A stretch of 64,000 nt of DNA from Paramacrobiotus metropolitanus (taxonomy: Eukaryota > Tardigrada > Eutardigrada > Parachela > Macrobiotidae): positions 124,001-188,000 of the forward strand of contig NW_026570300.1 of the NCBI RefSeq assembly GCF_019649055.1. The letters run 5' to 3'. Below are positions 1 through 64,000 of the stretch, one piece after another. Both the position numbers and the translations under genes were made by a program. The first letter of the stretch is position 1. Every line of letters begins with the position of its first letter. A model generated the notes under the pieces. That model had not been told where the DNA came from. It did no database searches and saw only the letters and a program-made list of their open reading frames with translations.

Positions 1-725
1 TAAATGATGCGAAAAGATATTAAGGAATTTTGCACACGTAACTTATTTTGTATGCCCCAATGTTTAAAAAGTTTCAAAAAAAACTGAAAAACAAAAAAGC
101 ATAATGCTGTACCGTTAAACCGACTCGAAAATCCTATTTTACAAAAATTCAAGAAAATTAGCCCAACAGAATTCCCCATTTTTTGTTGGAAAAGTATAAA
201 GTAAAGCTTTCTACTCCGCCCAAAGATTTACTTATTAATCTGGATACACTAGCTCGAAACGCAGTTGAGAGCCCAAGCGGAACTGTAACAAGGCTGACGG
301 TGTGGAAAGTGGAAATCGGTATATAAAACGGTTATGGACTGCTGCGTTCTTGACGTTAGAAAGCAGCCGGCTGTATGTGCGGCGGTGTGCGCTTATTGGC
401 AAATGATGTGATAATCAAAAGTCTTATGAAATATTATTACAAACATACTACACGGCAGTTGATCAACAAGCTATAAAATCACTCATACGAAACCAATATT
501 CATGCTTCCGATAACAGTGCAAATAGCATGAAACAGGCATCAGAAGCCGTTACTGTTGCGAATTATCATCTCGCTAACAATTTAGCTTTTCGTTCTCAGC
601 AAACGTGCAATATATTCGTTCAAAAATCCCATCCTCTCGATCCTGGGTATCAACCAATTTACAATTCTCGCTGTAAAATTCGTGTTTTTCAAAGATATAG
701 CTGACTTATAACATTAAATATTATT
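1..725. other. AT-rich sequence, no gene seen
   Basis: Nothing recognisable. No open frame of note and no repeat. It lies downstream of the last proposed exon of the BH3 gene and could include its 3' UTR on the minus strand. Confidence 0.5.
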
Positions 726-3700
726 TTAAAAAATTTCACAGGCAAACAGTACCACGACTAAGCACGTAAATAGAGACAGAAAAGACTTCGAGCCGAAAAT
801 AAATGTAGAAAGTATATTTTGGAGCGCGGTAATATTTCTTCGACGTGTAATTCTTCCTAAATATGTCAGATAAAAAGTTCCAAAAATAAACCAAACAATT
901 TCCAAAAAATAAACCAAATAATTTTCAAAAACAAATCAGTTAATTTAAAAACGACGCATTTCTAAACAAAAAATATACGTTTAATTAATACGTACCGGCG
1001 TAAAATATTTGCTCTCGAAGTCATCTCCCAGGCGGGCCAGACAGCAAGCCAGCTGATACTCTATAGTGTCCAAATCGCAGCTGGACGGGGCATCTTTGGG
1101 CACATTCGCTGCTGCAAGAGGAAGCTTGCGACGTTCACCGGATAAAACTAGGTCAGGCAGGTTAGGACGCCGGCCAGCGGGCGACACCGACCGATCCACC
1201 TCATCCACATCATCCCTGTTTTGCCAGCAATGCACGGATGGTGAGCGACTGGATGGCTCTCCTAAACATGCCAAAATTAATGTACCAATGAAACAGCCAC
1301 ACTACGAGTATAGATTCTAATTTCTAATGATGAGGTTAGGAAAGCACAGATTTAAAACCATACGAATAACGGAATAACCTTTAAGTTTTACTGGTCTTAC
1401 TAAACGCAGTTAGATGCAACTGCTACCCGGCAAGCAGAAATGCGGAAAAACGTTGAAATTTTTAACGATTATAAGAGTATTATCAATAGCAAAGCATTTT
1501 AAAAAGCAAAATCTGGCTTAGATTATTGTTGCCCTTTCTCTTGGAAATGAACTGCTTTATAGATTATGCGCTCTTTGTTAATTAGATGAATGTATCGTGG
1601 CATAATTTATCATATTCATTTTCCTTCTTAATTTCTTATCATAAATTCTGCATCTAAATCACAAAATTTTTCTTTTTCTTCACTTTTAAAATTTGATATG
1701 AATAATTCCTCCTCCGCCACAATACCCGGCAATTGCAACCAGTTTCCACCTGAGCTTGAAAATCGGTAACAATGAGCTATTAAACACACAAATATCACCG
1801 GAGGGCGGCCGATCGACCGCACGTGGCTGACACTTGGCGCCTGTCGGAACAAAAACCCGATCCGATTATCAAAAAGCGCCCAGGAAAACTTCAAAAACGA
1901 CTTTTATATTGAACCGTTTCTCCTCCAACCTGTTTGGCCAAATAGTGTGCAAACATGTTGCTAACCACCGCTCTGCTCTCTCCTCTTCTGACTCCGTTTC
2001 ATCGCTTGGCGTTGCCCATTTTTAAAGAGTTTTGCAAAATGTGTATATACTTTCCAGCCGGTTTTCAGAGTAAAAACAGCTGGTAATCATTTGCTCGTGC
2101 TGGACAGCTTGGACTGACGGGCGGGAAGACAAGACCGCCGGCATTACAAAAATTACTGTTTATTATGCGCTTTATGCACTCAAAAGTTGTAAAATGCACA
2201 TTACAACTTCACGGTTAAAAATAAAAATCGCTCATGAAATTACAGTACATACTGTTGTACGCAGACAGCAATAAACTCGAAAATTACATTTTTACGCCAC
2301 CGAAACCGATCAAATAACCGTTTTGCAACCTCCTGTTAATAAAACATCGGAATAAATTTCTCAACCTTCCAGTTAAATGCAAATGCTGAAAAATACGTTC
2401 CGGTTAATATTCTGTATTTTTCCACATTGAATAATTTAAAAATCATAAAATTTTCGAATTTTAATTGGCATAGTATTATTTGTTCTACTCTTCAGTTGGA
2501 GCACTTATTCTTCAGTGCTGGAACAGCCTAAATAAACAATTATTAACTAACGCGTATCCTGACAAATTTGTGAATGTGTGTACACGTTTCCGCTGATATT
2601 TGATACCAAATCCCTGATGCTCAGTGCGCAGCAAGTGCGTAAGCGATCAGGTGCAAAGATATATGGCGTTACGAAAACAGTTTAGCCGGCCTGTTCGTCC
2701 CCTGTTGAACATAGAGCAGTGGCTTATTGAAAATCATCTAACGCACTTATGAACCAGTGCCGGACCGTTTTAAAAAGGCTCTATTATGAACTGGAAATTA
2801 TTTCAGTCAGACCTCTTCGCATGCATACTAAACAGGTGCTGGCAACAATTTGGACCCATCAGTTGATCGTCCAACGCGGATCATCGCCCAAATAGCAACA
2901 CTTTTATCCAGCTGTTATGCGGCGATCACATTTCATAATTTGCCAATTTTCCGGATTCTCTCCTCACTTATCCGCCGTCTGTTACATAAGCAGACACGCA
3001 AACCGGCCAAGTGGACAAGATAGACCATCTGATTTCGGTTAATATTTCAACGCAAACAAGCTACCCAAAAGCACTACCAAGCTGGCCATAAAACGAGAAA
3101 TACTGAATAATACACTGCCTGAATCCATTTTTTAATATAATGTTAAATTAGTTAATTAACTTAAAAAAATTTCAGTCAAATTATTTCTGCTTTCGTTTTC
3201 ACTTTCGAGTTTAAATTTTAAAATTACAGTGTTATGAGTTGTATTTACCATACATTTTTATATTATAAACAATCGTAAATGGTACTGTAAAGCAAAAAAT
3301 AAACTAATATTGTCGGAAAAACGAAACCACTTTTTGGAAAAATGGAATGCTCTCTCTCTCTCTCTTCCACTGGAAAGTGGACTAATTTCCGCGATAACGA
3401 GACGATTTTGTCAACTGTTGATGTTTAATGCATTTACGGTGTTTGCCGAGGATAGGGATTAATCAAATAGTTAATATGTATTTGTCGATGATCGGCTGCA
3501 GTTGCGACCAAGTGGAGCCCCTCCAAGTTGGTTGATTTTGTAATTTGAACACTGCACGTGCACAAACAATAGACCTGCTCGCTCTGGTCAGCCTCCAAGA
3601 AGCCACAATTTAAAATTTGCACGCGTCGGTTTTAAATCGTCTCCGTGCTGGATGTTAATTAATTTCTCTCCGCACCACATGAATATAATCTGACAGTCTA

Positions 3701-5843
3701 AACTAAACTACCAAGTGCCAACAAATCAAGCCAATCTTTTTATGACCAGTTCACTTATTCAATCCTATTTTCAATTGTCAGTAAATTATCAATATCTGCC
3801 AGAAAGATGTATTAATGCAAATAAGTTCAATACGTCTAGCTATTCAACTGAAGCAGAAGAGGATTTAATGAAGCAGCCGGTATCATAAATACTGCTGACC
3901 TTTAACACCACCTGATTACAGCAAAAACGAGCAGCAAATTTCTGAAATTTTCCTAAGTCATTTGCGTCTGCGGCTTACATTAACTAGCAGGTGGGATTTG
4001 AGTACTAATGACAAAAGTAGAACCCGAAATATAATCGAAACTGTGCAGGCACGCACACCACACACATTCATTGACAAACAACAAGCGAAAAATAAATCTT
4101 TGCAGTGATTCTCTGACTCATCAAAGATGCAAAAACAGGGAACGGATTATGATCTCACTGAGCGTCCATCTTACAATGCCAGTGGACTCAGTCCACTAAC
4201 AAAAAGACAAAAGATCTTAGACAAGGAAATAAATCATCCAGCAAACAATTAGCAGGCAAAGCTTAATTAACACAACCCTCTCAAGCAGTCGAACAATACT
4301 GTCGCGGTGGTTGATTAAGCAACAAACCCGGCTTTTTACCGCCTCAATGACATCACAAACTCTAGCACAAGTGCGATTTTAACACGAGCGTGACAATTTC
4401 CTGAAATGGCTCCGCAGAAACCACAAAATGAAATCAGTTTTTCATATGGAAACACCGCAAATTAGAAAGAAAAGCATAAACGCGTGGCTGCGTTGCCGCT
4501 TAGTAAAACCATCAATATAGTAATCCACTAAACACAGCTTCCGGTATGTAGTCTATAGACTCTGTAAAGCAATTCCAGTTTCCAATATTATTATGATGTT
4601 GAATAATTTTTAACAAATTGTTATTAAATTCCCATCTTCAGAATTTTTCAACAAATTTCATAAAATTGTAAGAAATATTATACAATTTATCAGGCGACTT
4701 TTTAACTTGCAATCACAGAATAACGAGCCTCGAAAGCAAGCCACGCCATGCTTAAAGATTAAACAAGCCAGCGGCGACCCGGCTACTGACTGTGAAAAGA
4801 AAGAATCCGCCAAAATTCTGTCAACAGTGACATCACCATTTGGTAGAGAAATTTCATAAGTTAGCGCACAGTACAGCTGATACTACAAAAAAGCAGGCCA
4901 ATAGGAAGCCGACGACGAGTGAAATGTTTTGCATTACGCTCACATGTTACATGTGTTAACAAATCTGTCCGGCTTTTTTGTTGTTTTACTCCATAAAAAA
5001 GAGGCACAAAAAAACAGAAGCCAAACAGGACCACAGTTTCCCTACTTTTACTTCAAAAGCAATCAGTCATCAGAATGTAACAGTTGTGTACAAATTATGG
5101 CCAAAAAAACCATCATGGAAAATTCGCAAAAAATTTAAACAGTACCTTCTTGCCCATCTGATAGCTTAATTATGATAAGTGGTCGATATAAGTCTAAAAA
5201 ACGACTTGCAGTATTTTCAGATTATGACAGAAAATTTTTTTAAAACCTACTCATTACTGCAAAAAAAGTATTTTCTTGTCACGACAAAAAGTAGCCAATA
5301 ATTCCCGTATTAATTAAACTTAACTGATTAAAAAATTAAAATGAACTGACCACAACGACCATTAATTCTAGAAAATTAATACAGTATTTCCTTACCGTTC
5401 AGTCCATTCTCCAACGTCAACCGCGACGAACTGCGCAGCAGCCGTTCAAAATCCACCATCATCCCGGAACCAGCCCGGTGGCGTATCTCCTCGGGAACAG
5501 GAATGGTCAGCGGGAAGCGCACATCCGCCAGCGTCAAGGGGAAACTGAAGGCCCGGTTACGCATGCACACCACACTGCTGGCCACGGACAAGGGACGCTC
5601 CACGCTCGGGCCTTCCTCCTCGTCCTCCTCGTTGTCGAACACTTCGTCCTCCATGTCCAGATCGCTGAAATTCACCTGATCCACTAGATCATCCTCATCC
5701 CCAATGACAAACGCCTGCGATGTGGAACACTGCGCGGTACGGTAGCCGGAATCGTCGGAGGGCAGGACGCAGGAGCGGAAGGACGGGGCAGTGTAGGGGG
5801 TCAACGGTAGGGAGGACGAAGGTGCCGGGTCATCATCGGCCAT
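726..5843 (-). CDS. candidate BH3-only apoptosis regulator, 3 exons
   Basis: Proposed exons on the minus strand are 5843-5396, 1261-996 and 785-726, giving 257 residues. Phases agree at both junctions (phase 1, then phase 0). Exon 1 starts at an ATG, encodes a Ser/Pro-rich and then strongly acidic region, and ends at a GTAAGG donor. Exon 2 ends with LACCLARLGDDFESKY at residues 220-235. This has the BH3 spacing hydrophobic-x3-L-x2-hydrophobic-GD-x-F (L220, L224, L227, G228-D229, F231), very like the Bim BH3. Exon 3 adds a 19-residue hydrophobic tail that could anchor the protein in a membrane, as in several BH3-only proteins. The exon 3 acceptor is weak; without it exon 2 reads four codons to a stop. 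A 5' UTR acceptor (ttccttgcag) lies about 37 bases upstream of the ATG. Known family role: BH3 helices bind Bcl-2-type grooves and promote mitochondrial permeabilisation. No BH1/BH2 is seen. Function is inferred from the motif alone. Confidence 0.5.
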
Positions 5844-8800
5844 AGCGAAACGGAGTCAAATGTTTATCAGTCACACGCTGCAAGGAAGTAAATCAGTGGT
5901 CGGTCAGTGTTTTTTCGATCTGCAGTGTTACTGTTTTATCTGATGATTCCAATCAAGTTTGCTGACTTCTGTAAATTTTGACACGTAACCGATATAACTG
6001 CAATAAATTAATTCACAAATTTTCAATTCCAAGGAATCTCAAATAAAAAATTATATCCAGGAGAGGAGAATTTATTTTGATTTACTCAGAGCTGTCAAAA
6101 AAACGGAATAAAGGAAAATACGAGGAAATTGGCTGTCTTGAATTTCGTCGCGTTACAAACGATGAAAAATCAGATAGCGAACAAATGATAAATGGCGCTT
6201 TAAATTTGAATAAGAAAAATTTAGGCCATGCATTATTCAAAACAGCCAGTTAATGAAATCCGTGGCTATTCTCGATTTTTGCTGATAGCTGTAAATATTA
6301 GCCAAACCCTTCGAAAGCAATCGGCCATGAAATCTTCAAATCTTTGAGTTAAATCGCTTATCACGTGTGCTAAATGGAAGCGGAAATTTAGCATACCGAC
6401 TACTGCGAATTTTAAAAGCAATTAAATCCTTTATCAGTGACGAAAATTAGGTCAATGAGCGAAATGATGCTGGACCATGGCCAAACGGAAAACACAAACA
6501 AATACAGATTTCATTGAAATTCCTAAATCACATGCAACGTAGACAGATGCTGTACTCCGTGCAGAAATCACGTAATCGGTACAGGGAGACAACAGAAGCA
6601 AACACGAACACGCGTCATAAATCACGGATCCGATGTTCTGACGGCAAACAGATGCTAATGAAGCCAATAATGATTAAGTTTATTAATGAGTCGAACATAA
6701 AAGCGCATTAGAAACATTAATTAACAGAACAGATTTCAATTAGTCAAAGCCATAATTAATCTATTACAAGGTCTATCAGCCACCTGCTCTCGAAAAACTC
6801 GTCGTTTGCTGCGCCACTAAAGCCTGTCATTAATCCACTTGACTGTGAAGTATCCCTCAAAAGTGCCATCATCAGGTGCATGTAATTAAATTTACACTGC
6901 ACTGAACATTTTCAAACCTTACCATTCAGAATAAATCACGAGGAATCAAGGCAGATTAAAAGCAAACGCGGATTCATCCAACAGGCTCCAGGCACCTGTT
7001 CCAACTGGAGAACATAATACGGCGCAAGGTATTGATCTCCGTATGTGCCATCATTGAAACAATACAGACCGGGTACAGCGAGCTAATGATTCACGCAATA
7101 ATCAAGTGGCTGCGTGAAACCCCACTTCCGAGTGGATGATTATGTAAAAATGACGAGCACATCCATAAACGGATATCAACTGTCGAATAAACTTCCTTTT
7201 ATAGGGCACTTTCGGGCGAAGAGTGAGTTTGTTCCGAGAGATGTTAAGTGCAGATCAAAATTACACGATGCAATCTCATGAGGGATGAGAGGAAAGTGCA
7301 GGCCAGTGTAGACTGCAGTGAAGGCCAGAGTCGCCAGTGCGTCGGATTCAAAGAGAGGGCAAAATATTTCAGAACGGGGCTGGTTGTAGGGCGGGCGTAC
7401 TGGACAGCCAGCCAATTGAGCGTTGCAAAGCAAACAAGTGGTGACGATGACGTCAGCCGTTTTGCACTGGACAGTCGATGAGTCACCCGCGAAACTCTTT
7501 GTAGCCACTGTCCAGAGGGGTTTATTACTTTATTGCACATAAGTAAACAAACAGCGGAGATTGACCGGGCAAGTCGAAGATAGTAAAAAAGAAACAGAAA
7601 ATGGAAGATTTTTATTTATCATTTACAGTATTTTTAAGGTCATAATATTATAATTTTTAGTACTTTCAGCGTAGCATAATTTTTCTTCCATTTCAGATAA
7701 TTTTAAGGTCTTAGCACAGTGGCACATGAGAATAATAAATTCCAAATAATCAGGGCGAAAACCGTTCTATGTATTTTACGATTCTGCCACATCGAAAGCC
7801 GGAAGGCGATATTTACATTTTACAATTAGCAGTGTACAATATGATGCTAACAGCAGCAAAGTGCAACGGCTGAGAAAGCCAACCTGTTAAGGTCAGCTAT
7901 GCTATCCAAGTAATCCAACCAACCGAACAAGCCCGTTGGTGCCTTTTGGAAGGCATTAGTAAGTTAGTAACGGTTTGCAAAAGTCATAATTGTGGATAAT
8001 TTTCATGAAAAAAGAAAAAAAAACAGCAAATACTCGATGTTTTTGTGTTTTCGTTTATTTAACAGGCAAAACGTGCCTATACTGTACAAAACAAAATTGC
8101 GGAAGGTTTTGCCTATAAAAAACGAGGCTGAAAACGAGCGCCTCTTCGTCCATTATTGTTTTGCTTCTCACAATTGCTAATAAACAGATATTGATTGTAA
8201 AATTAAATATCTGTACTTGTACAATTACAGCAGCGGCAACGGCATACCAAGGTACAGTACAGTACTGAGTACCGTACGTTTACAATTCTGACAATATCGT
8301 GAAATTCGATCAGAAAATACAACTGTAGTACTATAGATACACAATTGATGCAGAACACAAGCACAAGCTTGCGCTTTTTTAATCTGTAATTCGGTATGTA
8401 CAATACATTAGACACGCAAATGTAAATAAGCTTTTTTATTTTTTATTATATATAAATATATGTACATTTGTACAAATCTTATTACGATACTGCACAGTAT
8501 ACAAATTGCTAAGTTGAGGATAATAAAATTATCTATACTGTATACACTTTTACTTTACATGAATAAAGACGTATGCAGCACAGGTTCTTGTACTCGTATA
8601 TAGGTAATTCGCCGGTTTCATGCATTACAGATCTAGAAGGTCAGTTTCAAGAAATTAACAATATCGGTCATTGTCGACGTCATTATCGTCGTCAGTTGCG
8701 TACGGTTCCCGGTTTAGTCCATATTAATGATGATATTATCTATTAGTTCTCGGTTTAGTCTATATATTATTTAGTCAATCAACTCTTCTTTGTAAACTGC

Positions 8801-11584
8801 AGATTTTCATTGAAAAAACATTTTGTGGTATCACTCCCAAGGTCACTGTTGTGTTCGTCATAATTTTATGCTGATGGTCGCGATGTTATTTACGCGTAAC
8901 GTATAAATTTTGAATGATTTCCCGCATTTTAATAACTTCTATTAGTTTTCCGCTGCTATGTACTCGCTGTATATCTGTATGTTTCTAGAACTTAATAAGT
9001 CTGATAACACAACAAAAGTGCGAGCTTCATGGTAACGTGCACAGCAGAACGATTAAGGCCGGGAAATTTACCTAATTTTAAAATTACGATCCAACGCATG
9101 ACCGGCTCCGGCATTCCTGTACGCGCGTGCCCCATTGTGTCGGCAGCGGGAGCGGCGTCCACGGGACGAATCACGCACAAATTCCTCCCTTGTTACGTGA
9201 TGATTAATTTCCATTGTCAACCGACCCACGGGCTAGCGGACGTTGTCGTCTTTTACCCGAACGATTGTTATGCTGTCATTTGATTAACCCATCAAAGACG
9301 CTGTCCCACCAATGCCCGCACAGTGCCGCCGTGTGCTGACCACGGCGACGCATCCATCATAGTTTGTGGGAGCACTTCAGTCGATTAATAGCCCTTCCGC
9401 TGCTCTAACATATTATGGAATAATACACCAATTCATCCCGCCGCACGTGAGCGGACGCTTCCCGGCTTCCGGTACAAATTCATATAAATATACTGTTATC
9501 GTATAATTTAATGTAACCATGATGATCAGACCCATCCATATACAGAATTTTATGGCCAAGATAAATTTTTGTTTGCATGTATAAATATTTTATGGAAAAA
9601 TAAGCGAAGTGTTGTGACAGCATGTACAGATAAAATTATACGGCTAATAAAATAAAAAATTGCCCCGCCAGATTTAGATCGTAATGCTGCAGGTGAATGT
9701 CCATAATATGACTAATATTGCAAGTACTGTAATATTATTATGTGTTTTTGTACTCCGTATGTACGTCGTATCTCATGAACTAGCTCTGCTTATTAAAATT
9801 AGAAAGTAATGAATTATTGTGCTGTATTTAATTTAACATGACTTTAAATTATTATGGCAACTGACAAACCGATAGAGACTAAAAAATGACTGTTATGGGA
9901 AATCCAAAACTTTCAGTTGCTCGCTTAACGTTCGCGCTCAGCTTTACAGCCTTTACTATATAAATATTCGTACCAGTATGACAAATTCAAGATATGGCCC
10001 ATTCCAGTCGTCGAAGAATTTAGCCAGTACACTACAAATCTCTGTAATCCACAAGTCCATAAATCATCGTCAGTATACTGCAACTTAAAATTATTCGACA
10101 GTACAGTAATATTGCGTATCGATAGTTTTTGTCACTGAATAATTATTTCTCTTGTCGATCGGTTCCATCATCCCTTTTAAATGTTAAGGAAAGGTATTGT
10201 TATTTGTTTGTTCCTACAGCTGTCTATGTCCACAGAACAGTCTGTTGGATATTTTTTTTTCTCAAACTATTATTAAATTATGATGTACCGGACACATAAC
10301 CTTTGGTTGACAAACATTGACGGATCACTTGCCGCGACGCAGCATGCTATCAATTGCAGTGGATAGCGCTGGCGTGTTGCCGGGTATACCGCGCCGGCCG
10401 CAACCGGCACACCGGCACGTGTACGACGGCAGGATTAGGGACAACAGGAAGGCCTTTATTACATGCTCCAATTGATCAACTTTACACGCAGATTCAGTTT
10501 TATGGGAAGGGAATGGCGGGGATTAGGCCGGCGGAGGATGCGGGTGAGTAACGTGGGAGCTATGTCAGCAACCTATAATCGGGGATAGGTGTCATTTGTT
10601 ATCGCGGATTATGTACTTCGCCATCGAGGGTGGTCAGTCAATGCCGGCATTATTATGCATTGGGAAGACTCTATAGAAAGCGTGTACATGGAGATTGTGT
10701 GTGAATTGTCACAGGAAATATCCATCAACCTTTAACCGGAAGTTTATGCTAACTACTTGACGTACAACTATTACAGAAGTTCTCCATTGTGCTTATATAT
10801 TTCAAAGAGTTTTTATTATTATGATTAACAAATAAATATGTGTATTTGAGTATATCATCTCGTATTAATTTGTTTACTACTCACGTACAATACAGCATAT
10901 CACTGTGCTGTCCCCATTGTGCACTATCAAAGCGGTATTTACAAGTGACTATAAAGTATAAACAACATTTTTATTGCCATCATGCAAGTGTAAATCGTTT
11001 ATGTATTCATATTAAATTACTAGTGGCTAGCTACTATGTATTATTGTATTGTTAGTATGTATACGATAAAATCATAATTCCATTAAATTGTTGACCACCA
11101 GTCGTGTAATATGTAAGTACCTATGAGCAATATATAGAGTGTATTCTAGGCGTTTATTGTTAACTACTAACTACTGCACAGTGCACACCATATAATTGTG
11201 TAAACTAAAAAAATGATAATCATAGCTAATTTAATCATAGATAATCAAAGTTGAATACGTAAGTACGTGTAGCGATGCAAGCGTGCGTATTCCGTGTACA
11301 TCTGCGTTTCTGAATCAGTGGCGGAGATCCAAAACAAATTTTACCCGTGTTTATTTAGACCTACAGCAGCGGGGTAATTAGAAAGAGGAGGAAGAAATCT
11401 AGTAAGATGTACAACAGACATGAAAATATGATACGAAGGTAAAAACAGAAAATGCAGAATTAGAAAAAATCATCAAACATGAAGGGAAAAAAATAAAGGC
11501 AGGGATTTTTGGTTACTCCGTTATCAACATACAAAACAAATGCCATCATCTGCTAGTTAACTAACTAATAAATATCTAATATTC
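5844..11584. other. long intergenic region, no confident gene
   Basis: About 5.7 kb between two minus-strand genes. Base composition is mostly AT-rich, with GC-richer blocks near 7.2-7.5, 9.0-9.4 and 10.35-10.55 kb. None contains a frame I recognise. The block near 10.43-10.54 kb is flanked by AG and GGTGAGT and could be a noncoding exon, but nothing confirms it. The 7.2-7.5 kb block may be promoter or 5' exon sequence of the BH3 gene. Confidence 0.45.
7448..7485. promoter_or_regulatory. CRE palindrome plus AP-1 site
   Basis: A full TGACGTCA palindrome (7448-7455) is followed 23 bases later by TGAGTCA (7479-7485), in a GC-richer block about 1.6 kb upstream of the BH3 gene start. These match CREB/ATF and AP-1 binding consensus. 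The sequence match is direct; regulatory use is inference. Confidence 0.3.
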
Positions 11585-13349
11585 TTAACAAGCCGCCGTC
11601 ACAGGTACTACTGCATCACCACCACCACCGGCACTCGAGCCGGCCTTCTCCACCGGTGTCACCGCCTTCCCGACGACATTCAACGCCGCCGCCCCCGGCT
11701 GCTGCACGCCATCCCCGGCGCCGCCGATACTCGCTGCCACATCCGCCGGTCGCTGGGCACTCCCTCCCGCTGCTCCCGTGGCGGCCGGCTCCGTACTGAC
11801 ATTCCCGGGGGGAGCCGACTGGTTGGCGGTGCTGTCGCGACGCTCATCCGGATGGCCGCCGCGTCCCCGACGTCCGCGTCCGCCCCGACGCCCTCCGCGG
11901 CCACGGCCCCGTCCGCGACCGGTCGGTGTCCCTTCTCCGGGTGCGGTCTGAGCGTCCTGGTTGGCCGGTTCGGTAGGGACGGTGGCGGGCGCGTGGGAAG
12001 GGTCCTGGGGTTGGGTGTTGCCCGCTGCTGCCGCCGGCTGGTTGTAGTTGCGGCTGCTGCGCCGGAAGGTCTGACCACGGCCGCGCCCGCGTCCACGGCC
12101 ACGGGCAGGAGCTTGCTGGTTGCCCGGGGCCTGGGATTCGTCGTACTGCTGGTTGTTGTTATAGTTGGGGTTATAGTTAACTACGATTAAACTTGATTAG
12201 TCAAAACTGGAGAATTAAATACATAAATAATAATATTATAGTTATCCACATTATTCTAAAAAACGGTACGGATACCGAATGCCTAACTACGTCTGCTTAT
12301 TGATGACGTTAGTATTTTCATTTATCTTTACTACAACAATTAATTAATCAATCAAATTTTACTAATTTCCAAATTAAACATACAAATATAATTAAATTTT
12401 AAGTACAAGCATATACTGTGTGCTGTGTACAGTCGAAGAATCAATTAAATGGCCTGCACAACATTTTTTATAATTAATACCTATTACACTACTTATTAGA
12501 AAAATTAATGATATTAGCTGCCCGTATATGTTCAGCAGTCATTCATCGGCGAGTCTATCAAAGTTGCAAATAAACTTGGATGATTGTTAATTCTGGCAAA
12601 ATTAATTCATTTAATTTTGCAAATTCGTAGTTTGTTGGCAAAACTTACGTATACTGTTTACAGGAAGGTACAATACGAGTCTTAATGCCAACAATTTTTC
12701 TATTCTGGCCACTCTGCACTTTATCGCATGGAACAAGGGACAGTTACTGTACTAAAATCAAGCGGAAAAATAAGTCAAAAAAAGCCTTGACCGAAGACTA
12801 TTCTGATCGTCGCCCTTCTATCTAGCATGATATCAGCTACCACCGTCTGCCTTCGTGACGTATCACCGTATCACTTTATCGTGCAAGTGCGCCAGCTCTT
12901 CCGCCTTAGAAAACTGCAAAGAAACCCTGAAAAATGGCTAGAGACGCCTTACCGTTCTGGTTGTCCCCTTGGTAACTCACAGCACCCTGCTCTGCCTGTT
13001 GTGCATGCTCATTAGTGCCGGTGCCCGCGTCTCCCTGTTGCGCGTAATAGGCATCCTGTGCTTCACTACCGCCTGCGCTCTGATTAGCATAATAGCGTCC
13101 ACTATTTCCCCGATAGCCAGGGAAACGATTGCGGATGAAGCGCGCTGGTTCCACAATAATGTCGTTATTGCCAAAACGGCAGTTATTCAGGCCGTTGATG
13201 GCGTTGAGCGCCGTGTCGCGGTCGTAGATGGCCAGGAAGGCGAAATCCCGAATGGCCGTCGCCCGCGATACACACCCGTAATTCTCAAACAGCTCAATCA
13301 ACTCTGACAGCCGATACCCGTTTGGTAGATTGCCCACGTAGATTCGCAT
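11585..13349 (-). CDS. RRM RNA-binding protein with RG-rich tail, 2 exons
   Basis: Exons 13349-12953 and 12180-11585 join in phase 1 and give 330 residues ending at TAA. The start is the ATG right before the RRM; an in-frame upstream TTG exists, but the RRM begins naturally at MRIYVGNL. RNP2 is IYVGNL (residues 3-8) and RNP1 is DFAFLAIYD (35-43), so one canonical RRM covers about residues 1-75. The linker is rich in Gln, Ala and Gly. The second exon begins with Asn/Tyr/Gln-rich sequence, then carries two RG/RGG tracts (runs of alternating Arg-Gly) and a low-complexity Ala/Gly/Pro tail. RG tracts in such proteins bind RNA and are arginine-methylation targets. The RRM resembles the RBM4/SR-protein type, but I cannot name the ortholog. 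The second exon is about 65 percent GC, so long frames open in several phases; only the splice-consistent frame gives RG repeats. Role: likely mRNA processing or RNP granules. Confidence 0.8.
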
Positions 13350-14388
13350 GATAACGGTACAAAAAGGAAAAAATATGCGATAACCAGGGAAGAGCAAGAC
13401 GAACCCGTCAGTGAACCAAAAAACCTGAAGAAACAGTCAGAAAATCCCGACTCGGAATAATCAAAATTCACTGATGTCGTGCCAAGATTGTGGCGCGGTG
13501 GTTGCTGGGCGTCGATCTCGTGCAGCTGTGGACGGTTGATGTACTCGTACGAGTCGTATCTGTGCTTGCTGTACGAGCGCGGATTTAAAAATTAATAGCT
13601 GATAACTTTACACCGAAGATCGTACACGTGTGTCTGCCGACTGCAGAATTCTGTTTTTAGGAAATCTGAATTAGTTATCCCAATAAGGCGATGTGAATAA
13701 ATTCCGAAAAAATTATTCTGGGGTTTGTTGCGCCTAACTGTGTGTGGTCTGGTTCACAACACAAAGTTGAATGAGGAAGTGCTACCAATCAGTACCGGAC
13801 TGATAAAACGCGATAAGATTCGGTTTGTTTGTATTGGTGGCGAACTACTATTGCATAATTTGTAATTCAATAATATTGATAAGGCCTCCGTACCTACGTA
13901 TATAACGCATTGCAAATCTTGCCGCTGTACAAATCATGAAACTGGGCGGTACTGCCCGTACATACCAATTTTACAATCATTCAACGGCAATTATTCCGTT
14001 TAATTTTGTCACGTTTTCGTTAAATCAATCTGGATGTGAAAATTGTGAGTAATAAGCATTATCTTTTTCAAAACCGATCGTAAAACACTGTCGCTATAAA
14101 AACGGCGGTTTCAATTCTTCGCAGACTGCAGCACCACTTTATTTCAGTTACTTAATTAATTCCGAAAACAACCAACGTTGAACGTACTCAAAAGACATCT
14201 GGAGCAAAAATCAGAAATTACAATTGCAGTAAAGTTTCGATAAATCAAGTAATTCCAGTCTCCAAGGTTAACCGGGCTCCTCTTGATTAACAAAAAACCC
14301 ACCCAAAGTGACATGGGATGATCACAATAATATCCATCTTCGTCTGCATCGATGTGCGAGAGTTATGTTTTCTGATTTCCTCCAAATT
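13350..14388. other. intergenic, promoter side of RRM gene
   Basis: About 1 kb between the RRM gene start and the last PARL exon. No coding frame recognised. It should contain the RRM gene's promoter and 5' UTR and the PARL 3' UTR. Confidence 0.4.
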
Positions 14389-16376
14389 TTATCCACGAAC
14401 ACGATGCCACAACTGCAGCACGCCTTCCCGTTTGGCCCAGGTGATTTTATGGCCGTACTTCACATACCATCTGCAACATTACTACACGCTTAAATTTAAT
14501 TACGATATTATGCAAACATAAATGCATACGTCCGTTGTACGAGTAAAATTTAACAAATACACTTCAAAAATAAAATAGTTTACATCATAAACACCAACAA
14601 AAATTGTTATATCCTTGTGTGTGTGATAATTGTGCATCATTTTGTATCGGTTAACTTGTAAGCTGTAAGTATCATTCATTAACGAATTAAAACGTGCACC
14701 GAAAAAAGGTACTCGAACACCTGAAGAATCCAATCAACCGCTCCCAACTTTTCAGTTAAATATCAAAATCAGTACGAGTATTAATTTCAACAGAATAAGT
14801 ACGGTTAAATGCTCAACATCATACACCAGAACACTCACATTCCGAAAAGAATGCCAGCCAGATGAGCAGCGTGATCGAAGAATCTCCACTTTAACAGGAC
14901 ACCCAGTGTTTCAAAAAGAAGGAGGGCCTTCACGGCACTGTCCGCGCTGAAGGTATACATGGGCAGGAATATTATCGACAGTCTGGAGTCGGGAAAGGCG
15001 GTGCACACGGCTGCCAGCGCGGCAATAATGGCGCCGGATGCGCCCAACGAGGGCTGCGGTATGCCGCGGAACATCTTGTTTGTTAGGCTAAAGAGACCGC
15101 TAAACAAACCTGTAAAGCATGAAAATTAACACAGATATAAAACTCTTTTAATAAAATTAAAAATTCAAAAGAAAAAAAAACATTATCAAAACAACCTGAA
15201 TACATCATTCAAAAGAAGCGCCACACTATCCAAAATAGTAATAAGCATGTGAATTTGCAATTCAAGAGGTCCCGTAAACGGATAAAATGTCAGATAACAT
15301 CTAAAAATTTATCATTTACCAAGTTTCGGTATGTAGAGTAACAAAATACGCATTAGAGAAGTTAGATAAATACACAGTCAAATTAAACAAGAGAAATACT
15401 ATGAAGTGGGAACAGGTACATACTATTCGGCATACGTATTTTACCTGCAGAGATGTAGAAGAAAAGGAACTGCTCCTGTCCGAACATGTGCATAACCGCG
15501 TCGGAGAAGCTCCAGAGTACATACATATTGCACAGCAGATGAAACGGCGCAATCTGGCTGAACATGGACAAAAACATGGGCACTCCTAATTGTCGGGCTT
15601 TAGGATCGGACAGGAAATATTTAGTCATGAACGGCTGCAGACTCCGCACTTGCCACATCATAAACACGATGCAGTTTAATGTTATTATCGTTAAAATCAG
15701 CTTTTTCCCATGGTTCTGTTCTCTCCAGAATGATTTTATCTGCAAACGCCAACTGTTTACCGACATACCAAAAATACGTACATCCATACAAAAACAAACA
15801 CTATAACGAAATAGAAAAATATTATCAAACATAATTAATAAACAAATTAGTTTTAAAACTCTTTCCTACCTTTTCTGTAATACTTTCGTTGTTTTTGGAT
15901 GATAAAGAGGGAAGCAATCCCGCAATCTTCTCCTTTAAACTCTTTCGCACTTTTTCATAATTCCAAATAACACAACCTACAAATGTGGCGCCACTAACCT
16001 AAGGAATTGTTCAGAAACCGTGAGAATTCGAAGAAATTGGCGAGAATAAGAGACAAGTACCGCAATGCAGAATCCCGTGGTCCCCAAGAGTCTTCCCGGA
16101 TTCCCTTGGAATTCCGGACCCGGAGTGACCACCTGCTTGACGCTGGTGATGCGGGGAGGCTTAGATAATGTCCGCGCGGTCCTGTATCAAATGAAGTCCA
16201 TTAGTATAAAAAACATTTCCGTTCAGAAAGCAGCAGTGACTTAACAGAATCATCAAACACACTGCATAGTGTATGCAGTATAGTGAGTATACTGAAATTT
16301 TGAAAACAGCGCACCTTCGAGCTATCGAAACGATTCCATTCTCGGCATACAGCAGCCTTCGACACAACGGATGCAT
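14389..16376 (-). CDS. PARL: presenilin-associated rhomboid-like protease, mitochondrial
   Basis: Six exons on the minus strand: 16376-16315, 16181-16061, 15998-15870, 15739-15445, 15109-14839 and 14470-14389. All phases agree and give 319 residues. PARL is an inner-membrane intramembrane serine protease that cleaves PINK1, PGAM5 and Smac among others. Residues 1 to about 30 are Arg-rich with few acids, like a matrix-targeting presequence. The conserved NMYVLWSFSD and GQEQF blocks are present. The catalytic serine is S227 in GASGA and the catalytic histidine is H285 in DHAAHLAG. The C-terminal IWYVKYGH and WHRVRG blocks align with the human tail. At 319 residues it is about 60 shorter than human PARL, mostly at the N-terminus. 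HLAG replaces the usual HLGG. It is transcribed divergently from DLAT. The family assignment is firm; exon ends were placed by eye. Confidence 0.93.
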
Positions 16377-17505
16377 GGTAAGGATTAAGGATGCTCCACT
16401 TTCAAAGAGTCCAGAAAACGGTTAAAGAGATTTCAAAAAATAACCAACAATCGAATCGCACGTTTGAGAAACTGCAGTGTGTGGTGCGGCTCTCTGTCTC
16501 TGCAGTCTATAAGCTAAGCTATGACAGGCGATCGAATGAATCCACGGAACTCGTTCGGTCCCCGCTGTTATTTGTACCGTTTGATATCCTGGACAAAAAC
16601 TGATAAAATTAATAGCAAGCAAATTAAAAATCAACCTTCATTATCAATTCCACATAAACGATCAAAAAATATTATGATAACATCATAATCATAACATCAT
16701 AACACTTTCGCAATTTTGCTTCCTGCTTCCGTTCATCATTTGCTCGGTTCCAACTTCCAACATTTACAAACACCACCTTCAAAAGTCTCACATGCCATTT
16801 CCACTGTAAATGGAATGCATCGATCGGGAGGGATACTCGTATAATCGTATTGTAACGTTTTGCGCTTCCTTAGTTGAGTTAATGTTTGAGAATTGAGATG
16901 TTTCCCGACATTTTTTGTTTCAAGAACAACAAAGGGCTAGAAACGAAAATAATCGCAAATTTAAATAGTATTCATGGAAGTAAAATCAAGGACTTTATGG
17001 AAAAACTAAATAACAAAATTAATGGCACAACTACAAGTACAGGACGCAGTACGTACTTGCGACTGCGAGTCTGCGAGTCTGCGACTTGCGTCTTTGGCCT
17101 TTGCGTGTCTGTAAAATCGGACCCCATTACGCTGCCGAATGGAATTGGGGGTCGGCTCACACCACTGTCTTGTTTCGGGTGTTTCCAAATTTTCTCCAGT
17201 TAAAATTGGGAAATTTATAAATTGGAAATTAGTGCAAATTTTGTTAACTTCTGCTCGTTTTGTTCCCATTTGATCTCGAATCCAATATTTTATCTTGATC
17301 CTGTTTTGTTATCGGCGGAAAAAGTGGGCTTCACCATCCCTTATCTTCTGCAGCTGCAGGGCCGACAGCGCTAAACGGCTGATGACAAACTGAGAGAAGA
17401 TAACAGATAAAGCGCCGTTCGCCTTTTTCTCAGCTGGCCGTCTGCTTATCCTGGCGGAAACTTCTCTTTTTAAGCGATCTGCATCCTTGACGGACTGGAA
17501 GCACC
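16377..17505. promoter_or_regulatory. divergent promoter region between PARL and DLAT
   Basis: These 1.1 kb separate the ATGs of two divergently transcribed mitochondrial genes, so both promoters must lie here. I see no TATA box at a convincing position. Short frames inside look like chance. A small tandem of tgcgagtc-type words occurs near 17055-17090. Confidence 0.5.
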
Positions 17506-20500
17506 ATGTATAAAATCACCAGAAATGCGCGTATGCTGTGTCGGAAGCTGCCGCGATCGGATATCCAGAAGTCAGTGGAGCGACACGCCAGATGGCTCTC
17601 CACAAACTCAGCTCTTCCCTTTTCCCGACGGGCAACGTAAGGGTGCTTGCAGAGCACAATTTTTCCCTGAATTTTACATGTTTTGTAAAATATTTGCAGT
17701 GTCTTGTCGCTGAAAAACGGCCAGGCGGAGGATGTGTGGTATACCAGTGGTTATTCGAAGGGTCCCCGCCTTTTTCGCTCCTTTGCTTCCGGAGGAGGTA
17801 TGCAATCGTGTTTATTTAGCGTCAGCATAAAATATTTAGTTTATGTGCAGCTTATTTTAATGATTTTTACTATATATAGTGTTGTCATGCGTGTTAATTT
17901 GAAAGCTGTGGTTATTTTCGAGTATTTATAATTTCTTACAAAAATTTATATTTGTTTTGTTTTATTGATGTTGCTGAGAAATGCCGATAACTCTGTAATA
18001 ACGCCGAATAATTTGAATAGAATGCGAAAAATTAATGCGAAAAATACTGAATAATAAATTATTTTGATTCTGCAGTCTTTTAATTCACTTTTTAATTGTG
18101 GTAATTACTTCTGCCTTTTTTGCTAATTTTACTTAAAATGTTGGTACTGCAGTGTACCCTAGAACCGGACTTTTTCTAGTTGTAAGTAATGCGTTTTATT
18201 ATGTTTGTATGTATAACGAAATGTATAAAATGTTTCAGGTTTACCACAGCATACAAAAGTTCCGCTGCCGGCATTATCTCCCACAATGGAGCGGGGAAGT
18301 ATTAAGAGCTGGGAGAAGAAAGAGGGCGATAAGTTGAGCGAAGGGGATTTGTTGGCGCTGATAGAGACCGATAAGGCCACCATGGACTTTGAGACGCCGG
18401 AAGAGGGCTATTTGGCCAAGATTCTCGTGGCTGGAGGGACCAAGGATATTCCCCTCGGCCAGGTAAACCTGTGAAAGTAGTCAGCTTCTGCTCGTGGATG
18501 GTGCAGGTTGCCGTCGAGAAATGTTGAATAAGGGCTTGCTACCGCGACCTGTCGAAGTCTTTGAAATCAAATCAACGCTAAAGCGAATTAATCTTGAAGA
18601 TTTGTTTTTTTGTTACTTGTTTTTTTTTATTATGATGCGCTGGTCTGCTTTTCATAAACAAAAATATTCAATGACAGGCTGTCATAATCTGTAATAGTTA
18701 ATATTGTTCTCTCTATACGCCTCAGTTTATTTGGGCAACAAATTAATGATATCCATAAACACGCACTTCTTTTGCTTGAATTCTGCTCACCAGATTTTTT
18801 ATTGCTAGATTATTCGATTTTCAATTTTTTTCTGATGCTAATTAATCACAACGACGCAGTACTACTACAGTACTGCGTTTTCCGGAAAATTATTTTCTAA
18901 TCTTTTTGAACGCTGTAGTAATTTATTTATTTAACGCTGTCATAAGTTTATCTGTTTTCCTCTCTTACTTGACATTTTGATGAATGATATGAATCTTTTG
19001 AGCCATGATTTGATGTAATTATTAGATTATTTTTGAGTTATGTGTGTCGTTTGACATTCTTCCGTAATAACTTTCTTCGGTTATTTCAGATTGTCTGTGT
19101 AATCGTCCCAAACAAAGACGATATAGCTGCGTTTAAGGACTTCACTCCCGAGCAAGCCAAAAGCAGCAGTGACAAGTCAGCCGAGAAATCTCAATCCAAA
19201 CAGTCCTCGGAAGAGCGGGAAGATCGGAAGATTACCGACTCGCGGGAGTCCACCAAGAAATCGGAGAGTTCCGCATCGGCTGACCAGGGCAACTACCCCC
19301 GCATCAGAAGGTCAACCTTCCGGCGCTCTCACCCACCGTCGAGAAGTCCACTATTAAATCGTGGGGCAAGAAAGAAGGGGATGTGATCAAGGAGGGCGAT
19401 ATGATTGCCCAGGTGGAAACGGATAAGGCGACCATCGACTGGAACTGGGAGAATCCCGAGGAGGTCTACGTGGCCAAGCTCTTCGTCCCCGATGGGACGC
19501 CGGATGTGCCCGTTGGTCAGGTAATGCACCGAGGAGAGCATTTGCATTGCGCTCTCTTTTATGTTTTACATTACTTGACGTTTGGTTTAGTTCCTGAGCA
19601 CTTTTTCGTCTATTTAACGATACATTTCGTAAGTAATTGATTTTGTTTTTACTTGCATTTTGGAAACGGTAGATGCCTGTTGCGAATGCTCGTTCGAAAA
19701 ATTGTTCGTTTCGGTTAGTTGCAGTACTTGCACTCATCCGTCTAAATTAGCGGTGCGATGTAGAGTATAGGCTTTGGTCTCGCTGTTACATCTGCTTCAC
19801 ATGTGCAAATACTAAATGCAAATTATTTGGGGTTTATATTTTTCAATATTTTCGACATAAAACGAAAAAATCTTCTGCTCACCTGTAAATAAGTATTGTT
19901 AAATGGTTATTTTTGGTAAATCATCGAATGTGGAAACCTTGGTTGGCTGTTCGGCATTATCTTGTTTTCTACGCTCTATTTTTTTTCTCCACGAAGCCTT
20001 ATAATTATAATACTTGAAGTATCAACTTTTTTATTGTAGATGGTCGCGATATTTGTGTCGGACAAGAAAGACATTGCCGCCTTCAAGGACATGAAGCCCG
20101 ATGCGGCCGGTGCGTCGTCGAAGAAGAAACCCGCCAAACAGGACGACGAGCAGAAAGAGCAGCGTGAGGAGCGCAAGGAGCCGCGCGAAGAGCGCCGGGA
20201 AGAGGCCGATGAGCGGCGATCTACCGAGGCGCCCAAGAGGAAGGAAGGGGACCGCGTCTTTGCTAGTCCGCTGGCGAGATCCTTGGCGCACCAGAAAGGC
20301 TTGGATCTGTCGGTAAGTAATAGCGAAATTAAAGATATTTGGTGGCTTAAGCATTTTCGTTGATGGGAAATAATCGGGTGTAGGAAATTCGGGGTAGCGG
20401 TCCGGATGGCCGAATTGTCGCCGAGGATGTGGAAAAGCATCAGCCGGGCGCGAAAGCGGCCCGCGCCGAGGATGCTCCGAAGAAGGCGACGACCAAGAAG

Positions 20501-22081
20501 GGGGCTGCGGTCGAAGAGGGAACATACCAAGACATACCCATGACCAATATTCGGCAGGTATGATTAAAAAAGCGCTATTAAAAAGCGCTATTTAAGAGTA
20601 TTTTGATTTGGCATACATACAGCCATGCACAGCATTATAAATCAAATAACTCTGGTGCACAGGCAGTTTTTCTCTATGTTTAATTTCATTTGTTGATGTC
20701 CTTCCAAAGACACTACAAAATATGATGTGGCGAGGACTAGTTTTGAATACGAACTGTTGTAGTAAAGTGGCTGAGTTATCCGGTATGGGGATGTTCAAGA
20801 CAGTGTAAAAGTCAGTGCGCGAGGATTAGTTGTGTTAGTATGTTATAGCTTAATTTCAACCATTTTTTGCAGGTCATTGCCAAACGTTTACTACAATCCA
20901 AGCAGACTATACCGCATTATTACTTATCCGTTGATATCATTTTGGATGAAATTATGGAGTAAGTCGTTAACGGCTGACAATTTTTGGAAAAAATTGTTTT
21001 CACACCTCTTGGTTTGCTAGATTAAGGCAGGAACTGAACACCATGTTGGAGAAGGAGAAAGTGAAATTATCCGTTAACGATTTCATCATCAAAGCGTCGG
21101 CGTTGGCCTGCAAGAAGGTCCCGCAAGCTAACTCGTCATGGATGGACACTTTCATACGGCAGTACGTATTAGACTGAGAAATGTGACGATCTGAAATCTA
21201 AAACACACATTTAGCTGAATTTTTGTAAGTTCTTTCAACGACAAGAAATCGGGCGAGCTTAACTGTAATGATTAATTATTGATTATTGACAGTCGTTTTA
21301 ATCAGTTAAATTTGTTGTCGTTTTATTATTCAGATTTGTTTGTTTTTACGTTAGACCTATTTCAACAGACTGATTTTCGCATTGATTCGCAGATATAACA
21401 TGGTGGATGTCAGTGTGGCTGTCAGCACCGATGCCGGTCTGATAACTCCCATCGTTACCAACGCAGACACGAAGGTATGTAACGCAGAATATAAAATTTC
21501 CACAGAATTTTTTGATATTTTTTAAAATAATTCGAGATTTTTCGCAGGGTTTGGTGGAAATCAACGCCGATGTCGTGCGGTTGGCGGATGCAGCCCGCAA
21601 AGGCAAACTGAAACCCCATGAATTCCAGGGCGGCACCTTCACCGTGTCCAATTTGGGCATGTTCGGCATTAAGAATTTCTCCGCTGTCATAAATCCACCC
21701 CAGGTATGCTATGCCCAACCAAGAATAATCCTGGAAAGCGTTGCTAACTTATTTTCTTGAACAGTTTAATTTGCTGAAATGTACGGATACGATTTTGTTG
21801 ACATGTTTTTGTTTTAATTTTAGAGCTGCATTCTGGCTGTTGGTGGTGCACAGAAACAGTTAGTCGCCGATGAACGGAGTAAAGAAGGGTGAGATAATTT
21901 TTTTTCAAATAATTTCTGATTTTATAACATTGTTCCTGTTGATTTATTTAGGCATCGCATTGCGACGGTCATGAGCGTGACGCTGAGCTGTGACCATCGG
22001 GTGGTGGATGGCGCGGTCGGCGCACAATGGCTGCAGCATTTTAAGAAGTTTTTAGAACAACCGGAGAGTATGCTTTTATGA
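17506..22081 (+). CDS. DLAT: pyruvate dehydrogenase E2, dihydrolipoyl acetyltransferase
   Basis: Twelve exons: 17506-17636, 17700-17797, 18239-18462, 19090-19520, 20040-20312, 20384-20557, 20873-20958, 21021-21161, 21393-21474, 21548-21703, 21824-21888 and 21952-22081. The product is the E2 core of the mitochondrial pyruvate dehydrogenase complex, which passes acetyl groups to CoA. Order: an Arg-rich presequence (about 1-45), lipoyl domain 1 with ETDKA (lysine 122), a charged linker, lipoyl domain 2 with ETDKA (lysine 264), a second linker rich in Glu/Lys/Arg, the E1/E3-binding domain (RVFASPLAR), then the acetyltransferase with catalytic H636 in DHRVVDG. Exon 4 is one base short: the frame shifts at the C5 run 19296-19300, just where lipoyl domain 2 begins. 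Six Cs would restore YPPHQKV and make the exon a multiple of three. This is probably a consensus error. With it corrected the protein is 663 residues, close to human DLAT. Lipoyl domain 2 has an unusual two-residue insertion (DWNWENPEE) after its lysine. Confidence 0.95.
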
Positions 22082-22332
22082 GGGAGATAACTCGGGGAGG
22101 CGGTGTGTAGTGGGGCGTAGATAGATTCAATTAGTGGAGTAAAACAATTCTGTGTTCTTATCTGTGGTTTTGAGTTTTCTTGTGAGTGCTTGCTTGGAAA
22201 AAGGATTATAATGGCTGAAGAAGTGTTGTAATTTATTTAACAATTACAGAATGTGGTTTGTGTCGCAGCGTAATTATGCGTTTAGGTGGCAGCGGCCAGT
22301 GGACAAGTAATTAAGTGCTATAATGCCAAATC

Positions 22333-22338
22333 AATAAA
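22333..22338 (+). other. polyadenylation signal of DLAT
   Basis: AATAAA about 250 bases after the DLAT stop codon, the first canonical signal downstream. Confidence 0.6.
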
Positions 22339-23874
22339 AACACTGTTGAATTACTATTACGCATTTTCCGGTACACCCTCAGCGTATATTTCCAACGTTC
22401 GTACCTCGCGTTCTAGCAAACAACTTCCGCATGACGGTAGATAAGCTTTTAAGAACTGCTTAGTTTATTAACTTTAGTAAAACTTGCAGCGTGTATCTGT
22501 GCTGTTATTCAAACTTCTTAACGACAGAGAAACGCCGGCAGCGCTGTTGGGGCAACTGACCAGCCTCAGCCCGGCAGCGGAGTCTCGTGCAAACGTCAGA
22601 ACATGCACGGCCACCGGAAGGAGCGTGTTTGCGAGCGACTGCGCGATGCTAACGCCTGATTCGTGGTCGGGGAGTTGAATCCGGATTCGGGGCCAAATGA
22701 TGCGTATGCGGCTACTTCCGGTGCGGTTCTGTGCGTACCATTATGCGAAAGAGTTGCACGGGTGAGGACTGACCTTTAATAAACTTCTTCAGAAAAAGAA
22801 CGTGGTTCAAGTCCGCAACACTAGCAGTAGAAACATTTAAACACTAGCAGTAGAAAAGGCCGGATGGGAAGGCTGGTGATCTTAAATAATACCTGATTTG
22901 CGATAAGCCGCCGATCAAGAGAGCAGGCGCACAAGCCGGGCGCAGGGGCCATAAAAAGTAATTAAAAAGTAATTAAGACGCTGCTCTCTACGACATGGCC
23001 TGCTCCCACAGGCACGGGCCCGACTCACAAAAGTGACTATGCGGAGTCCGGTAGTGGTCATGCGCATACACGATGTAAAACAATGGAGGAGACACAGGAG
23101 GAGGGAGAAATTGGTCTGCCCTGTGTCTGCCCGTGGTCGGTCCATTGCGCGTGCAGTTTTTCGCAAGGCGAAAGGGGCAAGCATCCCTTTCAGACGCAGG
23201 ACGCGGTGCCTCCAAGTCATGCTATCTATAGCATGGGTACTGGCCACTTGCTTATCGCAAATTCCGAAATAATAAAAGGTCACATCGCAATACAATTTCC
23301 ACTTACACAATTCAGTGCGCATCACGAAATTACTACAACGGCATGTTAACACCATGTAATCCAATGCGAGCTGAGAATTAGGCCATCTATTGCCGGATGC
23401 GTGAGTGGAGAGGTTGGTGGTACGAGATAGGAACAGGCCGGCAATACGCTGGCGAACATAATGAATTCGGCGAAGTTGGATGAAGATGTGATTGTCCAGC
23501 AGGTGAAGTTCAAGAATGATGATCTCCACTATTCATCGCTGCCCTAAATAAATGAGAAATCATGTCTGGCCGGTGTTTCTCTCACCGCGTTAAACCAAGT
23601 TAGCGTAACATCGTTAAACCGCGCTTTAGCAACAGTTGCTCGGACAACAAAATAACATGCCTCTCAGACATCGGCAAAATCTCTTCGTAAAATGCTCCGG
23701 GCCCTTTTTTGTCGGCAATCAGAGCTGTTCCGGAGACAGAAATAAGGAGTCCAGCAAGATCAGACCACAGGTTTACAGCCGCTGACCCGACAAAAACCTT
23801 TGTACCTTTATTAAAAAACCGCCATAAGTGTGCAGTAAGTTTTTGTATTAACTCAGTTTATACTCATTTATTGT
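22339..23874. other. intergenic, no confident gene
   Basis: A 204-codon open frame runs on the minus strand at 23529-22915. It has no recognisable domain, an uneven composition and no convincing splice sites, so I treat it as unproven. The rest shows nothing. Confidence 0.4.
23589..23613 (+). repeat. 25 bp direct repeat, copy 1
   Basis: This 25-mer (starting gttaaaccaagttag) recurs exactly at 25382-25406, with the THAP ORF and the small inverted-repeat element lying between the two copies. Confidence 0.7.
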
Positions 23875-24087
23875 ACTTCGCTGTTTTTCATATTCCGGTC
23901 ACTTTGAGTGAATGGTTTCATATTCCGGTCACCGGTTACTGGTACGATCGCACATACCGGTATTTCGCACTGCAGGAATATTAAACTGTATAGTTGATGT
24001 GACCGGAATACGAGAAAAAGCGAATTAAGTACTGTATCTGTAGTAAATTAAAATTTTACAGTGACCGGAATACGAGAAAAGCGAAGT
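23875..24087. mobile_element. small inverted-repeat element, MITE-like
   Basis: About 213 bp bounded by inverted repeats of 27-28 bp: left 23875-23902 and right 24061-24087, both ending in the shared core ATTCCGGTCAC/GTGACCGGAAT. Two further internal copies of the core lie at about 23918-23932 and 23999-24024, one on each side, so the element looks nested. No coding capacity. No clear target-site duplication was found. Confidence 0.55.
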
Positions 24088-24117
24088 AGTAAATTAAAAT
24101 TTTATCGAAGTGTTATT

Positions 24118-24816
24118 TTATATCTGAATTTTACAATGATTGCAGTTAACTATAGTACCTATGCATGTAGTTGGGAACAGTGATCCAGAAAAAATAATGC
24201 TCCGCGGTATCACCGGTGGAAGGCATTCAAGGCAGCTTGTGTCAAACTGATAGATTATAGTTTTCCCAGGAGACACATTCACATGCCAGGTTGATAGTGT
24301 TTCATGTTGATTTGTGTATTCCAGTTCCGCTGTAATTTTGATGAGCATATTCTGCACTTCCGCCGCGAGCTGCGAATAATCACTGATGCTAGTTTCCGCA
24401 GTTTTTTGCTGACACTGATGGACACCATTAAGAAGCGCTTTGTTTTTTCTTTTTTGGATCTTCAGTGCCGGCCCTTCACGTAAGGCGATATCCACTCTCG
24501 ATAAATATGCCGGATGTGTTGGCCGAACAGATGGTACAGCGCCGGGTTGTAGTGCAGGTTTGATCGGCATATCTTCAAATGTGCCGGCTACTTGCACACG
24601 CCGCGAGCGGACAATAAGGGAAGATACAAAGCGATCGCGATCTTCGCATACCATTAGACGGAGTGGCCGTGGTAGCTTCTCCCAGTCCCGCGGTATCGCT
24701 TGAATCCAACGCTCACGCATACCTGCCGGTTGCTTTGGGCATTCAAACAAATGTTTATGCGGGCCTTTATAAGAGCTGTTCGCCACACCGCATCCGGGGA
24801 CGGCACATGATGGCAT
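24118..24816 (-). CDS. THAP-domain protein, possibly degenerate or transposon-derived
   Basis: Single open frame of 232 residues; the ATG at 24816 is chosen because MPSCAVPGC is the natural THAP start (an upstream in-frame ATG at 24834 exists). THAP domains are C2CH zinc fingers that bind DNA and are related to the P-element transposase DNA-binding domain. Seen here: the first Cys pair (C4, C9), the invariant Trp (RERWIQ), the late Cys in VCED, and an AVPS box matching AVPTIF. The expected C-x2-H is C-x2-R, so the fourth zinc ligand seems missing or displaced, and a short insertion precedes the following Phe. The C-terminal 130 residues are not recognised. The stop codon lies 31 bases from a MITE-like inverted-repeat element, so a transposon origin is possible. 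It could also be the first exon of a longer gene. Confidence 0.55.
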   Translation of the reverse strand: MPSCAVPGCGVANSSYKGPHKHLFECPKQPAGMRERWIQAIPRDWEKLPRPLRLMVCEDRDRFVSSLIVRSRRVQVAGTFEDMPIKPALQPGAVPSVRPTHPAYLSRVDIALREGPALKIQKRKNKALLNGVHQCQQKTAETSISDYSQLAAEVQNMLIKITAELEYTNQHETLSTWHVNVSPGKTIIYQFDTSCLECLPPVIPRSIIFSGSLFPTTCIGTIVNCNHCKIQI

Positions 24817-25747
24817 TTTAAAAGTACTGTGCAAGACTCTTTGCGGCCTGTGCTGTGATGTTTGATCGCGATTAAGTCAAAAATATAAGTTATCCTTCCA
24901 GTTATCGCGAAAATTAATTATTTTATATTCTTGTAAACTGCTTAACTTCCGATGCCCTTGTGACATGTGTTCATTCTTTAATTTGCGATGCGATCCATCA
25001 CTGCACAAGTCTGCTTGGCGTATTATTTGGTCATGACATAGATAGGCAATGCTAATTTGTACTAGAAACAAGGCAAACAGACAATGCCAGTAGTAGTGAA
25101 TAGACCGTTTTCGGAAACATCCTGTATTACTTTCCAGTTTTTAATTGTGATTTTTATTTAATGTTGCATCCGTTTCGCCACATCGTTTTGTGCAGGTCGT
25201 ACAGCAAGCTCGTCTGCATATTTCGCACGACGAATTATTACTTATGGAATAAATTCCAAGAACTACGTATCAAAGACGTCTGGTCTGAAGTCTTTTATGA
25301 TCAGCGGCGTGGCTACGTGACCGTGTTATATATATATTATGCCTGCTTCTTGGCTTGTATTACAGTAGTCTACTGGCTTTGGTTAAACCAAGTTAGCGTA
25401 ACATCGGTAACTTCATTAATGACAACTGCGTCCGTTATCGTAGAGTAGTGTGACAAGTTAATGGAATGAGTTGTGGAAGTGAAAGTATTGGTTTGGACAA
25501 TACTTACTGCACGGTAACAAGAAAGTGCTCAAAATCTCGTCGAAACTTTTAGCTTTTGTTCTTCCTAGTTCTGGCTGGTTGCAACTTGCAAGCGCCTGCG
25601 AAGATGCATGTCATTAACCCAGTGTCAGGAGACAAAATCATTCAGATTCCAGATATGAAGCGGTGATAAGAACAGTGAAACCGCTGACAAGCTGGCATGT
25701 TACCGGTAAACTTGTCAATCTTGGCAAGTATATCCAGTTAGTAAACC
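24817..25747. other. intergenic upstream of serpin cluster
   Basis: A 95-codon plus-strand frame at 25161-25448 has a hydrophobic stretch but no recognised family. Otherwise nothing is seen except the 25 bp repeat at 25382-25406. Confidence 0.4.
25382..25406 (+). repeat. 25 bp direct repeat, copy 2
   Basis: Exact second copy of the 25-mer at 23589-23613, same orientation, 1.8 kb away. Confidence 0.7.
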
Positions 25748-25751
25748 AGTA

Positions 25752-25799
25752 CACGCGAAGGTGGGCCCTGAGAAAACATCTTTAAAAGCTACTTATAAA
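25752..25799 (+). promoter_or_regulatory. serpin 1 core promoter
   Basis: The box ACACGCGAAGGTGGG is followed about 27 bases later by a TATAAAT motif (about 25794-25800), roughly 130 bases before the ATG. The same box and TATA at near-identical spacing precede serpin 2, so they are conserved across the duplication. Confidence 0.5.
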
Positions 25800-25926
25800 T
25801 ACCGGTAAAATATTTCAGGCTTGGCATTTTCTGTGGTTATGTTTATGCTGCTCTCAAGCACGGGCATTTACTCGATCCCTGATTTAACCGGATAATAACT
25901 GTTTCGCCTTTTAAGTTGACTCCGAC

Positions 25927-27594
25927 ATGGGACACAGCGAGCCGGTTTCTCCAGCTCAGTTCGACCTAGCACCGTCCATCAGCAGTGTGTCAGTGAATCT
26001 GTACAATGCTGCCACCGAGCAGATACCAACGGGGAATTTAATGGTGTCGCCGCTGAGCATCATGTACTGTACGATGCTGGTGTTTCTGGGCTCCAAGGGC
26101 CAGACCCGCAACAATCTTTACACAGCTCTGGATTTCAATAAAGCGGCGAAGAATGGACAAGCCTCAAATGATGCGATCGTCGAAGCTTTTGCCGGTTTAA
26201 TGAACGCCATGAAAATTTCGGACAATGCAAATAAATCCGCGGAAGCCACCGGATCGCCGCGCCGTGGTGGTTCACGACAACGACAGGGCGATTCGCTCCA
26301 GTTGGCGTTGGCAAACGGTGTATGTGTAACTTGATTTAATTTACACAATGCATGTTATAATTAAAACGGTGATTAACATGTGATGTACCGCATTTAGCAT
26401 TTATCGCCAATTCATCATGTGCAGTTTTGTATGCGCGATGGTCGCTACAGGTGGCGCTGGGCAACGACGTAGGCATATCTAGCACAGATTGTGTAGAAGT
26501 ACTAATCAATTAAACATTTTCAAAAATTTATTAAACGCAATTTTATGCAGGTTTTTATCCGCAGTGGACTAAATTTGAAAAGCGAGTACGCCAATTTAGT
26601 GAGGACGAAACTAAAGGCAGACGTCCAGGAGAAAGACTTCAAAAACCAGAGCAACGCAGCGCGTCAAGATATCAACCGTTGGGTGGAGAACCATACCGCT
26701 GGCAAAATCAAGAACCTCCTTCCCCCAGGATCCGTCAAAAGTGAAACGCAAGCTATCCTGGCCAACGCTATCTACTTTAAAGCCTCGTGGGCCAATGCCT
26801 TTGAAACCGCCCGAACCACTGATGCCGAATTCACAAAATTGGACGGCACAACAGCCACGGTACGCATGATGCGTCAAACTGCGAAATGGAAGTATGCCGA
26901 TGACGATCGGCTGCAGCTTCAGTATCTGGAAATTCCGTACATAAACCGTGAAGCATCCATGCTGATCTTTCTGCCGAAACAGAAAAACGGTTTACGCGCA
27001 CTGGAGAAAGCGCTAACGGCGCAGGCTATGGAGGATTTAGCGGAAAGGTCATCGCGAAAATTGGTGAATTTGCAACTGCCAAAATTCAAAATGGAGAGCC
27101 AGTTTGATTTGAAAGACTTGCTGGAGAAAATCGGTGTGGAGGGCGTCTTTACCGATGATGCGGACTTGAGTGGTATCGTCAGCAATGGACCAAGACTGAA
27201 AGTCACGAAGGGTGTGCACAAGACGTTCATTGGTATGTCAATTATTGTTTTTAAAACCGAAGCGTTTACTATATTTTACAGTGAAAGAATCAATAACATA
27301 ATTATGCAGCCTGTAGTTAATTTCAGCAGGGCTGCGAATGAAAAATGCAAATTAATTTTACCGACACGGAAAGAACGTGGTTAACCTTCTATTTATTGGT
27401 TACAATTAGACATTGACGAAAAAGGAACCGAAGCGGCAGCTGCGAGTGCCTTGCAAGTGGGACGCGCGGCATCTGCTAGCCATGGGCCTAGCGAGATCCC
27501 CATCGAGTTTGTTGTCTACCATCCCTTCATCTATGCCATCCGGCATCATCCATCCAAAGCCATCCTGTTTTTGGGACGTCAGGAGAATTTTTGA
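25927..27594 (+). CDS. serpin 1, inhibitory type, 3 exons
   Basis: Exons 25927-26319, 26551-27232 and 27410-27594 (phases 0 and 1) give 419 residues. Serpins trap serine or cysteine proteases by inserting their reactive loop after cleavage. Conserved blocks present: [34 protein letters not shown], and the C-terminal HPF..AIRH..SKAILFLGR. The hinge is [12 protein letters not shown], with the small residues at P15-P9 needed for loop insertion, so it should be inhibitory. Counting from the hinge puts P1 at or next to the Arg-Ala of VGRAAS, which suggests a trypsin-like target; the assignment is uncertain by about one residue. No signal peptide is visible, so it may act inside the cell or leave unconventionally. 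An extra basic insertion ([14 protein letters not shown]) sits near the end of exon 1, in the helix C-D region, as in some clade-B serpins with nuclear or cofactor-binding loops. Confidence 0.92.
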
Positions 27595-28690
27595 CTCTTT
27601 TGCAAACATTTGTGGAATGTAATAATCGGGCTAACTGTTTGGCATCAAGGGTGTCCTGTTTCTTCGACAAAAATTGAGTATTCATCTTGACTATTTATAA
27701 AACCTTTTAAATTACGGTAGATTGAAAAGGAATTATTTCTAGCTTGCGGTAGGTTGCACTTAACGTAAACTAGATTGTGAAGGCCAAAATGTTTCCTGCC
27801 TGCCTGTATTTACGAGCTTTCCTAATACCAAATCTGCTTTCATTAAATTGTAAAATTTCTGCAACAGTCTGTATGAAGACAGTCGGAGTTAATTAGTTTA
27901 CAATCGCTATCTGCAGGCCTAGTGGTGAAATATGTAATACCTGTAACCTGTGTATTAGTAATTAGCGTAGAATTACAACCAGTACACTAATATTTACCGG
28001 CCATAAGGGAACCGTACGAGAAATATGACTCGATTACCGCAGGCTTTTCGCAGGGATTTCGGTCGATCCAGCACTAATTATAAAGAGCACATGCATACGT
28101 GTTTCGGTGGGCGTTGCATTATTTAAATACCGTAGAGGTACTTACAAGAGGTAGAAGTGAATATTTTGACAGTTACAGTAGTAATGTTTGTAATGTTACA
28201 ATAGTCCAGACTCCAGAGCAATGCTGTTTTTTTTGGATAAACAGCTGAATCCAGAATGACTTGCAGTTTGTACGGCAGGACAGCAAGTACGTTTACAGAC
28301 AGACCCACTAGTTACTGATTCTTGTTCCAGCTAACTTGCGAGTATTCATGTTCCGGCAGTCATGTTCTTTCAATCCTGACTACGGTATCTGTAGGTTTCC
28401 AGTGCGTAATACACGTTCTAGCAAACAGTTTCTAGTTTCTACTCACCGGTGCAAGAATTCCGACGATTTAACATCGATGCTGTGCGTGCATCTATGGAAG
28501 TACCGGTACGTTTGGAAAGTTGCATTTCTTCAAGACAACTGACTGTGGGCGTCATTCAGAAATCAATCCATGCTGCCTGAAACCAAAAGTCATTTCGATG
28601 CGAAGCGCTGATAAGTGCGGTTAAACGACCGACCAACTGGTAAATTACCGGTAGATTTTCCAGTTTTGCCACGAACATCCGGTTATTTTA
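27595..28690. other. intergenic between serpins 1 and 2
   Basis: No gene seen. The last 150 bases resemble the serpin 1 upstream region and belong to the serpin 2 promoter. Confidence 0.5.
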
Positions 28691-28696
28691 CTAGTA

Positions 28697-28740
28697 CACG
28701 CGAAGGTGGGACCTAAAAAAGCATCATCACCGCTATAAAT
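28697..28740 (+). promoter_or_regulatory. serpin 2 core promoter
   Basis: The same ACACGCGAAGGTGGG box as serpin 1, followed by CTATAAATA (TATA near 28733-28740), about 140 bases before the ATG. Flanking words also match the serpin 1 upstream region, showing that the promoter was duplicated with the gene. Confidence 0.5.
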
Positions 28741-28875
28741 ATCGGTCAAATTATTTCGGGTTTCTGATATTTCCGCCGTTAAATTTAATTCTTAGACGTG
28801 TCGGTCGGCGTTTACTATCTGGTATCTGGGATAACTTCGAATAACAGTTTTCTGACCCAACAAATCCGCTCCGAC

Positions 28876-30478
28876 ATGGGATCTAACGACCCGGCTTCTT
28901 CCGGTCAGTTTGATCTGACGCCGTCCATCAGCAGTGTGTCAGTGAACCTGTACAATGCTGCCACCGCTCAGATACCAACGGGAATTTAACGGTGTCGCCG
29001 CTGAGCATCATGTACTGTACAATGCTGGTGTTTCTGGGCGCCAAGGGCAAGACCCGGAGTAATCTTTACACTGCGCTCGAGTTCAGTAAAGCCGCGAAGA
29101 ATGGACAAGCCTCAAATGATGTGATCGTTGACGCTTTTGCCGGCTTAATCAACGCCATGAAAATCTCGGACACTGTGAACAAATCGGTGGACCCCACCGG
29201 ATCGCCGCGACGCGGTGGGTCATGGCAACGACAAGGCGATTCGATGCAGTTGGCGCTGGCTAACGGTGTATGTGTAACTTTATTTCTTAGAATAGTGCTT
29301 TAAAAATTCATGATGCCCAGTTATATGCAGGCTGCATAACCAGTAGTCCTACAGTCGGCGCTGGATAATGGCGTGGGCCAATTTAGCACAAATTGTGTAC
29401 TGATTAATTTAGCATTTTCAAGGATTTAATATACGCAGTTATATGCAGGTTTTATTCGCAATGGGCTAAATCTGAAAATCAGTTACGCCAATTTGGTAAA
29501 GACCAAGCTAAAGGCAGACGTCCAGGAAAAAGACTTTAAAAACCAGAGCAATGCCGCGCGTCAGGATATTAATCGTTGGGTGGAGAACCATACCGCTGGC
29601 AAAATCAAGGACCTCCTCCCACCGGGGTCTGTCGACGGCCAGACGCAAGCCCTCCTGGCCAATGCCATCTACTTTAAAGCGTCATGGGATAGTGCCTTTG
29701 CAACCACCAGTACTACTGATGCCTTATTCACAAAACTGGACGGCACAGCAGCGACGGTACGGATGATGCGGCAGGTAGCGAAATGGAACTACGTCGATCA
29801 CGAGCGACTGCAGATCCAGTATCTGGAAATTCCGTACATGGACCGTGAAGCATCGATGCTGATCTATCTGCCGAAACAGAAAAATGGCTTACGCGCACTG
29901 GAAAAAGCGCTGACGGCGCAAGCCATGCAGGAGCTGGCCGAAAGGTCATCCCGCCAACAGGTCAAACTTCGCCTGCCAAAATTTAAAGTGGACAGCCAGT
30001 TTGATTTAAAGGACATGCTGGAGATTATTGGTGTGCAGGACGTTTTCACCAACGATGCGGACTTAAGCGAAATCGTCAGTCCGTCAGTCAGCAGTGGGCG
30101 AAGGCTGAAAATCACGAAGGGTTTCCACAAAACGTTTATTGGTATGCCAATCTTTTAAACAAAATAAAAGATTTACTTTTTCTTATACTACGTACGCAGT
30201 ATGTTGTTAATCCATCCGGGATTCTAATGAAAAACGAAAATTAATTGTACCGACATGGCTAGAATGCAGTTGACCCTTTTATTTATCGCTTAGACGTTGA
30301 CGAAAAAGGAACCGAAGCGGCTGCTGCCAGTGCTTTAATAATGGGATGGGGGACATCTGCGAGTCATGGGCCTATCGAGATCCCCATCGATTTTATTGTC
30401 GACCATCCCTTTGTCTACGTCATCCGACATAATCCGTCCAAAGCCATCTTGTTTATGGGACGTCAAGAAAAGTTTTGA
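28876..30478 (+). CDS. serpin 2, frame broken by two homopolymer indels
   Basis: Exons about 28876-29267, 29449-30141 and 30294-30478. It is close to serpin 1 throughout (same start region, same basic insertion GSPRRGG, same hinge [12 protein letters not shown]). Two single-base losses relative to serpin 1 break the frame: a G run near 28980-28982, giving an early stop after IPTG, and a T run at the start of exon 2 (29451-29454). Alternatively, donor use two bases earlier would rescue the second. If both are consensus errors the product would be about 423 residues; if real, this is a recent pseudogene, but the rest of the frame is undamaged. The loop after the hinge reads [13 protein letters not shown], different from serpin 1, so its target would differ. 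A four-residue insertion (SPSVSS region) lies before the last conserved block of exon 2. No signal peptide. Confidence 0.85.
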
Positions 30479-32062
30479 GACTATTGGAATAGTTCCGTTA
30501 ACTGCCGTCGCATCAGACGTGTTCTGATTGTTTGTCAAAAATTAAAGACCTGTGCCGTTTAGCTACAAAAAGTATTTGGTTGATTGTACTTGGTAGCCGC
30601 TTATCGTATGAACGACTAGCAAGACAATCGACACGGACCGAACGAATAAAGGTTACCGTTACGCAGCTCCGAAATGGCACTGCTCATACTGGACGGTTAG
30701 ATATTAAAACGGTTATAATAATACTAACGGTACTTCCCAAAAGCATTGGTTTTCGATGGGATATTATCAATGCAAGCAAGATGCATACATATCCCTCGTA
30801 CATGTCTAACGCTTTTGCCGATTCCGGGTTCCAGTAATTTTAATGTTATCCCGAGTTTGTCATGGTTTATGCCCGTATTACATAGGAGTTGATGGTTTTA
30901 TTTGGTTTTCGTATAATCAAGGATTGTGTTCCGTAATAATTGGAAGAATACACGTCAGTGTCTTTCGCTTAAGCGTCTGGATTCTGCAGCCCTGGAGTAG
31001 AATGATTACCGCCTACAATTCTACGGGTAGGTACTTAATACGCCTCCACTCCGGACCCATGGCTGATGCTTGGATGACATCATGACCATCCGTGATGCCG
31101 GAGCGCCCCTCACGCGAAAACGGTTTTGTATATTTCAGTTTTAACACCGAATCATAACTCTATACTTTAGTTTAACTTTGCAGCTTGCGCATTGTCGGAG
31201 GAATACAGTGGCGAACACAAAAAAATTTACTGGAAACCGCTCGGTCTTGTTAAAATCTTCAGAGAAATATTATGAGAGAAACGGTCCCATCGGTCGCTGA
31301 AAGCGAAGTTGCCACTATACTACGAAATTTTCTGACAGCATATTATGTTAAATACAGTGACGAACACATAACATGAAATGGATTGCAATCACTGTTATAT
31401 CATTCTCAACTGACGATCGACTATGCGAGATCTATACGCTACCAGTTAATTGTGACTGGTATACGTTTTCTTAAGAAATAGATGAATCTTGTAAATGTAA
31501 TAAGGCGCTGAATACTTAGCGGTGTTTAAAAAAAGCAACCCCGATATTGTAATGGCTGATTCATCTGCTTTGATTGTCCAAGTGAATGCATTGTTATTTT
31601 TGCCATACACTTTTCATATGAAAGCGGTTTCTATAAGGTTTAAAGTCAGCATACTTTGTACATCAAACAATGCATGCGGTTGTGCAGCTGTAAGCGTATC
31701 TCGAGTCTGTAGAACGAACACGTGTGACCCGGGCTGATTCTCACAAAAGAACCACAAGCACCGAAATGCTAAAAAACATGTAGCTGCATTAATCAGTTTA
31801 TTAGTCTTCATCCTTATTGCTCAAATAATACTCTGGCTTCTTAGAATAATTTTGCTGCATCAACGAAGCACGAGCTACCCCATTCAGGAATATCAGCCCT
31901 GTCATTGTCACGTGATCACTAGACTGCGCAGCGAATCTCCACTACCGTTCAAGTACGCACAAATGTGCCGTAATATATTAAAGGGAAACCTACTACGGAG
32001 ATTTAGCGGCAAATAATTTAGTTCTTTCTCTGTCTTCCAGGAAACCAAATACACCCACGAAA
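30479..32062. other. intergenic, no confident gene
   Basis: Contains a 101-codon plus-strand frame (30532-30837) directly after serpin 2 and others below 85 codons. None resembles a known family. A 5' UTR acceptor (tctgtcttccag) ends near 32040, just before the first small peptide gene. Confidence 0.4.
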
Positions 32063-32293
32063 ATGAAGAGTATGTGTTGGAAATACTGTCTTGTGTTTAT
32101 CCTGTTTGTCCTTTTTCACGGACAAGCTGATGCGGACAACAGAGAGAGGATATGTGCCAATATGTACTGTAGATGGTGTACGGGTGGATCAGTACCAAGA
32201 TGGCCATGGCTGTGTGGTGGTCGATACCAGCAGATTTGTACGTGCAATCCCGTCAGTCCGATTGATAATCCCGGTGGCTTCGATGTTGGGTAA
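32063..32293 (+). CDS. secreted cysteine-rich peptide 1
   Basis: 76 residues. A hydrophobic signal peptide (about residues 1-24, core CLVFILFVLF, cleavage near QADA) is followed by a mature peptide of about 50 residues with six cysteines, ending in CTC and the tail GGFDVG. The cysteine spacing is looser than in the other three family members. The tail D-V-G before the stop is shared with them, which makes a common origin likely. A strong pyrimidine-rich acceptor lies 20-odd bases upstream of the ATG, so the 5' UTR is probably spliced. It sits between serpins in the cluster. Defence peptide is the likeliest role; there is no direct evidence. Confidence 0.65.
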   Translation: MKSMCWKYCLVFILFVLFHGQADADNRERICANMYCRWCTGGSVPRWPWLCGGRYQQICTCNPVSPIDNPGGFDVG

Positions 32294-33819
32294 CGGAGAC
32301 TGTTACCTGTCCTCGAAACAGCAAATTTCTTGCTAGTCTGGAGTGGAATAATGCTAGCTCTTGATATCCACTTACTTCGATTTCAATAGAATATCGGCGT
32401 TCGTCTACTGCCGCAATAGATTTTTATGGCAAAACTGTCTTACGGCATATCGTTCACTACCGAGTTTAGCGTCGTCTATGCTACGAATCCATAAAAATTT
32501 TTGTGGCTAGGGTGGTGCTGTGCTGCTGCTATGTTTACTGCGAATCTCTCCATATTAACCTTTACTTTTTAATTTTGTACGCAATAGGCAATTTTTTATA
32601 CTGTGCAGTGTCCAGCTTTTTATACGTATCATCTTGATGTCAGTCAGTAAAAGCACAATTTGATTGGACACGGTGTTATTAAACTTCATTGAAAGACCTG
32701 ATGTTTGCTTGACGTGCTACCAAACAATTGAGTAAACAAAATTTGTGTGACCTTTCCACCCTTTTCCTTGATCGAGTAAGTACGTGCCACTAATTCAGGA
32801 TCAGTCTGGTTCATTGAGGGTTTGCGGCTACTGCAAGTAACGGCTCAGGGGAAACAAATTAATAAAAACTTTCCAGTGCACTTTATAATAGGTATGTACA
32901 GTAATTATATTGCTTTTCCATTATCTTTGCATTTGCATGAGATATGTGTTTCTTCAGCTGAATTACTTCAGCGAAATAAGTGTATTCGTCGTAAGAACAT
33001 GCCGAATTGTCTCACTTTGACAAATCCGATCATCCTAAAGTATCGTAGATTTCTTGTCGATGCCACATTAACTATCATGTGTCCACTGAACATTGTCAAG
33101 AAGTCGAATAAACCGGCTAGAAATTGTTGTATAGAAACTTCCTTGCCGATTGCCGATACATTGTTAAGCCCGATGTTTACCCACACTAAAAGTTTTCATT
33201 GTTGGAGAGATGTGTTGCCACACGACAAAGGCAGAGACACTGCAACAGGTGCCATGACTTGACACTTTTTTTTCTTATGTTCTCGTTACAAAACAGAACC
33301 AAATATTTAAGAATATGCGGTCTTGCTCATTTAAAATTACACTGGACACCAAGTGAACGTTTTTTTACTTTTTAGCATGCCTGGTGCACTCCTTTATTCT
33401 AGGTGCTTGCACATTGTTACATTGCCCAGGCCGTCCCGGTTAGCCAGTGCCGACTCGGCAAAATATTGTTCCATTATCCGGCCGGCAAAACGTTTCTGTT
33501 GGAGTTTGCAAGCACAAAAAGGCTTGCTCGACAACAATGCGCACCCTCCAAACAACAAATAACCAGTCAGGTGACAACAAAGTAAACACACCGGTATAAG
33601 GCTTTTTACAGGTGGTGTACTTAATTGTGTTCATTATATTAATTTGTCGAAGTGAGCAGTTACAGTAGCCAAACTCCGTCGGTACAACATATTTGTACGT
33701 AGTCTCTGTGAGCAAAATAATAACGCCTTCACTTTTGAAATGTAGCAGTCGCGGTGTTTTAGAGTTCTACGTTTGCTTTTCCAGACAAGACACTTCAAGA
33801 CCCTGACCGCAGGATAAAA
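32294..33819. other. intergenic, unassigned open frames
   Basis: A 146-codon plus-strand frame (32822-33262, non-ATG start) and several overlapping frames near 33350-33715 are open. I recognise no domain and see no clear splice signals. An acceptor (gcttttccag) ends near 33783, just before the second peptide gene. Confidence 0.35.
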
Positions 33820-34053
33820 ATGGAAAGCCGGTCCTGGCCGTATTTCGTTATATTGTTGACCGTATCCGTCATGCTACAGGGCCGAGCTGATGCGAGGAAC
33901 GGCACCCCCTTGAACGTTTGCGCAACGTTTTGCGGCGACGGATGCCAGAAAGCCATAGGGCCCAATGGATATTACACATACGGCGTCTGTGGAAATTTAC
34001 TCTTTCGCTATTGTCAGTGCAAGATTAATTCGGTTCCTAGTGACATTGGCTAA
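33820..34053 (+). CDS. secreted cysteine-rich peptide 2, defensin-like
   Basis: 77 residues. Signal peptide about 1-25 (core YFVILLTVSVMLQ, ending GRADA). The mature part has six cysteines as C-x3-C-x3-C ... G-x-C ... C-x-C. The C-x3-C, G-x-C and C-x-C elements are those of the cysteine-stabilised alpha-beta fold of arthropod and mollusc defensins, although C1-C2 are closer than usual. It ends SVPSDIG. A Gly-Tyr-rich loop (NGYYTYG) separates C3 and C4. A 5' UTR acceptor lies about 35 bases upstream. Related to peptides 3 and 4 nearby. Antimicrobial function is inferred from the pattern only. Confidence 0.7.
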   Translation: MESRSWPYFVILLTVSVMLQGRADARNGTPLNVCATFCGDGCQKAIGPNGYYTYGVCGNLLFRYCQCKINSVPSDIG

Positions 34054-34469
34054 CGCACGAGTATATATCTATCAGTGTTGTTGCACGCAAAGATAGTCCC
34101 AGAAACACATACAGTAATCATTTTTGTCAGTGCTGCATTAATCGTGTGCCCATATGGAGCGGACTGAAAATTAAAATATTCTCTGAAGAATCGCCAGATC
34201 GAAATTTTACGGTAAAGCATACCAGAATCGCTTTATTGAGAATCTTGAATCATGACACCAAAGTAGCGATCACGCCATGATAAGAACACAAGGGCTTCAG
34301 CAGAAAGCAATAAGTTGGACAACAGCCGATTTTACGTAAACATTTCTAGCTAGCGACTGCCCACATTTTCTCGCGTAGCCTATGCATTTTGTAAGTATTT
34401 TAATGGCTCTTTAACCGACTTCGCACGTTGCTAACCGCGTGACCTAATGTTGCCTCAATCAGCCCAGTC
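34054..34469. other. intergenic between two convergent peptide genes
   Basis: About 400 bases holding the two 3' UTRs. Nothing else seen. Confidence 0.4.
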
Positions 34470-34691
34470 CTAACCAACGTCTACACCAACGGTACCGCAT
34501 CCACACTGTTGCTTCAGGAAGGAGCCGCAAAATCCGCCAAAGAAGTATGAACCGTATTGATTTCGTCCACCGGCATTCTGGCATCGATCGCTGCAGGTGT
34601 AACCACAAAACCATGCTTGCCCGCCCACTTGGCCCTGAACAAGGGCGAACGCAAGACACACGACAAAGCAGATCACAAGTGTATTTTTCAT
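34470..34691 (-). CDS. secreted cysteine-rich peptide 3, defensin-like
   Basis: 73 residues on the minus strand; the ATG at 34691 is chosen because a classic signal peptide (KNTLVICFVVCLAFALVQG) follows at once, while an in-frame ATG 54 bases upstream would bury it. The mature part has C-x3-C-x3-C ... GGFC ... C-x-C and a Gly/Tyr/Phe-rich loop, and ends VGVDVG. It is convergent with peptide 2. AG directly precedes the start codon region, so the 5' UTR may be spliced there. Confidence 0.7.
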   Translation of the reverse strand: MKNTLVICFVVCLAFALVQGQVGGQAWFCGYTCSDRCQNAGGRNQYGSYFFGGFCGSFLKQQCGCGTVGVDVG

Positions 34692-36796
34692 TCTAGCCAA
34701 TGGACAATGTTTACTACCTGTCGTGTAAATGTGATAGCTACCCAAGATTTTCTATGCTTTGTGGCACACATCTTCGCAGCAAGGTTTTCTCGTTTTTATA
34801 CGGCGGCAAGGCCCGGCAAAAACGTTCACGTGCCGACAAAAGCCGGGTTTTTGGCTCGCTTAGACAAGAACAAGGTGATATCAGCAGAGTTTCTATTCAT
34901 GACGTAGGCTGAATAATGCCTGTTTACATTGCTTTATTATCGTTCCATTTTTCGGTATTGTTGTCAAGACCTCGATAATAAATTGTTTGGAAATCACGCG
35001 ACAGAGTTTTGCAGCGGTTTTGCAAACACAGCATCTGGAAGCCTAGCATGACATTCAATAGGTCACAGACTCACTGATACTGGCGCGTCCAGTAAACGTA
35101 GAGTAGTAGTTGTCTTCAACATGATTGTAGGGGGATGTTCCGGGTCTTTTATTGTAAATGTGCTGTATCGGCACTGCGTATTTTTAACGCCCGTGATCAA
35201 CAACGGAAGAAAAGTATTCCGAGTAAACACAGCTTCTAACAATGGCAGGGACTACTGCGTAGCAGTGTAGGTTGTGCATCGATGCAAGAAAAACGAATAA
35301 TTTTTGCTACACTGAACTGTACTCCGTCTTGCGGTCTGATGTTACTCGTTGTGGTGTCGGCGACATTATACTAGGTATGCATGGCGTCGATGGCGATTTC
35401 TTCGTCGTTGAAACAAAAGGAAACCGAAGTATGGACCCAACAATCTCACGCTCTTAATTCGAAGCATGGAAGCGTAATGGGAGATAACTGTTAAATATTA
35501 TAGTTGTTATGAAATAATTGACTCCGCGGGATTGGTTGCCGTAATATAACTGTTGGGTTGGGTGCAACAAATTTTTTATTTGGATTCCAAATAGATAGTG
35601 CAATGGCGTATGTATCAAGATTACAGACTCTGCATGTGCGTTGCCATTAAGTTGGAAGCATCAATAAGTTGTTACCTCAAAATCTTCAGAATAGTTTTAC
35701 GGATCGTATTTTGCCGTCAGAATTGCATGTTCCTCGCATTTACTTTCCTTCTTTATTCTTGTCCAGTTTGCTTTGCTTGAAGCTAATTATATAAACCTTT
35801 TTCTCAGGAACTCTGTGCCTTATGCACTATTGTACACACAGCTAATAAACGTTTTGCGATGACCTTGCGTTATGTTGCTCTTTTACCGACTCTACCAACT
35901 GTGATCATCCACTGGACCGCACTCGTTTGTTCTATTCCCTATTTTTATTTTCCTTTTTATTAGCTTTCACCAACCAGCTTTTCATTCGTTGCACTGGTTC
36001 TTGACCGTATGCTAACGGTAACATGAACTCTCATATGCCGGTTACAAAGCGCACACTGCCTCACGAGTGTATTTACATCATTTCCAACGTCTATGGCTGA
36101 ATTCTATACAATAAAAAAGCTTAATATATAAATTTAAATGCAGAATACCAGATAGTCGGCATAAAAAAAGCAGTGCCTTAGGCGATCTTACCATTCTTCG
36201 ATACTGTTATTTGGCTACTTCGTATATGTATTTCCATCGACGTTGGCTGTTAGTGGGCTTATAAAAGTTTGAACAGTCGCGCGTTAAGCGAAATCTGTTA
36301 AGGGCGAATAATGTTCAATTACAGTACAATACATACTGTTCGTGTAAACCTAAAGTACTCGGGTAGTACAGAGTCATCGGGAATTTTCTTTGCATCGCTT
36401 ATTGATTCGACCCAGCTAATGATGTTACCTCAAAATCATTTTTCAGCACTAATGTGACCCCGTTGATAGAATCGATAATCATGCATTACAGCCATTATTG
36501 GCAGCCACAGGCATTTATAGACCACACTTTACCAGGTTAGCATCAGTCTGGCTATCTAGAATCGTAATCGGAAGGTACAGAGTATGATACTCTAAATTAT
36601 CTGGCAATTTGCAGACAACAAACTTAACACAATGTGAATTACGCCAATGCAAAAGGTTCTGCCATAAGATGGTCAAATTCTGCCGCAGTTATACGAAGGT
36701 TCAAACGTAATTCATAAGTAGAGGTTGATTTACAGAGTACTGTAAAGCGGTGAAAGGTCCAATTGGCGCATCACTTCTCGGTGGAATCACCGTCAT
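34692..36796. other. intergenic, no gene seen
   Basis: About 2.1 kb. Only short unrecognised frames (60-116 codons) occur. Promoters of the third peptide gene should lie at its left edge. Confidence 0.4.
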
Positions 36797-37096
36797 CTAG
36801 CGGCCAATGTCCGCTCCACCAGCAAGACAAGGACATGCACAGGTACAACCTGTGGAAGCAGTACTGGCACTATAATAACACTGACAAGTTTGTCCAAAGT
36901 ATCCTCCACATGACCCGCTGTTGAAGTATCCCTTTTGCCCCATCGTTCTTTTGCACCGGTCATTGCAGTCGCTATCGCCTCTCGAATTTGCACAGTTGCC
37001 GGCTGTACCGTCATATATCCCCGCAGCAAGGTTTGCGAAGACGACGAGTATCGTGAGCATGAGCACAGCAAAATAAATGCACAATGTGTTATTCAT
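36797..37096 (-). CDS. secreted cysteine-rich peptide 4, defensin-like with Cys-rich tail
   Basis: 99 residues. Signal peptide about 1-25 (core YFAVLMLTILVVFANLAAG). The mature domain has the fullest CSalpha-beta-like pattern of the family: C-x7-C-x3-C (CNDRC), a GQKGYFNSGSC loop with G-x-C, then C-x-C (CQC). It then has a Ser/Thr linker and a second Cys cluster (CTCACPC) absent from the others, and ends GGADIGR. Minus strand, last peptide before serpin 3. The resemblance to invertebrate defensins is in the spacing; no search was run. Confidence 0.7.
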   Translation of the reverse strand: MNNTLCIYFAVLMLTILVVFANLAAGIYDGTAGNCANSRGDSDCNDRCKRTMGQKGYFNSGSCGGYFGQTCQCYYSASTASTGCTCACPCLAGGADIGR

Positions 37097-38416
37097 CTTG
37101 GACGGTAATTAAAGTAGAACTGCACTTAATTTTATCGCTAATGGGCATGCCGAGATTTTGAGGATGGCAGGAAAACAGACAATCCTGTCATCGCACCAGC
37201 GATCGTTTATATACTTATGACAGACTGTGTAATTTTGTAGTAGAATCTTGGTACATACTACATACATACGAGGCATGTACAATATGCGGTTGGCTGGGAG
37301 TAGATTTAAGCGCGACACATGACGATGACATCGGTAATATTCATGCGTCGCTCTCTCGCATAGAGCGTCAATTGTCCACTCTTTGGTTTGTCTTGCAGTC
37401 TGTCTAACGTTTTACATTTTAAAGATAACAAAAATTTTCTATCAAAAGTGTGTATGATATTTTTTTGCACCGGTCAGCGCTCGAAGTGTTACTGATCGTT
37501 ATCACTGGTGATATCTATATGAATAAATACTTTGCATTGACGCTATTATAACCTCCCAAGTGCTGATTCGTTATAGTCGCTAAAAGCATTTTATTGACTC
37601 TAGTGAGATGGGTTTTAAAAACCCAACTTTTCCAACCATAGTTTTGTGCTCTATCGACAATGATCCTGACAATGAGGGAAAGTGCCTAGTAACAGCTGTG
37701 TAACGAGTACGCAGAATATACGTCAAATGCGCTCCCACGGTTGACCTTTGTCAACGACATAAAAATGAAACATCAATGACTGCAGCGAGAAATGCCTGTA
37801 ATCGTAGTTCGCTTGTAAAATACTTAATTAAGACAAGTCGGGTCCAAAACATTGTTTCTATAAATATGCAGTCTGATAGAGAATCGTTAACACGAGTAGT
37901 TTGGCTTACTGCGATTATTTGTATCTTTAACACAGCAAACGTGGTGTTTCCCAATAAGTAAAATGCAGATGGCAACGTGTTCTTATGGGAAATGTTCAGC
38001 AGGCGCTCATATATATTTTGTTATTCTGAGTGTTTTAACATTACAATTTGCATCCAGTTTTACGGTTGCATTTACGGTATCGTTTTCTTCGTAACGCAGA
38101 ACAGAAGTAATGATTAGTACATACTACTTGTATACCGTAAATAAACAAAGAAATAAATTGTTAGTGAGACAGTTGAGTCACTAGAACCTCAATAAAAAAG
38201 TTTCCACGCAAATGCCTAAAGGATACAAAGTTTTCCGATGCGAACAACCGATAACAAGTTAGAACTGCACATTACTGGTACATTCTTGCACATTACTGCT
38301 AATGGGCAGGGCTTACCCGGTGTTTCCGTTAAGTAACGATGAATCGTACAATTTCCAAGTTTCTCTTGTGTGTTTTGGTTACAGTAATTATGCTTTACGA
38401 ACATGCGACGTTGGAC
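37097..38416. other. intergenic, no gene seen
   Basis: About 1.3 kb, only short unrecognised frames. Confidence 0.45.
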
Positions 38417-38420
38417 TGTT

Positions 38421-38426
38421 TATAAG
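38421..38426 (+). promoter_or_regulatory. TATA box of serpin 3
   Basis: TATAAG about 115 bases before the serpin 3 ATG, at a distance similar to the TATA motifs of serpins 1 and 2. The upstream GCGAAGG box of those genes is not found here. Confidence 0.4.
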
Positions 38427-38536
38427 CACTACAGTACAGCACAGCGTAACACAGACAGTGGTTACTGAGCGTCATTTTATTGCAACACCGGCTACTCGAG
38501 CTCTCCGTAGTTTTTCGAATTTGACCAACTTCTACC

Positions 38537-40006
38537 ATGTCTAGATCCATTCAACCAGGTTTTTCCGGGCAGTTGGACCTGACACCGTCCATCAGCAGTG
38601 TGTCCGTAAACTTGTACAATGCTGCAACCGCACAGACGCCCACGGGGAATTTAATGGTCTCGCCGCTGAGCATTATGTACTGTACAATGCTGGTGTTTCT
38701 GGGAGCCAAGGGCAAGACCCGGAATAATCTTTACACAGCGCTGGATTTTAACAAAGCAGCTAGGAACGGACAAGCTGCTAATGATGCGATCGTCGACGCC
38801 TTCAGCAACTTAATGAACCATATGAAAATGTCGTCGGTTGCAAATAATTCAGTGACTTCCGGCAAGCATGTTGAAATGTGGAAGCAAAGTGGGGATCCTA
38901 TGCAGCTGACCTTAGCTAATGGGGTAAGCTATTTTCGCCACAAGAGTTACTGCTTACTAGTAATTAAATTTATTAATTATTAATGTTTATTAATAATTGC
39001 CGTCTATTAGGTGTTTATTCGCAGCGGACTGAATTTAAACACCAGATACGCTACTACAGTCAGTAGTAAGCTTAAAGCTACCATTCAAGAAAAGAACTTC
39101 AAGACCAATAGCGAAGGTGCACGCCGTGACATTAACCGTTGGGTGGAAAACAACACCGCTGGGAAAATTAAACACCTGCTTCCACCAGGAGCGGTTACGA
39201 AGGACACTCAAGGTGTCATGGCAAATGCTATTTATTTCAAAGCCTCCTGGGACTCTGCTTTTGAAGAGTCCAACACGTTTAACTCGAAATTCACTCTACT
39301 GAACGGTCGAACCGTTTCCGTCAAAATGATGCGCCAAACCACAAAATGGCGGTATGCCACTGACGACAGGCTGGACATTCAGTATTTGGAGATACCGTAC
39401 ATGGATGACGAAGCGTCTATGCTGGTTTTTCTACCCAGGAAGAAAGCCGGTTTGCGAGTGCTAGAGCGAGAACTAACGGCGCAGATGATTAACGATCTAT
39501 CTAGTCGATCCAGGAACACAAAGGTCAACCTGCAGTTGCCTAAGTTTAAAGTGGAAAGCCAGTTTGATCTGAAAGCCTTGTTAGAAAAACTCGGTGTGAA
39601 GGACCTCTTCACAGATGGTTCGGATTTGAGCGGAATTGTCAGCCAGGGGCCGGGATTAAAAATCTCACAAGGTTTCCATAAAACCTTTATCGGTACGTCA
39701 GATAGGCAATATATATTAGGCATTAACTGTAAATAAATTGGCACACGCATTTTTTAACTGAATTCCCGAAATGTGTTTGATAAGGAGAGAGTATAATAAT
39801 TTGATTTTTAACGTTTAGAAGTGGACGAGAAAGGAACGGAGGCGGCCGGGGCCAGTGCTGTGATGATGGTGGAAACTCTCTCGGCCATTTTTCCTCCCAG
39901 AGTGGAACTCCCCATTGATTTTATCGCTGACCATCCGTTCATGTACGCCATCCGGCATAATCCGTCCAAAGCGATTTTGTTTATTGGACGCCACGAAAGC
40001 TTTTAG
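38537..40006 (+). CDS. serpin 3, inhibitory type, 3 exons
   Basis: Exons 38537-38923, 39011-39692 and 39819-40006 give 418 residues with intact phases. Same intron positions as serpins 1 and 2, so they share one ancestor. Serpin blocks [26 protein letters not shown] and HPFMYAIRH..SKAILF are present. The hinge is [12 protein letters not shown] (a Gly replaces one Ala), still suited to loop insertion. The loop after it, VMMVETLSAIF, is unlike the other two and would put P1 near Thr-Leu or Leu-Ser, suggesting a chymotrypsin- or elastase-like or cysteine-protease target. It lacks the basic GSPRRGG insertion of serpins 1 and 2 and is the most diverged copy. No signal peptide. Confidence 0.92.
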
Positions 40007-40697
40007 TTCTTTTCGCAAAATCTCTACCTTCTGTAACTGTCAACCAAAGAACTCGTGAAAAAAATGAACGACGTCTGAATATACGAGTATTTAATTTTGT
40101 ATAGGAGTATACAGATACAATCATTGTTTGTATTGTACATTGTGTGTGAAGCTCAAATACAGCAGCATGCCAATCACAGATTTGAAACTAATGTAAACAG
40201 TAAAATATACGATGTGCAGATTTTCCTGGAAATTCTACATTAATTCCAGTTTTTTTCGCAGCAGATAAGTGTCTGGCAGGAAAAGTGCAGTAAGGCTTTT
40301 AGTATTATGATTGCTGAATTAGATTTGCCAACTTTCTGAGATATCAAGCCCGTCTTTCTTAACCTTGGAGCACGGGAAAAACACATAAAAAACTACGCCA
40401 CGTTTGATTCCTCATACAAAGCGGGCTCATTTTCATATAAAAATTAATAAAACTGGCCAGAGAATCGTGGTCTCCTTTTAAAATAAGCTGCAACAGCAAA
40501 ATTATATATGTACAAATTACAATACAATACGAAGTAATGGATGTTATAATTTTATTATGGACTGCTTTAATAAAAGCAATAAACATGTGCAAAAGTTTAT
40601 TAACACGTTATATTCTGCCTGCACAAGCTGGTGGCACAGTTTTACTGACAGTTGGAGATTGTTGTTGTTGTGGCGGAAGTATCCGGAGTTGCACTAT

Positions 40698-42863
40698 TTA
40701 CGCGGCTGACGCTGATGTCGAAAGTCCCGTTTCGAAGCACATACAGAACCACCACGATCCAGTATGGTATACGTAAGAACCGTTCATGGACATCAGAGAG
40801 GTAAACAATTTGAAGAAATGCTCACGGAAATTCCTCGTGGTGACAAGATAAGTGAAAAATGTAAATGAATACCCAGCGTACATGGCAATGTCGACAAAAG
40901 GCCCGACAACCATTTCAACCGTCCAGTCGTAATGTAAATTGCTTAGGGAAAACAAGCAAGACTCAACGACCATTGGGAATCTGGTGACAAGATACAATGC
41001 CGAACTGCTAAGCAGGATGAGGGTAGTGCCCGCGTCGGAGCGACCGGGACTCGAATCATTTTGCTTTAAGCTGGACCGCGACCGCCACGACTGTAGCTGT
41101 TGAAGGCGCATTTGGCTGATGGTTGAGCGGTGCTGCCGGCTGAGAAACACGATCAGACAAACGCTTGGGATCAAGATAAGGATAAAGGTCACGATTTGCA
41201 CAATGACCTGCCAGCGAAGATACATAGTAGAATGATAACCTTGTATCAAGGAAATAAAGTCTTGTACTTGTATCTGGAACTACCGAGCTGAAACGGTACG
41301 TAAGTATCCCCCTTACATTTGAAGTATAAATTAACTTATTCCGTGCATAAGATCGATACTCACAGAGTAGTATAAGCTTCCTTACCGTAGAGGCGCCGTC
41401 CATCTTCAACCATCGAGTAAACCAAACTGGCGCTCTGGTAGGGTGCAAAACATCGTCTATACGATCGGCATAGTACAAGTAGGAACCGACAAAAGGGAAT
41501 ACGCCAATCGGTAACGCTACGACAAGTAGGATCGCTATTATGATCCAGGCCGTCGACACGCGTTGCAACGGTCTGAAGCGGAATGGGCTAATAACTATCA
41601 GCAGTCTTTCCCAGCTAAACGCTACTAGTATCCTAAAATATATCGGGAATCAAAATCATTGAGGCCAAGACACCAAAGATGGTCGTACAGATGATTCGTA
41701 CTGAGTCTTCTGGTCAATCCAGACCAGATCTGATCTTACCAGTCAGAGCACTGCATGCAGATTTGCTGAAACCATGCGGTACACCCACCCAGGAGGCCCA
41801 GTTTTGTGGTTACGTCCGAATTATTCTCAAACGGCAGGTTGTACTGTATCCCTATATTCACCACGCAAAAGGGCAATCCTAACCATCTAAATAATTTAGG
41901 AATTCGTAAGTGTTCATATTGTTTTAAGAACTGACGGGAAGCCATTAATTTTACGATGCTGAAAAAATATTAATATGTACACACCGACAATTTAAGACAA
42001 AGCTAGACAAAACTACGAGGACTCGTAATTGTTGGCAGCCAAGGAGATAACGATGCGGCACATACTTCACGCTTTACAACGGTATGTTGTATTGTAAATT
42101 TTATATCAGGGAAATACAATATAACGTAATTGTTGGCAATATAATAAATATAATATATAATATAACATATAATAACATATAACATATAATATATGTATAT
42201 TATATATATGAAATATAATATAACGTAATTGTTGGCAGCCAAGGAGATAACGATGCGGCACATACTTCACGCTTTACAACGGTATGTTTTATTGTAAATT
42301 TTAATATCAGGGACAATGCCAATTCATTTTACTTCGGAAACCTGCTTTCTCCTGAGCGAGTGCACATGCTGAAATAAATTCTGAATGCGCCTAATGGTAA
42401 GCTGCACGAAAACCCGTTGTACAACATCGACACCCGTACATAAGTTGCAAAGTACTTACAGAGCACCGAGATCGGCAACGGCAGTTCCCAACATATAACA
42501 CCGTGCAGATGTTTTCCAGTTGCGCAGATTGCGCATTAGGATTACCAGATTGAGTACGTTGCCGATGGTGCAAACCAGCAGAAGAGGTAGATATGCGAAA
42601 ATGTAGAATAAGTACACCTGTTCTAGTTGATGTTTGTTGTACTGACAGGGGATGATGCCACTTCCGACTTCGGCTCTTGACGTCCAGTTATCACTGCAGA
42701 ACGTAGTAAACGGAGTACTATTTTCCCATGAGGTTATGTCCCCTGCATCGTTTGCCAATGAAGTTATGTTTTCCGTATCATTTTCCAGGGAAGTCATGTC
42801 GTCTGTATCCTCTACCCATGCAGTTATGTCCTGCGTATCGTTTGCTAATGAAATAATTTCCAT
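40698..42863 (-). CDS. rhodopsin-like GPCR, peptide-receptor type, 4 exons
   Basis: Exons 42863-42460, 41958-41740, 41632-41386 and 41207-40698, phases 2, 2, 0, give 459 residues. The extracellular N-terminus (about 80 residues) holds four degenerate 10-residue repeats rich in N-x-S/T sequons (NDT, NIT, NST, NWT). TM1 is YLPLLLVCTIGNVLNLVILM with the class-A GN. TM3 ends in SWERLLIVISPF, so DRY is WER, as in several FMRFamide/myosuppressin-like invertebrate receptors. TM5 is IVTFILILIPSVCLIVFL. The NPxxY region is replaced by SFTFFTYL, also as in that group, followed by a basic helix 8. The last exon ends in a Ser/Ala tail. The likely ligand is a neuropeptide, unidentified. The first intron holds a 200 bp-spaced duplication and an AT microsatellite. 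It is unrelated in detail to the intronless GPCRs at 51.8 and 58.7 kb. Confidence 0.8.
42024..42311. repeat. intronic direct duplication with AT microsatellite
   Basis: An 88 bp segment at 42024-42110 recurs nearly unchanged at 42224-42311, exactly 200 bases apart. The space between is a TA/ATAT-rich simple repeat (about 42110-42222). Both lie in the first intron of the peptide-type GPCR. Confidence 0.85.
42731..42858 (-). repeat. 30 bp coding minisatellite in GPCR N-terminus
   Basis: About four copies of a degenerate 30 bp unit, in frame, encoding 10-residue repeats of the type xNDTxxITSx in the receptor ectodomain. Confidence 0.75.
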
Positions 42864-43689
42864 CTTCGTTAACTGATTAACTCTTTGGCCTGGCAGTCAG
42901 TTAACCTATAGACAACAACTCTTATTTTAGACATTCAGCATCCAAACACTCAGCAGCAGTGCAGATGTAATAAACAATAAAATAAAGTGAATCAAAATAT
43001 GTAACAAACTGAATGTAACAAAATGTAACAAAATGTAACGAAATGCAAAACAGAAAACAATAAAGCAGAAAAAAGATCGAGAGGCAGTAAGCTTTCACAG
43101 TGTAGTACAATTTTCACCTTTGTTTCTGGTTGTAATATATCGTTATGCCAACTAATCTACGGTAAGAGTTACTCGTACCAAGTGTTGTCAACTAGAAAAC
43201 ATTATGAAAAAGATTAGAACGTCTAATCGCAACCCTAATCATTGCCACATAAACTGGTAGAGCAAAATTACCCTTCTGGCGAAAATCCATCTGAACTGGT
43301 TTGTAATATTAATATAATTAGTATTACTCTATTTATCCTGAACAAACCACAGTTAATACAGCCGATTTTAAGTTCCAGTAGCGTCTCGGTAGAGACAGAG
43401 CTAACGCTAATAAACCCTAGCTACAAATTACTTCCGTTAACGTTAGACGGATTTCTCAATATCGATACTGAAGTACCGTAGGTTTTATTGCTTTTTGGTG
43501 AAAATACACTTAGTCACTCTGTTGATTGCCCTAGGTAAAGTTCTTTCGCCAGTTGACGCATTCACTGATTCACACCTAGGACGAAGTACACTTCTTTTGG
43601 TTGGTGAAACAATCTGTGAAGTGTGAACGTAACCAGCTTCTAAATTTTACAGTTTACGGTGTATACGTTCGACCTTTCGGTTGGGGGTT
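42864..43689. other. intergenic, no gene seen
   Basis: Upstream of the peptide-type GPCR; should contain its promoter. Includes a short run of tgtaacaaaa-like words near 43000-43040. Confidence 0.4.
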
Positions 43690-43870
43690 GGGAAAGTAGG
43701 CTCTCGACAACGGTGATCCGCGTGTGCACAACAAATCAGCCAGCACAACAGAGGAAGCTAGACGCGCGTATTATTCAGGCGACGCTGCTGACCATTGGCT
43801 TGTTTCCGAAACGACACTACTGCGACAGCGAAGGCAAAAGATTAAGCGACGATTTGGACTAATACGGGTT
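43690..43870 (+). pseudogene. GPCR relic, extracellular loop 2 to TM5 region
   Basis: DNA from about 43700 matches the TM5 region of the intact GPCRs at 51.8 and 58.7 kb (shared NQPAQ...LDARII and LLTIGLFP, then a decayed basic third loop). About nine bases of TM5 are missing and the frame ends early. No other part of the receptor is adjacent. Confidence 0.75.
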
Positions 43871-43959
43871 AGAGTGTCGTGTTGTCGTCGACAGCCGAGC
43901 ATGCTGGGCCACCACTAACCTCTCAGCAAAAATCGTCTAGCATTATAATCACTTTTTAT

Positions 43960-45120
43960 TTTAATGATTTGTATTTTTTTCTGGATTCTGGATACCGTAG
44001 TTAATATTCTGTTTTGCGGAAGATGCGAAAAAAGTTTTGCGCGCAGCCGGAAATGCGGAAACAGAAACCAGATAAACAGTTCTTGGGAAACATTACGGAA
44101 ATGTCTTCTCTTGAGAGAGCCTGTAAGGCACTTTAAGATACTGTAGATCCGACAGATTACATCTCTGGCACAGGGCTGCACCTGTCGGATTAATAATCCC
44201 GCGCTTTTCATTGAAAGTAAATAAATTAATTAAAGTGCTCCAGATGTCTTGGTTGCGGAAACAGCTTAAGTGGCAAAACTGGTTTCTCTCAGCATGTGCA
44301 GCTTCCGTTCTCCCGTATTGGTTAATACACAAATTCCTGCTTGTCTGCTTGCTAAATAATGAAAGTGATTGTCTGTCTGTTTGTCTGGTTCATTTAATGA
44401 CAAACGTAAAATACCACGAAGAAACTGATTTTTAATGCAACAATTTTAGTACATCCAGGCGATTTTGCTGTCTTATAGGCGCGGCACAAGATCGCGCTGC
44501 ATAACGGGCGCAACACGCAGCAAGTGGGCATTAGCGGTATTTCATTTTTAATTAATAATAATAATGGGTTTAACTGGATTGGGCATAAAATATTGCAGTC
44601 ACAGACTCACATGCACGTACAATTTATTACGTCTCATCAGTATGCGTTCTTTGTATTGCCAGAAAATGCTTGCACGGTTGAGATACGTACATGCAGCCAT
44701 TTTGTTTGCATTTATTTGCCAAAGCACACCCTTGAATTACTTTTTGATCACCTCATAAACCAGTACGTATAGATGTTCTTAAGCCCTGCCCCCTTCGTCA
44801 ACCCATCAGGGTGCCCTTCCCCACGTACTTCATGACCTTTCAATGCCTTTGCTTAGCGTCGTAACCGGTAACGCTCGGTTTATCGCTATATCGTTTGCGG
44901 CATGTAAGAAAGCTAGATAAGGTTACATACGGGTACATAAGGTTTCTACAGGCAGTTATGGTAATTACTATTTAGACAGGGTTATATTATTCAGTCTGCC
45001 TATTACGGCGTTTCTTGTATATTTTACCCGGCACGCACGCCCAATCAGTTAGCATAACGCATCGCCTCAGAAGGCGCATCATAACGGCGCAGCTACTACC
45101 GGAACTGTTGGATTGTTGTC
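43960..45120 (+). repeat. segmental duplication, copy A (diverged)
   Basis: Several patches match 56590-57950 in the same order and orientation: around 44020-44120, 44215-44370, 44480-44545, 44815-44870 and 45020-45110. Identity is moderate with many gaps, so the copy is old. Each copy ends in a GPCR relic. Confidence 0.6.
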
Positions 45121-45130
45121 CTCCGACGAG
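45010..45130 (+). pseudogene. GPCR relic, TM5 fragment
   Basis: A short piece matching the extracellular loop 2/TM5 region (CCCAATCAG, then CTACCGGAACTG, TTGGATTGTT). It closely matches another relic at 57820-57930, including the shared word catcgcctcagaaggcgcat. Confidence 0.55.
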
Positions 45131-45214
45131 AGATTCGACAGCGCTGACGACCGGCGCCGACTATACAAGCGGTCCCGTTGCGGCGGTTATTCCTATGTTT
45201 CTACTGATTATGAC

Positions 45215-45296
45215 TGCTGTGTTTCTTCCATTGTTTCTTTTATTGTTTCTCCCATTGTTTCTCCCACTGTTTCTCCCACTGTTTCTCCCACTGTGT
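45215..45296 (+). repeat. 12 bp minisatellite
   Basis: About six copies of TGTTTCTCCCAC-like units, immediately upstream of the flank shared by the hairpin arrays. Confidence 0.75.
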
Positions 45297-45380
45297 CGCG
45301 CCTGATCCCTTTTTCAATTTTCATGTTTCGTAAAGTATTGTTTGTATTGCTTTGGTTGTATGTTTTACGTTTCTTAACAG

Positions 45381-46052
45381 AATTTTTTGGTGTCGGACAC
45401 CAAAATTTTTTGGTGTTGGACACCAAAATTTTTTGGTGTTTTCAATTGCAGATTTTTTGGTGTTGGACACCAGACTTTTTTGGTGTCGGACACCAGAATT
45501 TTTTGGTGTTTGTGTTTCTTAATTTTTTGGTGTTGGACACCAGAAATTTTTGGTGTCGGACACCAGAATTTTTTGGTGTTGGACACCAGACTTTTTTGGT
45601 GTCGGACACCAGAAATTTTTGGTGTCGGACACCAGAATTTTTTGGTGTTGGACACCAGACTTTTTTGGTGTCGGACACCAGAATTTTTTGGTGTTTGTGT
45701 TTTTTAATTTTTTGGTGTTGGACACCAGAATTTTTTGGTGTTTGTGTTTCTTAATTTTTTGGTGTCGGACACCAGAATTCTTTGGTGTTGGACACCAGGC
45801 TTTTTTGGTGTCGGACACCAGAATTTTTTGGTGTTTGTGTTTCTTAATTTTTTGGTGTTGGACACCAGAATTTTTTGGTGTCAGACACCAGAATTTTTTG
45901 GTGTTGGACACCAAAATTTTTTGGTGTTGGACACCAGAATTTTTTGGTGTTGGACACCAGAATTTTTTGGTGTTTTCAATTGCATATGTTTTTGGTTTTT
46001 TGTTTCTTAATTTTTTGGTGTTGGACACCAGAATTTTTTGGTGTTGGACACT
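45381..46052 (+). repeat. hairpin-repeat array, copy 1
   Basis: About twenty copies of a 23 bp unit built on GGTGT-YGG-ACACC, a 5 bp stem with a 3-base loop, separated by A/T runs that often extend the stem (TTTTGGTGT ... ACACCAAAA). The loop base alternates T/C. Two recurring spacers interrupt it: tttgtgtttcttaat and gttttcaattgca. Because the unit has no stop codon in most frames, long open frames appear on both strands; they are repeat artefacts, not genes. Confidence 0.95.
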
Positions 46053-46559
46053 AAAAAAACACGCAATTGAGTGCACCATGCACCAGTCCGTATGGTACTG
46101 TAGCCATGTGAAATTCAGCCGTTCGTGTTCGACTAGATGCCAGTTGCATGTGACATAATGCAATTGCGTGAATGCTGCGTGTTGAATAATAAAAATGTGT
46201 GTTCCGTATTTACATAATTTAAAGACACAGGTCGCACTGTATAATTGTATACTTTCGGTTTCTTGTGTATTTCCTTTTTAGTAACATCACAACAGTGTTC
46301 GGAGTTACTGTGCAAAATACTAGGTTTTCATCCAAAAAAAGTGTTAGCGTTACACTCAGTTTCGGTTATCGGTCATTACAAACTGCACAATAACGACACT
46401 AATAATAGAAGTATGCATACCGCGCATGCATACACACGTGAATAGAAGCGCTATCATAATTCATATAATTAACAAACTAAAAGAGGGATCATCACAGTGC
46501 GTTCAGATCGGTGTGCACATCAATGAAGTAAAGTTAAAACAGAAAAAACAGTGGATGAC
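46053..46559. other. intergenic, no gene seen
   Basis: Sequence between the hairpin array and an orphan minus-strand exon. Nothing recognised. Confidence 0.4.
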
Positions 46560-46854
46560 CTAGGTACAGTGGGTGTTACGGTACATGATCGCCCATGCGG
46601 TCATGGCCTTTTCCAGGAAGGTCAGTCCGTTCTTGATCTGGAGCTGAATCAATTTCTGGGCGATCGCATGCGGTAGATCACGGATCGACGGGTGGATAAA
46701 GAGTTCTTCAAAACGGTTCCGCAATACAAGGTGCTCGCAAAGAATGGTCAGCTTTTTCGCGATGACCACCATGGGGTCCTTCGGATTCAGAGGCTTTGGC
46801 AGACGGACTGCTTTGTACTCACCGTATGCGGCGGTGGCAGATGACCGATTGCAG
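46560..46854 (-). CDS. orphan last exon of an unrecognised gene
   Basis: After a good acceptor (cctgcttcag, ending at 46855) the minus strand reads 97 residues to a stop. The text looks like folded protein (LPKPLNPKDP, VVIAKKLTIL, FEELFIHPSI, then a Leu/Gln-rich helix) rather than noise. I do not recognise the family. No partner exon is found between here and RMND1 (starting 47250), and this lies 400 bases downstream of the RMND1 stop, so it may be a fragment of a duplicated gene or the tail of an alternative transcript. Confidence 0.35.
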
Positions 46855-47181
46855 CTGAAGCAGGGCGGTTAAGTGCAGCACACCCTTTCACGGGACGATA
46901 ATATTTAAGCGACCTTTGAAATTCGAATAATGTGAAACCTAAATATTGAAGTTTTTTTGTGTTTTATGTAATTATTTTCGATCGATCCGTGCGCAGTGCG
47001 AATCAGTGTGTTGTCGTGATACTCCTTGATTTTATATAATATTATTCTCTTAACGGAGCCCAGACGCCGCTTTGTATTGCGCGTACCTCGGTGACAGCCC
47101 AATGTTTTCCATTTTTATTGACCTTAGTTCAACTGTTGGATGTGGTAAATACATTCCCTGATTTTAATCTGTCAAGTCTGC

Positions 47182-47187
47182 TTTATT
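47182..47187 (-). other. polyadenylation signal of RMND1
   Basis: AATAAA on the minus strand, about 63 bases after the RMND1 stop codon. Confidence 0.6.
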
Positions 47188-47249
47188 CAAGATCACAATA
47201 AAACGATAAAAAACTAAGAAAACACTGACTCGTAAAAAAATATACAAAA

Positions 47250-50200
47250 TCACGGAGCCGTGCTCATGTACTTCTCGGCATAATGCAAGAATTCAAATAA
47301 CACTTCCACGCAAATGAGCGCAATAATCATCAGCTCTAATCGAACATGGTGCTGGTTGTTCAGATGGTCACGCAACAGCTCTACCAAAGAATAACAGTGG
47401 TTAAGTTTTTCGTTGAAAATGCGTGTACGCCGACCGATGTTAAGATACGTGCACATGGCACGGTACAGTGCTTCCAAATCTTCAGCTTCCAAATCTTCAC
47501 GATCCCAGTAGAAATCAGGTGGATCCAGCATATTCGAGCCCAGATTAATGGAGTGCCGGAGGAAGAACAGCTCCCTGTTTTACGCAGCACTTGACCTTTC
47601 GACAAGCTAATCACGTCCGTTTGTTTTGATGTCCTGTTGACGTGACCACGTACAAGTCACAACAATATGAGAATCATACTAATTTCTACAATGCACAAAT
47701 TTATTACGAAGCAGTAATTACGATTCTATTTTGAAGCAGTAGTGGCAGTAGTGTGCAGTAATAGCCGCGATAATTATGAATGGAATACAGAAAGTACAAT
47801 AATTTTGAATCTATTATTGTGCTCACCTCAGCGACGTTTTCGATGGATCCCACGTATTCTTGCAGCATAGCCTCATAAACAGCCAACTTAACTGCAAAAA
47901 AATTAAATAATTTAATAGTTTAAAAACATTTTCAACTGAGAAATCGAAAATGGTAGTCGTGAGAACGATAAACATAAAGAATTGTGAACGCTTTACCAAA
48001 TAACTGCGAACACAATAAATAACACTTATGCTACGCACCAGAAAGCACAGTGGCGTCGGAAAAGGCGTATTTGATCAGACTGAGCAACTGGGGATGGACA
48101 ACCTCCATGGATTTCCGCAGCAGAATATGGCCGTCGGATGACAGTTTGGCAGCGTCTGCTGCCGACGGGACTCCTGGTCGACCACGGTACTCGTCACCAG
48201 GGCCATCCGTAAAAGAGTAGTCCAGAAATTCCGCTTCATCCTGGACAATAGACTCTGTAAACAGATAAAAAACAAAGATAAAAAAACAGATAATGTAAAC
48301 TGATAAAAAAAACAGATAAACACTTCACAAAAGTGAAAAAAAAACATAAAATACGTTATTAACGGCGAGCGAGAGCCGTTAATACGGAATTCCCTTGAAT
48401 TTCCATAATAAGGTTGGCATAATATTCAACACGATAAGATAAAGCAATCGCCTTATCGGCTGTCGCTGTTTAACATACGTGAATACGGTTTAACGGCGTA
48501 CTGCTGGAGCACTTTCAAAAAAGAGGCCGCATCGTCCTTCTTCACATTCCAGAAGACCACGGATCCTTCGCTGAAGATAAACACATCGCCCTCATTAGTG
48601 GGAGTCCGTCCGGAAGGCGGCTTCGACTGCTCGTAGAGTTTGTAGTGGACTGCATCTTCGGATAGCTTTTCGGTTAGAAACGAATCAGCCAGCTGATACC
48701 TGCAAAAAATGGACCCTATTGATATCCCGCAATTGTTGCTAAGCAATGCCCGTATGATAGCACCGGAAGTACAAACTCTAGAGAAGCAAGTAGTATAGAA
48801 TGCTGATTATTCATAGAATGCGAAAATCGCAGCACGTCAAATGGAAAAACACATTAATTATTACTGTACTGTACTGGCATTTCTGCGACTTTACCCAAAA
48901 GCAAAATTAACTGGGAAATAGCATTTTTTCATGAATGCAGAAGTGCCATAAAAAATGCACCCATATTTTATTGACGGCTCAATTTATGAGTAACTGATAA
49001 AATAACACCGATAAATTATAAACAATTCTGGCAGCTTAAAAGATGTAAAAGACTATTTATTAAGCATTTCCTGCCAGACTTACTGGTGTAAACGAAGAAA
49101 TTAGTAAGTCCCTGCCTTCTTCGGTTTGCGGATCATACACCTTGAATTCCTCACCGAAATCACAGGACACTCCGGCGAAAATGCCACACGCACCCACACT
49201 AATAAACGGGATGTGTTTACTCCCGTTCACACGTAGTGATTCATTGATAGCGATCCACAGCGATAAGGGAGTCTCAGTGGCGATCACACAGCTGAAGTGC
49301 TTTAGTAGGTCTTCAACGGTATCCTGCGACAAATCATGCTTGAAGATCTCCACCGTTACGCCGGGCTTCAGTTCCGTACTTTACTAAGGCATGCGTCCAA
49401 TCGCAGTCGTTCCTCACATCGTCTTCGGTAATGTAAAAGTTTCTAGCGAGATCCATCCAGTGGATTCGACTCCCTGACGTCTAACGAGTACGTAGCGACT
49501 CAAATATCCTAAAGTGTAACTTGCGAATTACAGGCATGGACTGCTGTCGCTGCCGTATATGGTGGCTGCCGCGCTTAAAAGCAGCTTTTAATTGTGTGAC
49601 ACAAGGTACATGCGCCATGTGGACAGTTACGTGGACAGAATTAGAAATCGACACGAATGTTGCCGTTGCCCGTTCTACACGCAGTTTCATATACTATAGA
49701 TTTCTCCGTCGTAGACGTTTGACTAAGTAAACTGTACTGTTATTTTCGTTTAAATTATTGGAAATCACCATTACTCTCTGCAACGGCGTGATGATTAATG
49801 AAAGTTGTACTTGCAGTTGGTTTCGCCGTTAGTTCGTTACGTGCCGTGACGGTTTATCTGCGTTCTTGATTGATAACGATTATGGATTCAGGAGAACCAG
49901 ACGGATTAGCGTACCATTCGGGAGTTCGGGAATGTCGTGTTATTCACCGGAAACTAGATTCTGCGGACCCCGGGCGCTCACTCATGCAAATCTTCTACGA
50001 TGAGTGGCAGCTGCACCAGAGAGCGGGGATCGACTCAGTTTTCACCAAGGTATGTTTAATTACGAGTAATTTCGCCATAATTTTTACGCCATAATTTTGG
50101 TGTCCAACACCAAAAAATTCTGGTGTCCGACACCAAAAAATTCTGGTGTCCAACACCAAAAAATTAAGAAACACAACACCAAAAAATTCTGGTGTCCAAC

Positions 50201-51144
50201 ACCAAAAAATTAAGAAACACAACACCAAAAAATTCTGGTGTCCAACACCAAAAAATTCTGGTGTCCGACACCAAAAAATTCTGGTGTCCAACACCAAAAA
50301 ATTTTGGTGTCCAACACCAAAAAATTCTGGTGTCCGACACCAAAAAATTCTGGTGTCCAACACCAAAAAATTAAGAAACACAACACCAAAAAATTCTGGT
50401 GTCCAACACCAAAAAATCTGCAATTGAAAACACCAAAAAATTTTGGTGTCCAACACCAAAAAATTCTGGTGTCCAATATTAGAAACCTTTGATCAAAAGA
50501 AACATAAAGCAATACAACAACCACAGGATTCAAAAAGGGATCAGGCGCGACGGTATGGTAGAAAAACAGCAATCATAATCAATAGAAAAACAGGAATGAT
50601 AATTATGTAGAAAAACAGCAATCATAATCAATAGAAAAACAGGAATGATAATTATGCAGAAAAACAGCAATAATAATCAATAGAAAAACAGGAATGATAA
50701 TTATGTGAAAAACAGCAATCATAATCAATAGAAAAACAGGAATGATAATTATGTAGAAAAACAGCAGTCCTATAATTGTCCCAGTATTTGGGATCACACA
50801 TACTGTTCAACGACGGCGACAATGTCAGATTGATATTCTCATCGATCTTCAGCGCATTATCCTGACTATCCTCATCCTCCTCCACGCTCTGCACGTTAAT
50901 GGAGATGAAGGCCGGCGCATAGGAGGCCCGCCGTGACCTTTGGGTCATAAACTCCCCCGGGTGCTTCGGGGAGGGCGATTTTGAACTGGGGTAGATGGGC
51001 GGCAGCATTGATGGTAAGCCGACGCGGTAATCGGAACGCCACACTCAGCCACCACAATGTCGCCGGATGTTTGGCAGTCACCGGACACACCGGTCCATTT
51101 GTGAAACTCCCATGTTTAGTGCAACATTGTCTAATAATTGACAT
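47250..51144 (-). CDS. RMND1: RMND1 homolog, mitochondrial translation factor, 5 exons
   Basis: Exons 51144-50800, 48699-48479, 48254-48039, 47891-47827 and 47633-47250. RMND1 is an inner-membrane DUF155 protein needed for mitochondrial translation. Matches to the family: GDVFIFSEGSVVFWNV, the VKLAVYE block, PPDFYWDRE, the IGRR..IFNEKL coiled region and a C-terminal hydrophobic segment (LELMIIALICVEVLFEFL). The N-terminus is basic and mitochondrial-like. Three single-base frame breaks occur in homopolymers: one G too many (plus-strand C run 50954-50958), one A too many (T run 47624-47627) and one G too few (CCC 47573-47575). With these corrected, all five exon phases agree and the product is 409 residues, against about 449 in human. 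The breaks are either consensus errors or mark a recent pseudogene; the intact conservation across them favours errors. The first donor (gtgtga) is weak but in phase. Intron 1 (2.1 kb) holds an E1-like exon, a hairpin array and a minisatellite. Confidence 0.85.
49084..49473 (-). pseudogene. ubiquitin-activating enzyme E1-like exon fragment
   Basis: Minus strand, bounded by an acceptor (gacgtcag) and a good donor (CCA|gtaagt). It resembles the first half of UBA1: MDLARNFYITEDD matches the WADLSSQFY-type block, and ACGIFAGVSCDFGEE matches the RGLFGQ.FCDFGE-type block. A +1 frame break lies between the two near 49375. No adenylation or catalytic-cysteine region is present. It sits in the sense orientation in RMND1 intron 1, so it is either a duplicated E1 piece or an exon of an alternative RMND1-locus transcript. 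Confidence 0.6.
49882..50049 (+). other. possible first exon of an unknown plus-strand gene
   Basis: An ATG opens 56 codons ending exactly at AAG|gtatgt, a consensus donor in phase 0. The peptide (starting MDSGEPDGLAYHSG) is acidic then mixed and not recognised. The donor is 50 bases before the second hairpin array. No following exon is found on the plus strand before 51.8 kb. It lies inside RMND1 intron 1 on the opposite strand. Confidence 0.25.
50096..50476 (-). repeat. hairpin-repeat array, copy 2 (inverted)
   Basis: About twelve copies of the same 23 bp GGTGT-YGG-ACACC unit, here in reverse orientation to copy 1 and in RMND1 intron 1. It has the same two spacer types in the same relative order, and its outer flank (50525-50550) is a 22 bp match, one mismatch, to the flank of copy 1 (about 45296-45318, tcgcgcctgatccctttttc). 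Confidence 0.95.
50569..50764. repeat. 49 bp minisatellite
   Basis: Four copies of a 49 bp unit beginning gcaatcataatcaatag, at 50569, 50618, 50667 and 50715. Related words (ctactgattatgactgctg) occur once beside hairpin array 1, so the unit was amplified after the element was copied. Confidence 0.9.
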
Positions 51145-51164
51145 TTCAGTTTCCAGCCTTAGCT

Positions 51165-51826
51165 TTGTACGTGTTCTTCCGAGGTTGTGAATATATCAAT
51201 GTGTTCATTTGTTTTGACCAAGCTCCTGCATAATGAGTGATTTCGCCGGTTTGCTGCTTCGGTCCTTTTGTGCTGAAGTCATTTTGTGTTTTGTGGATGT
51301 TTTTGTGAAGACGGCTCGCAGTTTTTGAAAGTACTGCTTGAAAGACAATGGTTTGCCAAGCAGTTTATCCGCATCCTGTTGATATTGAACTCTTCCACGC
51401 TACGACCTTGCTGCGTAAGGAAGTTGCCGCTTGATGGTGGAAACAGCAGGCGTACAAGTCATTTGTAAGACTTTGTGGGCTGCCGAAACAACTTGTCACT
51501 TCGCAGTATTTCGGAACCAATGATTTCCGGAATCCCGAGAACTACGGTTTTGAAAATATCAAAACTTAAATATAGGCTTATATGGGTAACTTGACAAATC
51601 GCACGAGCTATCTGACTGTGAAAAGAGTTGCACAGAACAATTATAGTACGCACTTCCTTTTCCCTAGTATTTTATCTTTACATCCGCACGTCGAAAGTAC
51701 TACGCATATCCCTTACAACTCTGGTCGTAAACAAAGGTTAGTTCGTCTTTTCAATCCTTGTCCTCATCCAATTTCGCGGATCAGCCGCCAAACTGCCTTA
51801 AATTTCATAGTTGTAGCGGCGAAAAG
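51165..51826 (+). repeat. 5' flank shared by the two intact intronless GPCRs
   Basis: This segment matches about 58000-58705 in order (agctttgtac, ttgtgaatatatca, tttgctgcttcggtc, gtttgccaagc, tgatattgaactcttc and further words), so the GPCR duplication took about 650 bases of upstream sequence with it. One edge lies next to the RMND1 start codon. Confidence 0.7.
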
Positions 51827-52816
51827 ATGGCAAACAACTCCTCTACGCATATGATAATCCCATACGCCGCTTTCGGCTGGACAGCCATAGCGATATTTAA
51901 TGTATTCAGTGCGATTTCCGGGATCTTCCTGAACAGCGCGGCTCTGTATATCATTTACCTGGATCGACAACACTTTACCGCTTTCCGCATTTATATAGTT
52001 AACCTCTTCCTTTGCAACTTATTCCATGCTACCGTAAATAAATTAGCCGCGTTACTGTTGTCGTGGAACGTTACTAATTTTCACAATCCGGCGTTGTGTG
52101 ACCTCTTTACTTTTGCCACCTCCATCATGCTGACATCCACGATGCACGCCACTCTCCTGATGACGCTAAATCGTTTTTGGGAGGTTACCTTTCCCAATTC
52201 CTATCGCTTGAAACATAAAGTAAAATTAGCGTGTGTCGCGTGTGTTATCCTGTTTCTGTACAGTCAGATTATCAGTCTCCCGGCGCTGATCATTGACTCC
52301 TTGTACTACCGTCTCCCTACTATGGTAATCCCAGTGTGTACACCCAATCAGCCAGCACAACCCAGAACGTTGGACGCCCGTATTATCCACGCGATGCTGC
52401 TACCGGAACTGCTGACCATTGGATTGTTTCCGGTAATCGTTTGGCAGCGACGGCGAAGGATTGGTCGGCGACCAGGAGCAGCACAAGGTCCGAACGTGGT
52501 CTTGCCGAGAGTGGCGACCCACTCGGCGCCCCACAAACCTTCTCGGCGGCGCTCGCCCAACAATATGGTCACCTTCTATCTAATGATGGGCTCCATCCTG
52601 GTGTGCTGGACGCCGATGACCGGATTAACGATTTCAAACTACGCTAAGACCGTTTCGGATAATCGCCTTTTTCAGATCGCTGGTCAGCTGTTCTCCTGCC
52701 AGATTATTCTTGATCCGATTCTGCTGATCATTGCCTCCGCTGTTGTGTCGAAATGGAACCAACGGGAGGAAAACGTGCAAGATGGACCTAACAATGCTGC
52801 GACCCTGTACACATGA
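51827..52816 (+). CDS. intronless rhodopsin-like GPCR, paralog A
   Basis: 329 residues in one exon. The ATG at 51827 (MANNSSTHMII) is chosen because the paralog at 58706 starts at the same place; an in-frame ATG 69 bases earlier lies in the shared noncoding flank. A short glycosylated N-terminus (NNSS) is followed by seven hydrophobic segments: TM1 near 15-40, TM2 47-75, TM3 85-115, TM4 130-155, TM5 190-210, TM6 250-277, TM7 285-310. Class-A marks: CWTP in TM6 is normal, but the DRY motif is NRF (LNRFWEV) and NPxxY is DPILLI, so it is divergent, and the TM2 Asp is absent. A basic third loop contains RRRRIGRR. The ligand is unknown; such lineage-specific, intronless, tandem receptors are often chemosensory or peptide receptors. 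At least four decayed relatives lie nearby. Confidence 0.85.
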   Translation: MANNSSTHMIIPYAAFGWTAIAIFNVFSAISGIFLNSAALYIIYLDRQHFTAFRIYIVNLFLCNLFHATVNKLAALLLSWNVTNFHNPALCDLFTFATSIMLTSTMHATLLMTLNRFWEVTFPNSYRLKHKVKLACVACVILFLYSQIISLPALIIDSLYYRLPTMVIPVCTPNQPAQPRTLDARIIHAMLLPELLTIGLFPVIVWQRRRRIGRRPGAAQGPNVVLPRVATHSAPHKPSRRRSPNNMVTFYLMMGSILVCWTPMTGLTISNYAKTVSDNRLFQIAGQLFSCQIILDPILLIIASAVVSKWNQREENVQDGPNNAATLYT

Positions 52817-53692
52817 AAATTGGAGGTTGTCTTCGTAATACCGCTATTACTTGTGCAAAAATAATAATTATTATTTTGTACACGTATGTATTTTACTCTT
52901 TACCTAACTCTTTACCGGTAAAACTTCTCACTTTGTTCTACAAATGCGAGATAACAACCGTCCCAGCCGTAAAAATTATTCCCCTTTTCATTCCTTCAAT
53001 TGTTTTATAACAAAAGTCGTAATACAGTTACTGTTGCGTACAAATAAGCTGGTACTTGTGCAGTACAGCCATCTGAATCAGTGCAACGCGTTTTGCATTA
53101 TCATGCGATTGTACGATGATCCAGATACTTTGGCATGACAGAGATTCCCAATTGCTCACTGATCAATGCGTTATTGAACAAGGTATTGAAAACAGATCTG
53201 ACTAAAAGAAAAGCAGTTATTTCAGAAGGAAACAACTTAACTTCAATGCCTACGAGAATGTCACAACATCCTTTGAGACCAGTCGATATAGTAACCGCTG
53301 AAGTATAAAGAATGTTTGGAATTGTCCAAAGCTGGGATGGTGGCGAGGAAAGCTCTCGCTTCACCGCTTGAGCTCCAGTTCCGTTCGGCAAAACAATCCA
53401 TAGAAGTGGCCGGTGTCAGGAAAACAGTAGCGTTACAGTACGGTATTCTATGCAGTCATATGCATCACGAAGATGGAAACAAACGGGTTCCAACAGGCTA
53501 CTTGTTTTGTTTGTTTATTTGTTTGTTTGTTTGTTTAATCAGCTTAACGTCTACAACAATCAGGAGGAACCTGCACGAGGTTGTAGACAAACGTAGAAGA
53601 TCAGCTGCCATGATAATGGCAGCCACTTTTAACAATTCGTTGAGATATCACAATATGAAAACAAAAGAGATAGCACTTAGTCATTAAATGAG
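52817..53692. other. 3' flank and simple repeat
   Basis: Holds the 3' UTR of GPCR A and a TTTG/TTTA microsatellite at about 53506-53537. A 123-codon plus-strand frame (53316-53687) is unrecognised. Confidence 0.4.
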
Positions 53693-54130
53693 TCAATAGA
53701 CCCATTCTCTAACGAAAACATTGGAGGGCCAAATTTCAGGTCGTAAGATTTTTTCCGCATCATCTTTAAATATTCCAATCGTAGCAAACTTTGTAGTACG
53801 CTTGTCTCCGCGAGAAGGAAGAAACACACTCACAAATCTGGTAGAAATCCCTTCACTATTCAGCTGACTGGCGATGAAGTCGTTGTATTCCTTCGCAGTG
53901 GCGAAGTTTGAATTTTCGAGGCGAGGAATGCCTCTGACACAAAAATCGGCGTGAGGTTTTCGCTTACATTGCAAGGTTTTACTCAAATCGTTCCGAGGTT
54001 CTACATCGTTGTAGGTCTGACTTCCACGAATTGATTTTGGTAGCCGCTTACCAGCAACAACACGCGCATACGAAGCATGGGCAGGCGGAGATGGCACAGA
54101 TGGAGGCTTCGATCGGGTTTGAGTGCCAGC
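53693..54130 (-). mobile_element. retroelement ORF1-like fragment
   Basis: The C-terminal 140 residues of a minus-strand open frame (54298-53693) contain an RNA-binding-type block (KPHADFCVRGIP, then FKDDAEKILRPEIWPSNVFVREW) that resembles the C-terminal region of LINE ORF1 or gag-like proteins, where a fall-LDP-xxWP-xxxxVR motif is common. No reverse transcriptase is present. It abuts a decayed GPCR upstream. Confidence 0.4.
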
Positions 54131-54149
54131 TGGGTTACACTCAGGAAAT

Positions 54150-54980
54150 TTCGTCGTACTATCGAAATGACTAGCAAATAAATCATGACCATGTTGATAT
54201 TTCGGGATCTGGTTTTCCTGGTGAGAACTTCCTGGCCGATGAGTTCTCTGTCCATCTTCACAGCCACCATGTAGGTTTTGCTGTTTTGCGTTCCACAAAA
54301 ATAGTGATCGGGTAAAAAATCAGAATGACAGCAACAGGAAATGCTGTTTTTAAACAGATTACAGCACGAACGAATTGGAACTGTGCGAAAAAGTTTCGTA
54401 AGTAGGTTCCCGAGATGCGGGTTGATCAGTGATAATGTAGTGCGTCCAGTAGAAATGGCGGAAAGGTCACCGAACTGTAGTAAAAGTGGCGCACGCCCCA
54501 CGAACGCTTTGCTGTAAACGATAAGAATGTGCCCAAAACCGGTTAAGAATCATTAGAAAGTTAGCATAGACGCGTTGTACTGCAAAACACGGCCGTTGAC
54601 ACCTATACCAATTGCATAAGTACCATACTTATTGTTCAGAAATGCTTCTTCACTTCTAGAAAATCTCCAGCATTTTGCTGTACAGATCTGTACAGTAAAA
54701 TGCTGGAGATTTTCCCGAAAACAGCGTCATACAGACTGACCAGGTTAACGTTCACGATGTAAATGCGAAAAGGCGAGAAGTTTAGCGGTCCAGGTGTAAT
54801 GCGTACAGAGCCAACATATCGTGACGAATGCCGCATAGATCATAAATTAGACTGAGAAGCGTAATGTAGCTCCACGGCCTCCACCCAAACGCGATGAGGG
54901 ACTGTTCCACTGAAGAGTTACTGAACATGCCGCTAGGCCAATTACGGTATTTTTTTAAAAGTCGGAAATCACGTTTTATC
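54150..54980 (-). pseudogene. decayed intronless GPCR
   Basis: Minus-strand relic of the receptor family at 51.8 kb. In order: a TM1 region ending LALYALHLDR, TM2 start FSPFRIYIVN, then LNRFWA..SYRLQQSV for the TM3/TM4 loop (54570-54510), then a basic RKTRSRNINMV stretch resembling the start of TM6. Several frame breaks and gaps separate these pieces. It carries a 56 bp palindrome and ends at the retroelement fragment. Confidence 0.75.
54659..54714. repeat. 56 bp near-perfect palindrome
   Basis: Arms 54659-54686 and 54687-54714 are reverse complements with one mismatch and no loop, centred on AGATCT. It lies inside the GPCR relic between the TM1 and TM2 pieces. Confidence 0.9.
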
Positions 54981-55120
54981 CACGCTTGGCTTAACCGCAG
55001 TAAAATCGGTAATGGGAATCGGTAATGGGAATTCAAGTGCTGGGAATTCAAGTCAATTTGTCTGTTTCGGTAATGGGAATTCAAGTGCTGTGTCATCAAA
55101 TGGCTACAACGTCAAGCAGT

Positions 55121-55512
55121 TCATGCTGCATAAGGTTCTGTTTTTTGTAGATAAATATAAATCAAAAAAACAAAGAAACGGAAAACACGAAACTCGAAAT
55201 TATTTCCGAAAGTGGGCATATTGCCAAGAAACATTGAATACTCGTGCGCAACACGCAACAGTTTCATGTCGAGATGCATAAGACGCTTGAAATCTGAAAT
55301 CCCAGCATCTGGCACGAGATAGCGGAATGCTTCATTAAGAATAGACTCGTACTCATTGTTTGCGATACTTTAGTCGTTATACCGATGTTTCGTTTTTGTT
55401 GCCATACCGCAGTTATAAACTTTGGCAAAGCCTGATCTCTAAATCGTATACGTAGTGGACGCTGGCAAATTTCTCGGCAAATGTTTGCATTAGTCATGCA
55501 AATTGCAAACAT
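55121..55512 (-). pseudogene. degenerate coding fragment, unknown family
   Basis: Two minus-strand frames overlap and read as one protein if one base is changed near 55360: RFRDQALPKFITAVW, then YESILNEAFRYLVPDAG, then LDMKLLRVAHEYSMFLG. The text is protein-like, but I do not recognise it. There is no start codon or splice context. Confidence 0.3.
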
Positions 55513-56589
55513 TTGCCGAGCGGGGCCGTTATAGTAGTTTTCTGAATTGTACTATTTAACACTTAGGAAACGAGAAATAAAAGCGACGCAAAATAAACAG
55601 CGACGGATTAAACTGACCTTATACACGTATATATAACTGGCACCGGAAAAATATAAAACAATTAATTAAAAAACTGGAATTTGACGAACGGCCCGGGCCG
55701 ACCCAGCACTGTGCATGTCTGGCAATTTCGCCGCATTACGTTCTGGATGTTAATACATATATAGAGGAATATTCGTTTTAGTACGAGGTAGAACTGAGAT
55801 TATTAATTTTTGATTGTGACACGGCCGCACGCACTTCGGCTGCGACTCCGATCTGTCTGCACCTTTATTTTCTGAGTGTCGGGTTGGGATACGTGGATGC
55901 TGCTTGCCAATGACGCAGGATTCTAACTTATTTTAGCTTCCTTATGGGGGGGGGGCGATGGAAAATCATGTAAACTAACTGGCTTAGACAGTAGTACAAA
56001 CTGCTTTTAATATTGCAATAAAACATATATCTGTGAGTATTGGAAAAAGATTCAAATTCCCGAGTTCACGGTTCTTCTTATAATGACTAAACAACGGATG
56101 GCCTGCGATGTGGCACTCGCTGCTTTAATTCTAAATTCCCTCTCTGGATTGCCGTCGAATGCATCCCTATCTGCTTCGTTTTAGAATGCGAAACGAATAC
56201 GATTACTTACGCTTTGCTAGCAAGGTCAATCGAGGGACAGGTACTGTCAGGTAGTGAGACGGTGAATACAGACGGAATGCATGTGGAATACATCGGAATA
56301 CGTGGAATATAATGAGTGGTACAAAATGAGCCATAGATGCAAACGATCAACAGATTCAACACCAACCTGTAAGACGCCTACCGAAGTGTAGCCCTCTGAC
56401 CCCTGTTAAAGCTATCGTACTTGTTATAAAAAAAGCCAAGACGAGACTATTCTAAATTTTACCGTAAAATTATCGAATGATCATATGACACTGCAATTGT
56501 ATTCTAGATTTTTACACCAAGACTCTCTAGATTACAGCGTAACAGTGTATATTAAGGATTCGAAAACTGGGATGAGTTTGCAGTATCTC
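55513..56589. other. intergenic, no gene seen
   Basis: Nothing recognised. Includes a run of nine Gs near 55946. Confidence 0.4.
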
Positions 56590-57950
56590 TTGGAATATGA
56601 CACGGAGCATAACAGACGGCTTGTGCAGAAAATGCGTAAGACATTTTGTGCACATCCGGAACTGCAGAACTAAAAACCTGAAAAACAATTCTTGCAAGAC
56701 CCAACGGAATGCTTCCATGCTCAATGCCATGCAAGACAAGCTATGCAGTTCCGGCAAATTACATCTTCGCAATAGGACAACACCTGTAAGATTACCAATA
56801 CCACGCCAGTTCTTTATAGATAATTGACAAATGAATTAAAGTGCCCTAAGTGTCGGGGTTCCGGAAATCGCTTGATTAGTTACGGAACGCTCCCAGGATC
56901 TGCAGTTTCCGTTCTTCTGAATTATCCAACATATCTGTGTAGTTCTGGGCAAAGCTTGTCTGCTTGATCTTCGTAAATAATGCCAGTAAATCTCAATGGT
57001 TCTCCATATATACAGAGTACTTATCTGCTTCTACTTATGACATACATAATTACCACAAAGAAACACTTTGATGTTGTAACCTTCTTAATTCAACAGCGTT
57101 CCGGGGAATTTGATGTCTTATGGACGCGTATAAGAGCGCAGGACATAAAGGGCGCAACAACCAACAAATGGGCATTAGCCGTGTTACATAAACTAGGAAA
57201 AATGCACGTTGGCGTGCATTGGCAGACCGGAGCGCAGAATGCAGCTTTCGCTTGTGCAAATGATAATCAATTTAACTTACAATTAACATAATCAAAAATT
57301 TCAACTTCCAGCCAGCAACATTTTCGTAATGACCTTTCGCAACAACCTTTCGTAACGGACCTAGATACATTTTTGCATTGGTGCTGAATTAAGAGGACCT
57401 TCGCTACGCTCCGGTCGATAATAAATATGTGTTATTTAAGGGGCCATCAATTACTACAGGCACAAGTATATACTATTTAATGGCTTACCAATGCTCCTTC
57501 CACTGCCAAAAAAAGTTTTTGTAGGTACTACTTACTAGGTAGTACTGATAGTTCCTGTTTCGTACGATGATGTAGAACTTGTCCGCGAGTGTTTTAGCAA
57601 ATAAGCTCAAACAATTCTTTCAATTCGGCGTCATGTGGTCTGTTAATACAGCATGCTTTGTCGCCTTCACCAGTTCATTATCATGACCTTTACCGCACAC
57701 TTCATGGTATTTCGATGCCTTGGTTTTGCGTCGAAACCGCGGCATGCAGAAAAACGGGACAAACGTGACATGAGCAATTTCTCTAGTTACAGTACAGCCG
57801 GCTTTATTAATGAGTCTATAGTATCTTTGACCCGACACGCACCCCCAAACAGCCAGCACAGCCCATCGCCTCAGAAGGCGCATCATTACATTGCTGCTGC
57901 TACCGGAAATAATTGCTTGTTTTCGGTAGATTTGTGGCAGTTTTAATTAA
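56590..57950 (+). repeat. segmental duplication, copy B (diverged)
   Basis: Same-order patches matching 43960-45120, including gcgtataagagcgcaggac against gcggcacaagatcgcgctg, and an aattaaagtgc...cttgtctgctt stretch. Copy B ends just before the 5' flank of the GPCR at 58.7 kb. Confidence 0.6.
57820..57930 (+). pseudogene. GPCR relic, TM5 fragment, second copy
   Basis: Contains CCAAACAGCCAGCACAGCCC and CTGCTACCGGAA, as in the loop 2/TM5 coding DNA of the intact receptors. Shares diagnostic words with the relic at 45010-45130, so it was carried by the segmental duplication. Confidence 0.55.
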
Positions 57951-57999
57951 GAGCAAATGGGGCCACCGGAATACCACACCCAGAAACGATAGTTCGAGC

Positions 58000-58705
58000 T
58001 TAAGCTTTGTACTAACGTGTCCGAGATTGTGAATATATCATTGTGTTACTTAATTAGTTTTGGTCAAGCTCCAGCATATAAATGCTTCCGCAGGTTTGCT
58101 ATTTCTGTCGTTTGTACTGAAATGCGTGGGTGTTTTTGCGAAGATGAGCAGCAATTTTCTTTAGATGAGCAGCAATTTTCTTTAGATGAGAAATTTTCTT
58201 AAGATGAGCAGCAATTTTCTTTAGATGAGCAGCAATTTTCTTTAGAGACCACCGTTTGCCAAGCCGTGTATCCGGATCTCCTTGATATTGATCTCTTCAA
58301 TGCTTTGACCTTGCGCGTAAGGAAGATGCTGTTTGATGGTGGAAATACTATAGCTAGGAGGAGTACAAATATTTGTAAGACTGTGTAGGCTGCCGAACAA
58401 CCTGCAACATTGCAGTATTTCCGACCATTAATTTGCGGGATTTCAGAAACTACGGTTTTGAGGATATCAAAATTTAATGGTACTTAGACAAATCGCATAG
58501 CCGTCAGAAAGCGAAAACACCTGAACAGAACAGTCAGAATAAGCACTTTCTTTTTCCTAACATTTTACTGAAAAATACTACGGCTATCCATTATAGCTCT
58601 GGTGGTAATCCATAGTTAGTTTGTCTTTTTGATCCTTGTTTGCCTACAAATGTAACCGATCGGCAAATTGACCGCTTTTAATTTTCCAGTTTATAGCGAC
58701 GAAAC
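58000..58705 (+). repeat. 5' flank of GPCR B, homologous to that of GPCR A
   Basis: Counterpart of 51165-51826. It differs by local expansions such as the 21 bp minisatellite at 58142. Confidence 0.7.
58142..58243 (+). repeat. 21 bp minisatellite
   Basis: About five copies of GATGAGCAGCAATTTTCTTTA, the third shortened. The matching position upstream of GPCR A has a single related word, so this is a local expansion. Confidence 0.9.
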
Positions 58706-59698
58706 ATGGCGAACAATTCCTCTACACATATGATAATCCCGTACGCTATTTTTGGTTGGAGTGCTCTAACAATCTTTAATGTCTTCAGTATGATCTCTGG
58801 GATCATCCTGAACAGTGTGGCTATCTATATTATCTACCTGGACCGGCAAAACTTTACTGCTTTCCGCATTTACATCATTAATCTTCTCATTTGCAACTTA
58901 CTCCATGCCACCATGAATAAACCAGCCGCAATATTGTTGCATTGGAACGCAACCAATTTCCACAATCCGGAACTTTGTGACCTTTTTATTTTCGCCACTT
59001 CCATCACACTAACCTCCACGATGCATGCCAACCTGCTGATGACGCTGAACCGATTTTGGGCGGTGACCTTTCCCAATTCCTACCGTCTGCGTCATAAGGT
59101 GAAACTGGCATGTAGCGCATGCGTTATCATGTTTTTCTACAGTCAAATTATTAGTCTCCCGGCGTTGATCATCGATTCCTTGTACTACCGTCTCGCTACA
59201 ACGGTAATCCCAGCGTGCTCGGCCAATCAACCAGCACAACCCAGGACACTGGATGGTCGTGCATTTCACGCGCTGTTGTTGCCGGAACTGCTGACCATTG
59301 GATTGTTTCCGGTCATCGTTTGGCAACGTCGACGAAGGATTAGTAAGCGGCTCAGAATAGCACAAAACCCAAACGCGGTTTTACCGGGAGCACCGACCAA
59401 TTCAGCGCCCCACAAACCTTCTCGGCGGCGCACGCCCAACAACATGGTAACTTTTTATCTAATGATGGGCTCCATTGTGGTGTGCTGGACGCCGATAACC
59501 GTAACAACGATTTCGAACTACGCTACGACCGTTTCTGATACTCACATTTTTATGGTTGTCGGTAATATGTTCTCCTGCCAGATTATTCTGGATCCGATCC
59601 TGCTGATCATTGCCTCCGCGGTTGTGGCGAAATGGGACCGGAGATCGGAAAACGGGCAAAATGCACGACATAACAACGCTGTGGCTTTGGATACATGA
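58706..59698 (+). CDS. intronless rhodopsin-like GPCR, paralog B
   Basis: 330 residues, intact, one exon. Same start (MANNSSTHMIIPYA) and plan as paralog A, with similarity over the whole length. The DRY position is again NRF (LNRFWAVTFP), CWTP is in TM6 and DPILLI in TM7. Differences cluster in TM1, loop 2, the Pro/Asn-rich third loop and the C-tail. Most nucleotide changes appear to be synonymous or conservative, which suggests the protein is still under selection. Duplicated with its upstream flank; about 6 kb lies between the two genes. Confidence 0.85.
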   Translation: MANNSSTHMIIPYAIFGWSALTIFNVFSMISGIILNSVAIYIIYLDRQNFTAFRIYIINLLICNLLHATMNKPAAILLHWNATNFHNPELCDLFIFATSITLTSTMHANLLMTLNRFWAVTFPNSYRLRHKVKLACSACVIMFFYSQIISLPALIIDSLYYRLATTVIPACSANQPAQPRTLDGRAFHALLLPELLTIGLFPVIVWQRRRRISKRLRIAQNPNAVLPGAPTNSAPHKPSRRRTPNNMVTFYLMMGSIVVCWTPITVTTISNYATTVSDTHIFMVVGNMFSCQIILDPILLIIASAVVAKWDRRSENGQNARHNNAVALDT

Positions 59699-61049
59699 AA
59701 ACCGAATGCTCCTTTTTTCGTAATACTGTTGTCCATTGTACAATATTAATAATTGTTATTATCTTGTGTGCGCCGTACATTATTTTAGTTATAACCTAAC
59801 TTCTACCGGTACAATTTCGCATTTTGTTCTACAGATGCGAGTTAGCATCCGTTCCAGTCGTTTAAAACTGCCAAGATTCCGCTTGTCATTGCAGTTTTTT
59901 TTTATAACACAAGTCATAAATATTAATTACAGTTCTGTGTGAATAAGCAGTCACACCCGTTTGTACCAGTGGATTTTTGCATTAGCATACGATTCTGCGA
60001 TGATACAGATAATTTTGGTACTTATACTAACAGCAGAAAAGATGTACTTAAATCGCGAGCAACGTTAGCACGCAACCTAATACATGTACAGTAGGAGTAC
60101 TCGTCTCAGTATCACAAAACAGCCTTCACGTCCACGATTTCACCGCATTCGCCTTCGCTTTTGCCGGCTTAAATTTTCGAAATACGGTAGGAGCACATTA
60201 AAACGGGGCGTTCTATTCGCGGCGCAAAGTTGCAGAGTGCAGACGCTGTAGACCAACGAAAAGGATCTTTTGCTACCGCTTACAACCAGTAAATGTTCCT
60301 GAATCTCTTGGGACATGGACATGGATACTGTAACCGTCGACCAGCCGGTGTTGAGCGCGGTCCTCGTACACTTCCATCGCGTCTGCGCATGTATTCCGTC
60401 GAACACAGAGGTCAAATGCCATCGTTTATGGCATGCTGTAGGAGGTTAACCGGTATAACTAGTGGTGGTTGATAACCACATCATTGCAAAAAAAGTACTG
60501 AATTTTGCCACGCGTTGACTAACATCACCAGGGTTTATCCCTTATCCACCTTGCTTGCACAACAGAGCTTACGGAGCGACCGTTGCAACGGTAGCCAGCG
60601 AGTGCCAGCGACTTGTATACTATACGTATGTCAAATTCAAACCACTTTTTAACGTTCATTCTGCTAATTCTGCCACAAAACTTGTGAACTTAAAGCATAT
60701 AATTTTTTTCTTTTTTCTTTTGAGCTGTTGCGCAACCGTTTCTGATCGGGACCAACAGAAATATTTTTTGGTACCGTTACTGGCTTTACATAGTGCTGCA
60801 TAGCGGTGTCTTATCTACCGACTACCGCCACGTGACCTTTTCAGCTCTTAAGCCTGTATAGAGTCGGTCCTGCTAGATATTATAGTGACGTGCGACCTTA
60901 AAGAGGTGAGGTTCGCGTGACTGACATGTTGTCAGCTATTCAGAGTCTTATTAAATGAACAGGATCTTTAGGAATCTTACTGACATTGTACAGATGCTTC
61001 CGATGTGGCCACTCCCTACTATCAGATGGCATGTACTGTACTTTGTCTT
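59699..61049. other. intergenic, no gene seen
   Basis: The first 250 bases match the 3' flank of GPCR A in places (ttctaccggtacaatttcgcattttgttctaca type words), so the duplication also covered the 3' side. Otherwise nothing. Confidence 0.4.
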
Positions 61050-61217
61050 AGGCCTTGGCTCAAATTTGAACCGTATCTCGCTACGGTACGGTGGCTCCAC
61101 CGCACGAGGTGGCTTGGAGAACGGAATCTATAGGCGTGGCCACTGCAAACAGCTACATCGTGTGGTGGAGCTGCCGTAACGTAGCGAGATACGGTTCGAA
61201 TTTGAGCCAAGGCCTTA
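61050..61217. mobile_element. 168 bp inverted-repeat element
   Basis: Left arm about 61050-61106 and right arm about 61160-61217 are reverse complements with a few mismatches (aggccttggctcaaattt against aaatttgagccaaggcct), leaving a loop of about 53 bases. Size and form fit a MITE or foldback element. No coding capacity. Confidence 0.7.
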
Positions 61218-62402
61218 CTGTACCATTACCGGATATTACGTGATAAAATTAAAAAAACCGCGACTTTCCAATGTAAACAGGGCCAATGTAAATATTCCGT
61301 AAATCCGTAGTACTGTAAACTTGCTCGAAACGTTTTACTAGTTGCAGAGTTTCTGGGTGAGGAAAGACTGAAATTTGGAAAAACGATTGTGAAAGTCTCT
61401 TACAGAATTCCGACCGGAGGTCGTACCCGTACTGACTGCAGAATGCTGTACTGCGCGTACAATAATCGAGATCAGGATTATGTAGGCGTAGCCCAGCTAA
61501 TGATTGAATCATACACTTTGATTGAATTAATCAGCCGGCTAGCCTGTCGTTTAGTTCTGCATTTCAACTTTAACCTGAAGAAAAAACTGTAACCTTTACA
61601 TTCGAAAATTCAAGCGAATTTACAGTACCGCTCGCGATGCTTCGTAAGCGTAGCTGGAAATGCCTAGTAAAGAAAATGATTTGAAAAAGACAAGGGTAAA
61701 GGTAAAGAACCGTACCAGTACAGTGCAGATGACAATACTAATAGCGACGACGACAAGTCAGTTGCTTGCACCAGCTGGGATTGCAATGTGAAGCTGTATC
61801 TAGTATTGCATGCTAGATACTATACTATCCAGCTGGCTGGATATTACATTGCATACTAGATACTGTACTTGCTGTCAATAATACACAGTAAGACACCACG
61901 ATACAATCGTGTGTGTACCGGTACAGTATCAATCTGCGGCTTATATAGATATAATGAGTTGTCGTCGTCGCTGCACTATAATGCACCACGATGAAAACGT
62001 GCCTGTATTATTTTCCAACTGTTGCTACTGTATCACACGCCCACCACCTGTATTGTGTAGATTTGTTATTTAAATGCAATACGGTTAATAATTCTTGCAC
62101 CACAGTGCAAACTATGTTTTCATTAGTACTGCAATCTTCAGTATCTCTAGTGACACTGTGCATTATAATGCACCGTACTTTACCATGACGCAACCGTTTT
62201 TGTATCAGTACGGTGCAGATCTGCAAAGCAGACAAGAATTGAAAAGCTGTCGTCGTCGCATGTTTACCATAATGCAATGCATTTTTAAAAAAATGTAAAA
62301 ATGAGAAATCTCCACTAATTAGTCCTTTGTTATGCTAAGATCAGTCCACTAACACCGATTACCTAGCCGGTGCCGCGTCAGGGGGTTGGGGTTCTGGGAG
62401 GG
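61218..62402. other. intergenic, no gene seen
   Basis: Short words such as gtacagtgcagat and agatactatac recur near 61715-61880, including a small inverted repeat. No gene. Confidence 0.4.
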
Positions 62403-62965
62403 TTAGGTTTGGGCACCCAGATTAACAGCAGGATTGCTGCTTGTACGGACACTATGTTGCGGCACCCATACTATTTCACCAGGAAGGGCTGCTGCTGCAT
62501 TGGCAACCAGCACTGTGGTGTGGTTTGATCGGCCACTGGATGGTGTCGACTCGGGAACTATGTTGTCAATATGAAGCGGGAGCGATCTCATAGTGTGGAA
62601 GGAACTGGAAGCTGAAAGTCCGGTGCCGGTATACCCATAGGCTCTTTGGGATCGGCGACTGCGACTGGAGAAATATTCTGGACACGAATTGGTTCGACGG
62701 GTCCGTAGTGGTCTTTGCGCTCACTACTTGGAGCGATTTGTATGGATTGCCCATTCGATACCGGCAAGTAATTAATCAGCGGGGTGAAAGCGTGGGTTGG
62801 GTGTGGCCCTGCAAATCGTTCTGGTGGTGGTGCATTTGCTGAATTCATTGGTAAGCGGCCATGAGATGAATTACTTGACGGTATGATGGCATGCATCAAG
62901 CATTTCAAAGTCTGATCCATTCTCATCATATGACTAAAGACAATATAATCGAAGCTATTTGACAA
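62403..62965 (-). CDS. proline-rich hypothetical protein, possible frameshift
   Basis: A 125-codon frame (62965-62588) starts MSNSFDYIVFSH, becomes Pro/Ser/Asn-rich, and ends at a TGA; a 62-codon frame in another phase (62591-62403) begins right there and continues the same Pro/Asn/Val-rich style. One missing base near 62590 would join them into about 187 residues. No recognised domain. It could be one exon of a larger low-complexity regulator or a chance frame. Confidence 0.35.
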
Positions 62966-63141
62966 CGTAAAACATACTCTTTCGGGTTATGTATACGTAT
63001 ACCATACATTTAAACTGCAAAAGATAAAGTACTGCTTTAAAGTACAAAGTACTGCTTTTTAAAGTACTGCTTTATCTACAAATTAATGCAATACTTTGCA
63101 GGTCAAAATGTGAATGAAAAAATGTACTGCTATACTTTCAA

Positions 63142-64000
63142 ATGCCCCAGCACTTAATCGTCAGTTTCGGCCTGTTCGGGGATGTTCGGGAAGGTGACCT
63201 TGTTACTGAAAGTAATACAATACTTTCAAAGTATTGCATTACTTTCGAAGTACTGCCATACTTTCAAATGCCTCAGCAATTAATCGTCAGTTTCGGCGTG
63301 TTCGGGAATGTTCGGGAAAGTCACCTTGGTACTGAAAGTAATGCAGTAATTTCAAAGTATTGCATTACTTTCGAAGTACTGCCATGCTTTCAAATGCCCT
63401 AGCACTTAATCGTCAGTTTCGGCCTGTTCGGGGATGTTCGGGAAGGTCACCTTGGTACTGAAAGTAATGCAGTACTTTAAAAGTATTGCTCTACTTTCGA
63501 AGTACTGCCGTACTTTCGAATGCCTCACCAATTAATCGTCAGTTTCGGCGTGTTCGGGGATGTTCGGGAAGGTCACATTGGTACTGAAAGTAATGCAGTA
63601 CTTTTAAAAGTATTGCTTTATTTCGAAGTACTGCCGTACTTTCAAATGCCCCAGCACTTAATCGTCAGTTTCGGCCTGTTCGGGGATGTTCGGGAAGGTC
63701 ACCTTGGTACTGAAAGTAATGCAGTACTTTAAAAGTATTGCTTTACTTTCGAAGTACTGCCGTAATTTCAAATGCCCCAGCACTTAATCGTCAGTTTCGG
63801 CCTGTTCGGGGATGTTCGGGAAGGTCACCTTGGTACTGAAAGTAATGCAGTACTTTAAAAGTATTGCTCTACTTTCGAAGTACTGCCATACTTTCAAATG
63901 CCCCAGCACTTAATCGTCAGTTTCGGCCTGTTCGGGGATGTTCGGGAAGGTCACCTTCTGGTACTGAAAGTAATATTACTTTCAAAGTATTGCTTTACTT
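63142..64000 (+). repeat. 126 bp satellite, at least seven copies
   Basis: Units start at 63142, 63268, 63394, 63520, 63646, 63771 and 63898, with periods 126, 126, 126, 126, 125, 127, and run off the right end. Two variants exist, A (ccccagcactt ... ggcctgttcgg) and B (cctcagcaatt ... ggcgtgttcgg), in the order A B A B A A A. Each unit has an inner set of agtactgc/gcagtact words in both orientations. As 126 is a multiple of three, a 42-residue repeating frame stays open; I do not regard it as a gene. Confidence 0.97.

Follow-up and report, generated by a model that had tools for sequence, protein, structure and literature searches.

Does the gene at the left end of this stretch of tardigrade DNA encode a protein that docks into Bcl-2 relatives through a BH3 helix, or does it carry a helix that only looks like one? 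The question comes from an initial annotation, which described a spliced, otherwise unrecognised protein with a BH3 motif resembling the Bim helix. We analysed this gene in a window of 64,000 nucleotides from Paramacrobiotus metropolitanus (NCBI RefSeq assembly GCF_019649055.1, contig NW_026570300.1, positions 124,001 to 188,000 of the forward strand). The best single reading, drawn from one linear motif, is that of a BH3 function: the gene product would be BH3-only-like and would bind the groove of a Bcl-2 protein with its helix, and we give this reading a probability of roughly 0.55.

The domains recognised in the window (serpin, rhodopsin-type receptor, THAP, lipoyl, RRM, and rhomboid) are together animal-like. 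Three serpin-like gene copies lie in one orientation at 25915-30155 and 38525-39733; a stretch of the first copy was confirmed as Serpin (Pfam E 2.4e-70), and the other copies were judged by eye from their ORFs. Two 7TM receptor ORFs, located at 51731-52813 (Pfam 7tm_1, E 1.3e-17) and 58697-59695, are closely similar by eye. At about 10 kb from the BH3-like gene, we observed a rhomboid exon (15386-15865; Pfam E 4.3e-8), which looks like that of mitochondrial PARL. The window also contains several repeats. A 23-bp unit, CAGAATTTTTTGGTGTTGGACAC, forms two arrays of opposite orientation about 4 kb apart (45378-46051 and 50093-50476), which yield long repetitive ORFs on both strands, and a satellite-like array (63124-64000; period of 126 bp, 7 copies, 92% matches) reaches the right window end.

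For the BH3-like gene, we propose a probable model, read from the DNA sequence, with two coding exons, A and B (Table 1). On the minus strand, these exons join in frame via GT-AG sites and with matching phases, giving 238 codons devoid of any stop, which bears out the 5396/1261 junction of the initial annotation; both this junction and the end of exon B at 996 are exact. The donor of exon A, at 5395/5394, is a good one and reads AACG/GTAAGG, the acceptor of exon B TTTAG/GAG, and the donor after exon B CCG/GTACGT. Exon A encodes an acidic, Ser-rich product without known domain, and the strong acceptor located before its ATG (5843) suggests a non-coding first exon further upstream. The two exons are GC-rich between AT-rich 200-base flanks (0.605 against 0.265 and 0.32 for exon A, and 0.568 against 0.245 and 0.36 for exon B), with a GC3 of 0.745 and 0.557, respectively, and each is the sole stop-free frame of six in its own stretch. 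We also computed a codon score, for which 15 stretches of long ORFs in the window served as training set; this is a weak model, with 2 of the 15 training stretches falling below zero (-0.162 and -0.049) in a leave-out test. Exon A is coding-like (0.353 bits per codon). The score of exon B is modest (0.132, and 0.046 for its last 30 codons), barely above that of two wrong frames of the same stretch (0.116 each).

Table 1. Coordinates of the BH3-like gene and of its motif within the window (a slash marks a splice point)
Feature	Positions	Strand	Details
Likely splice acceptor AG	5878..5879	-	GATTTACTTCCTTGCAG/CGTG, 34 bases upstream of the start codon
Coding exon A	5396..5843	-	448 nt, running from the ATG to the donor; 149 full codons and one extra base, phase 1
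Intron	1262..5395	-	4134 nt, GT-AG; may hold further exons
Coding exon B	996..1261	-	266 nt, 88-codon frame; includes the BH3-like motif; phase 0 at its end
Predicted helix	1005..1064	-	Residues 216-235 (exon residues 66-85); the one long helix that AlphaFold2 predicts for exon B from the single sequence
BH3-like core LACCLARLGDDFE	1014..1052	-	Residues 220-232; all BH3 anchors filled
Donor GT directly after the BH3	994..995	-	Phase 0; last exon(s) further left, probably outside the window

Past the phase-0 donor at 995, the coding sequence probably continues into DNA outside the window. Indeed, we followed in phase 0 the 42 AGs found on the minus strand from 30 bases behind this donor to base 1, scored 16 of them, and obtained no convincing candidate for a last exon within bases 1-995. 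Fifteen of the 16 had a codon score below zero, among them a 37-residue candidate at 348 (-0.001; GC3 of 0.459), and the sixteenth is a piece of 15 residues at 282 (0.096); these two are borderline, and no candidate is claimed as the last exon. Two other candidates were rejected. The first, at 961-869, would add 31 residues, but 69 of the 93 bases concerned belong to a tandem repeat of 22-23 bp, which lies at 878-946, just behind the BH3 exon. The second, at 856-761 (EELHVEEILPRSKIYFLHLFSARSLFCLYLRA), has 32 residues, the length of the last exon of Bim; it scores -0.327 bits per codon, when stretches of 32 codons score -0.139 if non-coding and stop-free and 0.168 if coding, and its GC3 is 0.28, against the values given above for exons A and B. 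On the minus strand in 1-995, there is no AATAAA, and one ATTAAA is found at 985, 10 bases behind the donor.

The motif itself fits the BH3 pattern at every anchor, as initially annotated, i.e., h1 L220, h2 L224, h3 L227, G228, D229, and h4 F231; hydrophobic residues occupy h1-h4, the invariant Leu and Asp are both present, and Gly precedes Asp. We built a BH3 matrix and a BH3 profile from 13 known BH3 peptides. On the matrix, the motif 15-mer scores 19.15, while the 13 known BH3s range from 9.26 to 25.79 in a leave-one-out comparison, so that it beats 7 of them, and it comes out at the top of the 63,451 stop-free 15-mers of the six frames of the window. The runner-up, CSVRSKCVSDQVQRY (2618-2662, plus strand), scores 15.0, which is still more than 4 of the 13 known BH3s obtain, and is taken as a chance frame. 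The profile is sound: it retrieved 263 PDB sequences at E<=10, and among the best 60 of these 263, 59 are named as a BH3 protein or peptide and one only as 'alpha-beta-foldamer 2C'. When compared by hhalign, it aligned to residues 218-235 of exon B with a probability of 83% (P 8.9e-6, for one pair), against 1% for exon A. The protein scores 12.9 bits on the profile, a value reached by none of 20,000 of its own shuffles (best shuffle, 10.0). The motif ORF ranks first of the 1,350 window ORFs of at least 30 residues (E 0.0011; best stretch, 0.0055), the second-ranked ORF having an E of 0.0029 for the whole sequence and merely 0.98 for its best stretch. Using phmmer with peptides of 33 and 23 residues against 177,635 PDB sequences, we obtained one match each, to the BAX BH3 peptide 6wh0_B; this match is weak (E 0.54 and 0.28, respectively) and has little meaning by itself. 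One reversed and one shuffled 23-mer control gave zero matches in the same search.

The description of the protein as otherwise unrecognised was right. Pfam, with filters on, returned 0 families at E<=10 for the 238 residues, and the whole protein matched nothing in the PDB at E<=10. Orthologs, which the initial annotation proposed to seek in related genomes, were searched for in viral and prokaryote collections: exon B was compared with contig collections of both kinds and exon A with the viral one, and no relative was found, as expected there. Among the papers listed by searches of one literature library, none was on a tardigrade BH3. Two short motifs of exon A were rejected. DSGYRT (31-36) fits a beta-TrCP degron pattern, which is also found in 222 of 5,000 shuffles, and EDEVF (65-69) resembles the N-terminus of Bmf, its pattern, defined post hoc, being present in 10 of 5,000 shuffles.

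Using AlphaFold2 without alignment, we observed that the helix predicted over the motif has pLDDT block means of 64, 69, and 52, and that a second helix, of 6 residues (exon B residues 34-39), stays below 50. The pLDDT is below 50 in 55 of the 88 residues of the exon B model and in 137 of the 149 residues of the exon A model, the latter displaying short strands and helices without confidence. According to these models, the protein is probably disordered outside the BH3 helix; its charge-hydropathy value of 0.448 exceeds the boundary, at 0.446, by very little, toward the folded side. In helical moment, the motif does not stand out (rank 13 to 27 of 224 windows).

How much such a motif can carry depends on chance. 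It could be a look-alike, i.e., an amphipathic helix with LxxLGDDF in a protein of other function that binds no Bcl-2 groove. Loose BH3 patterns are worthless in this window, where they are at or below chance level: LxxxGD occurs 53 times in the six frames, when 40 simulated windows average 61, and a looser full BH3 pattern once, for an average of 2.35. A review also grants BH3 alignments little to no predictive value for new matches (PMC9171138). Strict regular expressions match once in the window, against means of 0.05 and 0 in the 40 simulated windows and 8 and 2 of 40,000 protein shuffles, and as they were composed after the motif was seen, they are not independent tests. Of 40,000,000 random 15-mers, 7 attained 19.15 when drawn at background composition and 12 when drawn at own composition, i.e., 4e-5 to 7e-5 per protein and 1.4 to 2.4 per proteome of 8 million residues. 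For this protein taken singly, HMMER yields 3.1e-6 with the whole sequence and 1.3e-5 with the best stretch, which amounts to 0.06 to 0.26 per 20,000 proteins. The motif is well above chance for this protein and borderline if picked from the whole genome. As far as is known, animals other than mammals have fewer BH3-only proteins than mammals do. Because chance should yield 0.06 to 2.4 sites of at least this quality in each proteome, to be set against these few proteins per animal, the motif alone would give about even odds. In mammals, eight BH3-only proteins are counted (PMC8998228). The balance moves toward the BH3 reading because the protein shows no further known domain, its single long helix coincides with the motif, and the exon ends, with its donor, right after this motif. 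These points, together with the simultaneous filling of all anchors, speak against a look-alike; we consider a chance resemblance to be unlikely rather than negligible.

On the other hand, the BH3 may be genuine and belong to another kind of protein, exon B then coding for the BH3 (alpha-2) part of a Bcl-2 relative with several domains, either of the BAX/BAK type or Mcl-1-like with a long disordered N-terminus, whose BH1 and BH2 would lie beyond the window. The gene extends past base 995, and because BH1/BH2 exons could follow there, the term 'BH3-only' of the initial annotation cannot be claimed, while its BH3 motif holds. Moreover, the sole PDB match comes from a multidomain protein, and GDDFE...Y recalls the BH3s of Bcl-2 and Bcl-xL. 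Such a relative would nevertheless have 219 residues ahead of its BH3 without confident helix, which is long for BAX or BAK, and no Pfam match whatever. BH1 (NWGR) and BH2 (GGW) patterns are absent from the 238 residues and from the six frames of bases 1-995. In favor of this alternative, BAX, BAK, and BOK are as a rule split into 4-6 exons (PMC8998228); in pro-survival genes, a single exon holds BH1 and BH2 along with the BH3 (PMC8998228), unlike exon B. We regard a multidomain relative as improbable. It is more improbable still that the gene model is wrong, i.e., that exons A and B come from separate proteins or that exon B is untranslated. This would be in line with an intron spanning 4.1 kb, a weak pyrimidine tract at the 1262 acceptor, a codon score that poorly separates exon B from two other frames, and a structure known here from DNA and not from transcripts; the matching phases, the sole stop-free frame of each exon, and the GC-rich composition between AT-rich flanks all argue to the contrary.

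If the BH3 reading holds, a stress or developmental signal would lead to the production or release of the protein, and residues 216-235 would fold into a helix. L220, L224, L227, and F231 would then fill the pockets in the binding groove of a Bcl-2 relative, whose arginine D229 would pair with, as in Bmf, in which Ile133, Leu137, Ile140, and Phe144 make the groove contacts and Asp142 pairs with arginine (PMC12811263). As with Bim, Bmf, or EGL-1, this docking would free or activate the machinery of cell death. By analogy with Bim, the missing last exon may carry a membrane-targeting tail.

The likeness to the Bim helix, put forward in the initial annotation, stands for the BH3 anchors, which are shared by LACCLARLGDDFE and the Bim BH3, IAQELRRIGDEFN, and it does not extend to the dynein-light-chain motif of Bim and Bmf, since [KR]xTQT is absent from the 238 residues. 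In both genes, an intron directly follows the BH3 exon. The exon lengths of Bim would place this boundary 15 residues from the central Leu and in phase 0; the exon B boundary lies here 15 residues from the central Leu, also in phase 0. The gene differs from Bim and Bmf, for both of which Pfam has models, by its lack of any Pfam match, and by a hydrophobic tail that was not found within the window. Because the dynein motif is absent, we do not file the protein with Bim and Bmf. The Bim BH3 includes LRRIGDEFN, and isoforms of Bim are described that end otherwise, without the hydrophobic C-terminus (PMC4695108). The gene might be a genuine BH3-only gene of the Bim type within an invertebrate lineage, with its post-BH3 intron at the codon and phase of vertebrate Bim, which we consider a long shot; at least one BH3-only gene would then be ancestral to bilaterians, instead of a convergent linear motif. 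As for BAX and BAK, the resemblance lies in the PDB match, TVNKEVAHCLKRIGDDLVN in 6wh0_B versus TIEYQLACCLARLGDDFES here, and the difference in the lack of BH1/BH2 in the part of the gene inside the window.

Like the protein described here, Drosophila sayonara (CG14044) comes from an invertebrate and has a single BH3 motif, which was first spotted by sequence search. In contrast, sayonara is a member of the coiled-coil family PTHR21974, its motif, LAYNLGVIGDARK, is thought to be convergent, and its activity was demonstrated in flies (PMC10107002). BH3-only proteins of invertebrates are difficult to recognise from sequence and have to be proven biochemically (PMC7022251), and they may share ancestry with the vertebrate ones or have arisen by convergence (PMC8998228; PMC10107002). 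If the motif is due to chance, it would be a further example of the weakness of BH3 patterns. A full BH3 and a Bim-like intron position in one gene would make the question of ancestry testable by gene structure.
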